A stretch of 64,000 bases of DNA, taken from positions 5,756,615 through 5,820,614 of the forward strand of contig JAJLRJ010000006.1 in assembly GCA_024195265.1 (NCBI GenBank). The letters run 5' to 3'. This DNA comes from Dendrophyllia cribrosa (lineage: Eukaryota > Cnidaria > Anthozoa > Scleractinia > Dendrophylliidae). Below the pieces are notes generated by a model that did not search any database, was not told the origin of the DNA, and saw nothing but the letters and a program-made list of their open reading frames with translations. This document shows positions 1-64,000 of this stretch, piece by piece; the first letter of the stretch is position 1; each line of letters opens with the position of its first letter. Position numbers and translations under genes: made by a program.

Positions 1-469
1 CAATATCCGGGTATTTCATCCCGTATGTCATTTTGCCGCCACAAATCTGAACGCTCGCTAATTTATCACCATCCCTATTTTCATTTTCGCGCGCTCTCTT
101 GCCGTTCTCTAGTGGCTGTCTTATGTAAAGGCACAAACACACACATAAAGAGGATTGGAATTAAGGTTTTCGTATTTCGCTCTTTTAATTATCACTTTTA
201 TCCACGATTTACAGGAATGGAAAATTGGGGTCAACAATTCACTGAGGAGGTCGAGAGGTACTGAGACGAGTTACGACAAAAAAATAAACTTGGAGTTAGT
301 TGATTGGACGGGGCTGTAAGCAGCAAAATATTCCCGCACTGTTAACACAACCTTGGTGGTTACCTTGAACATAAGTAAGTACAAGACTATAGGTATTAGT
401 CATAAGAGTCGGTGATCCACAAAACCTTTGCTTGTTGAGTGACTGACAACTTAACCGCAAATTCACAAA

Positions 470-2245
470 ATGCGCTTGTGTTTCCAAGCCTATTTTCTCG
501 CAGTCTTTCTCGTACTGACCGTAAATGGAACAAAATCCTCCAAAACTTGCGCCAAGCCGTACGACAAGATGACGGTTTGTAACCTGATGTGTAACCTCCT
601 GCAGGATTCGGGCGCGAACGACGCCATTAAAATGCTGCAAGCGAAACTGGAAAACCTTATTGCAGTGGTCAACAAGCCTTCCCCTACAAAGCCACCAGGT
701 AAACTGTTATCCTCATCAAGGATTTCAACTCAGTGATTTAATAAACCACAAGAGGCCCGGCATGTTAAGCGGTAAATCAAACGCGCTAAGCAGTCGGTTT
801 CCTTTTTGCGTCTCGCTCAGCAAGAGGGTCTGTTGTTTGAAATTTTATCTATTTTTACACATTCACTCATCAACGCATAACCGGAATTTTTATCTCGTTT
901 ACAGCACTTCCTGCCTCTTCATGCAAGGAACAGTATAAGAAACACAGGTGAGTTCTTATACGTACCATGGTAAAATCCGGTGATCAGCGAGGGGAAAAAC
1001 TCTTATAGACAAGACAAGACATTTATTATCATAATTATCGGCATGTACAATTTCTTGACACGCAGTTAGCAAAAAAGACGCTAGTCGAGGCGTGCCAAAT
1101 TAATTCTATTACAAATCAGATATTACAGATAATAAGTAAAAAGAAAAGAAAAGAAAAGAAGAAATATGTGTAATAAATTCAAAGCAAGAAAATCTGTTTA
1201 ACGCAAACTGTAAAAGAAGCTAAGGTTTAGGATTTCGCGATTTTATATCTCGTATTATCATGGTAGTGTCAAGGTAATCATCTTTGTCTTTTAATATTTC
1301 AAAGAGCACACTGATTCATTTTCGTTTAAACACATATTTTGACATATCTCTCATTCTACCTGGTATCTCATTCCATAATTTAGCGCCAAAAATTGGGACG
1401 GCTTGTCTTAGAAATGACAGAAAGGATACTGATTTTAAAACTTATTCCTCCGTTTTTTTTAAAAACTGCGAGAATCCTGCAGGAAAAAGGGACCAAAAAT
1501 ATATCGTAATCTAGTCGAATTTACGTGTGCCATTTTCTCTTTCACAGTTCCACCAAAAGCCAAGTGTATACGTTGATGTTTGGTTCACAAAAGACTCGTG
1601 TTTACTGTCAGATGGGAAACTTTGGATGTGGAGATGGAGGATGGACGCTGGCCATGAAGATTAACGGCGCAAAGGTAGGCAGCTGTCATTGCAAACCTAA
1701 GTTATTCACATAGTTTATTTTACATAGTCTATTAACCCTCTTTTGTCGTTGTATTTCAGAGAACTTTCCATTACAATTCTGGGTTTTGGAGCAATAAAAA
1801 TTCCTATAATCTTCCTGGAGGTAAGACTGGGTTTGACGCTCAAGAGACCAAACTGCCGACCTACTGGAACACTCCTTTCTCCAAGATCTGTCTCGGTATG
1901 AAGATCGGCCAGCAGATCAAGTTCATTGTCATCAACAAGCTGGCCAGCTCTCTACACTCACTGATCGCTGACGGGAAATACCGCGCCACCTCATTGGGTC
2001 GTAACACGTGGAAGAAGCTGATTGGTTCTCAGGTCACCCTACAGCCCAACTGTAACAGAGAGGGGTTCAATGTTGTCAGTGGCGACAAAAAATACGGAAG
2101 AGCAAGAATCGGTTTACTTGGAAACAACGAGAACGACTGCAAAACATGTGACACAAGGATCGCGTTTGGTGGTGCAGGAGACAGGGATGATTCCAATACA
2201 TGTGGAAACAAGATGAAAGCCATGGGATACATCTTGGTTCAGTAG
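470..2245 (+). CDS. Secreted fibrinogen-like protein, skeletal organic matrix protein 5-like (copy A)
   Basis: Four exons: 470-698, 905-947, 1548-1674 and 1760-2245, all with GT-AG introns. Joined length is 885 nt, giving 294 aa. Residues 1-20 ([20 protein letters not shown]) are a clear signal peptide. A Cys-containing helical stretch follows, then a fibrinogen-C-like start ([41 protein letters not shown]) and a Cys-rich tail ending [10 protein letters not shown] recognise this pattern from coral proteins annotated as uncharacterized skeletal organic matrix protein 5-like, which are thought to be secreted and were found in skeleton matrix. The molecular function is unknown; a lectin-like or matrix role is inference. 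It is the first of three tandem copies, and its product differs from copy B at only a handful of residues. Alternative reading: a generic fibrinogen-related innate recognition protein. Confidence 0.88.
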
Positions 2246-2290
2246 AGTTGAATTGACTCGTACATTACCGTACAAAATGTCACATGATGC

Positions 2291-2296
2291 AATAAA
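2291..2296 (+). promoter_or_regulatory. Polyadenylation signal of copy A
   Basis: AATAAA lies 46 bases after the stop codon of the copy A gene. It is conserved at 12918-12923 after copy B and mutated after copy C. Confidence 0.7.
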
Positions 2297-2329
2297 AACG
2301 TCATTCAACTATTTGCTGACTGTTTTTGA

Positions 2330-2640
2330 ATTATTCTTCTTCAAGCATATCGAATTAGGTTTCGTAATGAACTGACAAACAATAGGCTGAATAATTTGAT
2401 TGACTGACCAATTGAATGCCTGCTTGACCAAGCAACATTTAAGAAAACTTACTGATTGACAGACCAATTGACTAATTGATAAAATTGATAAAAAATTGAG
2501 CAATAGATTGACTGACAGACCAACCAATGAACTATAGCTCAGACTGAGTAGCATATGGGTGGATATGCAGATTAACCGACTGACAGACCCGTGGACTAAT
2601 TGAGTAACTAAACAACAATTTCAGGGACAGAATAAACACC
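2330..2640. repeat. Degenerate CTGA/CCAA-rich repeat tract
   Basis: Irregular repeats built on GACTGAC and ACCAATTGA words follow the gene's 3' end. The same tract follows copy B (12957-13270) and, in a more diverged form, copy C (22020-22450). Small open frames here are low-complexity artefacts. Confidence 0.6.
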
Positions 2641-3349
2641 ATACCAGCCAATAACCTAACTCAGACTGGGTAAGTGACTGCTTATTGTTTTTTACTGGTC
2701 CCCTTCACTTCCACATTACCCTTTAAAAACTCTGCACATAGGCTGCGCGAACTTCGAGTGAGAACGGTTCACTGAGCGTTTTGTTGCTGCAGTAGCAAAG
2801 TCAAAGTAAAAGTAAAACCACTTCTTTTGAGTTTGTTTTCGCAAATGGCAAGCGTTAAAAAGTGAATAACGTGGTAAAAACGTCCACGTTTCCTTTCAAA
2901 CTCTTGAAAGAACTCTGCACATGAGATGCGCGAACTCGTAAGAACGACTCCCTGAACGTTCGTTGTTAAATCAGTCAACGTGTTTTTGACTAAAGTATAA
3001 CAATATATTTTAAAGTTTATCGCAACTGGCAAGCGTTAAAAAGTGCAACAATTAGCAAAATGATCATCAAGAGATTACGGAAGTAAATAAAAACCAATTT
3101 TTACCATCTTGCTTCAACACCCTGAAATAAACTTTACAGTATCAACCTATTTCATGGCGACGAAGAATGTTGCTTGGTAACAAAAGCTCCAACAATAATG
3201 GAGTGTTCATTATTCACATGGAGGGGGCTGGCAAATGGAACAGTGTACAGAATAGTGTTGAAATGTTGTTGTGCCCTCAAGGATAAAGGTAAACATTTTT
3301 GCTCTCCCCTCCTCCCTCGGGAAAGGTATAACCCCATCCCCTAATGCGT
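2641..3349. other. Intergenic, no gene seen (unit 1)
   Basis: Single-copy-looking AT-rich sequence shared with unit 2 (13271-13973). It contains an internal imperfect direct repeat built on CTCTGCACAT-GCGCGAACT and CTGGCAAGCGTTAAAAAGTG words, at about 2730-2860 and 2895-3045. No splice-bounded coding segment was found. Confidence 0.5.
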
Positions 3350-3476
3350 ACATTAATGCACATTAATGCATTAATGCACATTAATGCATTAATGCACATT
3401 AATGCATTAATGCACATTAATGCATTAATGCACATTAATGCATTAATGCACATTAATGCATTAATGCACATTAATG
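3350..3476. repeat. 18-bp palindromic minisatellite (ATTAATGCA/TGCATTAAT)
   Basis: About seven copies of an 18-bp unit alternating CATTAATGCA and TTAATGCA. Unit 2 keeps only about two copies at 13976-14012, so the array expanded or contracted after the duplication. The unit is self-complementary, so both strands give the same weak peptide repeat (MHINAL or MCINAL). That is not a gene. Confidence 0.9.
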
Positions 3477-3609
3477 GGTGTTTCTTGGTGTTGCGGAAGC
3501 CATTGTTGGTTAGCTTTTGTGTTGTGGTGTGGGTATTGTTCAGTGTCTTTTGAATCTTTTGTTTTACGTCATTTGGTGATCACACCATCCGCAACACCAA
3601 GAAACTACC
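3477..3609. mobile_element. 133-bp MITE, hAT-like (8-9 bp TSD), unit 1 only
   Basis: Terminal inverted repeats of about 20 bp (TTTCTTGGTGTTGCGGA at the left, its exact complement at the right) bound a 133-bp insert. It is flanked by direct repeats of ACATTAATG (3468-3476 and 3610-3618). Unit 2 has the unoccupied site near 14010. The 8-9 bp duplication suggests the hAT group. The interior motif around TTTTGTTTTACGTCA is shared with the element at 5649-5801. Confidence 0.88.
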
Positions 3610-3618
3610 ACATTAATG

Positions 3619-5030
3619 CACACTGGCATCTGAGCTCTTTTACAAACTTCATTTCATTGTCATTTTTTGTTTAGTTAACTGAAAAAATATTTCAATATTG
3701 CGGCATTACAACACAAAAAGTGACTGGAAAATGATCGCATGTCCTGTTGTTATTTTCTTTAGTGACCAGTGTGCAGAGCGCAGTGCTGCTATTCTCGGTC
3801 CCAAAAACATCAGTGAATAAAACAAAATCACCAAACCTTTTATCTTTAACCTAAGAAAAAAAGATTTCCACGTAAGATACTTCTCCACAGAAATATTCTC
3901 CAGGAAAATGCCTAAAACTGTGCTAAACGCCAGACAAACGGATTTTACACCTGAAAAAGAATTCACCTTGAGTCTATCACAAACCGTGTCGGGGATTTTG
4001 ATATTTGTTTTGCACACAAAATTAAAGTGATTTGAAGATTGCTTAGAGTTTTCTATCCGATCCTTTTTGCGTTCGTGCCAATAACTTAAAAACTAAAGCG
4101 AATTTCTAACATCCCCGACACAGTTTTGGAGGCCAATGTCTGCTTAATACCATGCAACTACCGATAGTTTCATGGAACGAAATAGTAGCGCGGGTAATTT
4201 GCGTTATTACACATCGGTAATTTTTCGAGTAAAGTACGATATCGCGTATTTTACTCTGTCGACGATGTTATAATTTTGTGTGTTTTCTATTATATAAGCT
4301 TAACGTTAATATATAGGTTAGAGGAATAAAACAAAATTAATTAATTATTTATTCACCTAAGTGTCGCAGCGAAAAATGAATATAAATATATCGAAAATGA
4401 ATTATTTGCATGCGAATAAGGTTTTTATGCCTTCTGTGTTTATTTTGTGCTTATTTTATTATTTATTTAAAACACGTCCGGGACATGAGTCAATTTCAGC
4501 AAAGCAATTATGAATGCCCCTAGTATTGTTTCTGTTATTTATTTTTTCTGGCACAACCAGAAGGCATTAAAGACCTATTAACCGTTAGGACTGCACTCTA
4601 ATGATAACAGGCACATTTAAAGAAATTATGTTAAGAAACATAAATCTAAAGGGGAATTAACGTACAACCCAGAACTTCACCGCAACAGAAGGTGTAAGAC
4701 TGACAGAGGGTCCTGAGAAACTACCCACAGGGTACCCACACTGGGACATTGTGCGAGCAAGGCAGAGTAAAGATGACAGAACTCATCTTTATATTCGGAA
4801 TTCGAATCTAATACAACAAGGGAAAAGTTCTAATCATAGGTTGAAGAGATAATGGCAGTGCATAGAAATATACAATTACCTTCATTCTACATGAGTTTGT
4901 CATATTTTGTTTACTAAAACGGGTAGCTACATGTAAAAAAGATGCAAACTAACGTCCATCTACGGAATGAACCAATATAAGTTCATTGTAATGTGACACC
5001 TATGACACTTATGAGCTTCTGCGATAACCC
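3619..5030. other. Intergenic, no gene seen (unit 1)
   Basis: AT-rich sequence matching 14011-15412 in unit 2. A minus-strand open frame at 3706-4017 (103 aa) is conserved in unit 2, but only at the level of the surrounding noncoding DNA, so it is not taken as a gene. The similarity carries no coding signature such as codon-third-position bias. Confidence 0.4.
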
Positions 5031-5036
5031 ATTGGG

Positions 5037-5118
5037 TATTCTTTGGTGTGGCGGAAAATATTGTTCTTTGTTTGTTTTGTGTCTTTTAAATCTCTTGTTT
5101 CGCGTCATTTAAAACCAG
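5037..5118. mobile_element. Old relic of the same MITE family
   Basis: Sequence resembling one end and the interior of the 3477-3609 element (TTCTTTGGTGTGGCGGAAA, then TTTCGCGTCATTT) without its second terminal repeat. It occurs in both units (also about 15428-15509), so it predates the duplication. Confidence 0.5.
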
Positions 5119-5214
5119 TCTGAAGATGCCCGCTTTTATACAAAGACAAACCTATATTAAAGCCGAATCGAATTGAAGCACGACTCAGGCCTTTACCGCA
5201 ACATTATCTGAAAG

Positions 5215-5284
5215 ATGGAAAACTACCCAATGGTTCTCTTCGCACTGGGGGTCTTTGCCGCATCATTTCCAACTGATTCTGAAG
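5215..5284 (+). pseudogene. Orphan signal-peptide exon (unit 1)
   Basis: An ATG is followed by about 23 codons with a strongly hydrophobic core (MVLFALGVFAASF), ending at GAAG|GTACAA, a plausible splice donor. This looks like the first exon of a secreted protein, but no matching downstream exon could be found before the next gene copy. The unit-2 counterpart (15608-15681) is four bases longer before the donor, so the two would splice in different phases. That argues for decay, or for an exon from a vanished tandem neighbour. Confidence 0.4.
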
Positions 5285-5648
5285 GTACAACTCTTCCATG
5301 CCGTTCACCATTTTTGGCGCCCAGCTTTATTTTTCCTTATGACGTTTCTTTCTATCACGTAGGTTATTTCTCTAAATTTCCTGTTGCTAAAAGCACTTAA
5401 AAAACTCATTAATAATTCATGACCATTTTGTCCAATCCGATGCTCCTCTCTAGTCACGAGGAAAGCACTCTTTACCACATAAAATACGCTTGAAACTAAA
5501 AAGCCCGGGGAGGGTTTTGAATGTGGCCCAGGGGAATAATGGGGTATAATAGAAAAACAATGGCATACAAATGAACGTGAAGCATTATATAATGACACAC
5601 GTTGCATTATCTATCAATATTCATATATAATGCCACATGTGATATTAT

Positions 5649-5801
5649 GGGTTTACCTCGGTGTAAGAACCTATGACTTTTTCCTTTGTTTTTTACCTTT
5701 GTAGTATTGCATTCCCAGTTGACTCTATTGTTTTATGCCTTTTGTTTTCTTTGTTTTACGTCACTCGTGAATTTGACAGGTTCTTACACCGAGGATGAGC
5801 C
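5649..5801. mobile_element. 153-bp MITE with 8-bp TSD, unit 1 only
   Basis: Inverted termini around CCTCGGTGTAAGAACC and GGTTCTTACACCGAGG bound the insert. The target duplication GATATTAT is at 5641-5648 and 5802-5809, and the empty site with a single GATATTAT lies just before 16012 in unit 2. Eight-base duplications point to hAT-type transposition. The interior motif TTTTACGTCACTCGTG relates it to the 3477-3609 element. Confidence 0.92.
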
Positions 5802-5917
5802 GATATTATATAATGCTTCAAGTTTATATACAGTAGGAATTAAATACTGAGAACAACCATTAATTTCACGCAACACATTTATTTTGTGCTAACTTACAAA
5901 TGAAAAGTACAATTATT

Positions 5918-6675
5918 CATCGCCAACTATTCCGGTCACGACATTTCGCGCGCCTTACATGATGAGTGACATACCGCTGCGTATTAGCGGGCTCGTATTC
6001 CCGCGGCGCGAAGGACCGAAAATGTTGTTTACATGATCTAAGTTTAGCCCACACAAATTCCGCTGACAAATATACTGTGATACGAAGAAAAGAGACAACA
6101 AAGTTAGCTTTTAAACGATGGTTTTTGCGAGAAATTTGGATGAAAGACGGACGAGATATCGTCATTCGAAGACAGCGAATTTTAGAATTTTAGCGTGAGC
6201 TTTGGATTATCAATTTCCTAGCGTTTTTGCAAAGGAAAAGGACGGATCAAACATTTCGCTGTGGGCTTGATATTTTAGAATACGGCTGAGAACAGAGTCA
6301 ACTATGGATCTCCACTCCGGCAAATGAAGTACCAAGCACAGGAACACAAGTATGTGTCTTTAATTTTAGGCTTTTGTGTGCATTTGCCTGCTACTGTAAA
6401 GGCTTAATGGGCCGCTCACCTCGATACAAAGCGAGGAAAAAAGGACGGGTTTTTTTTTAAACTACAGTCTTATTATTTACAGCTGTACACAGACAGTAGT
6501 CGTTACAATTACATCCCGGTCCGGCAAATGTTCCATCTGTAATTTTCAACCGACTATTTCGAAATATTCGAAACCTCTCCATACATTTCTTTGTACAATT
6601 TGACGCCATTTTGAGAGTTACTTTCTAAGAAACCGCTTAAGCTACGCGGGCGCTTGGCCGGAATAGTTGGCGATG
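5918..6675. mobile_element. 758-bp inverted-repeat element, unit 1 only, no TSD
   Basis: The insert begins CATCGCCAACTATTCCGG and ends with its exact complement. In unit 2 the flanks (AATTATT and GAATACTGAG) are joined directly near 16119, with nothing lost or duplicated. No target duplication is visible, so either it inserts without one or unit 2 underwent clean excision. It contains a 50-aa Cys-rich open frame on the minus strand (6457-6609). Confidence 0.85.
6457..6609 (-). CDS. 50-aa Cys-rich hypothetical protein in the 758-bp element
   Basis: A short complete frame from ATG to TAA. It starts MASNCTKKCMERF and has a C-terminal cluster GCNCNDYCLC (four of its six cysteines within 10 residues, CxCxxxCxC spacing) that could bind zinc. 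The start ATG lies within about 70 bases of the right terminal repeat. I do not recognise the family. It could be the truncated N-terminus of a transposase whose remainder is missing, or chance. No experimental or comparative support is available from this window alone. Confidence 0.25.
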   Translation of the reverse strand: MASNCTKKCMERFRIFRNSRLKITDGTFAGPGCNCNDYCLCTAVNNKTVV

Positions 6676-7139
6676 GAATACTGAGCCCGACATAACAACT
6701 TTGTTTACTTTGGAACTATCTGGTATAGTCATGTTAGCTAACAATTCATCTGCGACGTCAAAATCTAACGATTCAAAATCTAATAAATTTGAATTGCTTT
6801 CAGCTGCATCTGTTTTAGAAAGACTAACTTTTGTGCTGGGGGTGTTAGTCGACGCGCTATCTGTAAGATTTGCGACTGGTGGTCCGAGCAAATTGCTGAC
6901 CATCATTTGTTGTTCAAAAGACCGCATTCGAATAAAATACTGACATAGTTCTGCATATTTAAATTTCTAATTTTATTTCTCCTTCATTATTGTTGTTCAA
7001 TTCCCAAATGCAAACAACCTTCTTTTGTTTTCTCATACATGTATCACTCCACATAGTTTCATCGATATTGGACAAAATGGTCATGAATTATTAACGATTT
7101 TTTTTAAGTCATTCAATAAACTCATTCAATAAACGTGTT
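6676..7139. other. Intergenic, small open frame on minus strand, function unknown
   Basis: Minus-strand frame 6637-6927 (96 aa, Ser/Thr/Asp-rich, no domain recognised) is matched in unit 2 by 16201-16401 (66 aa), where about 30 extra bases and the absence of the 758-bp element shorten it. Because its length depends on an insertion boundary, it is not taken as a gene. Confidence 0.3.
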
Positions 7140-7143
7140 TTAA

Positions 7144-7864
7144 GGTTACAGTGTACCTTCAGATCGAAAATTTATTGAAATTTTTTTTTTTTTGGCGTCA
7201 AAATAAAGTTTACAGAATGAACTTTCATACAAAACAAATTATCGAAAAATAGTGAAAATTGACGGAGAAATGATGGTATAACTTTTGTGGGCGGAGTTTG
7301 TTTATGAAGCGATATGTTTTTCTAAGCGCTGTTTTCTCAAAGTTAATTTTTCGCTTGTTGGGGACACTTTAAAGAGCTACAACTCAAAGGGAATTTATTC
7401 GATTTTCCTCAAATTTGGAAAGAAGCTAGGCTAACATATAATCAACAAAAACATATCGGCGAATTTCTTATTTCCGAAAACTTTTTTGTCAAGAGCCATT
7501 TCCGTGCGATCACTCCAATTTTTTTTCTCCCCTTTTCGAAAATATTCTGTAACTTTTCACTGCAATTGAATATGGGAAATCGCCGACACGTTTTTTTAGC
7601 GCTTCGTGTCCGGAAATCCGAGAACAAATCAAATTAGCAAAATACAATAATCGCTTTGAGTTATAGCGTTTTAAAGCTGATTCGGACGTTCGAATTTAGA
7701 CGTCGTAAAAAATTCGACAATTTATTTTATTACCAAATGGTTTCCATATTTAGATAGCCAGCTCTATAAGCTTTAATTTGATATCTGGGTTTAGGTATAT
7801 TAAGTGTAATCTTAAGACGCTAGAGCTGTTATACTGGAGACACCCCCGAAGGTACACTGTAACC
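7144..7864. mobile_element. 721-bp TTAA-flanked element (unit 1 copy)
   Basis: Inverted ends GGTTACAGTGTACCTTC and its complement, each flanked by TTAA (7140-7143 and 7865-7868). A TTAA target is typical of piggyBac-like and Kolobok-like elements. There is no transposase, so it is non-autonomous. Internal sequence near each end is also inverted (CTACAACTCAAAG against CTTTGAGTTATAG). The same copy is at the equivalent place in unit 2. Confidence 0.8.
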
Positions 7865-7868
7865 TTAA

Positions 7869-9433
7869 GTCATTTAATAAACTCGCAGCACGTGTTTTAT
7901 GGGAAAAAAATGGAAAATGACAACCAACGACATCGCAAAAACTCGTAAGCCACAAAACCGTCAAAAATGGACATCATTTGCGCCCAAATTGCATACAAGA
8001 CACAACGAAAACACAATGTTGAGGTAAGTGAAGTTTATTTCCACATTAAAGCTTTATTTTAGCATATATAAGACTAAAATAAATTTCCCATACAAAGTCT
8101 ACAAATCGTTCGTTGCGTTAACATCACATACTAAGCTTGGGCTGCCTGTGGGATAACAAATCCACAAAAGACACTTGCCAACAAAAATATTTTCCACGAA
8201 AATGTGTGAAACAATGCTAATCACTACCTCAGCAGACATCTTCAACGAACATGAAGGCACCAGAGTCCACCCTGGCATTTTTACGCGCAATTATTCCAAA
8301 GAACAATGATGAAGTACAATAAGTGATGTACACCCAGCAATTTCAATACCCGCGATGCTGTATTGTCTGAGCGTTTTGAATTGGCACAAGTTGTTCTACA
8401 AACAAGTGTCAATCAATTTTTGCAACCTGTTTTTTTTTTCTCAAAAGGTAGTGTATTTTCAAATGAGAGTTTCAATAGGACGAGTTACTGAATTTAACTA
8501 CTATAACCTGTTACTTGTTGGCGTAATTGAGTGCTGCCAGTCGTAAAGATTCTTTCGACGCCGACGCCTAAGTAAAACGAAGAAAACCTCTTCTTTTCCT
8601 TGCATTCATGCTTATTTCACTTTTATTAATAACACAAATTCCCGGCACAAATTGTCGTGCTTGTCATCACATCCAAAGGGCAATCAAAGTCTATTTTCTC
8701 GTCACAATATCAGTACTGATTATTAAAGCAATAAATTATCTGACTGAGTTACTCAAACTGTAAAGCAAACAGCAAAGAGAATTAATCAGTTTTGAGCAAA
8801 GAACTAAGCAAAGCAGAGGTTAACATGGTCTATTGTAACATGAGTGACGTTTCCATGTTATTTACATTTTCACAAAGAACTTTGTGCTACGTGTTTCAGA
8901 CTGTTTATTAATGCTCATCTTCTTTGCTTCTGCGAAACAATGCGGATACTGAGTTCTTTATCAAAAGTTCGTATTTCTCTCATTTAAAAGAAATAATCGG
9001 CACGTTCAAATTCAAGCTTTGTAGGAGAAGAAACGAAATAATTCTTTAATGAACTTGCATTGCTGGTAGGTACCATTTGTGTTTATAATTTAACAGGATT
9101 TGGGAGGCGACTTTGCGTGCAATTTCAAATCGCTATTGTATAAAACTACCGACGGCATTCATTCAACCCTTTCGTAAACAGTCGATGCCATTTATAGCGG
9201 TCGATGCCATCATTAGTAGTAAGCCCTTTATAATGGGGAGCTGTAGATTTCAGTACGACTTTTGAATTTAAAGCTGTGGTCACATCCCCAGGGCTGTCGG
9301 TCCTCATTTTAATGTTGCTGACCGGAAGATTAACAGACACTGAGGTATAAAAATAGTGTGATAAATGTTTATCTAGAGCACGCGAACTAGGTTTGAATAG
9401 TCGCACTCGCAGTCCGATCTAAAGATCCCTATT
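7869..9433. other. Intergenic, no gene seen (unit 1)
   Basis: AT-rich sequence matching 17342-19266 of unit 2 except for the insertion at 18197-18568 there. Short open frames (for example 9146-9406 minus) are broken by small indels between the units and show no splice context. Confidence 0.45.
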
Positions 9434-9997
9434 AATACATGTCTAAGCCTGGATTATGTCGTAATTAGGTTTAGTTGAAACAAATAAGTTAAATATAACT
9501 TGAGACCAAAGTTAGATTTACGCTTTTGTCCGGGAAAGTGATTTACGGTCACCTATTATAAATGTATCAGTAAAGAAATTCATTTCATTCATTCATCCTC
9601 TTCGTCCCATCGGGGACATAAGGCCGCTTTTGCAGTTTCAGTAACAAGCTGATGTTTTCTGGGGTGGGGTTGTTAGCCCCACGCCCAACCCCCAACCTGG
9701 AGGGCCAGTTGCTGCTTTTAGTCTGTCCTCTCCCCTGTAACCTGCCCGGCTTGGTTAGACCTGCCAGGGGCTTAAGCCCCCACCGGTTTAGCTCACAGGG
9801 TCATTGAGGCACACAAGCTCCCCCACCACGACAAGGTAACAGCACACGGGGAATACATGTCTAAGCCTGGATTATGTCGTAATTAGGTTTAGTCGAAACA
9901 AATAAGTTAAATATAACTTGAGACCAAAGTTAGATTTACGCTTTTGTCCGGGAAAGTGATTTACGGTCACCTATTATAAATGTATCAGTAAAGAAAT
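9434..9997. mobile_element. 272-bp insertion flanked by 146-bp direct repeats, unit 1 only
   Basis: A 146-bp segment (9434-9579) recurs almost perfectly at 9852-9997 (one C/T difference), separated by 272 bp. Unit 2 has a single copy at about 19268-19413 and no insert. The insert is GC-richer and begins on this strand with an ATTC/CATT microsatellite followed by a conserved-looking GTCCCATCGGGGACATAAGG block. Read on the minus strand it ends in an ATGA-type tail, as LINE or SINE 3' ends do. The flanking repeats look like an unusually long target-site duplication. Confidence 0.75.
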
Positions 9998-11095
9998 ACA
10001 AGTTAATTTTTCGGTTATTTGGCGGACCTATGGAAGTGTAACGGTGATGGAGAATACCAGCATACGAATATCGGGGTCGCCGTAAGGTTCATTGATAAAA
10101 GTGACTAAATCAATTTTAAGTGTCAGTAAAATGGTAGCAACTGTTTACAAAAGCGAAACTTGAACGGGTGACGTTTATAATTTCCTTAGGTCACCCCAAC
10201 CAATCTTGATTCATTTTGGAGGGATAAATAACATTAAACGCGCTTTTCTGTTACCGCTTCACCACATTTCAAACTCGTTATCAAATCAACTCGGCTTGGA
10301 TTCGCTCGCTAGTTTTTGACACGGACAATTTGAAACTGTAAATAAAATCGCCGTAAAAAAACACCTGTACGAACGGCTCATAATACAAATGTCTTGCTTT
10401 ACATTACGAGTTATAATTACTTCACCAACTTAAAAAAATTGACTGAGATTGAGACCCAGAAACATATCATCGGTACGTGCGAAAATTGAAACTATCTATA
10501 AGTTCCAACGATATTTTCCTAACAGGAAAGTGGTCCGTTTAATTATCTGCCTCTTGTATATTTTTGTCCCGATGTTTTCCAGTCGTTTTAATTTCACTCT
10601 CTTCACTTGCGACAATATCCGGGTATTTCATCCCGTATGTCATTTTGCCGCCACAACTCTGAACGCTCGCTAATTTATCACCGTCCCTTTTTTCATTTTC
10701 GCGCGCTCTCTTGCCCTTCTCTAGTGGCTGTCTTATGTAAAGGCACAAACACACACATAAAGAGGAATGGAATTGAGGTTTTCGCATTTCGCTCTTTTAA
10801 TTATCACTTTTATCCACGATATACAAGAATGGAAGTTGTTATCTCAAAAATTGGTGTCAACAATTCACTAAGGAGGCCGAGAAGTACTGAGACGAGTTAC
10901 GACAAAAAAATAAACTTGGAGTTAGTTGATTGGACGGGGCTGTAAGCAGGAAAATATTCCCGCACTGTTAACACAACCTTGGTGGTTACCTTGAACATAA
11001 GTAAGTACAAGACTATAGGTATTAGTCATAAGAGTCGGTGATCCACAAAACCTTTGCTTGTTGAGTGACTGACAACTTAACCGCAAATTCACAAA

Positions 11096-12872
11096 ATGCG
11101 CTTGTGTTTCCAAGCCTATTTTCTCGCAGTCTTTCTCGTACTGACCGTAAATGGAGCAAAATCCTCCAAAACTTGCGCCAAGCCGTACGACAAGATGATG
11201 GTTTGTAACCTGATGTGTAACCTCCTGCAGGATTCGGGCGCGAACGACGCCATTAAAATGCTGCAAGCGAAACTGGAAAACCTTATTGCAGTGGTCAACA
11301 AGCCTTCCCCTACAAAGCCACCAGGTAAACTGTTATCCTCATCAAGGATTTCAACTCAGTGATTTAATAAACCACAAGAGGCCCGGCATGTTAAGCGGTA
11401 AATCAAACGCGCTAAGCAGTCGGTTTCCTTTTTGCGTCTCGCTCAGCAAGAGGGTCTGTTGTTTGAAATTTTATCTATTTTTACACATTTACTCATCAAC
11501 GCATAACCGGAATTTTTATCTCGTTTTCAGCACTTCCTGTCTCTTCATGCAAGGAACAGTATAAAAAACACAGGTGAGTTCTTATACGTACCATGGTAAA
11601 ATCCGGTGATCAGCGAGGGGAAAAACTCTTATAGACAAGACAAGACAGTTTATTATCATAATTATCGGCATGTACAATTTCTTGGCACGCAGTTAGCAAA
11701 AAAGACGCTAGTCGAGGCGTGCCAAATTAATTCTATTACAAATCAGATATTACAGGTAATAAGTAAAAAGCAAAAAAAAGAAAAGAAGAAATGTGTGTAA
11801 TAAATTCAAAGCAAGAAAATCTGTTTAACGCAAACTGTAAAAGAAGCTAAGGTTTAGGATTTCGCGATTTTATTTCTCGTATTATCATGGTAGTATCGAG
11901 GTAATCATCTTTGTCTTTTAATATTTCAAAGAGCACACTGATTCATTTTCGTTTAAACACATATTTTGACATATCTCTCATTCTACCTGGTATCTCATTC
12001 CATAATTTAGCGCCAAAAATTGGGACGGCTTGTCTTAGAAATGACAGAAAGGATACTGATTTTAAAACTTATTCCTCCGTTTATTTTTTAAACTGCGAGA
12101 ATCCTGCAGGAAAAAGGGACCAAAAATGTATCGTAATCTAGTCGAATTTACGTGTGCCATTTTCTCTTTCACAGTTCCACAAAAAGCCAAGTGTATACGT
12201 TGATGTTTGGTTCACAAAAGACTCGTGTTTACTGTCACATGGGAAACTTTGGATGTGGAGATGGAGGATGGACGCTGGCCATGAAGATTAACGGCGCAAA
12301 GGTAGGCAGCTGTCATTGCAAACCTAAGTTATTCACATAGTTTATTTTACATAGTCTATTAACCCTCTTTTGTCGTTGTATTTCAGAGAACTTTCCATTA
12401 CAATTCTGGGTTTTGGAGCAATAAAAATTCCTATAACCTTCCAGGAGGCAAGACTGGGTTTGACGCTCAAGAGACCAAACTGCCGACCTACTGGAACACT
12501 CCTTTCTCCAAGATCTGTCTCGGTATGAAGATCGGCCAGCAAATCAAGTTCATTGTCATCAACAAGCTGGCCAGCTCTCTACACTCACTGATCGCTGACG
12601 GGAAATACCGCGCCACCTCATTGGGTCGTAACACGTGGAAGAAGCTGATTGGTTCTCAGGTCTCCCTACAGTCCAACTGTAACAGAGAGGGGTTCAATGT
12701 TGTCAGTGGCGACAAAAATTACGGAAGAGCAAGAATCGGTTTCCTTGGAAACAACGAGAACGACTGCAAAACATGTGACACGAGGATCGCGTTTGGTGGT
12801 GCAGGACACAGGGATGATTCCAATACATGTGGAAACAAGATGAAAGCCATGGGATACATCTTGGTTCAGTAG
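11096..12872 (+). CDS. Secreted fibrinogen-like protein, skeletal organic matrix protein 5-like (copy B)
   Basis: Exons 11096-11324, 11531-11573, 12175-12301 and 12387-12872, with the same lengths and phases as copy A (885 nt, 294 aa), and fully open. The signal peptide is identical to copy A. The fibrinogen-like core [17 protein letters not shown] and the [10 protein letters not shown] stretch are unchanged. Differences are scattered substitutions such as Thr to Ala and Thr to Met in exon 1 and Asp to His in the tail (GHRDDSN). Upstream, intronic and 3' sequences also match copy A, so the two copies probably share regulation. Intact frame and signals make it a likely functional paralogue; function as for copy A. 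Confidence 0.88.
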
Positions 12873-12917
12873 AGTTGAATTGACTCGTACATTACCGTAC
12901 AGAATGTCACATGATGC

Positions 12918-12923
12918 AATAAA
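12918..12923 (+). promoter_or_regulatory. Polyadenylation signal of copy B
   Basis: AATAAA lies 46 bases past the stop codon, at the same offset as in copy A. Confidence 0.7.
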
Positions 12924-15607
12924 AACGTCATTCAACTATTTGCTGACTGTTTTTGAATTATTCTTCTTCAGGCATATCGAATTAGGTTTCGTAATGAACT
13001 GACAAACAATAGGCTGAATAATTTGATTGACTGACCAATTGAATGCCTGCTTGACCAAGCAACATTCAAGAAAACTTACTGATTGACAGACCAATTGACT
13101 AATTGATAAAATTGATAAAAAATTGAGCAATAGATTGACTGACAGACCAACCAATGAACTATAGCTCAGACTGAGTAGCATATGGGTGGATATACAGATT
13201 AACCGACTGACAGACCCGTGGACTAATTGAGTAACTAAACAACAATTTCAGGGACAGAATAAACACCATACCAGCCAATAACCTAACTCAGACTGGGTAA
13301 GTGACTGCTTATTGTTTTTTACTGGTCCCCTTCACTTCCACATTACCCTTTAAACTCTGCACATAGGCTGCGCGAACTTCGAGTAAGAACGGTTCACTGA
13401 GCGTTTTGTTGCTGCAGTAGCAAAGTCAAAGTCAAAGTCAAACCACTTCTTTTGAGTTTGTTTTCGCAAATGGCAAGCGTTAAAAAGTGAATAACGTGGT
13501 AAAAACGTCCACGTTTCCTTTCAAACTCTTGAAAGAACTCTGCACATGAGATGCGCGAACTCGTAAGAACGGCTCCCTGAACGTTCGTTGTTACATCAGT
13601 CAACGTGTTTTTGACTAAAGTATAACAATATATTTTGAGGTTTATCGCAACTGGCAAGCGTTAAAAAGTGCAAAAATTAGCAAAATGATCATCAAGAGAT
13701 TAAGAAAGTAAATAAAAACCAATTTTTACCATCTTGCTTCAACACCCTGAAATAAACTTTACAGTATCAACCTATTTCATGGCGACGAAGAATGTTGCTT
13801 GGTAACAAAAGCTCCAACAATAATGGAGTGTTCATTATTCACATGGAGGGGGCTGGCAAATGGAACAGTGTACAGAATAGTGTTGAAATGTTGTTGTGCC
13901 CTCAAGGATAAAGGTAAACATTTTTGCTCTCCCCTCCTCCCTCGGGAAAGGTATAACCCCCTCCCCTAATACGTACATTAATGCACATTAATGCATTAAT
14001 GCACATTAATGCACACTGGCATCTGAGCTCTTTTACAAACTTCATTTCATTGTCATTTTTTGTTTAGTTAACTGAAAAAATATTTCAATATTGCGGCATT
14101 ACAACACAGAAAGTGACTGGAAAATGATCGCATTTCCTGTTGTTATATTCTTTAGTGACCAGTGTGCAGAGCGCAGTGCTGCTATTCTCGGTCCCAAAAA
14201 CATCAGTGAATAAAACAAAATCACCAAACCTTTTATCTTTAACCTAAGAAAAAAAGATTTCCACGTAAGATACTGCTCCACAGAAATATTCTCCAGGAAA
14301 ATGCCTAAAACTGTGCTAAACGCTAGACAAACGGATTTTACACCTGAAAAAGAATTCACCTTGAGTCTATCACAAACCGTGTCGGGGATTTTGATATTTG
14401 TTTTGCACACAAAATTAAAGTGATTTGAAGATTGCTTAGAGTTTTCTATCCGATCCTTTTTGCGTTCGTGCCAATAACTTAAAAACTAAAGCGAATTTCT
14501 AACATCCCCGACACAGTTTTGGAGGCCAATGTCTGCTTAATACCATGCAACTACCGATAGTTTCATGGAACGAAATAGTAGCGCGGGTAATTTGCGTTAT
14601 TACACATCGGTAATTTTTCGAGTAAAGTACGATATCGCGTATTTTACTCTGTCGACGATGTTATAATTTTGTGTGTTTTCTATTATATAAGCTTAACGTT
14701 AATATATAGGTTAGAGGAATAAAACAAAATTAATTAATTATTTATTCACCTAAGTGTCGCAGCGAAAAATGAATATAAATATATCGAAAATGAATTATTT
14801 GCATGCGAATAACGTTTTTATGCCTTCTGTGTTTATTTTGTGCTTATTTTATTATTTATTTAAAACACGTCCGGGACATGAGTCAATTTCAGCAAAGCAA
14901 TTATGAATGCCCCTAGTATTGTTTCTGTTATTTATTTTTTCTGGCACAACCAGAAGGCATTAAAGACCTATTAACCGTTAGGACTGCACTCTAATGATAA
15001 CAGACACATTTAAAGAAATTATGTTAAGAAACATAAATCTAAAGGGGAATTGACGTACAACCCAGAACTTCACCGCAACAGAAGGTGTAAGACTGACAGA
15101 GGGTCCTGAGAAACTACCCACAGGGTACCCACACTGGGACATTGTGCGAGCAAGGCAGAGTAAAGATGACAGAACTCATCTTTATATTCGGAATTCGAAT
15201 CTAATACGACAAGGGACAAGTTCTAATCATAGGTTGAAGAGATAATGGCAGTGCATAGAAATATACAATTACCTTCATTCTACATGAGTTTGTCATATTT
15301 TGTTTACTAAAACGGGTAGCTACATGTAAAAAAGATGCAAACTAACGTCCATCTACGGAATGAACCAATATAAGTTCACTGTAATGTGACACCTATGACA
15401 CTTATGAGCTTCTGCGATAACCCATTGGGTATTCTTTGGTGTGGCGGAAAATATTGTTCTTTGTTTGTTTTGTGTCTTTTAAATCTCTTGTTTCGCGTCA
15501 TTTAAAACCAGTCTGAAGATGCCCGCTTTTAAACAAAGACAAACCTATATTAAAGCCGAATCGAATTGAAGCACGACTCAGGCCTTTACCGCAACATTAT
15601 CTGAAAG
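12924..15607. other. Intergenic, no gene seen (unit 2)
   Basis: Counterpart of 2297-5214. It holds the CTGA/CCAA-rich tract, the contracted 18-bp minisatellite (13976-14012) and the old MITE relic (about 15428-15509), and shows the empty site of the unit-1 MITE. Confidence 0.5.
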
Positions 15608-15681
15608 ATGGAAAACTACCCAATGGTTCTCTTCGCACTGGGGGTCTTTGCCGCATCATTTACAACTGATTCTGAAGGAAG
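15608..15681 (+). pseudogene. Orphan signal-peptide exon (unit 2)
   Basis: Copy of the 5215-5284 exon with a four-base GGAA duplication just before the donor (GAAGGAAG|GTAC). The first 20 codons are nearly identical. No downstream exon was found. Confidence 0.35.
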
Positions 15682-16617
15682 GTACAACTCTTCCATGCCG
15701 TTCACCATTTTTGGCGCCCAGCTTTATTTTTCCTTATGACGTTTCTTTCTATCACGTAGGTTCAAAAACTCATTAATAATTCATGACCATTTTGTCCAAT
15801 CCGATGCTCCTCTCTAGTCACGAGGAAAGCACTCTTTATCACATAAAATACGCTTGAAACTAAAAAGCCCGGGAGGGTTTTGAATGTGGCCCAGGGGAAT
15901 AATGGGGTATAATAGAAAAACAATGGCATACAAATGAACGTGAAGCATTATATAATGACACACGTTGCATTATCTATCAATATTCATATATAATGCCACA
16001 TGTGATATTATATAATGCTTCAAGTTTATATACAGTAGGAATTAAATACTGAGAACAACCATTAATTTCACGCAACACATTTATTTTGTGCTAACTTACA
16101 AATGAAAAGTACAATTATTGAATACTGAGCCCGACATAACAACTTTGTTTACGTTGGAACTATCTGGTATAGTCATGTTAGCCATAGTTAGTATGGCTAA
16201 CTATGTGTTAGCTAACAATTCATCTGCGACGTCAAAATCTAACGATTCAAAATCTAATAAATTTGAATTGCTTTCAGCTGCATCTGTTTTAGAAAGACTA
16301 ACTTTTGTGCTGGGGGTGTTAGTCGACGCGCTATCTGTAAGATTTGCGACTGGTGGTTCGAGCAAATTGCTGACCATCATTTGTTGTTCAAAAGACCGCA
16401 TTCGAATAAAATACTGACATAGTTCTGCATATTTAAATTTCTAATTTTATTTCTCCTTCATTATTGTTGTTCAATTCCCAAATGCAAACAACCTTCTTTT
16501 GTTTTCTCATACATGTATCACTCCACATAGTTTCATCGATATTGGACAGAATGGTCATGAATTATTAACGATTTTTTTTAAGTCATTCAATAAACTCATT
16601 CAATAAACGTGTTTTAA

Positions 16618-17337
16618 GGTTACAGTGTACCTTCAGATCGAAAATTTATTGAAATTTTTTTTTTTTTGGCGTCAAAATAAAGTTTACAGAATGAACTTTC
16701 ATACAAAACAAATTATCGAAAAATAGTGAAAATTGACGGAGAAATGATGGTATAACTTTTGTGGGCGGAGTTTGTTTATGAAGCGATATGTTTTTTTAAG
16801 CGCTGTTTTCTCAAAGTTAATTTTTCGCTTGTTGGGGACACTTTAAAGAGCTACAACTCAAAGGGAATTTATTCGATTTTCCTCAAATTTGGAAAGAAGC
16901 TAGGCTAACATATAATCAACAAAAACATATCGGCGAATTTCTTATTTCCGAAAACTTTTTTGTCAAGAGCCATTTCCGTGCGATCACTCCAATTTTTTTT
17001 CTCCCCTTTTCGAAAATATTCTGTAACTTTTCACTGCAATTGAATATGGGAAATCGCCGACAAGTTTTTTAGCGCTTCGTGTCCGGAAATCCGAGAACAA
17101 ATCAAATTAGCAAAATACAATAATCGCTTTGAGTTATAGCGTTTTAAAGCTGATTCGGACGTTCGAATTTAGACGTCGTAAAAAATTCGACAATTTATTT
17201 TATTACCAAATGGTTTCCATATTTAGATAGCCAGCTCTATAAGCTTTAATTTGATATCTGGGTTTAGGTATATTAAGTGTAATCTTAAGACGCTAGAGCT
17301 GTTATACTGGAGACACCCCCGAAGGTACACTGTAACC
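16618..17337. mobile_element. About 720-bp TTAA-flanked element (unit 2 copy)
   Basis: Same element as 7144-7864 with the same TTAA flanks (16614-16617 and 17338-17341). Orthologous placement shows it was present before the duplication. Confidence 0.8.
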
Positions 17338-18196
17338 TTAAGTCATTTAATAAACTCGCAGCACGTGTTTTATGGGAAAAAAATGGAAAATGACAACCAA
17401 CGACATCGCAAAAACTCGTAAGCCACAAAACCGTCAAAAATGGACATCATTTGCGCCCAAATTGCATACAAGACACAACGAAAACACAATGTTGAGGTAA
17501 GTGAAGTTTATTTCCACATTAAAGCTTTATTTTAGCATATATAAGACTAAAATGGATTTCCCATACAAAGTCTACAAATCGTTCGTTGCGTAAACATCAC
17601 ATACTAAGCTTGGGCTGCCTGTGGGATAACAAATCCACAAAAGACACTTGCCAACAAAAATATTTTCCACGAAAATGTGTGAAACAATGCTAATCACTAC
17701 CTCAGCAGACATCTTCAACGAACATGAAGGCACCCGAGTTCACCCTGGCATTTTTACGCGCAATTATTCCAAAGAACAATGATCAAGTACAATAAGTGAT
17801 GTACACCCAGCAATTTCAATACCCGCGATGTTGTATTGTCCGAGCGTTTTGAATTGGCACAAGTTGTTCTACAAACAAGTGTCAATCAATTTTTGCAACC
17901 TGTTTTTTTTTTTTCTCAAAAGGTAGTGTATTTTCAAATGAGAGTTTCAATAGGACGAGTTACTGCATTTACCTACTATAACCTGTTACTTGTTGGCGTA
18001 ATTGAGTGCTGCTAGTCGTAAAGATTCTTTCAACGCCGACGCCTAAGTAAAACGAAGAAAACCTCTTCTTTTCCTTGCATTCATGCTTATTTCACTTTTA
18101 TTAATAACACAAATTCCCGGCACAAATTGTGGTGCTTGTTATCACATCCAAAGGGCAATCAAAGTCTATTTTCTCGTCACAATATCAGTACTGATT

Positions 18197-18568
18197 AAGG
18201 CCATTCCCATCAGAAAATGTTTCGTTTCCCATCGCCCGACCGACCCATTTTTTTGGAAAAGTAAAAAAAAAAATTAGATACACTGCCTGACAAGCAAAAT
18301 TTTACTTTTTAAACATGTGATCAAGGCTTTATTTTAAATAGAAATCTTTCATATTTAATTTATTAGCCTCCATTGTAGATAAGGAGCCTGTAAAACTTGG
18401 CAATCGAAAGCACACGTGTAACCAGGCCTTCTTACTTAGCATCCAGGCTTTTTCTGGACTCAGGATCCCTCGGTCAATTTTCTTTTCTTTTTTTTTTGCC
18501 CGACCGACCGACCCACCTTCACGAGAGGGGAGGCGATGGGAAACGAAACATTTTATGGGGATGGCATA
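18197..18568. mobile_element. About 370-bp inverted-repeat element, unit 2 only
   Basis: Ends with long imperfect inverted repeats: CCATTCCCAT, then AAATGTTTCGTTTCCCATCG at the left; its complement and GGGGATGG at the right. Next to them are CGACCGACC-rich stretches in the same orientation at both ends. Unit 1 lacks it at about 8718-8724. The target duplication is not clean; the flanks read GATTA and TAAGCAAT against GATTATTAAAGCAAT in the empty site. No coding content. Confidence 0.75.
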
Positions 18569-20026
18569 AGCAATAAATTATCTGACTGAGTTACTCGAAC
18601 TGTAAAGCAAACAGCAAAGAGAATTAATCAGTTTTGAGCAAAGAACTAAGCAAAGCAGAGGTTAACATGGTCTATTGTAACATGAGTGACGTTCCCATGT
18701 TATTTACATTTTCACAAAGAACGTTGTGCTACGTGTTTCAGACTGTTTGTTTATTAATGCTCATCTTTGCGTCTGCGAAAGAATGCGGATAAGTTCTTTA
18801 TCAAAAGTTCGTATTTCTCTCATTTAAAACAAATAATCGGCACGTTCAAATTCAAGCTTTGTAGGAGAAGAAACGAAATAATTCTTTAATGAACTTGCAT
18901 TGCTGGTAGGTACCATTTGTGTTTATAATTTAACAGGATTTGGGAGGCGACTTTGCGTGCAATTTTAAATCGCTATTGTATAAAACTACCGACGGCATTC
19001 ATTCAACCCTTTCGTAAACAGTCGATGCCATTTATAGCGGTCGATGCCATCATTAGTAGCAAGCCCTTTGTAATGGGGAGCTATAGATTTCAGTACGACT
19101 TTTGAATTTAAAGCTATGGTCACATCCCCAGAGCTGTCGGTCCTTAATGTTGCTGACCGGAAGATTAACAGACACTGAGGTATAAAAATAGTGTGATAAA
19201 TGTTTATCTAGAGCACGCGAACTAGGTTTGAATAGTCGCACTCGCAGTCCGATCTAAAGATCCCTATTAATACATGTCTAAGCCTGGATTATGTCGTAAT
19301 TAGGTTTAGTCGAAACAAATAAGTTAAATATAACTTGAGACCAAAGTTAGATTTACGCTTTTGTCCGGGAAAGTGATTTACGGTCACCTATTATAAATGT
19401 ATCAGTAAAGAAATACAAGTTAATTTTTCGGTTATTTGGCGGACCTATGGAAGTGTAACGGTGATGGAGAATAGTAGCATACGAATATCGGGGTCGCCGT
19501 AAGGTTCATTGATAAAAGTGACTAAATCAATTTTAAGTGTCAGTAAAATGGTAGCAACTGTTTACAAAAGCGAAACTTGAACGGGTGACGTTTATAATTT
19601 CCTTGGGTCACCCCAACCAATTCTACTCATTTTGGGGGAATAAAGTTTAATTATACGCGTTTTTCTTTTACCGCCCCACCACATTCAAAATCGTTATCAA
19701 ATCAAATCGCTTCGATTTAGTCGCTAGTTTTTGACACGGACAATTTGAAACTAATTAAAATCGCCACACAAAAAAACCTGTACGAACGGCTCATAATACA
19801 AATGTCTTGCTTTACATTACGAGTTATAATTACTTCACCAACTTAAAAAAATCGACCCAGGTTGGAGACCCAGAAACAGATCAACGAAACGTGCGAAAAT
19901 TGAAACGATCTATACGTTCCAACGATATTTTTCTAACAGGAAAGGGGCCCGTTTAATTATCTGCCTCTTGCAGATTTTTGTCCCGATGTTTTCTAGTCGT
20001 TTTAATTTCACTCTATTCGCCTGCGA

Positions 20027-22090
20027 CAACATCCGGGTATTTCATCCCGTATGTCATTTTGCCGCCACAAATCTGAACGCTCGCTAATTTATCACCGTTC
20101 CTATTTTCATTTTCGCGCGCTCTCTTGCCGTTCTCTAGTGGCCGTCTTATGTAAAGGCACAAACACACACATAAAAAGGATTGGAATTGAGGTTTTCGTA
20201 TTTCACACTTTTAATTATCACTTTTATCCACGATATACAAGAATGGAAGTTGTTATCTCAAAAATTGGGGTCAACAATTCACTGAGGAGGCCGAGAGGTA
20301 CTGAGACGAGTTACGACAAAAATAAACTTGGAGTTAGTTGATTGGACGGGACTGTAAGCAGGAAAATATTCCCGCACTGTTAACACAGCCTTTGTGGTTA
20401 CCTTGAGCATAAGTAAGTGCAAGACTATGAGTATTAGTCATAAGAGTTGATGATCCATAGAACCTTTGTTTGTTGAGTGACTGACAACTTAACCGCAAAT
20501 TCACAAAAGCGCTTGTGTTTCCAAGTTTATTTTCTCGTAGTCTTTCTCGTATTGACCGTGAATGGCGCAAAATCCTCCAAAACTTGCGCCAAGCCGTACG
20601 ACAAGATGATGGTTTGTAACCTGATGTGTAACCTCCTGCAGGATTCGGGCGCGAACGACGCCATTAAAATGCTGCAAGCGAGACTGGAAAATCTTATTGC
20701 AGTGGTCAACAGGCCTTCCCCTACAAAGCCACCAGGTAAACTCTTACATGTATCCTCATCAAGGATTTCAACTTAGTGACGTCTATTTTATAAACAACAA
20801 GAGGCCCGGCAAGCTAACCGGGAAAACATACGCGCGCGCCATTTTAAAGCTGTCGGTTTCTCTTTAGCGCGTTTTGCGTCTCACTCAACAAGAAGGTCTG
20901 TTGTTTGAAATTTTATCCATTTTTTCACATTTACTCATCAGCGCATAACCGGAATTTTTATCTCGTTTACAGCACTTCCTGCCTCTTCATGCAAGGAACA
21001 GTATGAAAAACACAGGTGAGTTCTTAGATGTAGCATGGTAAAATCCAGTGATCAGCGAGAGGAAAGACTCTTATAGAGAAAGATACTGATTTCAAAAATT
21101 ATTCCCCCGTTTTTGTGTAAAACTGCCAGAAATCTTTGAAAAAGGGACGAAAAATATATCGTAATCTTGTCGAATTTACGTGCGCCATTTTGTCTTTCAA
21201 AGTTCCACCAAAAACCAAGTGTACACGCTGAAGTTTGGTTCACAAAAGATTCCTGTTTACTGTCACATGGGAAACTTTGGATGCGGAGATGGAGGATGGA
21301 CGCTGGCTATGAAGATTAACGGCGCAAAGGTAAGCAACTGTCATTGCAAACCTAAGTTATTCACATAGTTTATAGCTAACCCTCTTTTGTTGTTTATATT
21401 TCAGAAAACTTTCCATTATAACTCTGGGTTTTGGAGCAACAAAAATGCCTATAATCTTCCTGGAGGTAAGACTGGGTTTGACGCTCAAGAGACCAAACTG
21501 CCGACTTATTGGAACACTCCTTTCTCAAAGATCTGTCTCGGTATGAAGATCGGCCAGCAAATCAAGTTCATTGTCATCAAGAAACAGGCCAGCTCTCTAC
21601 ACTCACTCATCGCTGACGGGAAATACCGCGCAACCTCATTGGGTCGTAACACGTTGAAGAAGCTGATTGGTTCACAGGCCTCCTTGCAGACCAGTTGTAA
21701 CAAAGAAAGGGTTCAATGCCGTTTGTACCTACAGTAGTGCTCCTTCCAAGGCAAGAATCGGTATTCTTGGCAACAATGAAAATAATTGCGTTTCCTGTGA
21801 CTCCAGAATTGGATTTGGAACAGCAGGAAGAATGGATGATTCCAACACGTGTGGAGATAGTGCTATAAAGGGACATACATCGGACAATGGAGCGAAGAAC
21901 ATCAAAGCCATGGGATACATCTTGGTTCAGTAGAGTTGAACTGACTCGGCGTACATCACTGTACAAAAGATCATATGATACACTAAAAAATTCATTCAAC
22001 TATTTGTTGATTAATACTGACTCAAATAATCTTTTGACTGACAAACTGAATTACTTGAATGACCAACCAATGGAATGAATGCTAGACCAA
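20027..22090. repeat. Tandem segmental duplication, unit 3 (partial, diverged)
   Basis: The third copy keeps the upstream region, all four exons and a short 3' flank, then passes into degenerate CTGA/CCAA-rich sequence and unrelated repeats. It is visibly more diverged than units 1 and 2 are from each other. Its intron 2 is only 187 bp, against 600 bp in unit 1, because about 400 bp of intronic sequence present in the other copies is absent. Confidence 0.85.
20509..21933 (+). pseudogene. Decayed third copy of the fibrinogen-like gene (copy C)
   Basis: Exon equivalents: about 20509-20735, 20973-21015, 21203-21329 and 21405-21933. Three lesions are visible. The start codon is destroyed (AAAATGCGC in copies A and B reads AAAAGCGC here). 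One extra base at about 21708-21716 (AAAGAAAGGG against AGAGAGGGG) shifts the last exon by +1. The AATAAA after the stop reads ACTAAA. After the shift, the second frame continues to the same KAMGYILVQ end and carries about 14 residues absent from A and B (SAIKGHTSDNGA), so it descends from a longer allele. The exon 3 acceptor is also weaker (TTTCAAAG). Assembly or sequencing error could explain one lesion but hardly all three. Confidence 0.8.
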
Positions 22091-22450
22091 ATGACTGTTG
22101 TAATAACTGACTGATTGATCGCAAACTGAGCGAACAGGAGTTGCCCAATTAAAGGATGACAACCGACACCAATGTACTGAGTGACGGACTAATAAAAAAA
22201 AAACACTGACTGGCAAGCTGAATACTACAAACCAACAAACTGACTGATTCAACTGACCTGTCAGCGTTTTGAGCGCGAATGGACCGTCTAACGACTCATC
22301 AATAAACAGACAAACAGTCACCATCAAACTCATGCAGCGATAAGGACTGACTGATCGACAGACCAATGGAATGCATGGAACAACACATAGATCGACAGAC
22401 TAACTGACTCATTGACAGACCAATGGAATACATGGTACAACAGATGACAT
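22020..22450. repeat. Degenerate ACTGACTGA/CCAATGGA tract
   Basis: Irregular repeats of GACTGAC, CCAATGGAATG and similar words, a diverged relative of the tracts following copies A and B. No coding content. Confidence 0.55.
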
Positions 22451-22639
22451 GCAACAAAAGCTGACATGATAAATTTGGGAAAATATTTATTGTTTTTTAT
22501 AATTGACCAATAAACTCAGAAACACTTCCTGTCTTTCTGAGAATTAGCAATTCACTTGTTCATTTAAATGAAGGAGTATTGCAAGTATGTCCCACTAGAA
22601 CACAGAAGGGACTAGATAAAAACCACATTTCCTATATTA

Positions 22640-23455
22640 ATTTTACTCCCAGCGTCAATTATGGAGGCATGTAGTGTAGTTCTAACTTTTGATTCCGTTG
22701 ACTAAATCCTATGGTGTGACCACTCAAATGAAACCTCTTCAGCAGTACTTTTGCATGGTACCATTTGTTCTAACTTTTGAGTCTGTTGATGAAATCCTAT
22801 GGTGTGACCATTCAAATGAAACCTCTTCAGCAGTACTTTTGCGTGGTACCATTTGTTCTAACTTTTGAGTCTGTTGATGAAATCCTATGGTGTCACCATT
22901 CAAATGAAACCTCTTCAGCAGTACTTTTGCATGGTACCATTTGTTCTAACTTTTGAGTCTGTTGATGAAATCCTATGGTGTGACCATTCAAATGAAACCT
23001 CTTCAGCAGTACTTTTGCGTGGTAACATTTGTTCTAACTTTTGAGTCTGTTGATGAATCCTATGGTGTGACCATTCAAATGAAACCTCTTCAGCAGTACT
23101 TTTGCATGGTACCATTTGTTCTAACTTTTGAGTCTGTTGATGAAATCCTATGGTGTGACCATTCAAATGAAACCTCTTCAGCAGTACTTTTACATGGTAC
23201 CATTTGTTCTAACTTTTGAGTCTGTTGATGAAATCCTATGGTGTGACCATTCAAATGAAACCTCTTCAGCAGTACTTTTGCATGGTACCATTTGTTCTAA
23301 CTTTTGAGTCTGTTGATGAAATCCTATGGTGTGACCATTCAAATGAAACCTCTTCAGCAGTACTTTTGCATGGCACCGTTTGTTTTTCAAAATTTTATAA
23401 AATGAAATTTGGTAATTTTCTTGAATTTTGATATTTCGGAGTCTTGGAAGTTAAA
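22640..23455. repeat. Dispersed repeat carrying about eight 88-bp tandem units
   Basis: Bounded by GTCAATTATGGAG at the left and CTTGGAAGTTAA at the right, it encloses about eight near-identical 88-bp units (for example TTCTAAC at 22768 and 22856), one with a single-base deletion. The same outer borders with one unit only occur at about 51797-51985 and 55195-55393. Unit number therefore varies between copies of one repeat family. In-frame peptides here are artefacts of the repeat. Confidence 0.9.
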
Positions 23456-23471
23456 TGGCTAACTGTGCTCT

Positions 23472-23531
23472 TCAGTGTTGTTTTGCAAGTACAGATCGCA
23501 GCGTGCCCATTCTTGGTTGACAAACAATTTC
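23472..23531 (-). CDS. Candidate terminal exon of MLH3 (weak)
   Basis: Follows a good acceptor (pyrimidine-rich tract ending GCTTTCAG) and is read in phase 0, as the preceding MLH3 exon requires. It encodes 19 residues (EIVCQPRMGTL, then RSVLAKQH) and TGA. It does not resemble the conserved vertebrate MLH3 C-terminus, so a different last exon, or readthrough of the 24045 donor to a near stop, remains possible. Confidence 0.3.
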   Translation of the reverse strand, partial: EIVCQPRMGTLRSVLAKQH

Positions 23532-24044
23532 CTGAAAGCAACAATGATAAGAAACAAATGTTACTAAGAAAATTTGCGACCTTTAAAAAAATTTATACTC
23601 CTAGAGATACTTCTGCGCAAAAGTAATTTTCATAAAACTATTGAAACTTTGCTTGACATATAAAAAATTTATCCTCAAGTGTTCAACTCGACACTAATTA
23701 CGAAGTATTAGAAACAACTATCCGGGAGATTTCCCGAAGATTTTCAAAAATTCTCCGAATACTATCTGAAGCCTTCAGATAGTATTCGGAGGTTGAAGTT
23801 GTATGAACGTTTCCGATCATTTCCCGATATGTTCCGAAGATTGCCGAAGATTTCCGAGGAAGATTCGATTATGTTTCGATTGTAGACCAACTTCTTTGGA
23901 AACATGATAGTAAACGTAAAAATATAGATAACTTCATTCTCCAGAGTGAAGACAAAATTGATATCTTTACATGTGTAGAGAGATGATTTTTCCACGGCGG
24001 GAGAAATCTCTGTATTTCACTTAAGTTTGTATGACAACACTCAC

Positions 24045-27000
24045 CTGCGATGTCATTTTCTTTCCTAAAAACCTGAGGTCAGCCAAAGGAATAACAGATG
24101 GCCTGTAAACAGGAGTAAAAAAAAGTTATCAAAAATCTTTTTTGAAAACTTTTTTTTAATTTGAACTCCAAAATATGACCATTCAAATGAAAGCAACTGA
24201 GCAGTACTTTCCTGTGGTGCTGTTTATTATGCTGTACAAAGTGGTTGTAACTTTTAAATCTGTAGATGAAATCCTAAAGTGTGACCATTCAAATGAAAGC
24301 TATTGAGCAGTACTTTCCTGTGGTGCTGTTTATTATGTTGTACAAGGTGGTTCTAACTTTTAAGTCTGTAGATGAAATCCTGAAGTGTGACCATTCAAAT
24401 GAAAGCTATTGATCAGTATTTTCCTGTGGTGCTGTTTATAATGTTGTACAAGGTGGTTCTAATTTTTGAGTCTGCGGATGAACTCCAAAGTGTGACCATT
24501 CAAATGAAAGCTTTTGAGCAGTATTTTCCTGTGGTGCTGTTTATTATGTTGTACAAGGTGGTTCTAATTTTGAGTCTGCGGATGAACTCCAAAGTGTGAC
24601 CATTCAAATGAAAGCTATTAAGAAGGACTTTGCTGTGGTGCTGCTTATAATGCTGTACAAGGTTGTTACAACATTTGGGTCTTAGGATGAAATGATACAG
24701 TGTGACCATTCAAATGAAAGCTATGGAGCATTTCTTTGCTGTGGTGATGTTTATAATGCTGTACAAAATGGTTCTAACTTACATGTAAGTGTCTATGAAT
24801 GAAATGCTACAGTATGACCATTCAAAACACGGCTCTTCAGTAGTGCTATCCTGTGGTACTCCTTGTTTTTCTGCATGCACTTATAAAATGAAAATTTCAA
24901 TTTTACTTGAGTTCTGATTTTGGCTGCTTTAGGGGTGTAAAGAGAATTAACATTTTGAACCTGACCCCACCCACCTGCCATGAGCACACTGGAAAGGTAA
25001 CCGACACTTGGACAGACGCCCAATCAGCTCCTGGCACTCACTTACACCAAGAGTCTCCCCAAACTTAACAGCACCTGTACACAAACAAAACAAATGGGAA
25101 TTAATGGTTTACTACCACGTCGCACTAAATTTTTTCAGGTTCTGTTTTTTCCGATTTTTGCGGATTTTTTTACGATCCACCAAAAAAAGTTCCTACCAAA
25201 AAAAATTTAAACATTTTCTCAGCAAAAATTTAACTCCACTGTCGAAATAATGTGCAAACATAACTTTTACACGTAATGATAATTCATCTAGTGGTACAGC
25301 ATAGTTATTGCTGTTTCATTGCCAAAGCAATCAGCCACGCTAGGGCAAGATGTAACAGCCCATTTCCGAGTTGCTTTAAGCCTCCTTTTCAAACCGAGGA
25401 CAAGTGCAAAACCATTCATATCAGACAACGAGCAGTCTTTCTTTCCCAGCTTAGTCCGTCGAGCGAGAAACGAAAAAAACATTAGCGAGCGGATAATGGC
25501 CGCGCGAAACTGGGGGCGAAGCAGGCGACTGCTCGTTATCTAATTCATATGGATATAAGTTTTACTTGCATGTGAAAGAAAACTTATTTTCATATGAATG
25601 GTTTTGCACTTGGCCTCGGTTTGAAAAGGAGGCTAAGAGCAACTCGGAAATGGGCTATTGAAATAGAGTAACACCTTATTTCGATTACATGTACGAAAAT
25701 GTTGTAGTTCCAATTGAACCCGACATCCTGCAAATCGCAAAAATTAATTCCCAGCAAGAAAAAATTAGTATTTCCCAATCGCAAAAATTAGTTCCCGCAA
25801 AACACAAAAAAATCGCCAATCTGCGAAATAAAACTCCCGCAAAAATTTAGTACCACACGGAAGATAATTAAAAACCGATATTTGTCCGCTGACAAATATA
25901 CTTCGAGAAGCGAACAATCCACTTTCTGAAAACTGTGAGCTTCAAGGAACAGATAATGTCCAAGGAGAAAAGTCCGTACAGATTTTTGAAACCAAATGGA
26001 GGCTATTGTGTTTATTATCCTTCAAAGGCTTGTCTGTCAAAATAAAATTCACGTTAGCGTTCAAAATCAGTTTTATTCAATTTAGCAATATATTTAAGAA
26101 AGAACACAACAACGCAATTTTGAAAACTGAGGAATATCACTTGAGGAATATTTAACAGTTATTGTGCTCCTTCATTCACTCCATGTCGAGCGGTTGAACT
26201 TTGAACCAGCTTTCATTCAGTTTCGCCAAGAAACACTGCGACACAACGCTATAATTTCGCTCCTGTTTTGTCCAATCGTGTAATCAATAATTTTTTCCTT
26301 TATTTTCTTCCTTGTTTTCTGTTTCTCTTTCCGTTTTTTTATTTAATAATTCGCGCATTTTTCTCCCAAAAACACGAAATTGCAGGCAGCGGTCATTTTC
26401 ACTTTCTTTCAAAATGTGAAATTTACCTCCATCGCTGGATATACGTCATGTAGACCAAACGTATATCGAGAGCTTTATGACCATATTTGGGCAGTGTATC
26501 AATTTGTTGAATTATAACATTGGATATTCCCCTGTTTGGGCTGCATTACATGACATGTGTAGACCAATCGTGCGCACAAAAAATATTTGATGGAGTTATA
26601 AAGTTAGATAGTGTCCCTGATAAGTATATCACTTGTGGTAACACAAGAAGTCTTAAAAGTGTTTAAAGGCTAAACAAAAATTTAGCTGTATGTTTTGCTC
26701 AGAGTCCCACAATTTCGGACTTCTCTTCTTGTACTCAACAAAGCTACGTATTTGTTGTTGTTTGTTTTGTTAAACTTATTGGACTTATATTTTCCAAAAA
26801 AAAAAAAAGCAATTTAGTTGTATTTTGTATTTTAGTTGTATTTTGATGTGTGGCACTAAATTATTGCGGAAGTTTAACATTGCAGTTCCATGGGCGAATT
26901 TGTTGTGTTTTGCGGAAACTAATTTTTGATATTGGGAAAGACTTTTTTTTTCTTGCTGGGAACTAATTTTTGCGATTCAGTGCAGGAACTCGCGTTCAAT

Positions 27001-30000
27001 TGGAATTACAACATTTACGTTTTTATTTCAGTATATGCAATCGAAATACAGATGAAACAACATGCCGATGTAGAACACGTTAATCAGGGTCACAATATTA
27101 CAATTATATCTGAAGAAAAGAGACGCTACGATTTTACATAACGTGTAAAAAAAGTGAAAATAATTTCGACTAGGGAGTACATTTTTGCGGGAATCTTTCT
27201 TTGTGAGAACTTTACTTTTGCGGATCGTGAAAAAAAAATCCCGCAAAAATTGTAAAAATTAGAACCACGCGTTAGTTACAGCTAGAAAACAAGATCCACA
27301 AGTGACCATAAGTATAGAAAGTATAGAAAGAAAGTTTTGGATGAGAAAATAGACAGCATTGTTAGGTATGTAAAAACAATAAATTAAACAATTGGGTCTG
27401 TTTGAAAAAATGTAATGCCATTACAAGCAAAATAAAAATGTCAGCAAAATCATCTCTTACATTTTTGTATACAGTTTTGCATAAAACCTTTCATTGTAAA
27501 CAAAACACATGTATACTAGCAGTAATCACAGATTATGGAGACGCGTTCGAAGGAATTTCCGGCGGAAATGAGCCCCTGAAAAAAACCAATAGGGGCGGCC
27601 ATTTGGAAAACCGTCTACCAAAAAATCTCAAATTTTACTGCATGTAAACCACAGGACAACCAACACGAAATTAGGATTGCGTTCTTCGAACGCGAATATT
27701 GATATCCATACCATGGCAGGCTTGGGAGTTGATAATTTCAGAGATGACCTTAGGAATCACTGCTGGCACTCCACAAGTCGATGAAACATGCTGTTAAGAA
27801 CATTTGAGAAAGAAAGATGGGTCATATTTACAGGCAAAGATCTCAAGTGCATAGAGACAGGCATAGACTGACTAGTCCCTAACTTTTCTCATAGATAGAC
27901 GTTGTTTCTGTCCTCCCAGCACTTGCTTCTGAGGTCCCATGCTCGGCTATCCCTGAGAGAAATCATGTCCTCCGTAGCCACCATTTTAGTTGGATATTTG
28001 GTTCGGATGGAGAAAAAATGACAATCAACTCTGGGACATCTGGCCTCAAAAGTGAGCAATGTAACTACAGTGTAAAGTAAGCTCTAAGACAGACGGACAC
28101 CCCTGTAAGGCAGATGCCAGATGGAAATCAATTATTGGCTGGTTTTGACCTAATATTTTTGTTTATCTAACTCTCTACAAGGTGGACACCTCTCTAAGGT
28201 GGTTAACTAATACTAATTCTGAAGGAGTCAGGCTTAGACAAAGTTCACTGTACATGTATTTGTATTCATGAGTATAATGTGTAATGACTGATGAAAGATA
28301 AAGATGGTAGATCCGGGGGCAAATGCCACAGGTGCCAGAATAGCCAGATGAATAACACAAAAATTAGTCCCAGAGAAAGAATCATAAAATAAATAAGTTA
28401 AACGGAAACAATACGGATGGTAACATGGTCATTACTTACCGTAAGATGCTCTCTGATTAGCTCCTAAATAAGAGAAAAATGGCTGATTAAACAATAACCC
28501 TCTTAAACATGACTTGGAGGAAGTAAACAAGAATGTAATCCAGGAATTATGCAAATCAGACTGTAAGTCGTGTTTCTCGGTGATATAACTGAGGGAGCTG
28601 GGGTGGCGTGGTTGCGAGAGCAGCTGATGTTGCTCAGGTTGAATACTGGAGATGACGCCATTTATGTGGGTTGAGTTGGTCGTTGGTTCTCATTTTTGCT
28701 CCAAGTTAAAGGACGGGTGCACACATGAGATGTCTAGTAGCGGTGACCAAGTCGGTTGTAGTTGTTTACACCAAGAGACTGGTTGTAGTGACTAATTTGG
28801 GTTATTTCAATGCTTGTTTCTTTTACTTGGTGGATGGGGGGAGGGGGGAAGGGGGTTAAGCTCCAGTAATGAAAGGGGGAGAGAAGGGAGGGGGAAATGT
28901 TCATAGGTCTGGAATCTGAATTAATTTTCTGCAATTATCTCTTTTTTGCTCCGCCTTCCCAACTACTTCTGTCTGTGATTGTTGATGGCTTATATTAAGG
29001 CCCACATAAGTACCCTATTGTGCCCCAGGGCTATGCTGGCAGAAGCCTTGTGATCTTGGTGAGTTCAACCAAACTGTCACAGTTTACAGAAGAGGGGGCC
29101 TCACCAAACAGCAGTCTTATCTCCAACCTTCAAGGTTTTGGTCCTGCTCTAACAGTATTATCATAAAAAACTAATTATTACTGAAACCTCACTTGTATGC
29201 TGTTGTTAGTAAAATGCGCTGACTTCACTAAATACATGTAAATTAAGTAAATTAGGTTTATATTTATTTACCTTCACTTTACTAACAGCCACAGAAGGTC
29301 TGCCACGCTTAACCTCTGACAATTCACGTTCCACTAATACAGATGGTACACCATGCACAAAGAGCGACATCTCTTCAGAAACTTGCAATGAATGACTTAT
29401 CACAAAACGTATTCCAATTCGCTCTATTTCAGTTTGAAATGTTCTTAACAGTCGAAATTCTTCTGCAAACAAAGTAATCTCCAAGGGAGGGGAGACTGGT
29501 GAAGACTTGATGCAAGGTTTTTTGTTTGGAGGCAGACTGTTTATATTACCATCTTCAAAGAGTTCTATGAGAACCAAATAAGAAGCCATATTTTACTAAC
29601 AAATTCAAAGCTACTGTACATGCAAGAAGTCAGTCATATCTGGGTAAAAACTGCAAAACACCATATATGTTGTTGCAATAATATAAGGGCCTATCTTATC
29701 AGATTTTCAAAATTATTTTCATCCACACATATGTAATTAGATTGTAGCCATTTTCAAATGATGTCTATCAGTAAATATGATTTCAGTTTCCTCCATCAAC
29801 AGTGCTGTATATGTACTTGCGTGGAAGACACTAACACTTCAAAATTGATTGTTCCTTAAAAGCCCCTTTGGGAAGAAGACAATAAAGTATGTATGTATGA
29901 TTATTGTATGTACATGTAAACATAGAAACAATAATTAAAAATAGTGTTTCACGAAGTTGTAGGAGTGCTCGATGCAAATACATGCAGAGCGAATTAATAC

Positions 30001-30331
30001 AATTTTAGATAGAAAATTCCTTGAGACAGTATGTATGTATGTAAATGATTTTATATATGTCCTGTACACCTACCTGACTGAAGATGTTCTAATCGAACAC
30101 GCTCATGAGCAGCGTGTTGATCTACCAAGACCAGCAAGCCATCATCATCTACAAGGAGAATCAAAAGAGTTTTGTTCACATACATGTGTACAGGTAAAAT
30201 CCGCTCTCAGGTTAGATACGTATGCAATCTACAATTGGCATCAAAATTAATTGACACAATTTGCCCAAAGCAAATTTTCCTACCTTTTGTTAAACTTATA
30301 CCATAAGGATATCTCAAAAAAGTGATCTCCC

Positions 30332-30362
<31 letters not shown>

Positions 30363-33300
30363 ACAACCCCCTATCCAATGCTGTACCGTTGATCAGGTAG
30401 TTTGTGGGCAACAACAAATGAAGGGCCGAGAGCATGTCCAGCCTATATGGGTCGGTACAAAACGTGGACCCCCCATTCTGGACCCCCCATTTGGACCCCA
30501 TCTGGACCCCCATCTGCACCCCATCTGGACCCCATCTGGACCCCTTCTGGACCCCCATCTGGACCCCTTCCGGACCCCCATCTGGACCCCCTCTTTTTCT
30601 TCCAGGAAATGGCCAAATGCTGTCGACTATGTGTGATAACAGGAGCATTTGCCCACTTGTTAACTACAAAAACAAATAACGATGGTCTCCGAAAATACCA
30701 GATTCTACATCAAATAATAAAGAAACTTGAACACTCGCCTCCATTTTAACAGCCAGGTAAGAATTAATGGAGATGAGTGTTCAGGTTTCTTTATTATTTG
30801 ATGTAGAATCTGGTATTTTCGGAGACCATCGTTATTTGTTTTTGTAGTTACCAAGTGGGCAAATGCTCCTGTTATCACACATAGTCGACAGCAAGATGTT
30901 CTAACCGCCCAGTGTTTCAACGGAATGGAACACTGAGTGGAAATAGTGTAGCATTACATGTATTATAAACGGAAGGTGGAATGTGACAAATGTGTAATTT
31001 TTATAGCGCTCTTCAGTTCCTTTTCAAGTTGCCCAGTTGTTTTTATCTTATCCTCGTAGCCAAGTATGAATTTTAATATATCGAAATTGGTCTATTCAAA
31101 ATTGTCATTTGGCCATTTCCTGGAAGAAAAAGAGGGGGTCCAGATGGGGGTCCAGAAGGGATCCAGATGGGGTCCAGATGGGGGTCCAGATGGGGTCCAA
31201 ATGGGGGGTCCAGAATGGGGGGTCCACGTTTTGTACCGACCCAACCTATATGACTTTTTAGGCCTTTTTTTATTTTTTCTCGCTCGGAATAGCTCAGAAT
31301 AGCCTCATTTTATCATACAACGAATAATATCACAAGCCCTTGTCGAATTTGCACTAACCCTAAGGAATTTGACCAATTTCACCTGAAAAAAGCAGAGTTC
31401 TGGCCCTCCAGTGCTTTGACGGTACATTCAGAGCGCAATTTCGAAGCCATTTGAAAGCAGTTTGGCCGTGAGAATATGCGACTGCAATACTTCTGACCAG
31501 TGCCAACAACTAAACGAAAATACCGTTATTTACGCACGCCTGGCTCGCTTATCTATCGTGAGCTCACTACGGCAACACATCGCCTCTGTAGCGTGTGTGT
31601 GAGCCAACGTGTATGAGGCCCGTCCGGTGATTGAAAGACATCATTAAGTCCGGAAATCCTTGAGTCTCTAGCACTTCTCAAAGAAACGAGTCGTGTTTCT
31701 TGTCCTTCCTTGTGTCTGAAGCGCCATTTAGCGCTCGAGGTGAAAAACGGACCTTGGTCGGGAAGACGAGCCGGCGGGAAAGTCTGGAATCACTTCGGAT
31801 CAGAAAAGGGGCAGCGTTGAGAGTTGTGGGCCATTTCCCATCCCGTGCCGTGGTCGAAATGCCCGATATCCGAAGTGCTTTGAGACTTATAGTATTTTGC
31901 AAAAACTTTCGGTCGGGAACTCCATTTCGGTTTTGTTGTAGGATTTCCCGACATGCTTTGCGGCAGTGGTAGATGGGTCCGCTGTGCGTGGTCGGGCACT
32001 TGAAATACAGCTTTGGGAAGCTCGAAGTGAGTTGTTGCTGGCCGGCGGGAAGACGTTTCGCATTTGGAGTCTTTAATGCAACATTAAATTCGATTTAAAA
32101 GGATTTTGAAATCGAGATACGCGTTTTGATGCGTATCAAGCTTTAAGTAATAAAACTTAGCCTGAACTGAGCATGTGTTCCTCGGCGGTCTAGTGGTTTG
32201 GTCGGGGATTTCCGCTCGGACGGCTCCAGGTTCGAATCACGCTCCGCATCTTTTTTTTTTTTTTTTTTTTTTCGAACTGGACATTATGAAAGTGATTTAC
32301 TTTTTTTGCGTTTGTCAAAATTCCTTACGTTTAATTTTTAAAAAATATCGAACCGTGTCAGTGTGAAAACAGAAGCTTACCGCAATATTGCGTTACAATA
32401 GGAGCCTTTGATTGATTGATTTTTTTTTTTTGCATACGGTATTTCTCGAAAACGACGGAAAAAACAACAGAAAAAAATTCGGAACAATGTTTTGCAACTA
32501 ATTTCTAGTTCACATGCCAAAATTGGACAAATCTGAGCAAGAAAAAATAAAAAAAGTCCTAAAAAGTCATATAGGCTGGACATGCTCACGGCCCTTCAAA
32601 TGTAACTCTGGTTGGGGGGGAAGGGGGTGGGGGGTTCGGGTTTCTTATTTTTCCAAAACATGCCCCTTTAAATGAAAGTGTCTCAACAATTTTGTCTCCC
32701 ACTGTAGGTTAAATGTGTACCCAGTATTTAATCTAGGTTAGCTAACCCTAACCCCAGCAGAGCCAACTCTAACACAAAGGTAACCATTACACCACTGGCT
32801 ACATATATCTTTGTGCTGGGGGTGACGGTTAGCTTCGTGCTTTTGGGTTAGGGTCAGCTTACCTAGATTGAATAAGATGCAGTGACCAGTGGCAGACTTG
32901 TATGTTGGGATGTTAAGCATATCCTTATTTTGAGTGTTTCTAGTGTGAACTGTGAAGCGCATGGCAAATCCATTAGAAAGATAGCCTGGCACTAGACCCT
33001 TCATGCAGTTAAAAGCTAAAACACTGTAGATATACACTGTATATCACATGTATATGGACTGGAAAAAGGTCAAAGATTGCCTGGAGTCTCTTGTACAGTG
33101 TAGGTACAGATAGTCAAGGGTTCAACTCCCGGCTGAGGACTTAAATTTTTCTGTCTGACACCTGTGACATGCTGAATAGTGAATGCATACTTCTTAATAG
33201 ATGGTTTAACAGATAATATGCTTGGATATTTTATGAGTTGTGTGGTATATCTTTAGCTCTGCAGGGGCGAGAAAAAATGTGAGCGATGAGTAAAATGTCC

Positions 33301-36300
33301 ACACACACATCCACACATTGAATAAGGGATTTATTATTTGACCAAAAACTAATTCCTTTTAGCACAGCTTTTGTGTTTAAACTGGGATACTGATGTGTAA
33401 TAGGACAATCTACTGTGTGATACAATTGGATATTTTGTGTGTTTTTCTTATAAGTTAAAATGATGTGAAAGTCAAATTTTTACGGTATTTGAAAATCATA
33501 TAGATGTAGATGTGAACTACAGATGAAACATGAGTGATAGTTGAAAAAGCAACCTGAAAACAAATTCAGGCCTGAATTCTTTCTTTCAGGTTTCTTTTTC
33601 AACTGCTTAAGTTGATAGCACACTGCAAGGATCACAACATTTTTCTGTTTATCACCAAAGTTTAATAATAAGATTAAGGAGATCACTACAGTTAATCCTT
33701 TAACTCCCAAGAGTGCCAAAATTCAAAATCAAAATCCCAAATTTCATTATTCAATGTACCTTCTTGCGAGAGAATGCCCACTATAAACTTATCATCTAAC
33801 TGTCGCAATACTCTCATGCCTGCCAGCATGTCTTTGGTGAAACGATATGGGTGGATCACATTATGAACTGAGATCTGATTCTTAATACACCCGCCTGGTT
33901 TGTTGGCCATCAGAATGTCCTTCAAAGAGAAAAACAACAGCACTTTCATTAAGCTCGGGCGAAACAGCAGCCAAATGAGAGTTGACAAGAATTCAATCCT
34001 AGAGTGCACTTTGGGGGGAGCGGGAATGGTGAAGTGGCAAGAACACTTGCCTCCCACCAATGTGGCCCAGGTTTGACTCCCGGACTCCATGTCATGTGTG
34101 AGTTGAGTTTGTTGCTCTGAGGGTTTTTTCTCTGGGGATTCTCACTGGTTTTACCTCCCTCATCAAAAAACAATCACGCTGGGATTTTTTTGGGCGATTT
34201 CCGGCCACGGTTAAACTACTTTTTACGTTTTGATGCTCTGACCATGGAACTTTGCTACAATATAACTCTCGCCATTTTCTAAAAAGTTACCATTTTTGAT
34301 TTTCAAATTTTAGTATTTTTGGCGGGAAAATGACGTCACAAGTTTGGCGGCAAAACTTTTATTTTGTATTATGGGATATACAATGGCGATTTCTGAAAGA
34401 GCGTGCAACAAGGATTTCAAATCTGAAAACAAAATTAAAATATGTTGATCCAATAAAAAGTTATAGGGTGTTGAATATTCAATTTGTGCTATTTTTAGTA
34501 ACAAAAATGGCGGAAAGTTCAAATTCAACGCCCCATAACTTCTAACTGGATCAACGTATTTTAGATTTTTTTTCAGATTTAAAATCCTTGTTGCACGCTC
34601 TTTCAGAAATCGCCGTCTATGTCCCATAATACAAAATAAAAATGTTGCCGCCAAACTTGTGACGTCATTTTCCCGCCAAAAATACAAATTGAAAACGGTA
34701 ACTTTTTAGAAAATGGCGAGAGTTATATTGTGGCAAAGTTCCATGGTCAGAGCATCAAAACATAAAAAGTAGTTTAACCGTGGCCGGAAATCGCCCAAAA
34801 AAAAACCGGCGTGAATATTTCTAAATTCCAGTTCAGTCTCGACTCTGAGGACAACAGGTTTGTCAGTTGCAAGACTGATACAGCAAGTGTCACCCTCATT
34901 AAGCAATGCTGATTTATGTTTTGTTTACATTACAGATGACAACAGAATAAAGGATAAGTAGTCAGACAGAAAAAAAGAGTTTGAACTTTCACTGTTTTTA
35001 GTGTACATCCAAGCATGTGCAAACTCTTTAAGAAAACATAGAATTCAGTTATAGCGTATAAGTGTCTTAAATTTTGTATACCCTCATCTTGTTGACCCGA
35101 GTTCATTTGTGAGACAGATCTGATCCACATACATATTTCTATGTCCAATGAGATGGTTTTAAATATATGACTTGCAGTTATGACACTAATCTCACCTTTC
35201 CCGGTGCATTAAACACAGGATTCTGCCAATTGTCAAGCATTTCTGCCACACTTTTGTGTGATTCACTGTTGAACAGATTCTGTTCATAGGCTTTCAGGGT
35301 GTCAGCATCTGTCCACTTACAGAGCTTCTCCTCTGCTCCTTCAATTTCCTGGTGCTCCTGGTACATTGCAGCCAACTGTGACATGTCTGAAAAAAAAAAT
35401 ACATGTAAAAGTTAGTTTTTTCTTTAAAGTGTACATGACTTGTACAGATGTACATGTACATGTAAATGTTGGGCACGTGAACCTAAAGTACTGTACAATG
35501 TAAATGAACTCATTATGGTTCATTCTCAAACAATGATTGCCCTGAGTGTATTTAACAAGAAGTTAAAAGAAGTACTTCCTTAGGGACAAATTTATGTCAA
35601 TTATAAATTACCTTTAGGATAGACAATTCTGTTTCCATCATTACAGTCAGATGTTTGATGTCTTCGATTTTCTCTTGGAAGCCATGGAGTGCAGGAAAAT
35701 GACAAATGAGAGGCAACTGGGTGTGGCACATGCTTGGGGTGGTCATTTCTGACCTCAGTACCTTCAGTTACAGTCACTTCAGTGCAATCGTCATCCATAA
35801 CATGGACTTCATTTGGTGGTTCAAAGGAAGAGTGTCCAGTTCGGGAATTAATAAAGAGATTTCTTCCAAGCGATGCATCAAATGTGCAGTACCATTCCCT
35901 GTTCAAAGAGCATTCTCTCTCATTGGTGTCACTCTTTTCATCTCTATATAACTTGGATCCTACAATGGATGTTTTGGAGCACTGACTTGACTGCTGTACA
36001 GACATTGCTTTGTTTGTAGTTTCACTTTCTCTCTGTGAAAAACACAAAGGCTCTGTGTACTTGTCTGTGATACCTTCTGGCTTGGTGTTATTTAAGTTTG
36101 AAACTGCTTCAGAATCAACAGTGTTTGCCTCCAAATGCTGCTTGAACTTCGACAAGCACACCCGGCAAACAGAATCACAAGTGGCTGATTGGTTTGAAGC
36201 TAAAGAAACAGTTGAGTTGCAGGTATCCCCAAGTGACACAGTCACCCCAGGGATATAATCATTGCTATTGGTACAACTGTTGCTCATGACTGGATACATT

Positions 36301-38645
36301 GATGTTCCAGCATTGTCGCCCGGATCAATAGTCGATGCCTTATTACTGATACTATCATCAAATGGTTTTTGTGAAGCTTGACCACAGCAAGCAACACTTT
36401 GTGCATTATGTTGACTATTCTTAACATCAGTGTACTGTTCTGCAAAATCTCTGTTGTACCTGGCTATTCTCTTTTCCCCACAGTTTCCCTTCAAAGTGAT
36501 ATGCCTCCTATTCTTTGCTGCACGTCCTGGACCTAATGCAGAAGTTTCCTTATTAGCCTGAGGTCTCTTCCTCGTATACATCCCCTGTAGTGTTATGGGG
36601 CAAGGAGAAGTGAATGTTGGCATTGATTTAGTTCTTGATTTGTCAACCACTGTGCTGGATGCTCCAGAATTTGTTGTCTTTTCAACAGAGGCCTTAGTAA
36701 AAGAACTGTTTACCATGGTAAGAACTTTTTCATGATCTGATCTGCAAAGTTTATCTATGCCAAGATTTTTAGTCTGCAAATCCTTCTTCTTGTCTAAACA
36801 TACTGTTGAATTGCATGGTAATCTATTTTGAATAAAAGCATCAGAATAAAATGTATTGTTGTTGCTGTTCCTGTTTGAAAATCCATTTAAAAGATTTCTC
36901 TGCATACTGCTGCAACTCTCAGCACCTAACTGACAAGAAGTCTTCTGCAAGTCCAAAACACAATGACTGCCGACTGACCTCATGGAGAGAAGATCGACAG
37001 AACTACAATCTACCTTGCTTGAACATTTTCCTAAAGCTTTAACAGAGTTTAATGCAGTGACTGTGTTGCTGTCAGCTACGTGAGACCATTGGCATGTTGT
37101 CCTGGCGCTTACTTGGCTTCCATGGTTTCCACCAGAGGATTTATTTTCATTGTCATCAGCACAAGATGAGAGCCCTTTGTCTACATTTGCCACATCTAAA
37201 CAATATGAGGATTCTCTTACAGGACATGAGACAGCCTTTGAAACAGAATTAGAATCTGAACTTGGATACTCAGATATTAAAGAATCATTTCTGTTTGTAT
37301 CATTGATGTTATTGTCTTTGTGCTTCTCGTCAGAAAGAGGTGAAACTGATTGTCCTTTTTTAAGACAAGTTGCCTTATACCTACTTCCCCTTTCTCCTGT
37401 TTCAACCTTTCTTGACCTGAAAACAGTTGAAGAATGTAAACTTTTCTTTACATTACTGGTCTCAATCTCTCTTCTGTACTCAAAAGCCTCAAGACTTGTG
37501 CAACATGACCTCTCCACATGGCTGTCAGCATCTCCTCCAGAATCTGGTTGTTCGGAGTAGGAAATCAGATTATGTTTAATTAGAAAGTCATTTACACATC
37601 TCTCTACACAATAAAGAACGCTGTCCCAGTCTTGAAATTCAATCATAGTCTTTGCCGGCTCAAGACAAATATCATATTCAGTGACAAGACACTCAATATT
37701 AAGAAAAAATATACCATGTTTGTCAACAGTCTTCACATTTTGGGGGCTTGTAGCTTTAGTATGATAGCTTTCTGTTCCAGCGCTGTCTACTTCAGAAATC
37801 GGCAATTTTCTCAAAAGTTCTGATTTTCCAAGAATACTATTAAGGAGTTTGTGAATTTTTGTCTTCAGCAGGAGACGGCCGTTGACAAACAGAAACTGCA
37901 AACTCCTACTATGATGAGTGTCAGTTGAAATACATCCTGACACTTTGAAATCTTTGTGTTGAAATTGCACTTGTTGTAGTCCCTTGGATCTGTGGTTACC
38001 AAACAGCTGAGAGAATGTGGAGACAGAAGACTTGCAAACGTGAGTTTGGAGACATTTTGCTCCTGTTGCATCATTGATCAACAAGAATGCAGTCTTGGGA
38101 TGAATGAGAGCTATGGATGCAATTCTGTGTCGAACCCGTTCAAAGTCGAGGGTTTCAGAGATCGATTTTCGTCTCACAGGAAGGTTTGCAAAAATGTTGT
38201 GAATGGTGACAGTCGTTCCAGAACTTGTTCTTGGAAATCTAGATTCGGTGAGTTCCAAAACTTGCGAATTTCGAAAGAGTTTGCAGTAAGTTTGATACGA
38301 AGACCTGTGGCGAGTAACTATTTCAAGCACGTCGCAGATCTCGCGTAAGCTTGCCAGAGCTTCTCCTCTAAATCCGTAGAAAGTCAGCTGCTCAAGGTCT
38401 TTGAGGACGTGGCATTTACTGCTCGAGTATCTCTCGCCAACAAGCTTCAGATCTTCAAAAGCGATTCCATTGCCATTATCAGAGACTTGGATTTTAAAAT
38501 TCGGCAGGTCTATTCGCACTGTGATGCTGGAAGCACCGGAGTCTATGCTGTTCAAAACAAGTTCTTCCACGCATTGCGTCAAGTTAGTGATGGCGACTCC
38601 TGACCTCAAGTGAGAACGCACTTCTTCCAGCAAGGGACGGATCAT
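24045..38645 (-). CDS. MLH3: DNA mismatch repair protein Mlh3
   Basis: Nine exons in order: 38645-35612, 35386-35196, 33919-33760, 30148-30074, 29564-29272, 28463-28440, 27790-27712, 25074-24975 and 24102-24045. All junctions are GT-AG and phases close exactly (4014 nt, 1338 codons). The N-terminal GHKL ATPase shows EELVLN (E28, N32), DNGNGI (D56) and GFRGEALASL (91-100). A long variable linker follows. The C-terminal endonuclease domain carries VHNVIHPYRFTKDML, the metal-binding DQHAAHERVRLE, SQACHGAVKF and [20 protein letters not shown], so all catalytic motifs are intact. Mlh3 pairs with Mlh1; the heterodimer nicks DNA in meiotic crossover resolution and assists mismatch repair in the nucleus. 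Introns, especially 30149-33759 and 25075-27711, are packed with repeats. The last exon is uncertain. The gene is head to head with MRPL33. Confidence 0.95.
24170..24850. repeat. Diverged tandem array, unit about 105 bp, in the last MLH3 introns
   Basis: About six to seven units sharing GTGACCATTCAAATGAAAGC with the 88-bp array, plus an extra block TTATAATGCTGTACAAGGTGG. It lies between MLH3 exons 24975-25074 and 24045-24102. The same long-unit form recurs at 62240-62900. Confidence 0.85.
25110..27280. repeat. MLH3 intron filled with degenerate GCAAAAATTAGT-type repeats
   Basis: Blocks at about 25110-25240, 25690-25855 and 26850-27270 share words such as GCAAAAATTAGTTCCC and their complements, in opposite orientations. 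They appear to be decayed copies of one AT-rich element. At 26420-26470 a TTTACCTCCATCGCTGGAT word is shared with about 41615-41670. No exon lies in this interval. Confidence 0.5.
25354..25658. mobile_element. Foldback element with 65-bp inverted arms
   Basis: The left arm (25354-25421, with CCATTTCCGAGTTGC and TTTTCAAACCGAGG) is complemented by 25592-25658. Arms also carry an inner inverted pair (ACGAGCAGTC and GACTGCTCGT). It resembles a non-autonomous DNA transposon sitting in an MLH3 intron. Open frames on both strands are by-products of the palindrome. Confidence 0.75.
28588..28725 (+). mobile_element. tRNA-derived SINE copy
   Basis: A tRNA-like head (GGCGTGGTTGCGAGAGC, then GCTCAGGTTGAATACTGG resembling a Pol III B box) is followed by the GTGGGTTGAGTTGG and GTTGGTTCTC core typical of a widespread marine-invertebrate SINE group. 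Related to the copy at 34019-34165. Confidence 0.55.
30320..30372. repeat. Poly-C and (CA)n simple repeat
   Basis: A run of about 18 C followed by alternating CA in the MLH3 intron. Such tracts are prone to assembly error. Confidence 0.85.
30424..31262. repeat. Nested long inverted repeat with GGACCCC minisatellite arms
   Basis: The outer arms (about 30424-30617 and 31100-31262) are complementary and each carries a 15-16-bp minisatellite built on CTGGACCCCCAT. The inner arms (30618-30738 and 30776-30892) form a near-perfect hairpin of about 120 bp with a short loop. The WTPSGPP-type peptide frames on both strands come from the minisatellite and are not genes. It lies in the MLH3 intron between exons 33760 and 30148. 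Confidence 0.85.
32050..32420 (+). repeat. Composite repeat with internal tRNA-like segment (copy 1)
   Basis: Contains GCATTTGGAGTCTTTAATGC, then a tRNA-like stretch (32172-32250: TCTAGTGGTTTGG, an A-box-like word, and GGTTCGAATCACG, a B-box-like word) followed by a poly-T run, then a tail ending GGAGCCTTTGATTGA. The same order occurs reversed at 55675-56070. The T run could act as a Pol III terminator. There is no clean tRNA fold, so it is not called as a tRNA gene. Confidence 0.6.
33694..33756 (-). repeat. Truncated end of the 88-bp repeat family, beside an MLH3 exon
   Basis: The minus strand reads as the right border of the family (AATTTGGGATTTTGATT, then CTCTTGGGAGTT). It begins four bases beyond the donor of exon 33760-33919, so the repeat sits almost on the splice site. 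Confidence 0.7.
34019..34165 (+). mobile_element. tRNA-derived SINE copy in MLH3 intron
   Basis: The head GGGAATGGTGAAGTGGC, then CCAGGTTTGACTCCCGG (B-box-like), leads to the TGTGTGAGTTGAGTTTG core and a CTCTGGGGATTCTCACTGG block, the layout of a tRNA SINE with a conserved central core. It ends at the edge of the hairpin element at 34175. Confidence 0.65.
34175..34813. mobile_element. 639-bp long-hairpin element, AAT flanks
   Basis: Two arms of about 290 bp are near-complementary from CACGCTGGGA at the left to CCGGCGTG at the right, with a short spacer around 34490. Both arms contain TGACGTCAC. AAT on both sides may be a 3-bp target duplication. It lies in the MLH3 intron between exons 33919 and 35196, so MLH3 pre-mRNA would contain a long double-stranded stem. 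Confidence 0.88.
35612..38645 (-). CDS. MLH3: MLH3 large N-terminal exon (ATPase and linker)
   Basis: One 3034-nt exon encodes the first 1011 residues, from ATG to the donor AAAG|GTAATTT. It carries the entire ATPase and transducer region (to about residue 350) and the Ser/Asn-rich linker. A single giant N-terminal coding exon is also how vertebrate MLH3 is built, as I recall, so the structure appears old. A motif GREWYCTFD-like block near the exon end (REWYCTFDASLGRNLFINSR) stands out in the linker as possibly conserved. Confidence 0.93.
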
Positions 38646-38914
38646 TCCAAGTAAAAAAATGTAATTGTTTCCTTTTACACAAATGAAGCCGTTTTCCTGG
38701 TCCTAATTGCCGCATTTTCGTCTTTGAAAAAGGAAAATTAGGAATGTTTTCTGTTTCGAGGGAAGCGCCATATTGAACTTTCGCGGGAAATATCCCACTA
38801 ACCTTTGCGGTATTCACCCCACAAAAAAACAAGACTTTCCGTGGCTCTTTACATGACGTAAAAAAGGTCGCCATCTTAGTTTTTGCAGAGAACGCACACG
38901 TTTTCCAAGCAAAA
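38646..38914. promoter_or_regulatory. Shared divergent promoter of MLH3 and MRPL33
   Basis: The MLH3 ATG (38645, minus strand) and the end of MRPL33 noncoding exon 1 (38914, plus strand) are 269 bases apart, so both genes must start within this interval. It contains GCGGGAAA, GGTATTC and AAGATGG-type (YY1-like) words on one strand or the other, but I cannot assign a transcription start. No TATA box is evident. Confidence 0.6.
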
Positions 38915-41095
38915 GTAAGCGCCGTTTTCATGCTGTTTTCTTAGAGATTAAACTTTAGCGGATGTCAGTCTAGTTCCTTTGCTAATATTTTTATTTTCAA
39001 TTGCAGTGGCAAAAGCTAAAACAAAGTAAGTGAAGAAGTGTACATGTACTACAGTCACGAGGCCGTCTTTACCCTTCCTTTCTCATGACGGGCTGGAGAG
39101 AAAGCTGGAATATTCTGTTCAAATAAATCCCGGGTTAAACGTAATGGATTATCATTGAAAGCCACCGATAATTACTCTGGCGTGTTCCCTGACAGCTTGC
39201 ATGTACTCCATTTTCAATCAAATGCGATTCAACTTTGACCATTTTTTTGCAATTCAGGCCGTGCCATCGAACCTACTGGATTTTCCAACCTACTGTAATA
39301 GAACGTTCGATTGCGTTCGATTGCTCCAAATATTTTGTTCGAGTTTGATTGTATTTGATGATCGAGCGCAATCGAACCCAATCACGCGATTGGGTTCCAA
39401 TGCATTCGATTGAGTTCGATTAGTAGAGGGTTAACCTTTGGCTATGACTTCTGACATGTTAATAAAGTTATGGTAATGATGGTGATGAAGATGATGATTG
39501 GTTTCGTCGGGGGAGCGATTTTACAATGCCCGGCCACTTATTTACATATCCCTAAACTTTTTATAGAACGAAGCATATGAAAACAAAAGGATCCATTCTT
39601 ATTCAACAAGATGCAAATAAGTGGCCGGGTATTCTACAGTTTAGCCTTGTCGGGCCTATTTCAATGTACAGTGTAACCGAGTAGCAGGCCTGTCATTAGT
39701 AGCCACCAGCAGGCTGTCATGGTTGGCAACTGTGCTAATGTGGAAAATGTCGAAATTAGAAAGTCACGATTGCAGTTGAGTACCACCGAGCTAGTTTTTC
39801 TTTCCTGTTATAAAACAAATAGATTCCATTTTGCTGTACACCTGTTCAGGTTTAGATCATAGGAGATATCAAAGTGTTTTAAGAATGTCAGTGATCAAAG
39901 ATGTGATCTATAATTGAACAGACGCACAGCAAAATGGAATCTATTTGTTAAATACAGTAGCAAAACCTCCAGCTAAAAGAATGATGACATTACATCTTTA
40001 CAAATGAACATGTGTATTTTAACATCTCTGTAGAAGACTTATTGTCAGGCTCGTTAGCATGGCTGGTACTGGATACTATTATATGATGACAAGAAGCCGA
40101 CTCAAAACACGCCCTCTGGAGTTCATGAAATATGATCCTGTAGGTGAGTACTAAATACTAATAATTATTTGTTATTTAGTAACACCTCGATGATGAGTAT
40201 CCCATCCCGTTATGGCTGTCCATTCACTATGACTTTTTGTCATACCCCCACAAGGAGGCCTGTTCACAGGCTACCCATCCCGTTATGGCTGTCCATTCGC
40301 TATTACCATGACTTTTCTGCTGATGATTTAGACTCCATGTGCACTTTTTTTAGCCTTTTGATTAACTTGTTATGATCTTCCACAACTCAGATTGTCGACT
40401 CACTTCCATTAGTTCTTTCTTGTATATCTGGTACATGAATTAAAGAAACTTCCACGTCTTCTTCTCAACTGTTGTTAGTCTCCATAGAGTCCCGTACCAG
40501 ATCTTGTTTGATAGGCATGGCCCAAATATATTTTTACCCCTAAAAGGTACCAATTTTAAGCAACATGAGACATTTTTTGGCTCAATACCCTAAAAAGTAC
40601 TGCGATAATTCTAACTATGGTTATTTTAGATTTTAGCACTCAAGGCGGTACCAATCTACAAATTTTGATCCCTAAAAGATATGACAAGCACCGGCCCCCT
40701 TCATTTTCATATCAGAGTCCCCTGCCCCTGTAAATTAATAATTTATTATTGTAAAGATTGTACTTGTCTCAACGATTCCTTGTTTCACCATGAATGAGCC
40801 TTTAATACCCAAAACGTCTTATGAGAAAGTGTGACCTGGGCATTCTTTGGGAAGCACGCAATATTGAATTGATTTTAAACTCAAGAATCACAATGTTCCC
40901 CTTGCCATGTTATTAAGAGGCATTAATTTAAGTAGAAATTGAAATTTGGGTAAACACACTTGTCAGTGTATGGTTGTCATTGGAATGTCACATGTTGGCC
41001 CATTTTTTAATAGCTAGAATACAATTTTTGTTTTTTCCTCCTCAGTGAACAAGCATGTACTATTTGTGGAACAAAAGGTCAAGAAGGGAAAATAA
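38914..41095 (+). CDS. MRPL33: Mitochondrial large ribosomal subunit protein bL33m
   Basis: Coding segments: 38914 (the single A of ATG), 39007-39025, 40034-40143 and 41046-41095. The total of 180 nt gives 59 aa. The start codon is split by intron 1: exon 1 ends AAAA|GTAAGC and exon 2 begins TGGCAAAAGC. The upstream frame has a stop and no ATG. The product starts MAKAKTKRLIVRLVSMAGTG, continues through the TRSRLKTRPLEFMKYDPV block and ends in VNKHVLFVEQKVKKGK, matching bL33m proteins, which run about 60-65 residues. It is a structural component of the mitochondrial ribosome. Phase agreement over three junctions is strong support. Divergent from MLH3, convergent with RBKS. Confidence 0.93.
39814..39949. 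mobile_element. 136-bp MITE in MRPL33 intron 2
   Basis: Perfect 24-bp inverted ends built on AACAAATAGATTCCATTTTG and its complement surround about 88 bp of noncoding sequence. Confidence 0.85.
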
Positions 41096-42179
41096 TATCT
41101 TTCACAGCACATGAAGCTCTAGTACTGAAAGAAAAGACAAGATTTTGAATTGAAAGGACATGTCATAGAGACAAACATTTCACAGCTGAGTCAACTACAA
41201 TAGTACCTGGAGTTAATATTGAAAGCAACATCCATGCAAATTGTAAAAATTAAGATAGCCAATACATTTCTAACCTGCGATCTGGTGCTCTTTTTCACTT
41301 TCGCTTTGAAAAAAAGATCGCCTGACCACAGTTTAATACATTTCATTCTTTATTTTGTCTGTTCCTTGGAGAACTTGTTATTAGCTAGCTGTGTAAAATT
41401 AACTATTATAGTGCGGAAGCGCATGTGATATCTCCTAATTCTTAGCCGACAAGGCCGTAGACCGAGTCGGCTAAAATTAGGCGATATCACGCAAGCTTGA
41501 GCGCAATAATAGTTTTATAATTTAACACATTGATAACAAAGCACAGTTTGAAGAAAAAAATAATATCAAGGCTGGTCCATCATTTTTGCATTCTCTTGTC
41601 AAAAATATGCAAAATTTACCTCCATCGTTGGATATACGTCATGTAGACATAGCGTATATCCATAACTTTTTGACATTTTTAATATACAACTCTGTTAAAA
41701 ATTCAAGAACAAACTATGTGGAACTGGCAGAGACACCAAATTGGCCCATAAAGAACAAGTTCTATTTTGTAAAAAATAAAATTAAAAGACATAATTTATT
41801 ATCAGTTGCTTTATTGTGTATTTAACCCAGAGCCCAGCCCCAAGATAGTTGCTTAATACCACTAAGTTGATCATAAAGTTTGCATAAAAATGAAGCGTGG
41901 TTAGGTTTAAACTGCCAAAACGAGCCAAACTTTTGAAAAACAATATCTATGAAAAGGACTCTTAACAAACCAGCGTACAGTAATAAATTATAATAATATT
42001 ACCCAACATCATTGCTTATGCCGGCCATTCTAGTACACCACCACCCCCTGCTCTTTTTGTCAGGGTACATCTGGGGGGAGGAATAAAGGGGCCACCCTCC
42101 TTCCTCTGGAGTATTAAAAAAGAGAACTAACACTATTCTTTGAAGCAAAGCCCACCAGAGAGTTGAGCCCACTTTAAAC
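41096..42179. other. MRPL33 3' flank to transposon boundary, no gene seen
   Basis: Contains a palindromic element at 41401-41513 (AACTATTATAGTGCGGAAGC and CTAATTCTTAGCCGAC with complements) related to the TTAACTATTATAGAGCGAAAGC fragment at 43616-43640. It also has a copy of the CCTCCATCGTTGGATATACG word shared with 26430. No open frame of note. Confidence 0.5.
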
Positions 42180-42185
42180 TAATAA
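42180..42185. repeat. Left target-site duplication TAATAA
   Basis: TAATAA immediately precedes the left terminal repeat and recurs at 50974-50979 immediately after the right one. The sequence is AT-simple, so the six-base length could include chance matches. Confidence 0.7.
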
Positions 42186-42594
42186 GGGACGGACCATTAT
42201 TTTTCTGGAGGGGGGGTATGAGAAATATTGAAAAAAATTGTTTGCAGAGCCTGAAAAGACAAAATAAAATGTTTGCAAACGCAATATGTATAAAAAAAAA
42301 AGTTTGCAAAAGAGCCACACAAACGAAGTTAACAGCTATTCATGAAAAAAAAATTAGTTCGAAAACTTAAATTTAAAATCTTAACGTGAGACCTCCAGAT
42401 TGAAAGTACAAGAATATACTCAGCTGGGTTATTTGGTAAATCAAAGGAATTAAATATCAACAATTTTTTACTTCTCTAACTTATCAAATTTCTGTCAAAA
42501 GTTGATTCAAGAAATTTGATAAAACTCAGCTACACTCATCATTAGGTAATTTCAAAAAAATATGTGACTAAACTGTGTAGCACATATAAACATA

Positions 42595-42752
42595 TACTGC
42601 AGTTGTTAAGTTTAAATAGTTAATGCGCCAGAAACTAAAAAGTTCCATACGTTTCGAGGCTACTGCCCCTTCTTCAGTGGAAAAGAAAATTCTGTGTGGC
42701 AGTCATTTTAGTTTCTGGCGCATTAAATATTTAAACTTAACAATTGCAGTAT
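42595..42752. mobile_element. Nested MITE inside the transposon's left flank
   Basis: Inverted arms of about 46 bp (TTAAGTTTAAATAGTTAATG, then GCGCCAGAAACTAAAA and complement) surround about 65 bp. Confidence 0.8.
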
Positions 42753-42839
42753 ATTATACTCATCATTGCTATTTACTACCCCTTTCAATAAAATGGAGAC
42801 TCATGAAATTTAAATCTCAACTAACGGTTGCGTTTTTTC

Positions 42840-42960
42840 CTGCCGTCAATCAAACAAAGTCCACAAAATCCACCAATCACTGTGTACGAATGCGACCTTT
42901 TGACCCTGTTGAACTAAGCTACTTTGTTTCTTAAGCTTCTGCTACAGTGATTGACGGCAG
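42840..42960. mobile_element. Small inverted-repeat element
   Basis: CTGCCGTCAATCA at 42840-42852 is exactly complemented at 42948-42960, with a weaker inner AAACAAAGT and ACTTTGTTT pairing. Confidence 0.6.
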
Positions 42961-43419
42961 TGTAAAACTCAACCATTATTGAAAGGCGCAGTAAATGCAT
43001 GATGTTTCATAAACAAGAGAATAATCCCTTGTCAGAAGCCAGTCACTTACATGGAAAAACACTGAACATTGTTTAATAACAGCTTAATCTCCAAGATTCT
43101 GTAATACAAACAAGAACTCTCTATTTATTCATACAAACAAGGACTGTATTTTTGTATAGTTTCACAAATGATTCCTTTGTTTGTGGCAGGAATAAAGTTT
43201 ATCATCTGGTAAAAATTAAGGTTGGATCACTATGTTCCCACTTGCTGCACCAGCTTACATTCTTAATAGAAAAGCATCAATCCTTTACCAATTAATGTTC
43301 ATGCGATGACTAATAACTAAAACAACAACACTTGTGTTCCACAATCCCTAGTGGTTTACCTGTGATCAGATAATAATTAATCATAATGTATTTTTATCAT
43401 CATAAATCAGCAATTAACT

Positions 43420-43527
43420 ATTTGTTATGAAAAAAGTGCCCAATATTGTCTCGATGTACAGGATTTTTAGGGAAAATCCCTTAACAGTTTGTAGTCGGTT
43501 TGACTGAGCACTTTTTTCATAACAAAT
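43420..43527. mobile_element. 108-bp MITE in the transposon
   Basis: Perfect 20-bp ends (ATTTGTTATGAAAAAAGTGC and complement). Just outside, similar sequence (TTTTTATCAT, then ATAAATCAGCA) occurs on both sides, possibly an extended target duplication. Confidence 0.75.
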
Positions 43528-43684
43528 ATTTTTTATCATAAATCAGCACCTATTATTAAATGAAAACAGATTAGGAGATGCATAAGATAAGTCAAGTCAA
43601 GTCAAGGTGAATAGTTAACTATTATAGAGCGAAAGCACTATTCACTTTTGTGGTATATACTAATATATTATAAACTGTTTAAAG

Positions 43685-45280
43685 TTAAATGTATTCCACA
43701 TTATCCTCATGTAATGGATCAATAGCAGAAAACTCATCAGCAGACGAGTCACTGTCTGTTTCTGAACTGTCTGTGCCTATTTCAGATTGGTTATCAAATA
43801 TATCCCATTTTTCTTCAAAGTTTTGATGAAGGGATGTACATTCTTTTGCAGCCATACCCTCACTAACATCTGAAGTAACATATATTTCTTCAGAGTTTGG
43901 TTTGCACTGAGTGCTTGCTTGGAGGGAAACACTTTCCTCTGAAACCATATCCTCATTAATAACTGAGCTGTCATCTTCCCCCATGGTGTTTGGCTTGCAT
44001 TGAGTGCTTGCTTGGAGGGAAACACTTTCCTTTGAAACCATATCCTCATTAATGACTGAACTATCATCTTCCCCCATGGTGTTTGGCTTGCACTGAGTGC
44101 TTGCTTGGAGGGAAACACTTTCCTCTGAAACCATATCCTCATTGATAACTGAACTACCATCTTCCCCCATGGTGTTTGCCTTGCATTGACTGTTTACTTG
44201 GGCCTCATCAACTGTGTCTGTTTTGGCAAAATAGGACACCAGTTTCTGTCCTTTTTGCCCAATGCTTTTGGTTGAACTGCTGTTCAATGATGATTCTGTC
44301 TGCTTTAATTTCTTTCTTTTCTCTTTCCGTGCATTTTTCTTTCGTTTTCTTTCAGCAATGACTTTCACTGTCTCTTCCATATGGTACTTGCTTACAACAA
44401 TTGCTTTGAGTGTGGATATTCTAGCAAGGTCTGTTGCCACTCTGTTTTGAAGTTCAGTGATCTGTGGTAAAACTTCAGAATACCATTGGTGTGCACCTTT
44501 AAACGATTCTTTCATTTTCATACCACTGTCTGTGGTTTCAGACAAGCCATCCTCTGCCATTTTTAACACTCTGTTCACACTCTCTTCTAATTCTTTGACA
44601 CCATCATAGTAAAAAAGTATATCCTTTGCAGCTGATCCAGAAAAGGTTTTTGTGTCTGCTGATAGAGTGGCAGCCATAGGATAATTCTTTTTTAACTGAT
44701 TCCACATCCAAGGTACTGACTTTTGTTTGATGTATACAGATTCCTTTGCCAAATTTACATCACAGGGATGGATAGACAACAGCACTGAAATTCTTCGTTC
44801 CCTCTCTTTCCTGGCCCAGTCTTCGAGCAAACGGATGTTATTAAAGTCACGGTCCCTTTCATAGCACATGGCAAGAATAAACGAATTGTTTAAAGTCTGT
44901 TTCAGCGAGTTTGGGTTCGAGTACCACAGTTTCGAGTAGCGTTTTTCCAACGGTTTTCGCGATATTTGAAGAATATTTCCTCCTGTTGAGTTGAAAAAGT
45001 TCAAAGGCACATGAACGTTTACCCTGCCCTCCACTTCTTTTGTCTTTGGGGGAATGCTTTGGTCGCTGGGCTTTGACATGCTGGTTTCCAGTTGCCAGAG
45101 TTTGAAGAGCCTTCGCAATCGCTGTATTTGAGTTTTAGACATCCCAAAACCAGTAAGAGTATCATCTGAAACATCCGTGATGTCACGCACTCTTTCCACC
45201 CCTTCGCTTACGAATTTATCTTTAAACATTTGCAAATTTGCATCACAAAGAAATTTGTCGAAAGCAAGCGTGTCCGCCAT
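43685..45280 (-). CDS. Transposon accessory protein: SAM-like domain, basic region, 31-aa repeats
   Basis: Single exon, 531 aa, from an ATG in context AAAATGGCGG. Residues about 8-62 look like a SAM domain (FVSEGVERVRDITDVSDD, then TLTGFGMSKTQIQRLRRLF). A middle region has conserved-looking WYSNPNSLKQTL and VPWMWNQLKKNYP. Residues 311-327 are a dense Lys/Arg block (likely nuclear signal) followed by GQKLVSYFAK (344-353), reminiscent of a PCNA-binding peptide but lacking the leading Gln. Residues 365-462 hold just over three copies of a 31-aa unit (CKPNTMGEDDSSVINEDMVS core), and the tail is acidic. It is divergently transcribed from the transposase-like unit, 218 bp between ATGs. Role unknown; a DNA-binding or target-choice partner of the transposase is inference. 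A GTG-based shadow frame at 43777-44160 follows the repeats and is not a gene. Confidence 0.75.
   Translation of the reverse strand: MADTLAFDKFLCDANLQMFKDKFVSEGVERVRDITDVSDDTLTGFGMSKTQIQRLRRLFKLWQLETSMSKPSDQSIPPKTKEVEGRVNVHVPLNFFNSTGGNILQISRKPLEKRYSKLWYSNPNSLKQTLNNSFILAMCYERDRDFNNIRLLEDWARKERERRISVLLSIHPCDVNLAKESVYIKQKSVPWMWNQLKKNYPMAATLSADTKTFSGSAAKDILFYYDGVKELEESVNRVLKMAEDGLSETTDSGMKMKESFKGAHQWYSEVLPQITELQNRVATDLARISTLKAIVVSKYHMEETVKVIAERKRKKNARKEKRKKLKQTESSLNSSSTKSIGQKGQKLVSYFAKTDTVDEAQVNSQCKANTMGEDGSSVINEDMVSEESVSLQASTQCKPNTMGEDDSSVINEDMVSKESVSLQASTQCKPNTMGEDDSSVINEDMVSEESVSLQASTQCKPNSEEIYVTSDVSEGMAAKECTSLHQNFEEKWDIFDNQSEIGTDSSETDSDSSADEFSAIDPLHEDNVEYI
43895..44187 (-). repeat. 93-bp in-frame tandem repeat within the SAM-like gene
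   Basis: Three full and one partial units at a 93-bp spacing (the GAGTGCTTGCTTGGAGGGAA block recurs near 43909, 44002 and 44095). Period and phase preserve the reading frame. Confidence 0.9.
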
Positions 45281-45498
45281 TTTGAAAATGCATGTTCAGT
45301 GAACAGCGGTTTTTCTTTCAAATAGTCACCAGTCCTTTTGTTAGTTTGAGATTATCAAAGTGGTTATTCCTGATTTCCGTAGTCGAGTAGGTCAGTCGAG
45401 TATCAGTTTTATTAAAGCTCGACCTCGTGTCACTCGTGCATCGAACGTTTTCGCTCTTCTCGCTACAGTTTCTCCTCGTATTTGCCCAATATTTCAAC
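45281..45498. promoter_or_regulatory. Divergent promoter of the transposon genes
   Basis: 218 bases separate the two opposing start codons. Both transcription units must be driven from here. No TATA box stands out. Confidence 0.55.
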
Positions 45499-48400
45499 AT
45501 GGCGAGCACAAACGAGTGGAATGAACGCAGGAGAGATCTGAGGAATCTTCGAGTAATTGACGACAGCGAAAAATTTCACAAAAAGAATGGAGTTCATATC
45601 GAGCGATCATTGAATGTTCAGTCTGTCATTAGCTGCCAAGCGTTTATTGAGATGAAAATTCTGGAAGATCAAGAAAAAAACAGAAAATCAGCCTCTGCCT
45701 TCACAGCCCTGTCATCATTGCTGGACGAACTGCTGATTAGAAAGGTTATGGCATTTGACGAGTGCTTCAAATACTACACATCTCACATCAGAGATATAAC
45801 ACAACTTTCCGAGTCAGTAATGCGCAACGCCAAGCAGACGTTCAAAGAGAAGCTGCTTGGACATGCTGGCCTCCCTGTTATTTACTTAACAACAGGTGTG
45901 AGAGCATTTGTTATGCTGATGGAGAACGGTGTAAACCAGGAAATTTGCAACAGCTTTGAAGAGGTGTTGGAATCTATTGTTGAGGAACTACAGCCTACAA
46001 TTCTTAATGAAAAACTGAAGTCGTTTACCCCAGTCTTTGAACACCTGATGTCCTTAACTTCAACAAATAAGGACAGGTACTTACTCCTGTATATTCTCAG
46101 CAACATTTTCAGCAAAACGGGACTAAAGGAGTATCTAGGCCTGAATCCGGATTTCGTGTCAAGTGTTCAAGGACAGGTTGAAGACATGCTGTGGTCTGTC
46201 CCAGATAAGATGACTGAATTCGAAAATGAAGCAGCTACTCATGTAGAAGAAACAGTTTTGAAACTGAGAAATGCCCTTGAGAAAAAGTCAGAATCCCTTG
46301 CCAAGAAAAGGAAACGCCTTGATGAAAACATTATCAGTGATTATGAAAGTGATATTGCAAACAAGAGGCAGAAACTTGAGACATTACAGGAGGATTCTAC
46401 CAGCCTAAGGAAGCAGTATGTTTATAGAAAGTTTAGAGCGTGGAAATCTGATTTGTGGAATCAAAAGGGAAAGAAAAGGGGGTCTTACCTAATTGACAGA
46501 GGCGCGGAAAATGCCATCTACAATGTACTTGCAGAGCATTCAAAAGCCCACAGGCGCCGGCATGGTGAAGAAGGAACAGCGTACTTGGATGAACCTTCTC
46601 AGCGAATCCAAAGCAGGGAGATGCTCCGAATTGCCAACAAGTTTTTAAAGAAAAACAACACGAGGTTGATAAAGTCAAAAGAAACTGTTAGAGCATTTGG
46701 AAAACCTCGAAACAAGCGCTCAGTACAAGCTAAACAACACAGGGGCAAAAGTCTGTGGTCCTTCACCAGAAGTCAGAAGAAGGAATGCAATCGACATGTA
46801 AATGTTCATTACAACAGAGCTTTCATAAAGAACTACACAAGGCTCGCTTTTGCAAAGAATTCAAAACATAGAGGTCGTGTGTTGCGTTTAGCAGTCGATG
46901 ACAAATGCTACCTCCGGTGTGGAACCTCTGAAGGATTCTCTCGACCTTTGCACAGGCCGTTGCAGTTGGCTAAGGAAGAGTTAAAGTTTGAGCTTCCCTC
47001 CTCTGACTATCCAAAGAAGACAGGATATGTGAGCCCTGGTGTCGTTTTGATGGTGAATGAACAAAGTGAGACAGAATACAATGGGCGAGACAAGTATGTC
47101 CCCGAAGATGTGACAGTTTCCGTGAACTGTAAACCCAAAGTTTACTATCCATCACATGCTACAAATTGGGCCAATGACCTGTACTCCTCAAGGCTTCTAT
47201 TTAGAGAAGAACACGAACTTCCAAGCAACTTCTCTGAAGAGCATGGAAAAGTGTTTCTGGAACCAACAGAAGCTGCCAGCCATCTCATCTTTATACGGGA
47301 CTCCTTGTTACAGTTTGAACTTATGACAATCGAGGCTGATTTTCTACGCATTTCAGATGGAAGTGATCATAGAGCAAGAGAGGAACTGAGGCTGGATGTG
47401 CTGAAAGGAAGGATAGAATCAGTAACAAATGTCCTCACAAACCTTGATACAAGGGAAGATAACATTTGCTCTACAGTTGTCAGCCAGCTTCATGAGTTAA
47501 AGAGTCAAGTAGAAGATCTGCAAAAAATAGTTTAAGTTTCATGTCCAGGTGAGGAGTCAAAGCAACAGTTACTGTCAGAATATGGCTCTCTGAAGTCTGA
47601 AGCTAGACGAGTGAGACTTCAGTTAGAATCTCTGAATCTTCCAAAGCACCGTGCAATTGAAATTCAAACTTCCGATGCTGGTCCCGGGGTGAACTCCAAA
47701 GAGAAAGTGACACAAATTCGCCTTGCAGAAGCATTCCAGATTCATAGTTTGGATTTACAGGCTAGACTACACTATGCTCCCGGGGACTCAAGAGTTCACA
47801 TTGCAGAAAAGGTGATGAGATCACTGAATGAACATGCTGGGTCAGGACATACTATTCCAATTCCGTCAGTTCCACTCACCAGTATAGTTTCACCTGGCGA
47901 AATTCTGATCATGAAAGACGACGAACTGAACGATGTGATGACCAGAAAGGAACAAGACGAAGCATATCAATGTGCCAAATCCGTTGCCTCGTTGTATGAC
48001 GGAAAGCCTTGCATGGGAACCTCTATACATGCAAGAGTTCCAAACGACTGTTCATGGGATGGCTTTTTCTTTGACCATGAATTCCTTGTAAAGTGTAGCA
48101 TGTCTTCGTCAGCTAAGGCATTAAATGCATGCGCAGGAAGTGCATATTTCAAATACCAGCAAACATTTTTCTCCGAGCATTATCGAGTTTATGATGGCGG
48201 AGTGGAAGCAATTCGAGATGCTTGTGAGAAAAAGTGTCACTTCCATGCCTCTGTGGAAAACACAGATCGACTCAACGCTGATGGGTGGAGTGATCTTCCA
48301 GTGCAAAGAGTGAATGCCCCAGTTCCTGATTACAATGAAGAATCATCTGATTTTCACTACTGTTCATCCGAGCAGGTAGAGTCTGGAAACTTCATGGAAA

Positions 48401-49875
48401 AGTTTTCTCTTAGTAAAGCCAAAGTAATGAGTAAAACGCGAGAAGTGGATGACTACTGTCCCCGTACACAGCTTCATAAACTAATCAAAGATTGTGGGAA
48501 ACCTCAACTTTCATATAACACCACTACCCATGATGACGGAAGTCAAACTCTTACACCTGTCGACAGCAACGAAACAATGACGAAAGTAACTGATGGTGTA
48601 GATGCGCTTGTTATTGAATTTGTGGGGGAAGACTTGAGGGATGAAGTCTTGAAAGAAGCCAAGAAACAAGTTGAACTTGAAATTAAGGCAACAATGAAAA
48701 AAACCCAGAAAAAATCTGCCAAAGAATCTGCAGCAGCAAAACATGTTGATGACATTGACTGGGAACACCTGGCAAAATATGGCGGTTTAACAGATCTTTC
48801 TATTGCAGAGCTAAACTTGTATCTTACAGAATGTTGTGGTATGTCAGTTGAAGATGCAAAGAAAAAAGGATTCAACAAAAGGAAGAAAGTAAAACTAATC
48901 AAAGAGAACATTATGTGCGGTCACATACCAAATACAGGTGTCTCTCTGAAAATGACAGTCCAACGCACAAAGAGCCACACCAACAACAGTTTGCCGCCTG
49001 TTCCACCTTGGGCAGGTAGCACAGTGTACAACGGAAACGTTGTAAGACTGCAAAACACATGCCCAATAGACAATTGGCTTACAATGTTTCACTTCATTTG
49101 CACCCTTTATCCCGCGATAGTGCAGGCTGAGAAGGATTTGTTTTACCAGCGTATTATGGGTGTACACAGATATTTTCAGGCTGGGGAATTTGTGCTTGGT
49201 AAAATGCATTGGTTGGAGATGTTCCCGCATAAAGTTGACCTTACACAGCCTGTCATTGACATATTTGGGAGTGAATACGACTTTTTCATTTCAGCAATGG
49301 CTAATGTACTTGCCACAACCTACAACACCGTTTGCAGTGAGAGCACTTGCCCAAAGCCTTCAATTTCATCAAAGTCTTCTGAAATAATCCTTAGTGATGC
49401 CAAAGCGAACACACCTGAAAATAGCTTTAAGATGTCTGTCTGCAATTGGCTCCACAAGACAACCCCTTCTCCTTGCCTTCGGAAAAAGAAGCGCAGTAGC
49501 TCACTGTGCCAGGGCTCAAGAACAGAGTCCAACCGGTTCTTCATTCAAGGAATGCCGCTTGTTTTACCATGTAACGTTGACATTCTGTCAAGGAATGGGC
49601 GAGTGTTGGAGGTCGGTCATCTTCCTGACGACATGATTTTGAAAGCTAATGGGACATTGACTACGTACAAGTTGTTTGGAGTAACGTATGGCAATGGCAA
49701 TCATTTCAAATCAGCAATGTGCCTACCATCACCATTGGTACCACAGGCCGGGTGGTATGAGTACGATGGGCTATGGGAGCATCGTCAACGAGGGTCTGGC
49801 CTCAAGTATTGTGGGAAAAAGCCTGCAACTCCCTTGGCATATTGCCTGTCATATGCCCTCTATGTGCGTCAGTAG
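45499..49875 (+). CDS. DDE-transposase-like protein fused to peptidase-like domain, in-frame stop
   Basis: From ATG 45499 (AACATGGCG context) the frame is open to a TAA at 47533 (678 codons), then continues in the same frame without further stops to TAG at 49873, 1458 codons in all counting the internal TAA. The first part holds coiled-coil and Lys/Arg-rich stretches and a candidate first catalytic Asp in LAVDDKCYLRCGTSEG (codons 467-468). Beyond the TAA come TSDAGPGVNSKEKV (Asp codon 726) and APGDSRVHIAEKVMRSLNE (Glu codon 770), the spacing and wording of an RNase-H-fold D-D-E site. The C-terminus (about 1180-1458) has QNTCPIDNWLTMF (Cys 1188), GNGNHFKSAM (His 1402) and GWYEYDGL, resembling a USP/OTU-like cysteine peptidase. 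Either TAA readthrough makes a full protein, or the copy is disabled by one point mutation. Confidence 0.7.
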
Positions 49876-50578
49876 CTTTGTAGCAGTACTGTGAAGGTAT
49901 TAAAAGCCCATGCCCAAGAAAAATGAACTAACCAGGTGGCTAATCGGTGTCCGCGCTTTGCTATGGTTTCTGTAGCATGAAATGACTATAGATGCATGCT
50001 AGTCTATCACAGGGTTACCCCCAGTATTTCTGTGAAGTTTACCTAACGGTAACTGGTACCCATTTATACACCTGAGTGAAGAGAGACAATGTGGAGTAAA
50101 GTTTCCTGTCTATAAAGGACAAAACCCATTTATACACCTGGGTGGAGAGAGACAATATGGAATAAAGTATCTTGTCTAAGGACACAACCCATTTATACAC
50201 CTTGGTGGAGAAAGACAATGTGGAGTGAAGTTTCTTGTCTAAGGACACAACCCATGTATACACCTGGGTGGAGAGAGACAATATGGAGTAAAGTTTCTTG
50301 TCTATTAAGGACACAACCCATTTATACAATGTGGAGTGAAGTTGCTCAATTTATCAAAGGAACCAACACGACGCTAGAGACCAGGATTGAACAAACGACT
50401 TTTCGCTCACTACCACTATTCCCGAGCCTCAAAATATATACATCTCCACAGTAGTACTGCGTACTTCTATCTAAAATAGAATGGTAAGTGATGTATAAAG
50501 AAACCACAACAAATATAAGTGACTACTGCATAAATTTATTTACAGAAACTATTTAGAAAAATAGGCAATTTAAATGCA
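49876..50578. repeat. Repeat-rich right flank with 56-60-bp tandem units
   Basis: At about 50060-50340, four to five units built on CCATTTATACACCTGGGTGG, then GACAATGTGGAGTAAAG and TTTCTTGTCTA follow one another. Surrounding words (CTATCACAGGGTTACCC, GACCAGGATTGAACAAACGA) resemble the conserved tail of a dispersed marine-invertebrate retroelement. No gene. Confidence 0.7.
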
Positions 50579-50724
50579 TTTATACCATGCCATAGAAAAT
50601 ACAACCAATCAGAATACAGGAAAGCCGTTGTTCGACCGTATTACACCCAACCTTCCCATCGTGCGCTGCACGTATGTCGCATTGATGGTGCTTCCTACTG
50701 TATTTTCTACGGCATGGTATAAAA
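50579..50724. mobile_element. Nested MITE in the transposon's right flank
   Basis: ATACCATGCCATAGAAAATA at the left is complemented at 50699-50724 with one mismatch, enclosing about 95 bp. Confidence 0.75.
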
Positions 50725-51367
50725 TAGTTATGCAACACTTTCTCGTGATATGCCACTCGAAAGCGTTACAAGACCAGTATATAGCACTGTTAGTGACTTG
50801 GAAAAAGTACCTTAATATTTTTTTTGGAACCTTACAAGATCACAATGAAAAAAATTGTTTGCAGGAAGGTTTGTTTTTAAAAAAAATAATTGCAGAGGCG
50901 CATGGATAAAAAAAAAATGTTTGCAGAGGAAAATTTCTCATACCCCCCCTCCAGAAAAATAATGGTCCGTCCCTAATAACAATTAACTAACATGCCCATA
51001 TTATGCAGTTGGGTTACCTGTGGCACAATTAAAAACAAGTAGCCGGTTACGGCTTCACAAGCGGGCCGTTTGGTCCAGTTTCAATACTTAGTGGACGGTG
51101 GACTAGTTGAAATAAAGCCAATTTTGTTTAGAAAACGAGAAACTTAAAAAAAAACGTCTTATTAGCGCGACATAAACATGTATACATTGTGTGAAATGAG
51201 ACTGAATGTTGTAATGCATAAGTGGGTATGTTGCCAAGTCACAGAGGAAAACAAAAACTTGCACTGAAGCTGGCACATTGCCACAACTTAAAAGAAATGT
51301 CCAATTGAACCTTTACAATGAAGTGGTAACCAAGTTCTGGTTTAGCAGGTGCCGGTATAATTGGCAC

Positions 51368-51469
51368 AAAATTTTGAGGATGTGCACTGGAAGGGAACAC
51401 GTGGATAGGAGATGTGGGCTCCTCTCCCTTTCATGTGTTCCCCCTTGCACATGCACATCCTCACAATTT
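51368..51469. mobile_element. Short hairpin element outside the transposon
   Basis: TTTTGAGGATGTGCACTGGA and AGGGAACAC are complemented at 51435-51469 with small gaps. The loop is about 35 bp. Confidence 0.65.
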
Positions 51470-51796
51470 CACCCTATAAATAATACAGCGGCTAAATTTC
51501 GGGTTTCAATACAACTTCAAAAACAATATTTTACTCAGATACAAACTCACAAGTTTATTACAAACAGCTTTCAAGGAAATAAGATACTAAAATATATTCA
51601 GAATGGTTATCCCCCTCTCCCCCCCACCTTATCTGAACATATTTAGGATTTCCCATATTTTAAACAACTAAATTTCTGTTGTTACACTATGCATCACTAT
51701 CTACCCAGCTAGCAGAGGCTTTTCATCTTCTCCTTGTTTGCATTTCACAGTCTGTTTGCATCTGTCTTTTTTTAATGCCTGTTTCTTTCACCCCCA

Positions 51797-51985
51797 GAGT
51801 CAATTATGGAGACATAACGTAGTTTTAACTTTCGAGTCTATTGATGAAATCCTATGGTTTGACCATTCAAATGAAACCTCTTCAGCAGTACTTTTGCATG
51901 GTACTATTTGTTTTTCAATATAATTACAAAATGAAATTTGGGATTTTTATTGAATTTTGATATTTGGCACTCTTGGGAGTTAATT
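51797..51985 (+). repeat. Single-unit copy of the 88-bp repeat family
   Basis: Same borders as 22640-23455 (GAGTCAATTATGGAGACAT to CTCTTGGGAGTTAATTA) with just one internal unit. Confidence 0.85.
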
Positions 51986-54947
51986 AGGGCTTGGCAGTAA
52001 AAAGAAACAGCCAGTGCAAAAAAGACAGCCACAAACAGACTACAAAATGCCAAGAGAAAAAATAAAACATCTTTGCTAACTGGGGAATCATTGATTTGTC
52101 ATCAATGTTATTTACAGGCAGATCAATGTTACAAGAAAATATTCTTCTTTCTAGGCTAACATCACAATTGTGTCTTATGAGAAGCAGGCGGGAATAAACA
52201 TGCAGGGAACAAGTCAAATATCCCACAATATTTTTGTCTTATTCCCCATCACCCTCATACAGTAACTGTTTAAAGAATGTTACACATATTTTTACCAATC
52301 ATTTATTTTCATCTCAGTGAGATTTAGGCCTTATGCGTCCCATGGCACTGATAAGAACCGATGATGATGGGAGTTAGACGAGATCAACAATGGACTGATA
52401 GTGGTTGCCTGGAGCACTTTCTGAGATGAGCTGTCGTCTGATCTCATTCTATAACCACCATGAGATGCAAGTGATATAATTATGCGCTATATTTTCAGTC
52501 ATTCATTCATTCATTCATTCATTAGATGTGGTAATGAATTACTGTATTTTCAGTTTTTGAAAACCATAAAACAAATTGTCATAATTTCATGGGAACCTGC
52601 TAAACACAGACACCCAAATTAGTGTCTACTATTAACAGGATATCACTGTATTAGCAATTAAACCAACTAAGGAGATTAATACACTTGTATTCTCTGGCCT
52701 GTGTACAGACCTGACGCCCCTTACCTCAAGAAAAATCGAGGGGAGGGGACGAGTCTCTAGTATTAGGAATATAAAAAAAAATTGCAAATGAAAAGAATCC
52801 ACCAAGAAAGCCTTCATAGCAAGCTAGTTCTAGTTTAACCATGGTTTGCCACTTACAGCAAAATTTTATAAATTTCAGTTGGAATGAAAATGAAAAATGC
52901 CACTTAGGCATAAAGAGGAGGATTAATGGGAAATTCCCAGAAAAAAGAAATAGGGCTGTTTTAAAAAGGTAGTCCATGGTAGTCCTAAATTCCTGCAAAT
53001 GGAAAATGTGCATAATGCACTGGTCAAACAGACACAACATCAAGTTGCATGTTTAAAAACCCAGTTGCAACATATTGTGAGATGTTGCATATGCACATTT
53101 CATTTACACCAAAGGAGAAACTGGTTTTCCTGTGTAAATGGCAAACTCTAGTCTCTTCCGCCTGCAACCCTGGGGCAAAAAGACAAACAAAGAATAAAGT
53201 CCAACCTCCCAGGTTCATACCTGTGGGAGGTGATACCACAGGGAGTCTTACATGTATTTTTGAATGACATGAACCTGTGGAGATTTCAATGTGCAAAGCA
53301 CCTATCAGAAAAAAACTGTTTGGTCATATAGAAGTTTTGTAATGAAAGCGACAAAATTTTAATTGTATTGGAGTTAGCTGCTGTAACACATTCATTTTGA
53401 GTCTGTGGTTTCACCAAAACATGGGCAAGTGGTCACTTACCAGAGGATAAAAACAATAGAAAAATTCCAATTACCAGCATTGAAAATGGTTGTGGTCATG
53501 CACTTACGAAAGGCTTCGACTATTAAGAAAGGTGATCGCACATGGAAGTTTGTCTGTTTGTCAGTCACATTTTTGTCGTCTGTACCAGTCAGTCATCTAG
53601 CCCTTAAACTTACTTGTCCTCATTCCTCACACCCAAAGAGTTCTCTGCAGAGGATACCAGGGAAACTAATGAGAAAATAAACAGACGGAAAAAGCTTCCA
53701 TTTTGCTAAGTTTTTTACAAAATGAAACATTAACATGATTGATCACCATCATCGAAGGCAGCTTCCCTGCACAGTGTATTATTTTGTTTAATGAAAATGT
53801 CTCACTATACCATGTGGTTCTAAAAGAAAATTTGATTACCTTATCTTTTGTTGTGTTTTCTGCAAAACTATTTTTACTTTTGATTTGGTTAAAATTTTTT
53901 CCCCGCTCAAAATTGGTTCAGTTTCACTATTTGCCAATGATGCCGACTTGTTTTTATGTACCTAAAATGCTGCTTATTTATTTTCCTAATCAAAACTCAT
54001 TTCAAAGAATTTTACCAGCTACAGCCTTCACTTTGTCTGACTAACAACTCGTGAATACGAAGAATCAGACCCTCCCCTCTCCTAGACGTTTTGTTTCACT
54101 CACCCCCCCCCCCCCCCAACCCTCTTTGTCCAATTCCCTACCCTCCCCTTTCTCCAACGTCGTCCCCATAGGTACACTGCAAGACAGGTGACCATAATAT
54201 ATTGTGGCCTCAATGTTAACAGCTGATCAGTCAAGTGAGCAAACTGGTGCAATGTGGTCCTACTGCTATTAATAACTTATTCATTACGCTTTGTGTATTC
54301 ACAAGTAAATAAAAAGGTGAAAATGTATGGCCCCTACTATGCACTTGCAAAAAGCCATAAATCCTGTCACAGAAAAGCCCTTTTTTCAAAGATTTCAGCT
54401 ACAATTTAACCATTTAAACCCCATTACCTCATTGGCATGAGCTTGTAAAGATAAAACATGTACTGTGATTGGCTAGTACTCACGCCAGATTTTCCCAAAA
54501 TGCCCAGTTTATGCCCAGCTGGCAAGTCGCAGGCACCAGCGTGGCAAAATAAAATGAAAGGGGACAGCCAAATAATAAACTTCTTATTAAGTCTCACTAG
54601 CTGGGGACCATACTGGGAGAATATCGCCCTGTATGGCCCTTACGCTGGGTTAATAAGTAGTGATCATCACCAAAGTTCTCCTTGTAATATCAATGCTTAA
54701 TCAGTCAGAGATGTCATGAGAATTAAGGACATGATCACCCAAGATGAATTCTCTTGATATTAACTTCTCCCCACTAATGCTATTAAGAGATGTATAGAGA
54801 CAAGAAAGGAGAATTTCTATTTTGATATTAAGGATTAAAGAGTTAAAACATTCCTTGAGCTGCTGCACTCATCAGTGGGTCTGGATCAGAAATACAAATT
54901 AATAATCAATAATAATTATTTCTTCTTTTTGATGAATTAATTTCCGT
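51986..54947. other. Intergenic between transposon and RBKS, no gene seen
   Basis: AT-rich. Simple repeats at 52497-52524 (ATTC)n and 54103-54118 (poly-C). A block around 54068-54165 (GACCCTCCCCTCTCCTAG) recurs twice near 59258-59400. Open frames are short and unsupported. The RBKS 3' UTR presumably lies just below 54948. Confidence 0.5.
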
Positions 54948-60380
<5,433 letters not shown>

Positions 60381-60863
60381 CTAGAAAAAAATCAGTTAAA
60401 ACATTATATATGTTGTGGTGCAATTTTGTCCTTAGTGCAAATTTTATTTTCCTTTGTTTAAAACTTATTATCATACATTGTACATTTCCATACCCAAAAA
60501 CAAAGGAAAATAAAATTTGCACCAAGGACAAAATTACACCACAACATAGACATGCTGTAATGTCAAGTAAGATAGATAGGTTAGCATAACAGCAGAATAC
60601 CCTAAGCCTAAAAGGGTTCATTGTAACAGAAAAAATCTTGTTAATATGAAGAGTACTCAAGAACTGTACCCAAAACCCAAATTCCCATTATGTCTGGCGG
60701 TCTCATTCCTGTGTTCACACTCGAGCATTTAACATGTTTAGTCTGATCATGAATATTTATTAAACATATTTCACTATGAAAAGTGTTCACATCAGTCAGT
60801 GCATTGTGAGAATCATGATTGAAACATGTTTATTGTAAGCATGATTGAAACTACCTCACAAGG

Positions 60864-61453
60864 CAGGGCCTCTGATATTACGCGATGGTGCGATTTCGCA
60901 TAATGGCCCTCAAATCGCATCCGATCGCATAATTCGTAAAAAAAATCACACAAAATCGCATAATGTGAACAAACCACACGATACACTATCGCTTTAGCTA
61001 AGAAACTTAAGCTAAAATTTTTTTTTTCTATTGAATTATCCTGTATCAAATAAACAAACTGCCACTTTCGATTGAAACTGCGTTCGTTCTTGGCCACAAC
61101 AAGCTTGGTAACCGTGTAAATTTCTTGAGCACATGTTTTATTTAGCCTGGTTACTAAGGTTGACCAAGATGGCCGCTCGTTTACAGATTCTTTTCTTGGA
61201 TTCTGTCGTTCGTTTTGGATGTTCCTTCATAGCTAAAAGCTTCAAAATGTCCCACAAAGATAGCGAGCACCATTTTAAAACAGGTATTTCCGTTTTCTTC
61301 CTCTGAAACCTAGTAAAACATGCATAAAAAAGGTCCAGAAAAAATCGCATAATTTGCATAATTTTCTGAATAATAGTCCTTGCTTATCGCATAATTTGCC
61401 ACGAAAAAATCGCATAATTTCCATTTTTTTATCGCGTAATATCAGAGGCCCTG
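60864..61453. mobile_element. 590-bp hAT-like element
   Basis: Inverted ends CAGGGCCTCTGATATTACGC and complement. The terminal CAGGG is typical of hAT. Multiple subterminal TCGCATAATTT words occur at both sides. ACAAGG flanks both ends (60858-60863 and 61454-61459), probably the remains of an 8-bp duplication. There is no transposase, so it is non-autonomous. It lies upstream of RBKS exon 60317-60380, in an intron. Confidence 0.8.
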
Positions 61454-62239
61454 ACAAGGTAATTTCGATCCAAGCCAAACAAAACATGTTAGCAGAAATG
61501 AGCTCTCCTTGTTAAAATGAGATTTGACCACAAAATCATTCCACAGCAAGTTAGAGCACTATTTTGTTTTGGCTTGTGTGTAAATATAAAGATTTCATGT
61601 CAGCTTATGCCTTTTGTATTAACTGGTAAGAATGTCCTCAACAAGATAGCAGATATTTGGATACAGAGCAAGCCTGCAAACAATTTTCTTCTCTCAGCAA
61701 GTCATTTGTCATTCCAGGGAAAATATTGACCTGAATCAGTCTGGTTGGACAATTTTCTTCTGCATGCTTTATCTTTACTGAATGTGAAAAGTGCCTGGTG
61801 TTCAAAGCTAACCATGGAAAGTTCTCCATGTTTTTACAGAGAGAAAGGATTTTCTGTCTGAATTTAATTGAAGCAGAACTACCCAGACCATCTGTCAGGC
61901 CAGGCTAAGCTTTCACCAATCAAAATGCCAAATTTACCAGACATTTGTCAGATGACAGGCTGTTATTTGAAGCCTTGCAGAGAGAACCGATAAATCACAT
62001 GATGCTCCTTGGCTTAATCAGGGAAAGGGGGCTGGGCAACTAGCCTGATTCTCAGGCAGTCCAAGGTCGCTCACACACAGCCCCTCCTCTTCCTGTCCGA
62101 TGTCCTTTGCTTGAGGCCTTGTTCTTGATGTCATCTGACTGTTAACATTTCCATCAATTAGAGTACATGGTTATTGGTCTTTTTTTTTTCTCCATCAGGA
62201 ATGTAAAAAATTGGACTGAACATACTCTTAAAAATTAAG
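61454..62239. other. RBKS intron, no gene seen
   Basis: No exon matching the missing ribokinase N-terminus and no bounded element was found. Confidence 0.4.
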
Positions 62240-62900
62240 TACTTTGCTGTGGTTCTGTTTTTTATGCTGTACAAGGTGGTTCTAGTTTTTGAGTCTAGGG
62301 ATAAAAGTACAAAGTGCGACCATTCAGATGAAAGCTATTGTGCAGTACTTTCCTGCGGTACTGTTTTATCATACTGTACACAGTGGTTCTAACTTTGAGT
62401 CCCCTGAGTATGGATAAAACTGCAAAGTGTGACCTATTCAAATAAAAGCTATTGAGCAGTACTTTCCTGTGGTTCTGTTTTTTTTATGCTGTACATGGTG
62501 GTTCTAATTTTTGATTATATGGATAAAACTCCCATTCAAGTGAAAGCTACTGAACAGTACTTTCCTGTGGTGCTGGTTTTTTTTTTATGCTGTACAAGGT
62601 GGTTCTAATAATATTTTTGAGTCTGTGGATAATACTTCAAAGTGTAAACCTATTCAAATGAGAGCTTTTAAACAGCACTTACCCCGTGGTGCTGTTTGTT
62701 ACACTGTATGAGGTGGTGCTAACACCTGGGTCAGTGGATGAAATACAAAAGTGTGTCTATTCAAATGAAAGCACCTGAATAGTTCTTTCCTGTGGTGATG
62801 TTTATAATAAATCTCATATTTAGGTTTTAACTTTTGAGTCTGCAGATGTAATCATTGATTTAAACCACTCAAATGAGAGACATTAAGCATTGCTTTACTG
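62240..62900. repeat. Diverged array of the long-unit satellite family
   Basis: About six units with AAGCTATTGAGCAGTACTTTC and ATGCTGTACAAGGTGGTTCT, the same 100-105-bp form seen at 24170-24850. Confidence 0.8.
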
Positions 62901-64000
62901 TTCTGCTATCGACAATTAGTCACATTTTGTATTTTTGTTCTTATATGGGCTTATTGAAGCAACATTAACCAAGACATCAAAATGATCTGAATAATGATGC
63001 TAAATTTACCACAACAGCGAGGTCATGTCAAAAATCATCTCAATTACAGGACTTTAACAAGGCCTGGATTGAATTACAGAAATAGGAACAGAATTTTCAT
63101 CATATAAGTTCTGAGAAGTCTGAAGCGTAATCAGCAATGATTAATTCTACCTATTTAACAACTTTTAAAAAATCACTTCCAAAGATGAATAACTGAATTA
63201 TCCCCCAACTGCAAGACAGACAATCATGTTTACAGGTTTCAAATATTTGACACTTATTTGTTAAGTATTTGAAATGAGCAAAGGTTTTCAGAGCTGTCAA
63301 ACTGTCTGCAGTTCTGCTAAGCATTTTTACTCCTGTCATATCTTCTCCATTTTCATGTCACTCAACTAACTGCAAAAAATCCTGGATATTTATATCCCGT
63401 AAAGGAAACTTGTTTATAGAAAAGAGCAAGATATATTTCATCTGCGTTAAGGTATGTCCAAATATTAACAGCTGTCTTGGAAAATTGAGATTAACATTTC
63501 AAGATTAACATCCAACATCAATGGAAATAATTACATCAAAACGGTGATGAAAAGAATGAGTAACAAATTTGGTAAAATGAAAAGAAATCGTTGTCGTTTG
63601 GTAGTGGGCTTTTCTTTGCATTGTAAACTAGTTTTCAGAAAAATGAGCACAGATTTTGGAAATATATTAAGATATAATTTTGCACCTTATCGCTAGAATT
63701 TTAGTAATTAAATTAGTACGGTCCCAGTGGCAAGGTAAAATTGTACAACTGTGAGAAATTAACTAGCTCAATTAAATTTCCATAACTTTTTACTTTATCT
63801 GATTTCCAATCGACAATGTAAAGAATGAAATGTTTTCGTTAAAATTGCCGTCTGCACGCATTCACATCCAAACGCAAACTTTTAATAGCCTTGACTTCCA
63901 GGAAACAATGTGAACATTGCACTGTACAATTTCTTTCTTTCTTTGTTAATTGAGTAGCCCGTTTGATGTGTTAATCACACTTGATGTGCAGATTGAGACG
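62901..64000. other. RBKS intron or upstream, no gene seen
   Basis: AT-rich. Short minus-strand frames (for example 63151-63339) show no ribokinase similarity and no splice context. Confidence 0.4.

Follow-up and report, generated by a model that had tools for sequence, protein, structure and literature searches.

A putative autonomous DNA transposon of an apparently undescribed group, with a SAM-domain partner gene, in the scleractinian Dendrophyllia cribrosa

What kind of element is a long, precisely bounded stretch of coral DNA that carries two divergent genes between inverted repeats, and does it belong to any transposon superfamily already named? The question is raised by a locus in contig JAJLRJ010000006.1 of Dendrophyllia cribrosa (assembly GCA_024195265.1), within a stretch of 64,000 nucleotides (positions 5,756,615 to 5,820,614, hereafter the window). 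A preliminary description had proposed a recently mobile 8.8-kb transposon with perfect 41-bp terminal inverted repeats (TIRs) and TAATAA flanks, enclosing two intronless genes and fitting no superfamily. The element is probably autonomous and moved by a DDE-type cut-and-paste reaction; its group, apparently undescribed as judged by Pfam, NCBIfam and the literature, may be a new superfamily.

Limits, copies and recent spread of family A

The genome contains at least 17 full-length copies of the element (family A), the window's included (17 scored among 2,637 candidates). Compared with the window copy, 13 others are of equal length and differ by 1-9 substitutions, and three carry small indels. 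Every one of the 17 is flanked on both sides by a 3-bp TWA duplication, TTA in 10 copies and TAA in 7, which rules out a duplication of 6 bp; TAATAA does flank the window copy at both ends, where it is a chance extension of the 3-bp duplication. Compared with the DNA fetched, the joined flanks gave an empty site for one of the 17 copies, adjoining that copy (L014).

The first 31 bp of the TIR match the genome 427 times at three or fewer mismatches, against 0 for a reversed control, and these counts, together with the full-length copies in the same genome, rule out that the ends were paired by chance. At least 20 element-length end pairs were present among the 100 matches listed, the end matches themselves (427) being far more numerous, and a 598-bp nonautonomous derivative with family A ends is also present (L042). 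Segmental duplication as the source of the copies was ruled out by 200-bp flanks that differ among them, the exceptions being a tandem repeat at L014 and short stretches that copy L011 has in common with L024. Recent changes within the family (11 non-synonymous, 1 stop, 8 synonymous and 7 non-coding) look near neutral, and the sequences of the copies indicate that family A spread very recently. The perfect TIRs, the 8.8-kb limits and the further copies proposed in the preliminary description were thus all recovered, and recent mobility was borne out by near-identical dispersed copies with 3-bp duplications; its TAATAA flanks stand as sequence on both sides, and only their reading as a 6-bp duplication fails.

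Table 1. Features of the window copy of family A (positions in the window)
Feature	Position	Strand	Remarks
Complete transposon, family A	42186..50973	.	8,788 bp; limits common to 17 copies with differing flanks
Left TIR, 41 bp	42186..42226	+	Perfect match to right end
Right TIR, 41 bp	50933..50973	-	Perfect inverted match to left end
Left target-site duplication TAA	42183..42185	.	TWA in 17/17 copies
Right target-site duplication TAA	50974..50976	.	TWA in 17/17 copies
Left subterminal array, three direct repeats 31 bp apart, AAAAAAATTGTTTGCAG-like	42229..42321	+	Starts 42229, 42260, 42291
Gene, 531-aa SAM-domain protein, divergent to large gene	43685..45280	-	Open in 17/17 copies
93-bp (31-aa) tandem repeats, 3' part of SAM gene	43802..44201	-	Repeat analysis, repeat family D1
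SAM domain, residues 9-60	45101..45256	-	Pfam SAM_TNK, E 1.2e-9
Transposase-like gene, 1,458 codons	45499..49872	+	Stop at 47533-47535 in window copy
Candidate first catalytic Asp D467, in DDKxY(L/V)(R/H)xx(T/K)SEG	46897..46899	+	Invariant in A, B, C and in A, E, F
Candidate second catalytic Asp D726, in DAGPGV	47674..47676	+	Invariant in A, B, E, F
Candidate catalytic Glu E770, in H-x4-D-S-x4-A-E	47806..47808	+	Invariant in A, B, E, F
C-terminal region, possible cysteine-protease-like domain (NTCPIDN...H...YDGL)	48991..49872	+	A, B, D alignment
63-66-bp tandem repeats near right end	50058..50346	+	Repeat analysis, repeat families D2, D3
Right subterminal array, three repeats 31 bp apart	50846..50938	+	Starts 50846, 50877, 50908

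Two divergent genes and their relatives

The very large transposase-like frame noted earlier is present on the plus strand, where in the window it is split by a stop into two same-frame ORFs (45427-47535 and 47611-49875). None of the 16 other fetched copies shares this stop, so that 16 of the 17 encode one uninterrupted 1,458-aa protein. At the protein level, at least 20 full-length matches to the large protein occur in the genome, 19 of them stop-free (32 scored among 772 candidates). The SAM-like protein gene was likewise confirmed, its frame being open in every copy, and the layout of two divergent intronless genes holds for family A.

Five further lineages (B-F) were found in the same genome at 26-57% protein identity, and the two-gene layout recurs in these diverged relatives: in A, B and E, both genes accompany related ends and TWA duplications at 26-54% identity. 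The ends of B, D and E take the form GGGRC...CATTA, with duplications of TTA/TTA in lineage B (2 copies), TTA/TTA in D and TAA/TAA in E; no ends of C or F were found in the DNA fetched. Family E ends gave 69 matches against 0 for a control, including 7 exact pairs, identified by eye, 6.97-7.03 kb apart. As in the window copy, stops occur in the D copy and in one or both of the B copies. Counterparts of the SAM gene stand in divergent layout in lineages B, C and E; the SAM_TNK score exceeds the Pfam threshold in A and E and also in B, where it is 25.4 for a threshold of 25, and the matched piece of the lineage C counterpart stops short of the SAM domain.

Comparison across lineages indicates that the large protein has changed less than its silent sites, third codon positions of its gene differing by 0.61-0.71 and second positions by 0.28-0.52. 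D467, D726 and E770 are invariant wherever the lineage alignments cover them, and the acidic motifs stand in DDE order, from which we infer their catalytic roles. Neither the large protein nor its relatives in lineages E and F matched a transposase model of Pfam or NCBIfam, and no transposase appeared among the Pfam matches of the large protein listed to E 10; the same Pfam library recognised two bacterial transposases as a positive control. Searches of PDB sequences gave no match below E 0.09, and single-sequence structure predictions of the C-terminal and DDE regions (mean pLDDT 32.6 and 38.4) were too poor to show an RNase H or any other fold. Prokaryotic or viral relatives were returned neither by a core-alignment search, which used two short peptide patterns per scan, nor by tblastn against phage and plasmid sequences at E 1e-3. 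Lineages A, B and D have the C-terminal region in common and the E and F frames lack it; read by eye, the region may be cysteine-protease-like, a reading for which Pfam and PDB gave no support. A SAP-like stretch, also noted by eye, precedes it.

In A, B and E, subterminal repeats spaced 31 bp apart are present at each end; in the right array of family A the middle repeat is weaker and the orientation is the same as in the left array. Summed over 8 ends, the 31-bp periodicity was 3.488, compared with a mean of 2.312 (SD 0.145, maximum 2.837) in 2,000 shuffles, where lag 31 was picked after being seen in family A, lag 32 scores nearly as high (3.271), and the two lineage D ends among the eight are not significant for this period (p 0.59 and 0.10).

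A proposed mechanism and its significance

Exact ends, a TWA duplication, one empty site, many near-identical dispersed copies with open frames, the conservation of the large protein and a two-gene layout kept in diverged lineages together underlie the reading as an autonomous transposon. As a mechanism we propose that the 1,458-aa protein would be the transposase: it would bind the ends together with the subterminal repeats at their 31-bp spacing, cut, and then insert the element at TWA with the strands staggered by 3 bp. A spacing of 31 bp is about three helical turns, which would place the repeats on one face of the DNA. More tentatively, the SAM-domain partner could oligomerise and either line up transposase along the repeats or pair the ends and, as speculation, the C-terminal region of A, B and D might act as a protease against host control. 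The chances seem to us evenly balanced that the group is a new eukaryotic superfamily, marked by a large DDE protein that no family model matches, a divergent SAM partner, GGGRC...CATTA ends, TWA duplications and 31-bp-spaced direct repeats near both ends, the possible seat of a SAM-driven polymer that would build the transposition complex.

Eukaryotic superfamilies with DDD/E transposases number 20 or 21 in Repbase (PMC9587614, PMC10045372). An additional superfamily whose copies are nearly identical and whose frames are open could be put straight to the test in cells, and the recurring SAM partner and the 31-bp repeats would offer a concrete model for an accessory protein that builds a transposition complex. 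Moreover, the contrast between intronless family A and lineage B, whose genes were read by eye as intron-bearing, bears on intron loss in transposon genes.

Comparison with known superfamilies

Literature text searches found no description of this transposon group. Its features were compared with those of named superfamilies. A very distant relationship to Zator/ISAzo13 is a possibility that we hold to be unlikely, though it has some alignment evidence in its favor. Profile comparison by hhalign placed D726 and E770 in register with an invariant D and E of ISAzo13, which we take to be its catalytic residues, with 43 residues between the two motifs in family A and 42 in ISAzo13. The statistics of this alignment (E 0.02, probability 2.4%; E 0.12 with the whole protein) are not significant; only 4 of 300 column shuffles scored as high, one of them reaching 33.7 against the real 21.3. 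The ISAzo13 comparators were obtained via an approximate query sequence, and the IS630, IS5 and IS4 families compared alongside were represented by no more than 2, 1 and 1 sequences. PF07592, the ISAzo13 model, did not match the large protein, although it recognised its positive control (L036, E 1.1e-146). Family A further differs in the 258 residues between D467 and D726, in its long N- and C-terminal regions, and in its 1,458 aa compared with 244-558 aa in the four ISAzo13 proteins aligned. In the literature Zator is described as similar to ISAzo13, each giving 3-bp duplications (PMC10045372), and the duplication of family A has this length. We regard the link of the large protein as only suggestive.

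Membership of PIF/Harbinger (PHIS), as a divergent branch, appears improbable. By its description (PMC4482050), this superfamily has a TIR of <60 bp starting with G, two ORFs, a TWA duplication and an average length of ~4.1 kb, and family A shares the short TIR starting with G, the two genes and the 3-bp TWA duplication in all 17 copies. Against this, the large protein and its E and F relatives have no Pfam transposase match although control transposases were recognised, the second ORF encodes a SAM domain instead of Myb/SANT (no Pfam match to the latter in the partner protein), the element is more than twice the average length at 8.8 kb, and it carries 31-bp subterminal arrays. Profile comparison with an IS5-family transposase gave no match, with a single sequence as a weak comparator. 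The earlier claim that the element fits no superfamily needs correction in one respect: its 6-bp duplication argument was wrong, and TWA by that one feature fits PIF/Harbinger (PMC4482050).

Two further readings have very little probability. A non-autonomous passenger, both of whose genes are cargo and whose ends are recognised by the transposase of another element, would suit the 598-bp derivative and the excess of end matches over element-length pairs, but in A, B and E this pair of genes goes with related ends and TWA duplications, and the large protein, its acidic motifs ordered as in DDE transposases, has changed less than its silent sites. AcademX, equally doubtful and compared by its published features, shares only the duplication length (3 or 4 bp) and encodes a nuclease (PMC10045372), whereas no Pfam nuclease family matched the SAM or the large protein of family A.

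KolobokP and KolobokD offer a parallel in organization, being DNA transposons that add a second activity to a DDD/E transposase; theirs is a nuclease, in contrast to the SAM protein of family A, and Kolobok as originally described makes TTAA duplications rather than TWA (PMC9587614). By the features tested, lineages A-F fall within none of the named superfamilies compared and are best treated as a candidate new one.

Copies, ends and duplication of family A

Family A is a real, very young DNA transposon, represented in the window by the 8,788-bp copy whose parts and surroundings are tabulated below. A whole-element search of its own genome (627 Mb in 22 contigs, with the window at C19:5756615-5820614) bore out the expectation of other copies, as 17 of 17 scored candidates, from 2,637, were full-length, the window's included, giving at least 17. 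Thirteen others share the length of the window copy and differ from it at just 1-9 sites, in keeping with the recent mobility claimed in the preliminary description, and three more are off by 1-5 bases in length. The inverted repeats at 42186 and 50973 proved perfect over 41 bp, as first described, but the TAATAA found on either side of the window copy had been mistaken for a 6-bp duplication: the three bases abutting both ends are TWA in all 17 copies (TTA in 10, TAA in 7), and therefore the window duplication is a 3-bp TAA within a chance TAATAA context.

The end pattern of family A gave 427 matches at three or fewer mismatches (control 0). By eye, among the 100 matches listed, at least 20 exact end pairs lay 8,783-8,793 bp apart, within the 8-9 kb foreseen for inverted pairs. 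Five extra element-length pairs, likewise noted by eye among the matches listed (C1:13417180, C4:14591497, C16:17790110, C20:14400967 and C20:35579980), therefore raise the number of copies of that length to at least 22; the large gene is degraded in the first and last of these. When joined flanks were compared with the fetched sequence, one of the 17 copies, L014, matched an empty site: it sits in a tandem repeat, a neighbouring unit of which, in its own left flank (L006), aligns across the joined-flank junction without an insert (202/243 columns identical) and is short of one base of TTA. The sole short element fetched (L042, 598 bp) retains a left end 82% identical over 164 columns, an inner piece at 76% and 31 identical bases at the right end; its two flanks read TTA and TTG.

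Both genes had been described as intronless. The 531-aa SAM-protein frame is indeed open in 17/17 copies and the 1,458-aa large frame complete in 16/17, but the large frame of the window copy is split by a private stop, absent from all 16 other fetched copies. A protein search (32 scored of 772 candidates) gave at least 36 matches, 20 of them spanning residues 1-1458 and stop-free in 19, the window's being the exception; among the rest were a 99% match carrying a stop and several that were fragmentary or diverged. The 27 substitutions across the 17 copies comprise 7 in non-coding sequence, 8 synonymous changes, 11 non-synonymous ones and a single stop, a pattern close to neutral, as expected for very young copies, and three variants common to four copies suggest more than one source copy. 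Family A is apparently autonomous.

Features in the window (window coordinates)
Feature	Position	Strand	Description
Tandem duplication, ~10.6 kb	within 1-9579 and 10613-19414		four aligned pieces, 96.7-99.0% identical, in the first 19 kb
Third copy of the duplication	about 20027-21718		parts only, 89%
Tandem array	22679-23384		88-bp steps
Tandem array	24162-24826		
Open frame, 1,033 aa	35604-38702	-	MutL-type domains HATPase_c_3 and DNA_mis_repair; 3.5 kb from element; probably a host mismatch-repair gene
Family A element	42186-50973		
Inverted repeat, 49 bp	42592-42754		96%; inside element, near left end
Hairpin	42822-42978		inside element
Hairpin	43416-43531		inside element
SAM gene	43685-45280	-	divergent from large gene
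Large gene	45499-49872	+	transposase-like frame
Stop in large gene	47533-47535	+	cuts the frame

Diverged lineages, gene layout and subterminal arrays

A piece of lineage B, used as a wider query, gave at least 89 matches, family A copies included (73 scored of 236 candidates), and further long frames at 23-30% identity. Lineage B has two copies (L026+L030 and L027+L031), 98.7% alike across 7.6 kb; both have GGGGCGGACCATTAG... ends and are bordered by TTA left and right. Its large protein is 41-54% identical to that of A, and L027 carries a stop. Lineage C (L028) is 51% identical to A in the core, the match covering residues 67-682 only. Lineage D (L029; 3,161 bp) has an internal deletion and stops; its ends are GGGACGGACCATTAT..., TTA borders it left and right, and its C-terminal piece is 57% identical. 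Lineage E (L032 3284-9001 and L035 1-1353; 6,970 bp) has GGGACCGGTCATTATTTATC ends, by eye the same as A at 16 of the first 20 bases, TAA on both sides, and a large protein 26% identical over 1,068 codons (tblastn E 1e-55); lineage F (L034) is also 26% identical (E 2e-46). Ends were sought in L028 and L034 and not found. The family E end pattern gave 69 matches at two or fewer mismatches (control 0), with seven exact pairs, counted by eye, at 6.97-7.03 kb and seven more, at about 2.5 kb, resembling deletion derivatives. Family E was probably recently active too; apparently, two or more families of the group, A and E among them, moved recently in this genome.

B, C and E also carry the divergent SAM-protein gene next to the large one; tblastn identities are 28-38% for B and C, and the gene of E appears to consist of two exons. 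Pfam SAM_TNK scores above cut-off in A, B (barely) and E; the matched piece in C, which stops short of the SAM domain, had no Pfam match. By eye, the large gene of lineage B (L026 against window 45499-49872) is interrupted by several intron-like intervals with GT and AG borders, and that of family A by none; from this comparison, family A seems to have lost introns or been rebuilt from a spliced copy. Between lineages, third codon positions of the large gene differ by 0.61-0.71 and second positions by 0.28-0.52; the two values lie far apart among A, B and C and closer together when A is compared with E or F.

Inspection of 200-bp ends found three AAAAAAATTGTTTGCAG-like motifs per end of family A at 31-bp spacing, orientated alike at both ends. 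Lag-31 self-similarity, measured in 117 bp inside each end (150-bp ends; B, D and E represented by one copy each), exceeded dinucleotide shuffles in six of eight ends, both of A, B and E (p 0.0005-0.012), and did not in the two of D (p 0.59, 0.10). The eight-end sum was 3.488, against a mean of 2.312 (SD 0.145, maximum 2.837) in 2,000 shuffles and 3.271 at lag 32. As lag 31 was noticed first in family A, B and E constitute the independent test. The repeated motif in E, read by eye as GGGGGGATCA, differs from that in A, and therefore the spacing is kept while the sequence is not.

The large protein as a candidate transposase

Sequence searches of Pfam, NCBIfam and PDB returned no transposase for the large protein, and AlphaFold models from single sequences gave no usable fold. 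Its best conserved blocks, DDKxY(L/V)(R/H)xx(T/K)SEG, DAGPGV and H-x4-DS-x4-AE, occur in DDE-triad order, with candidate catalytic residues D467, D726 and E770 separated by 258 and 43 residues. A D2-E region profile of A, B, E and F was compared by hhalign with ISAzo13 transposases taken from plasmid records (of 141 matching records, six loci bearing an annotated ISAzo13 protein were fetched; L036, L037, L040 and L041 aligned, L039 and the short L038 omitted). This placed D726 and E770 on a D and an E that are invariant in ISAzo13 and that we take to be catalytic (E 0.02, probability 2.4%), and the whole protein picked the same place (E 0.12). No such match was obtained with IS630 (two sequences), IS5 (one) or IS4 (one), weaker comparators than the ISAzo13 set. 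Column shuffles equalled or exceeded the real score of 21.3 in 4/300 cases (best 33.7), and the reversed profile scored 10.3. On these alignments, the likeness to ISAzo13 may be called suggestive, no more.

Place among known transposons

Literature text searches for a SAM-domain transposon, a new superfamily, the end sequences and the protein motif found no description, Repbase, Dfam and most subscription papers being outside their scope. Zator and ISAzo13 have the 3-bp duplication in common with family A (PMC10045372), but PF07592, the ISAzo13 model, has no match in its large protein. PIF/Harbinger elements share with family A the TWA duplication, a short G-starting terminal inverted repeat and two ORFs (PMC4482050); their transposase type and Myb/SANT partner were sought in family A, and neither turned up among its Pfam matches. 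We class family A as a variant of the cut-and-paste DNA transposon, and put the chance that group A-F forms a new superfamily beside these at about even.
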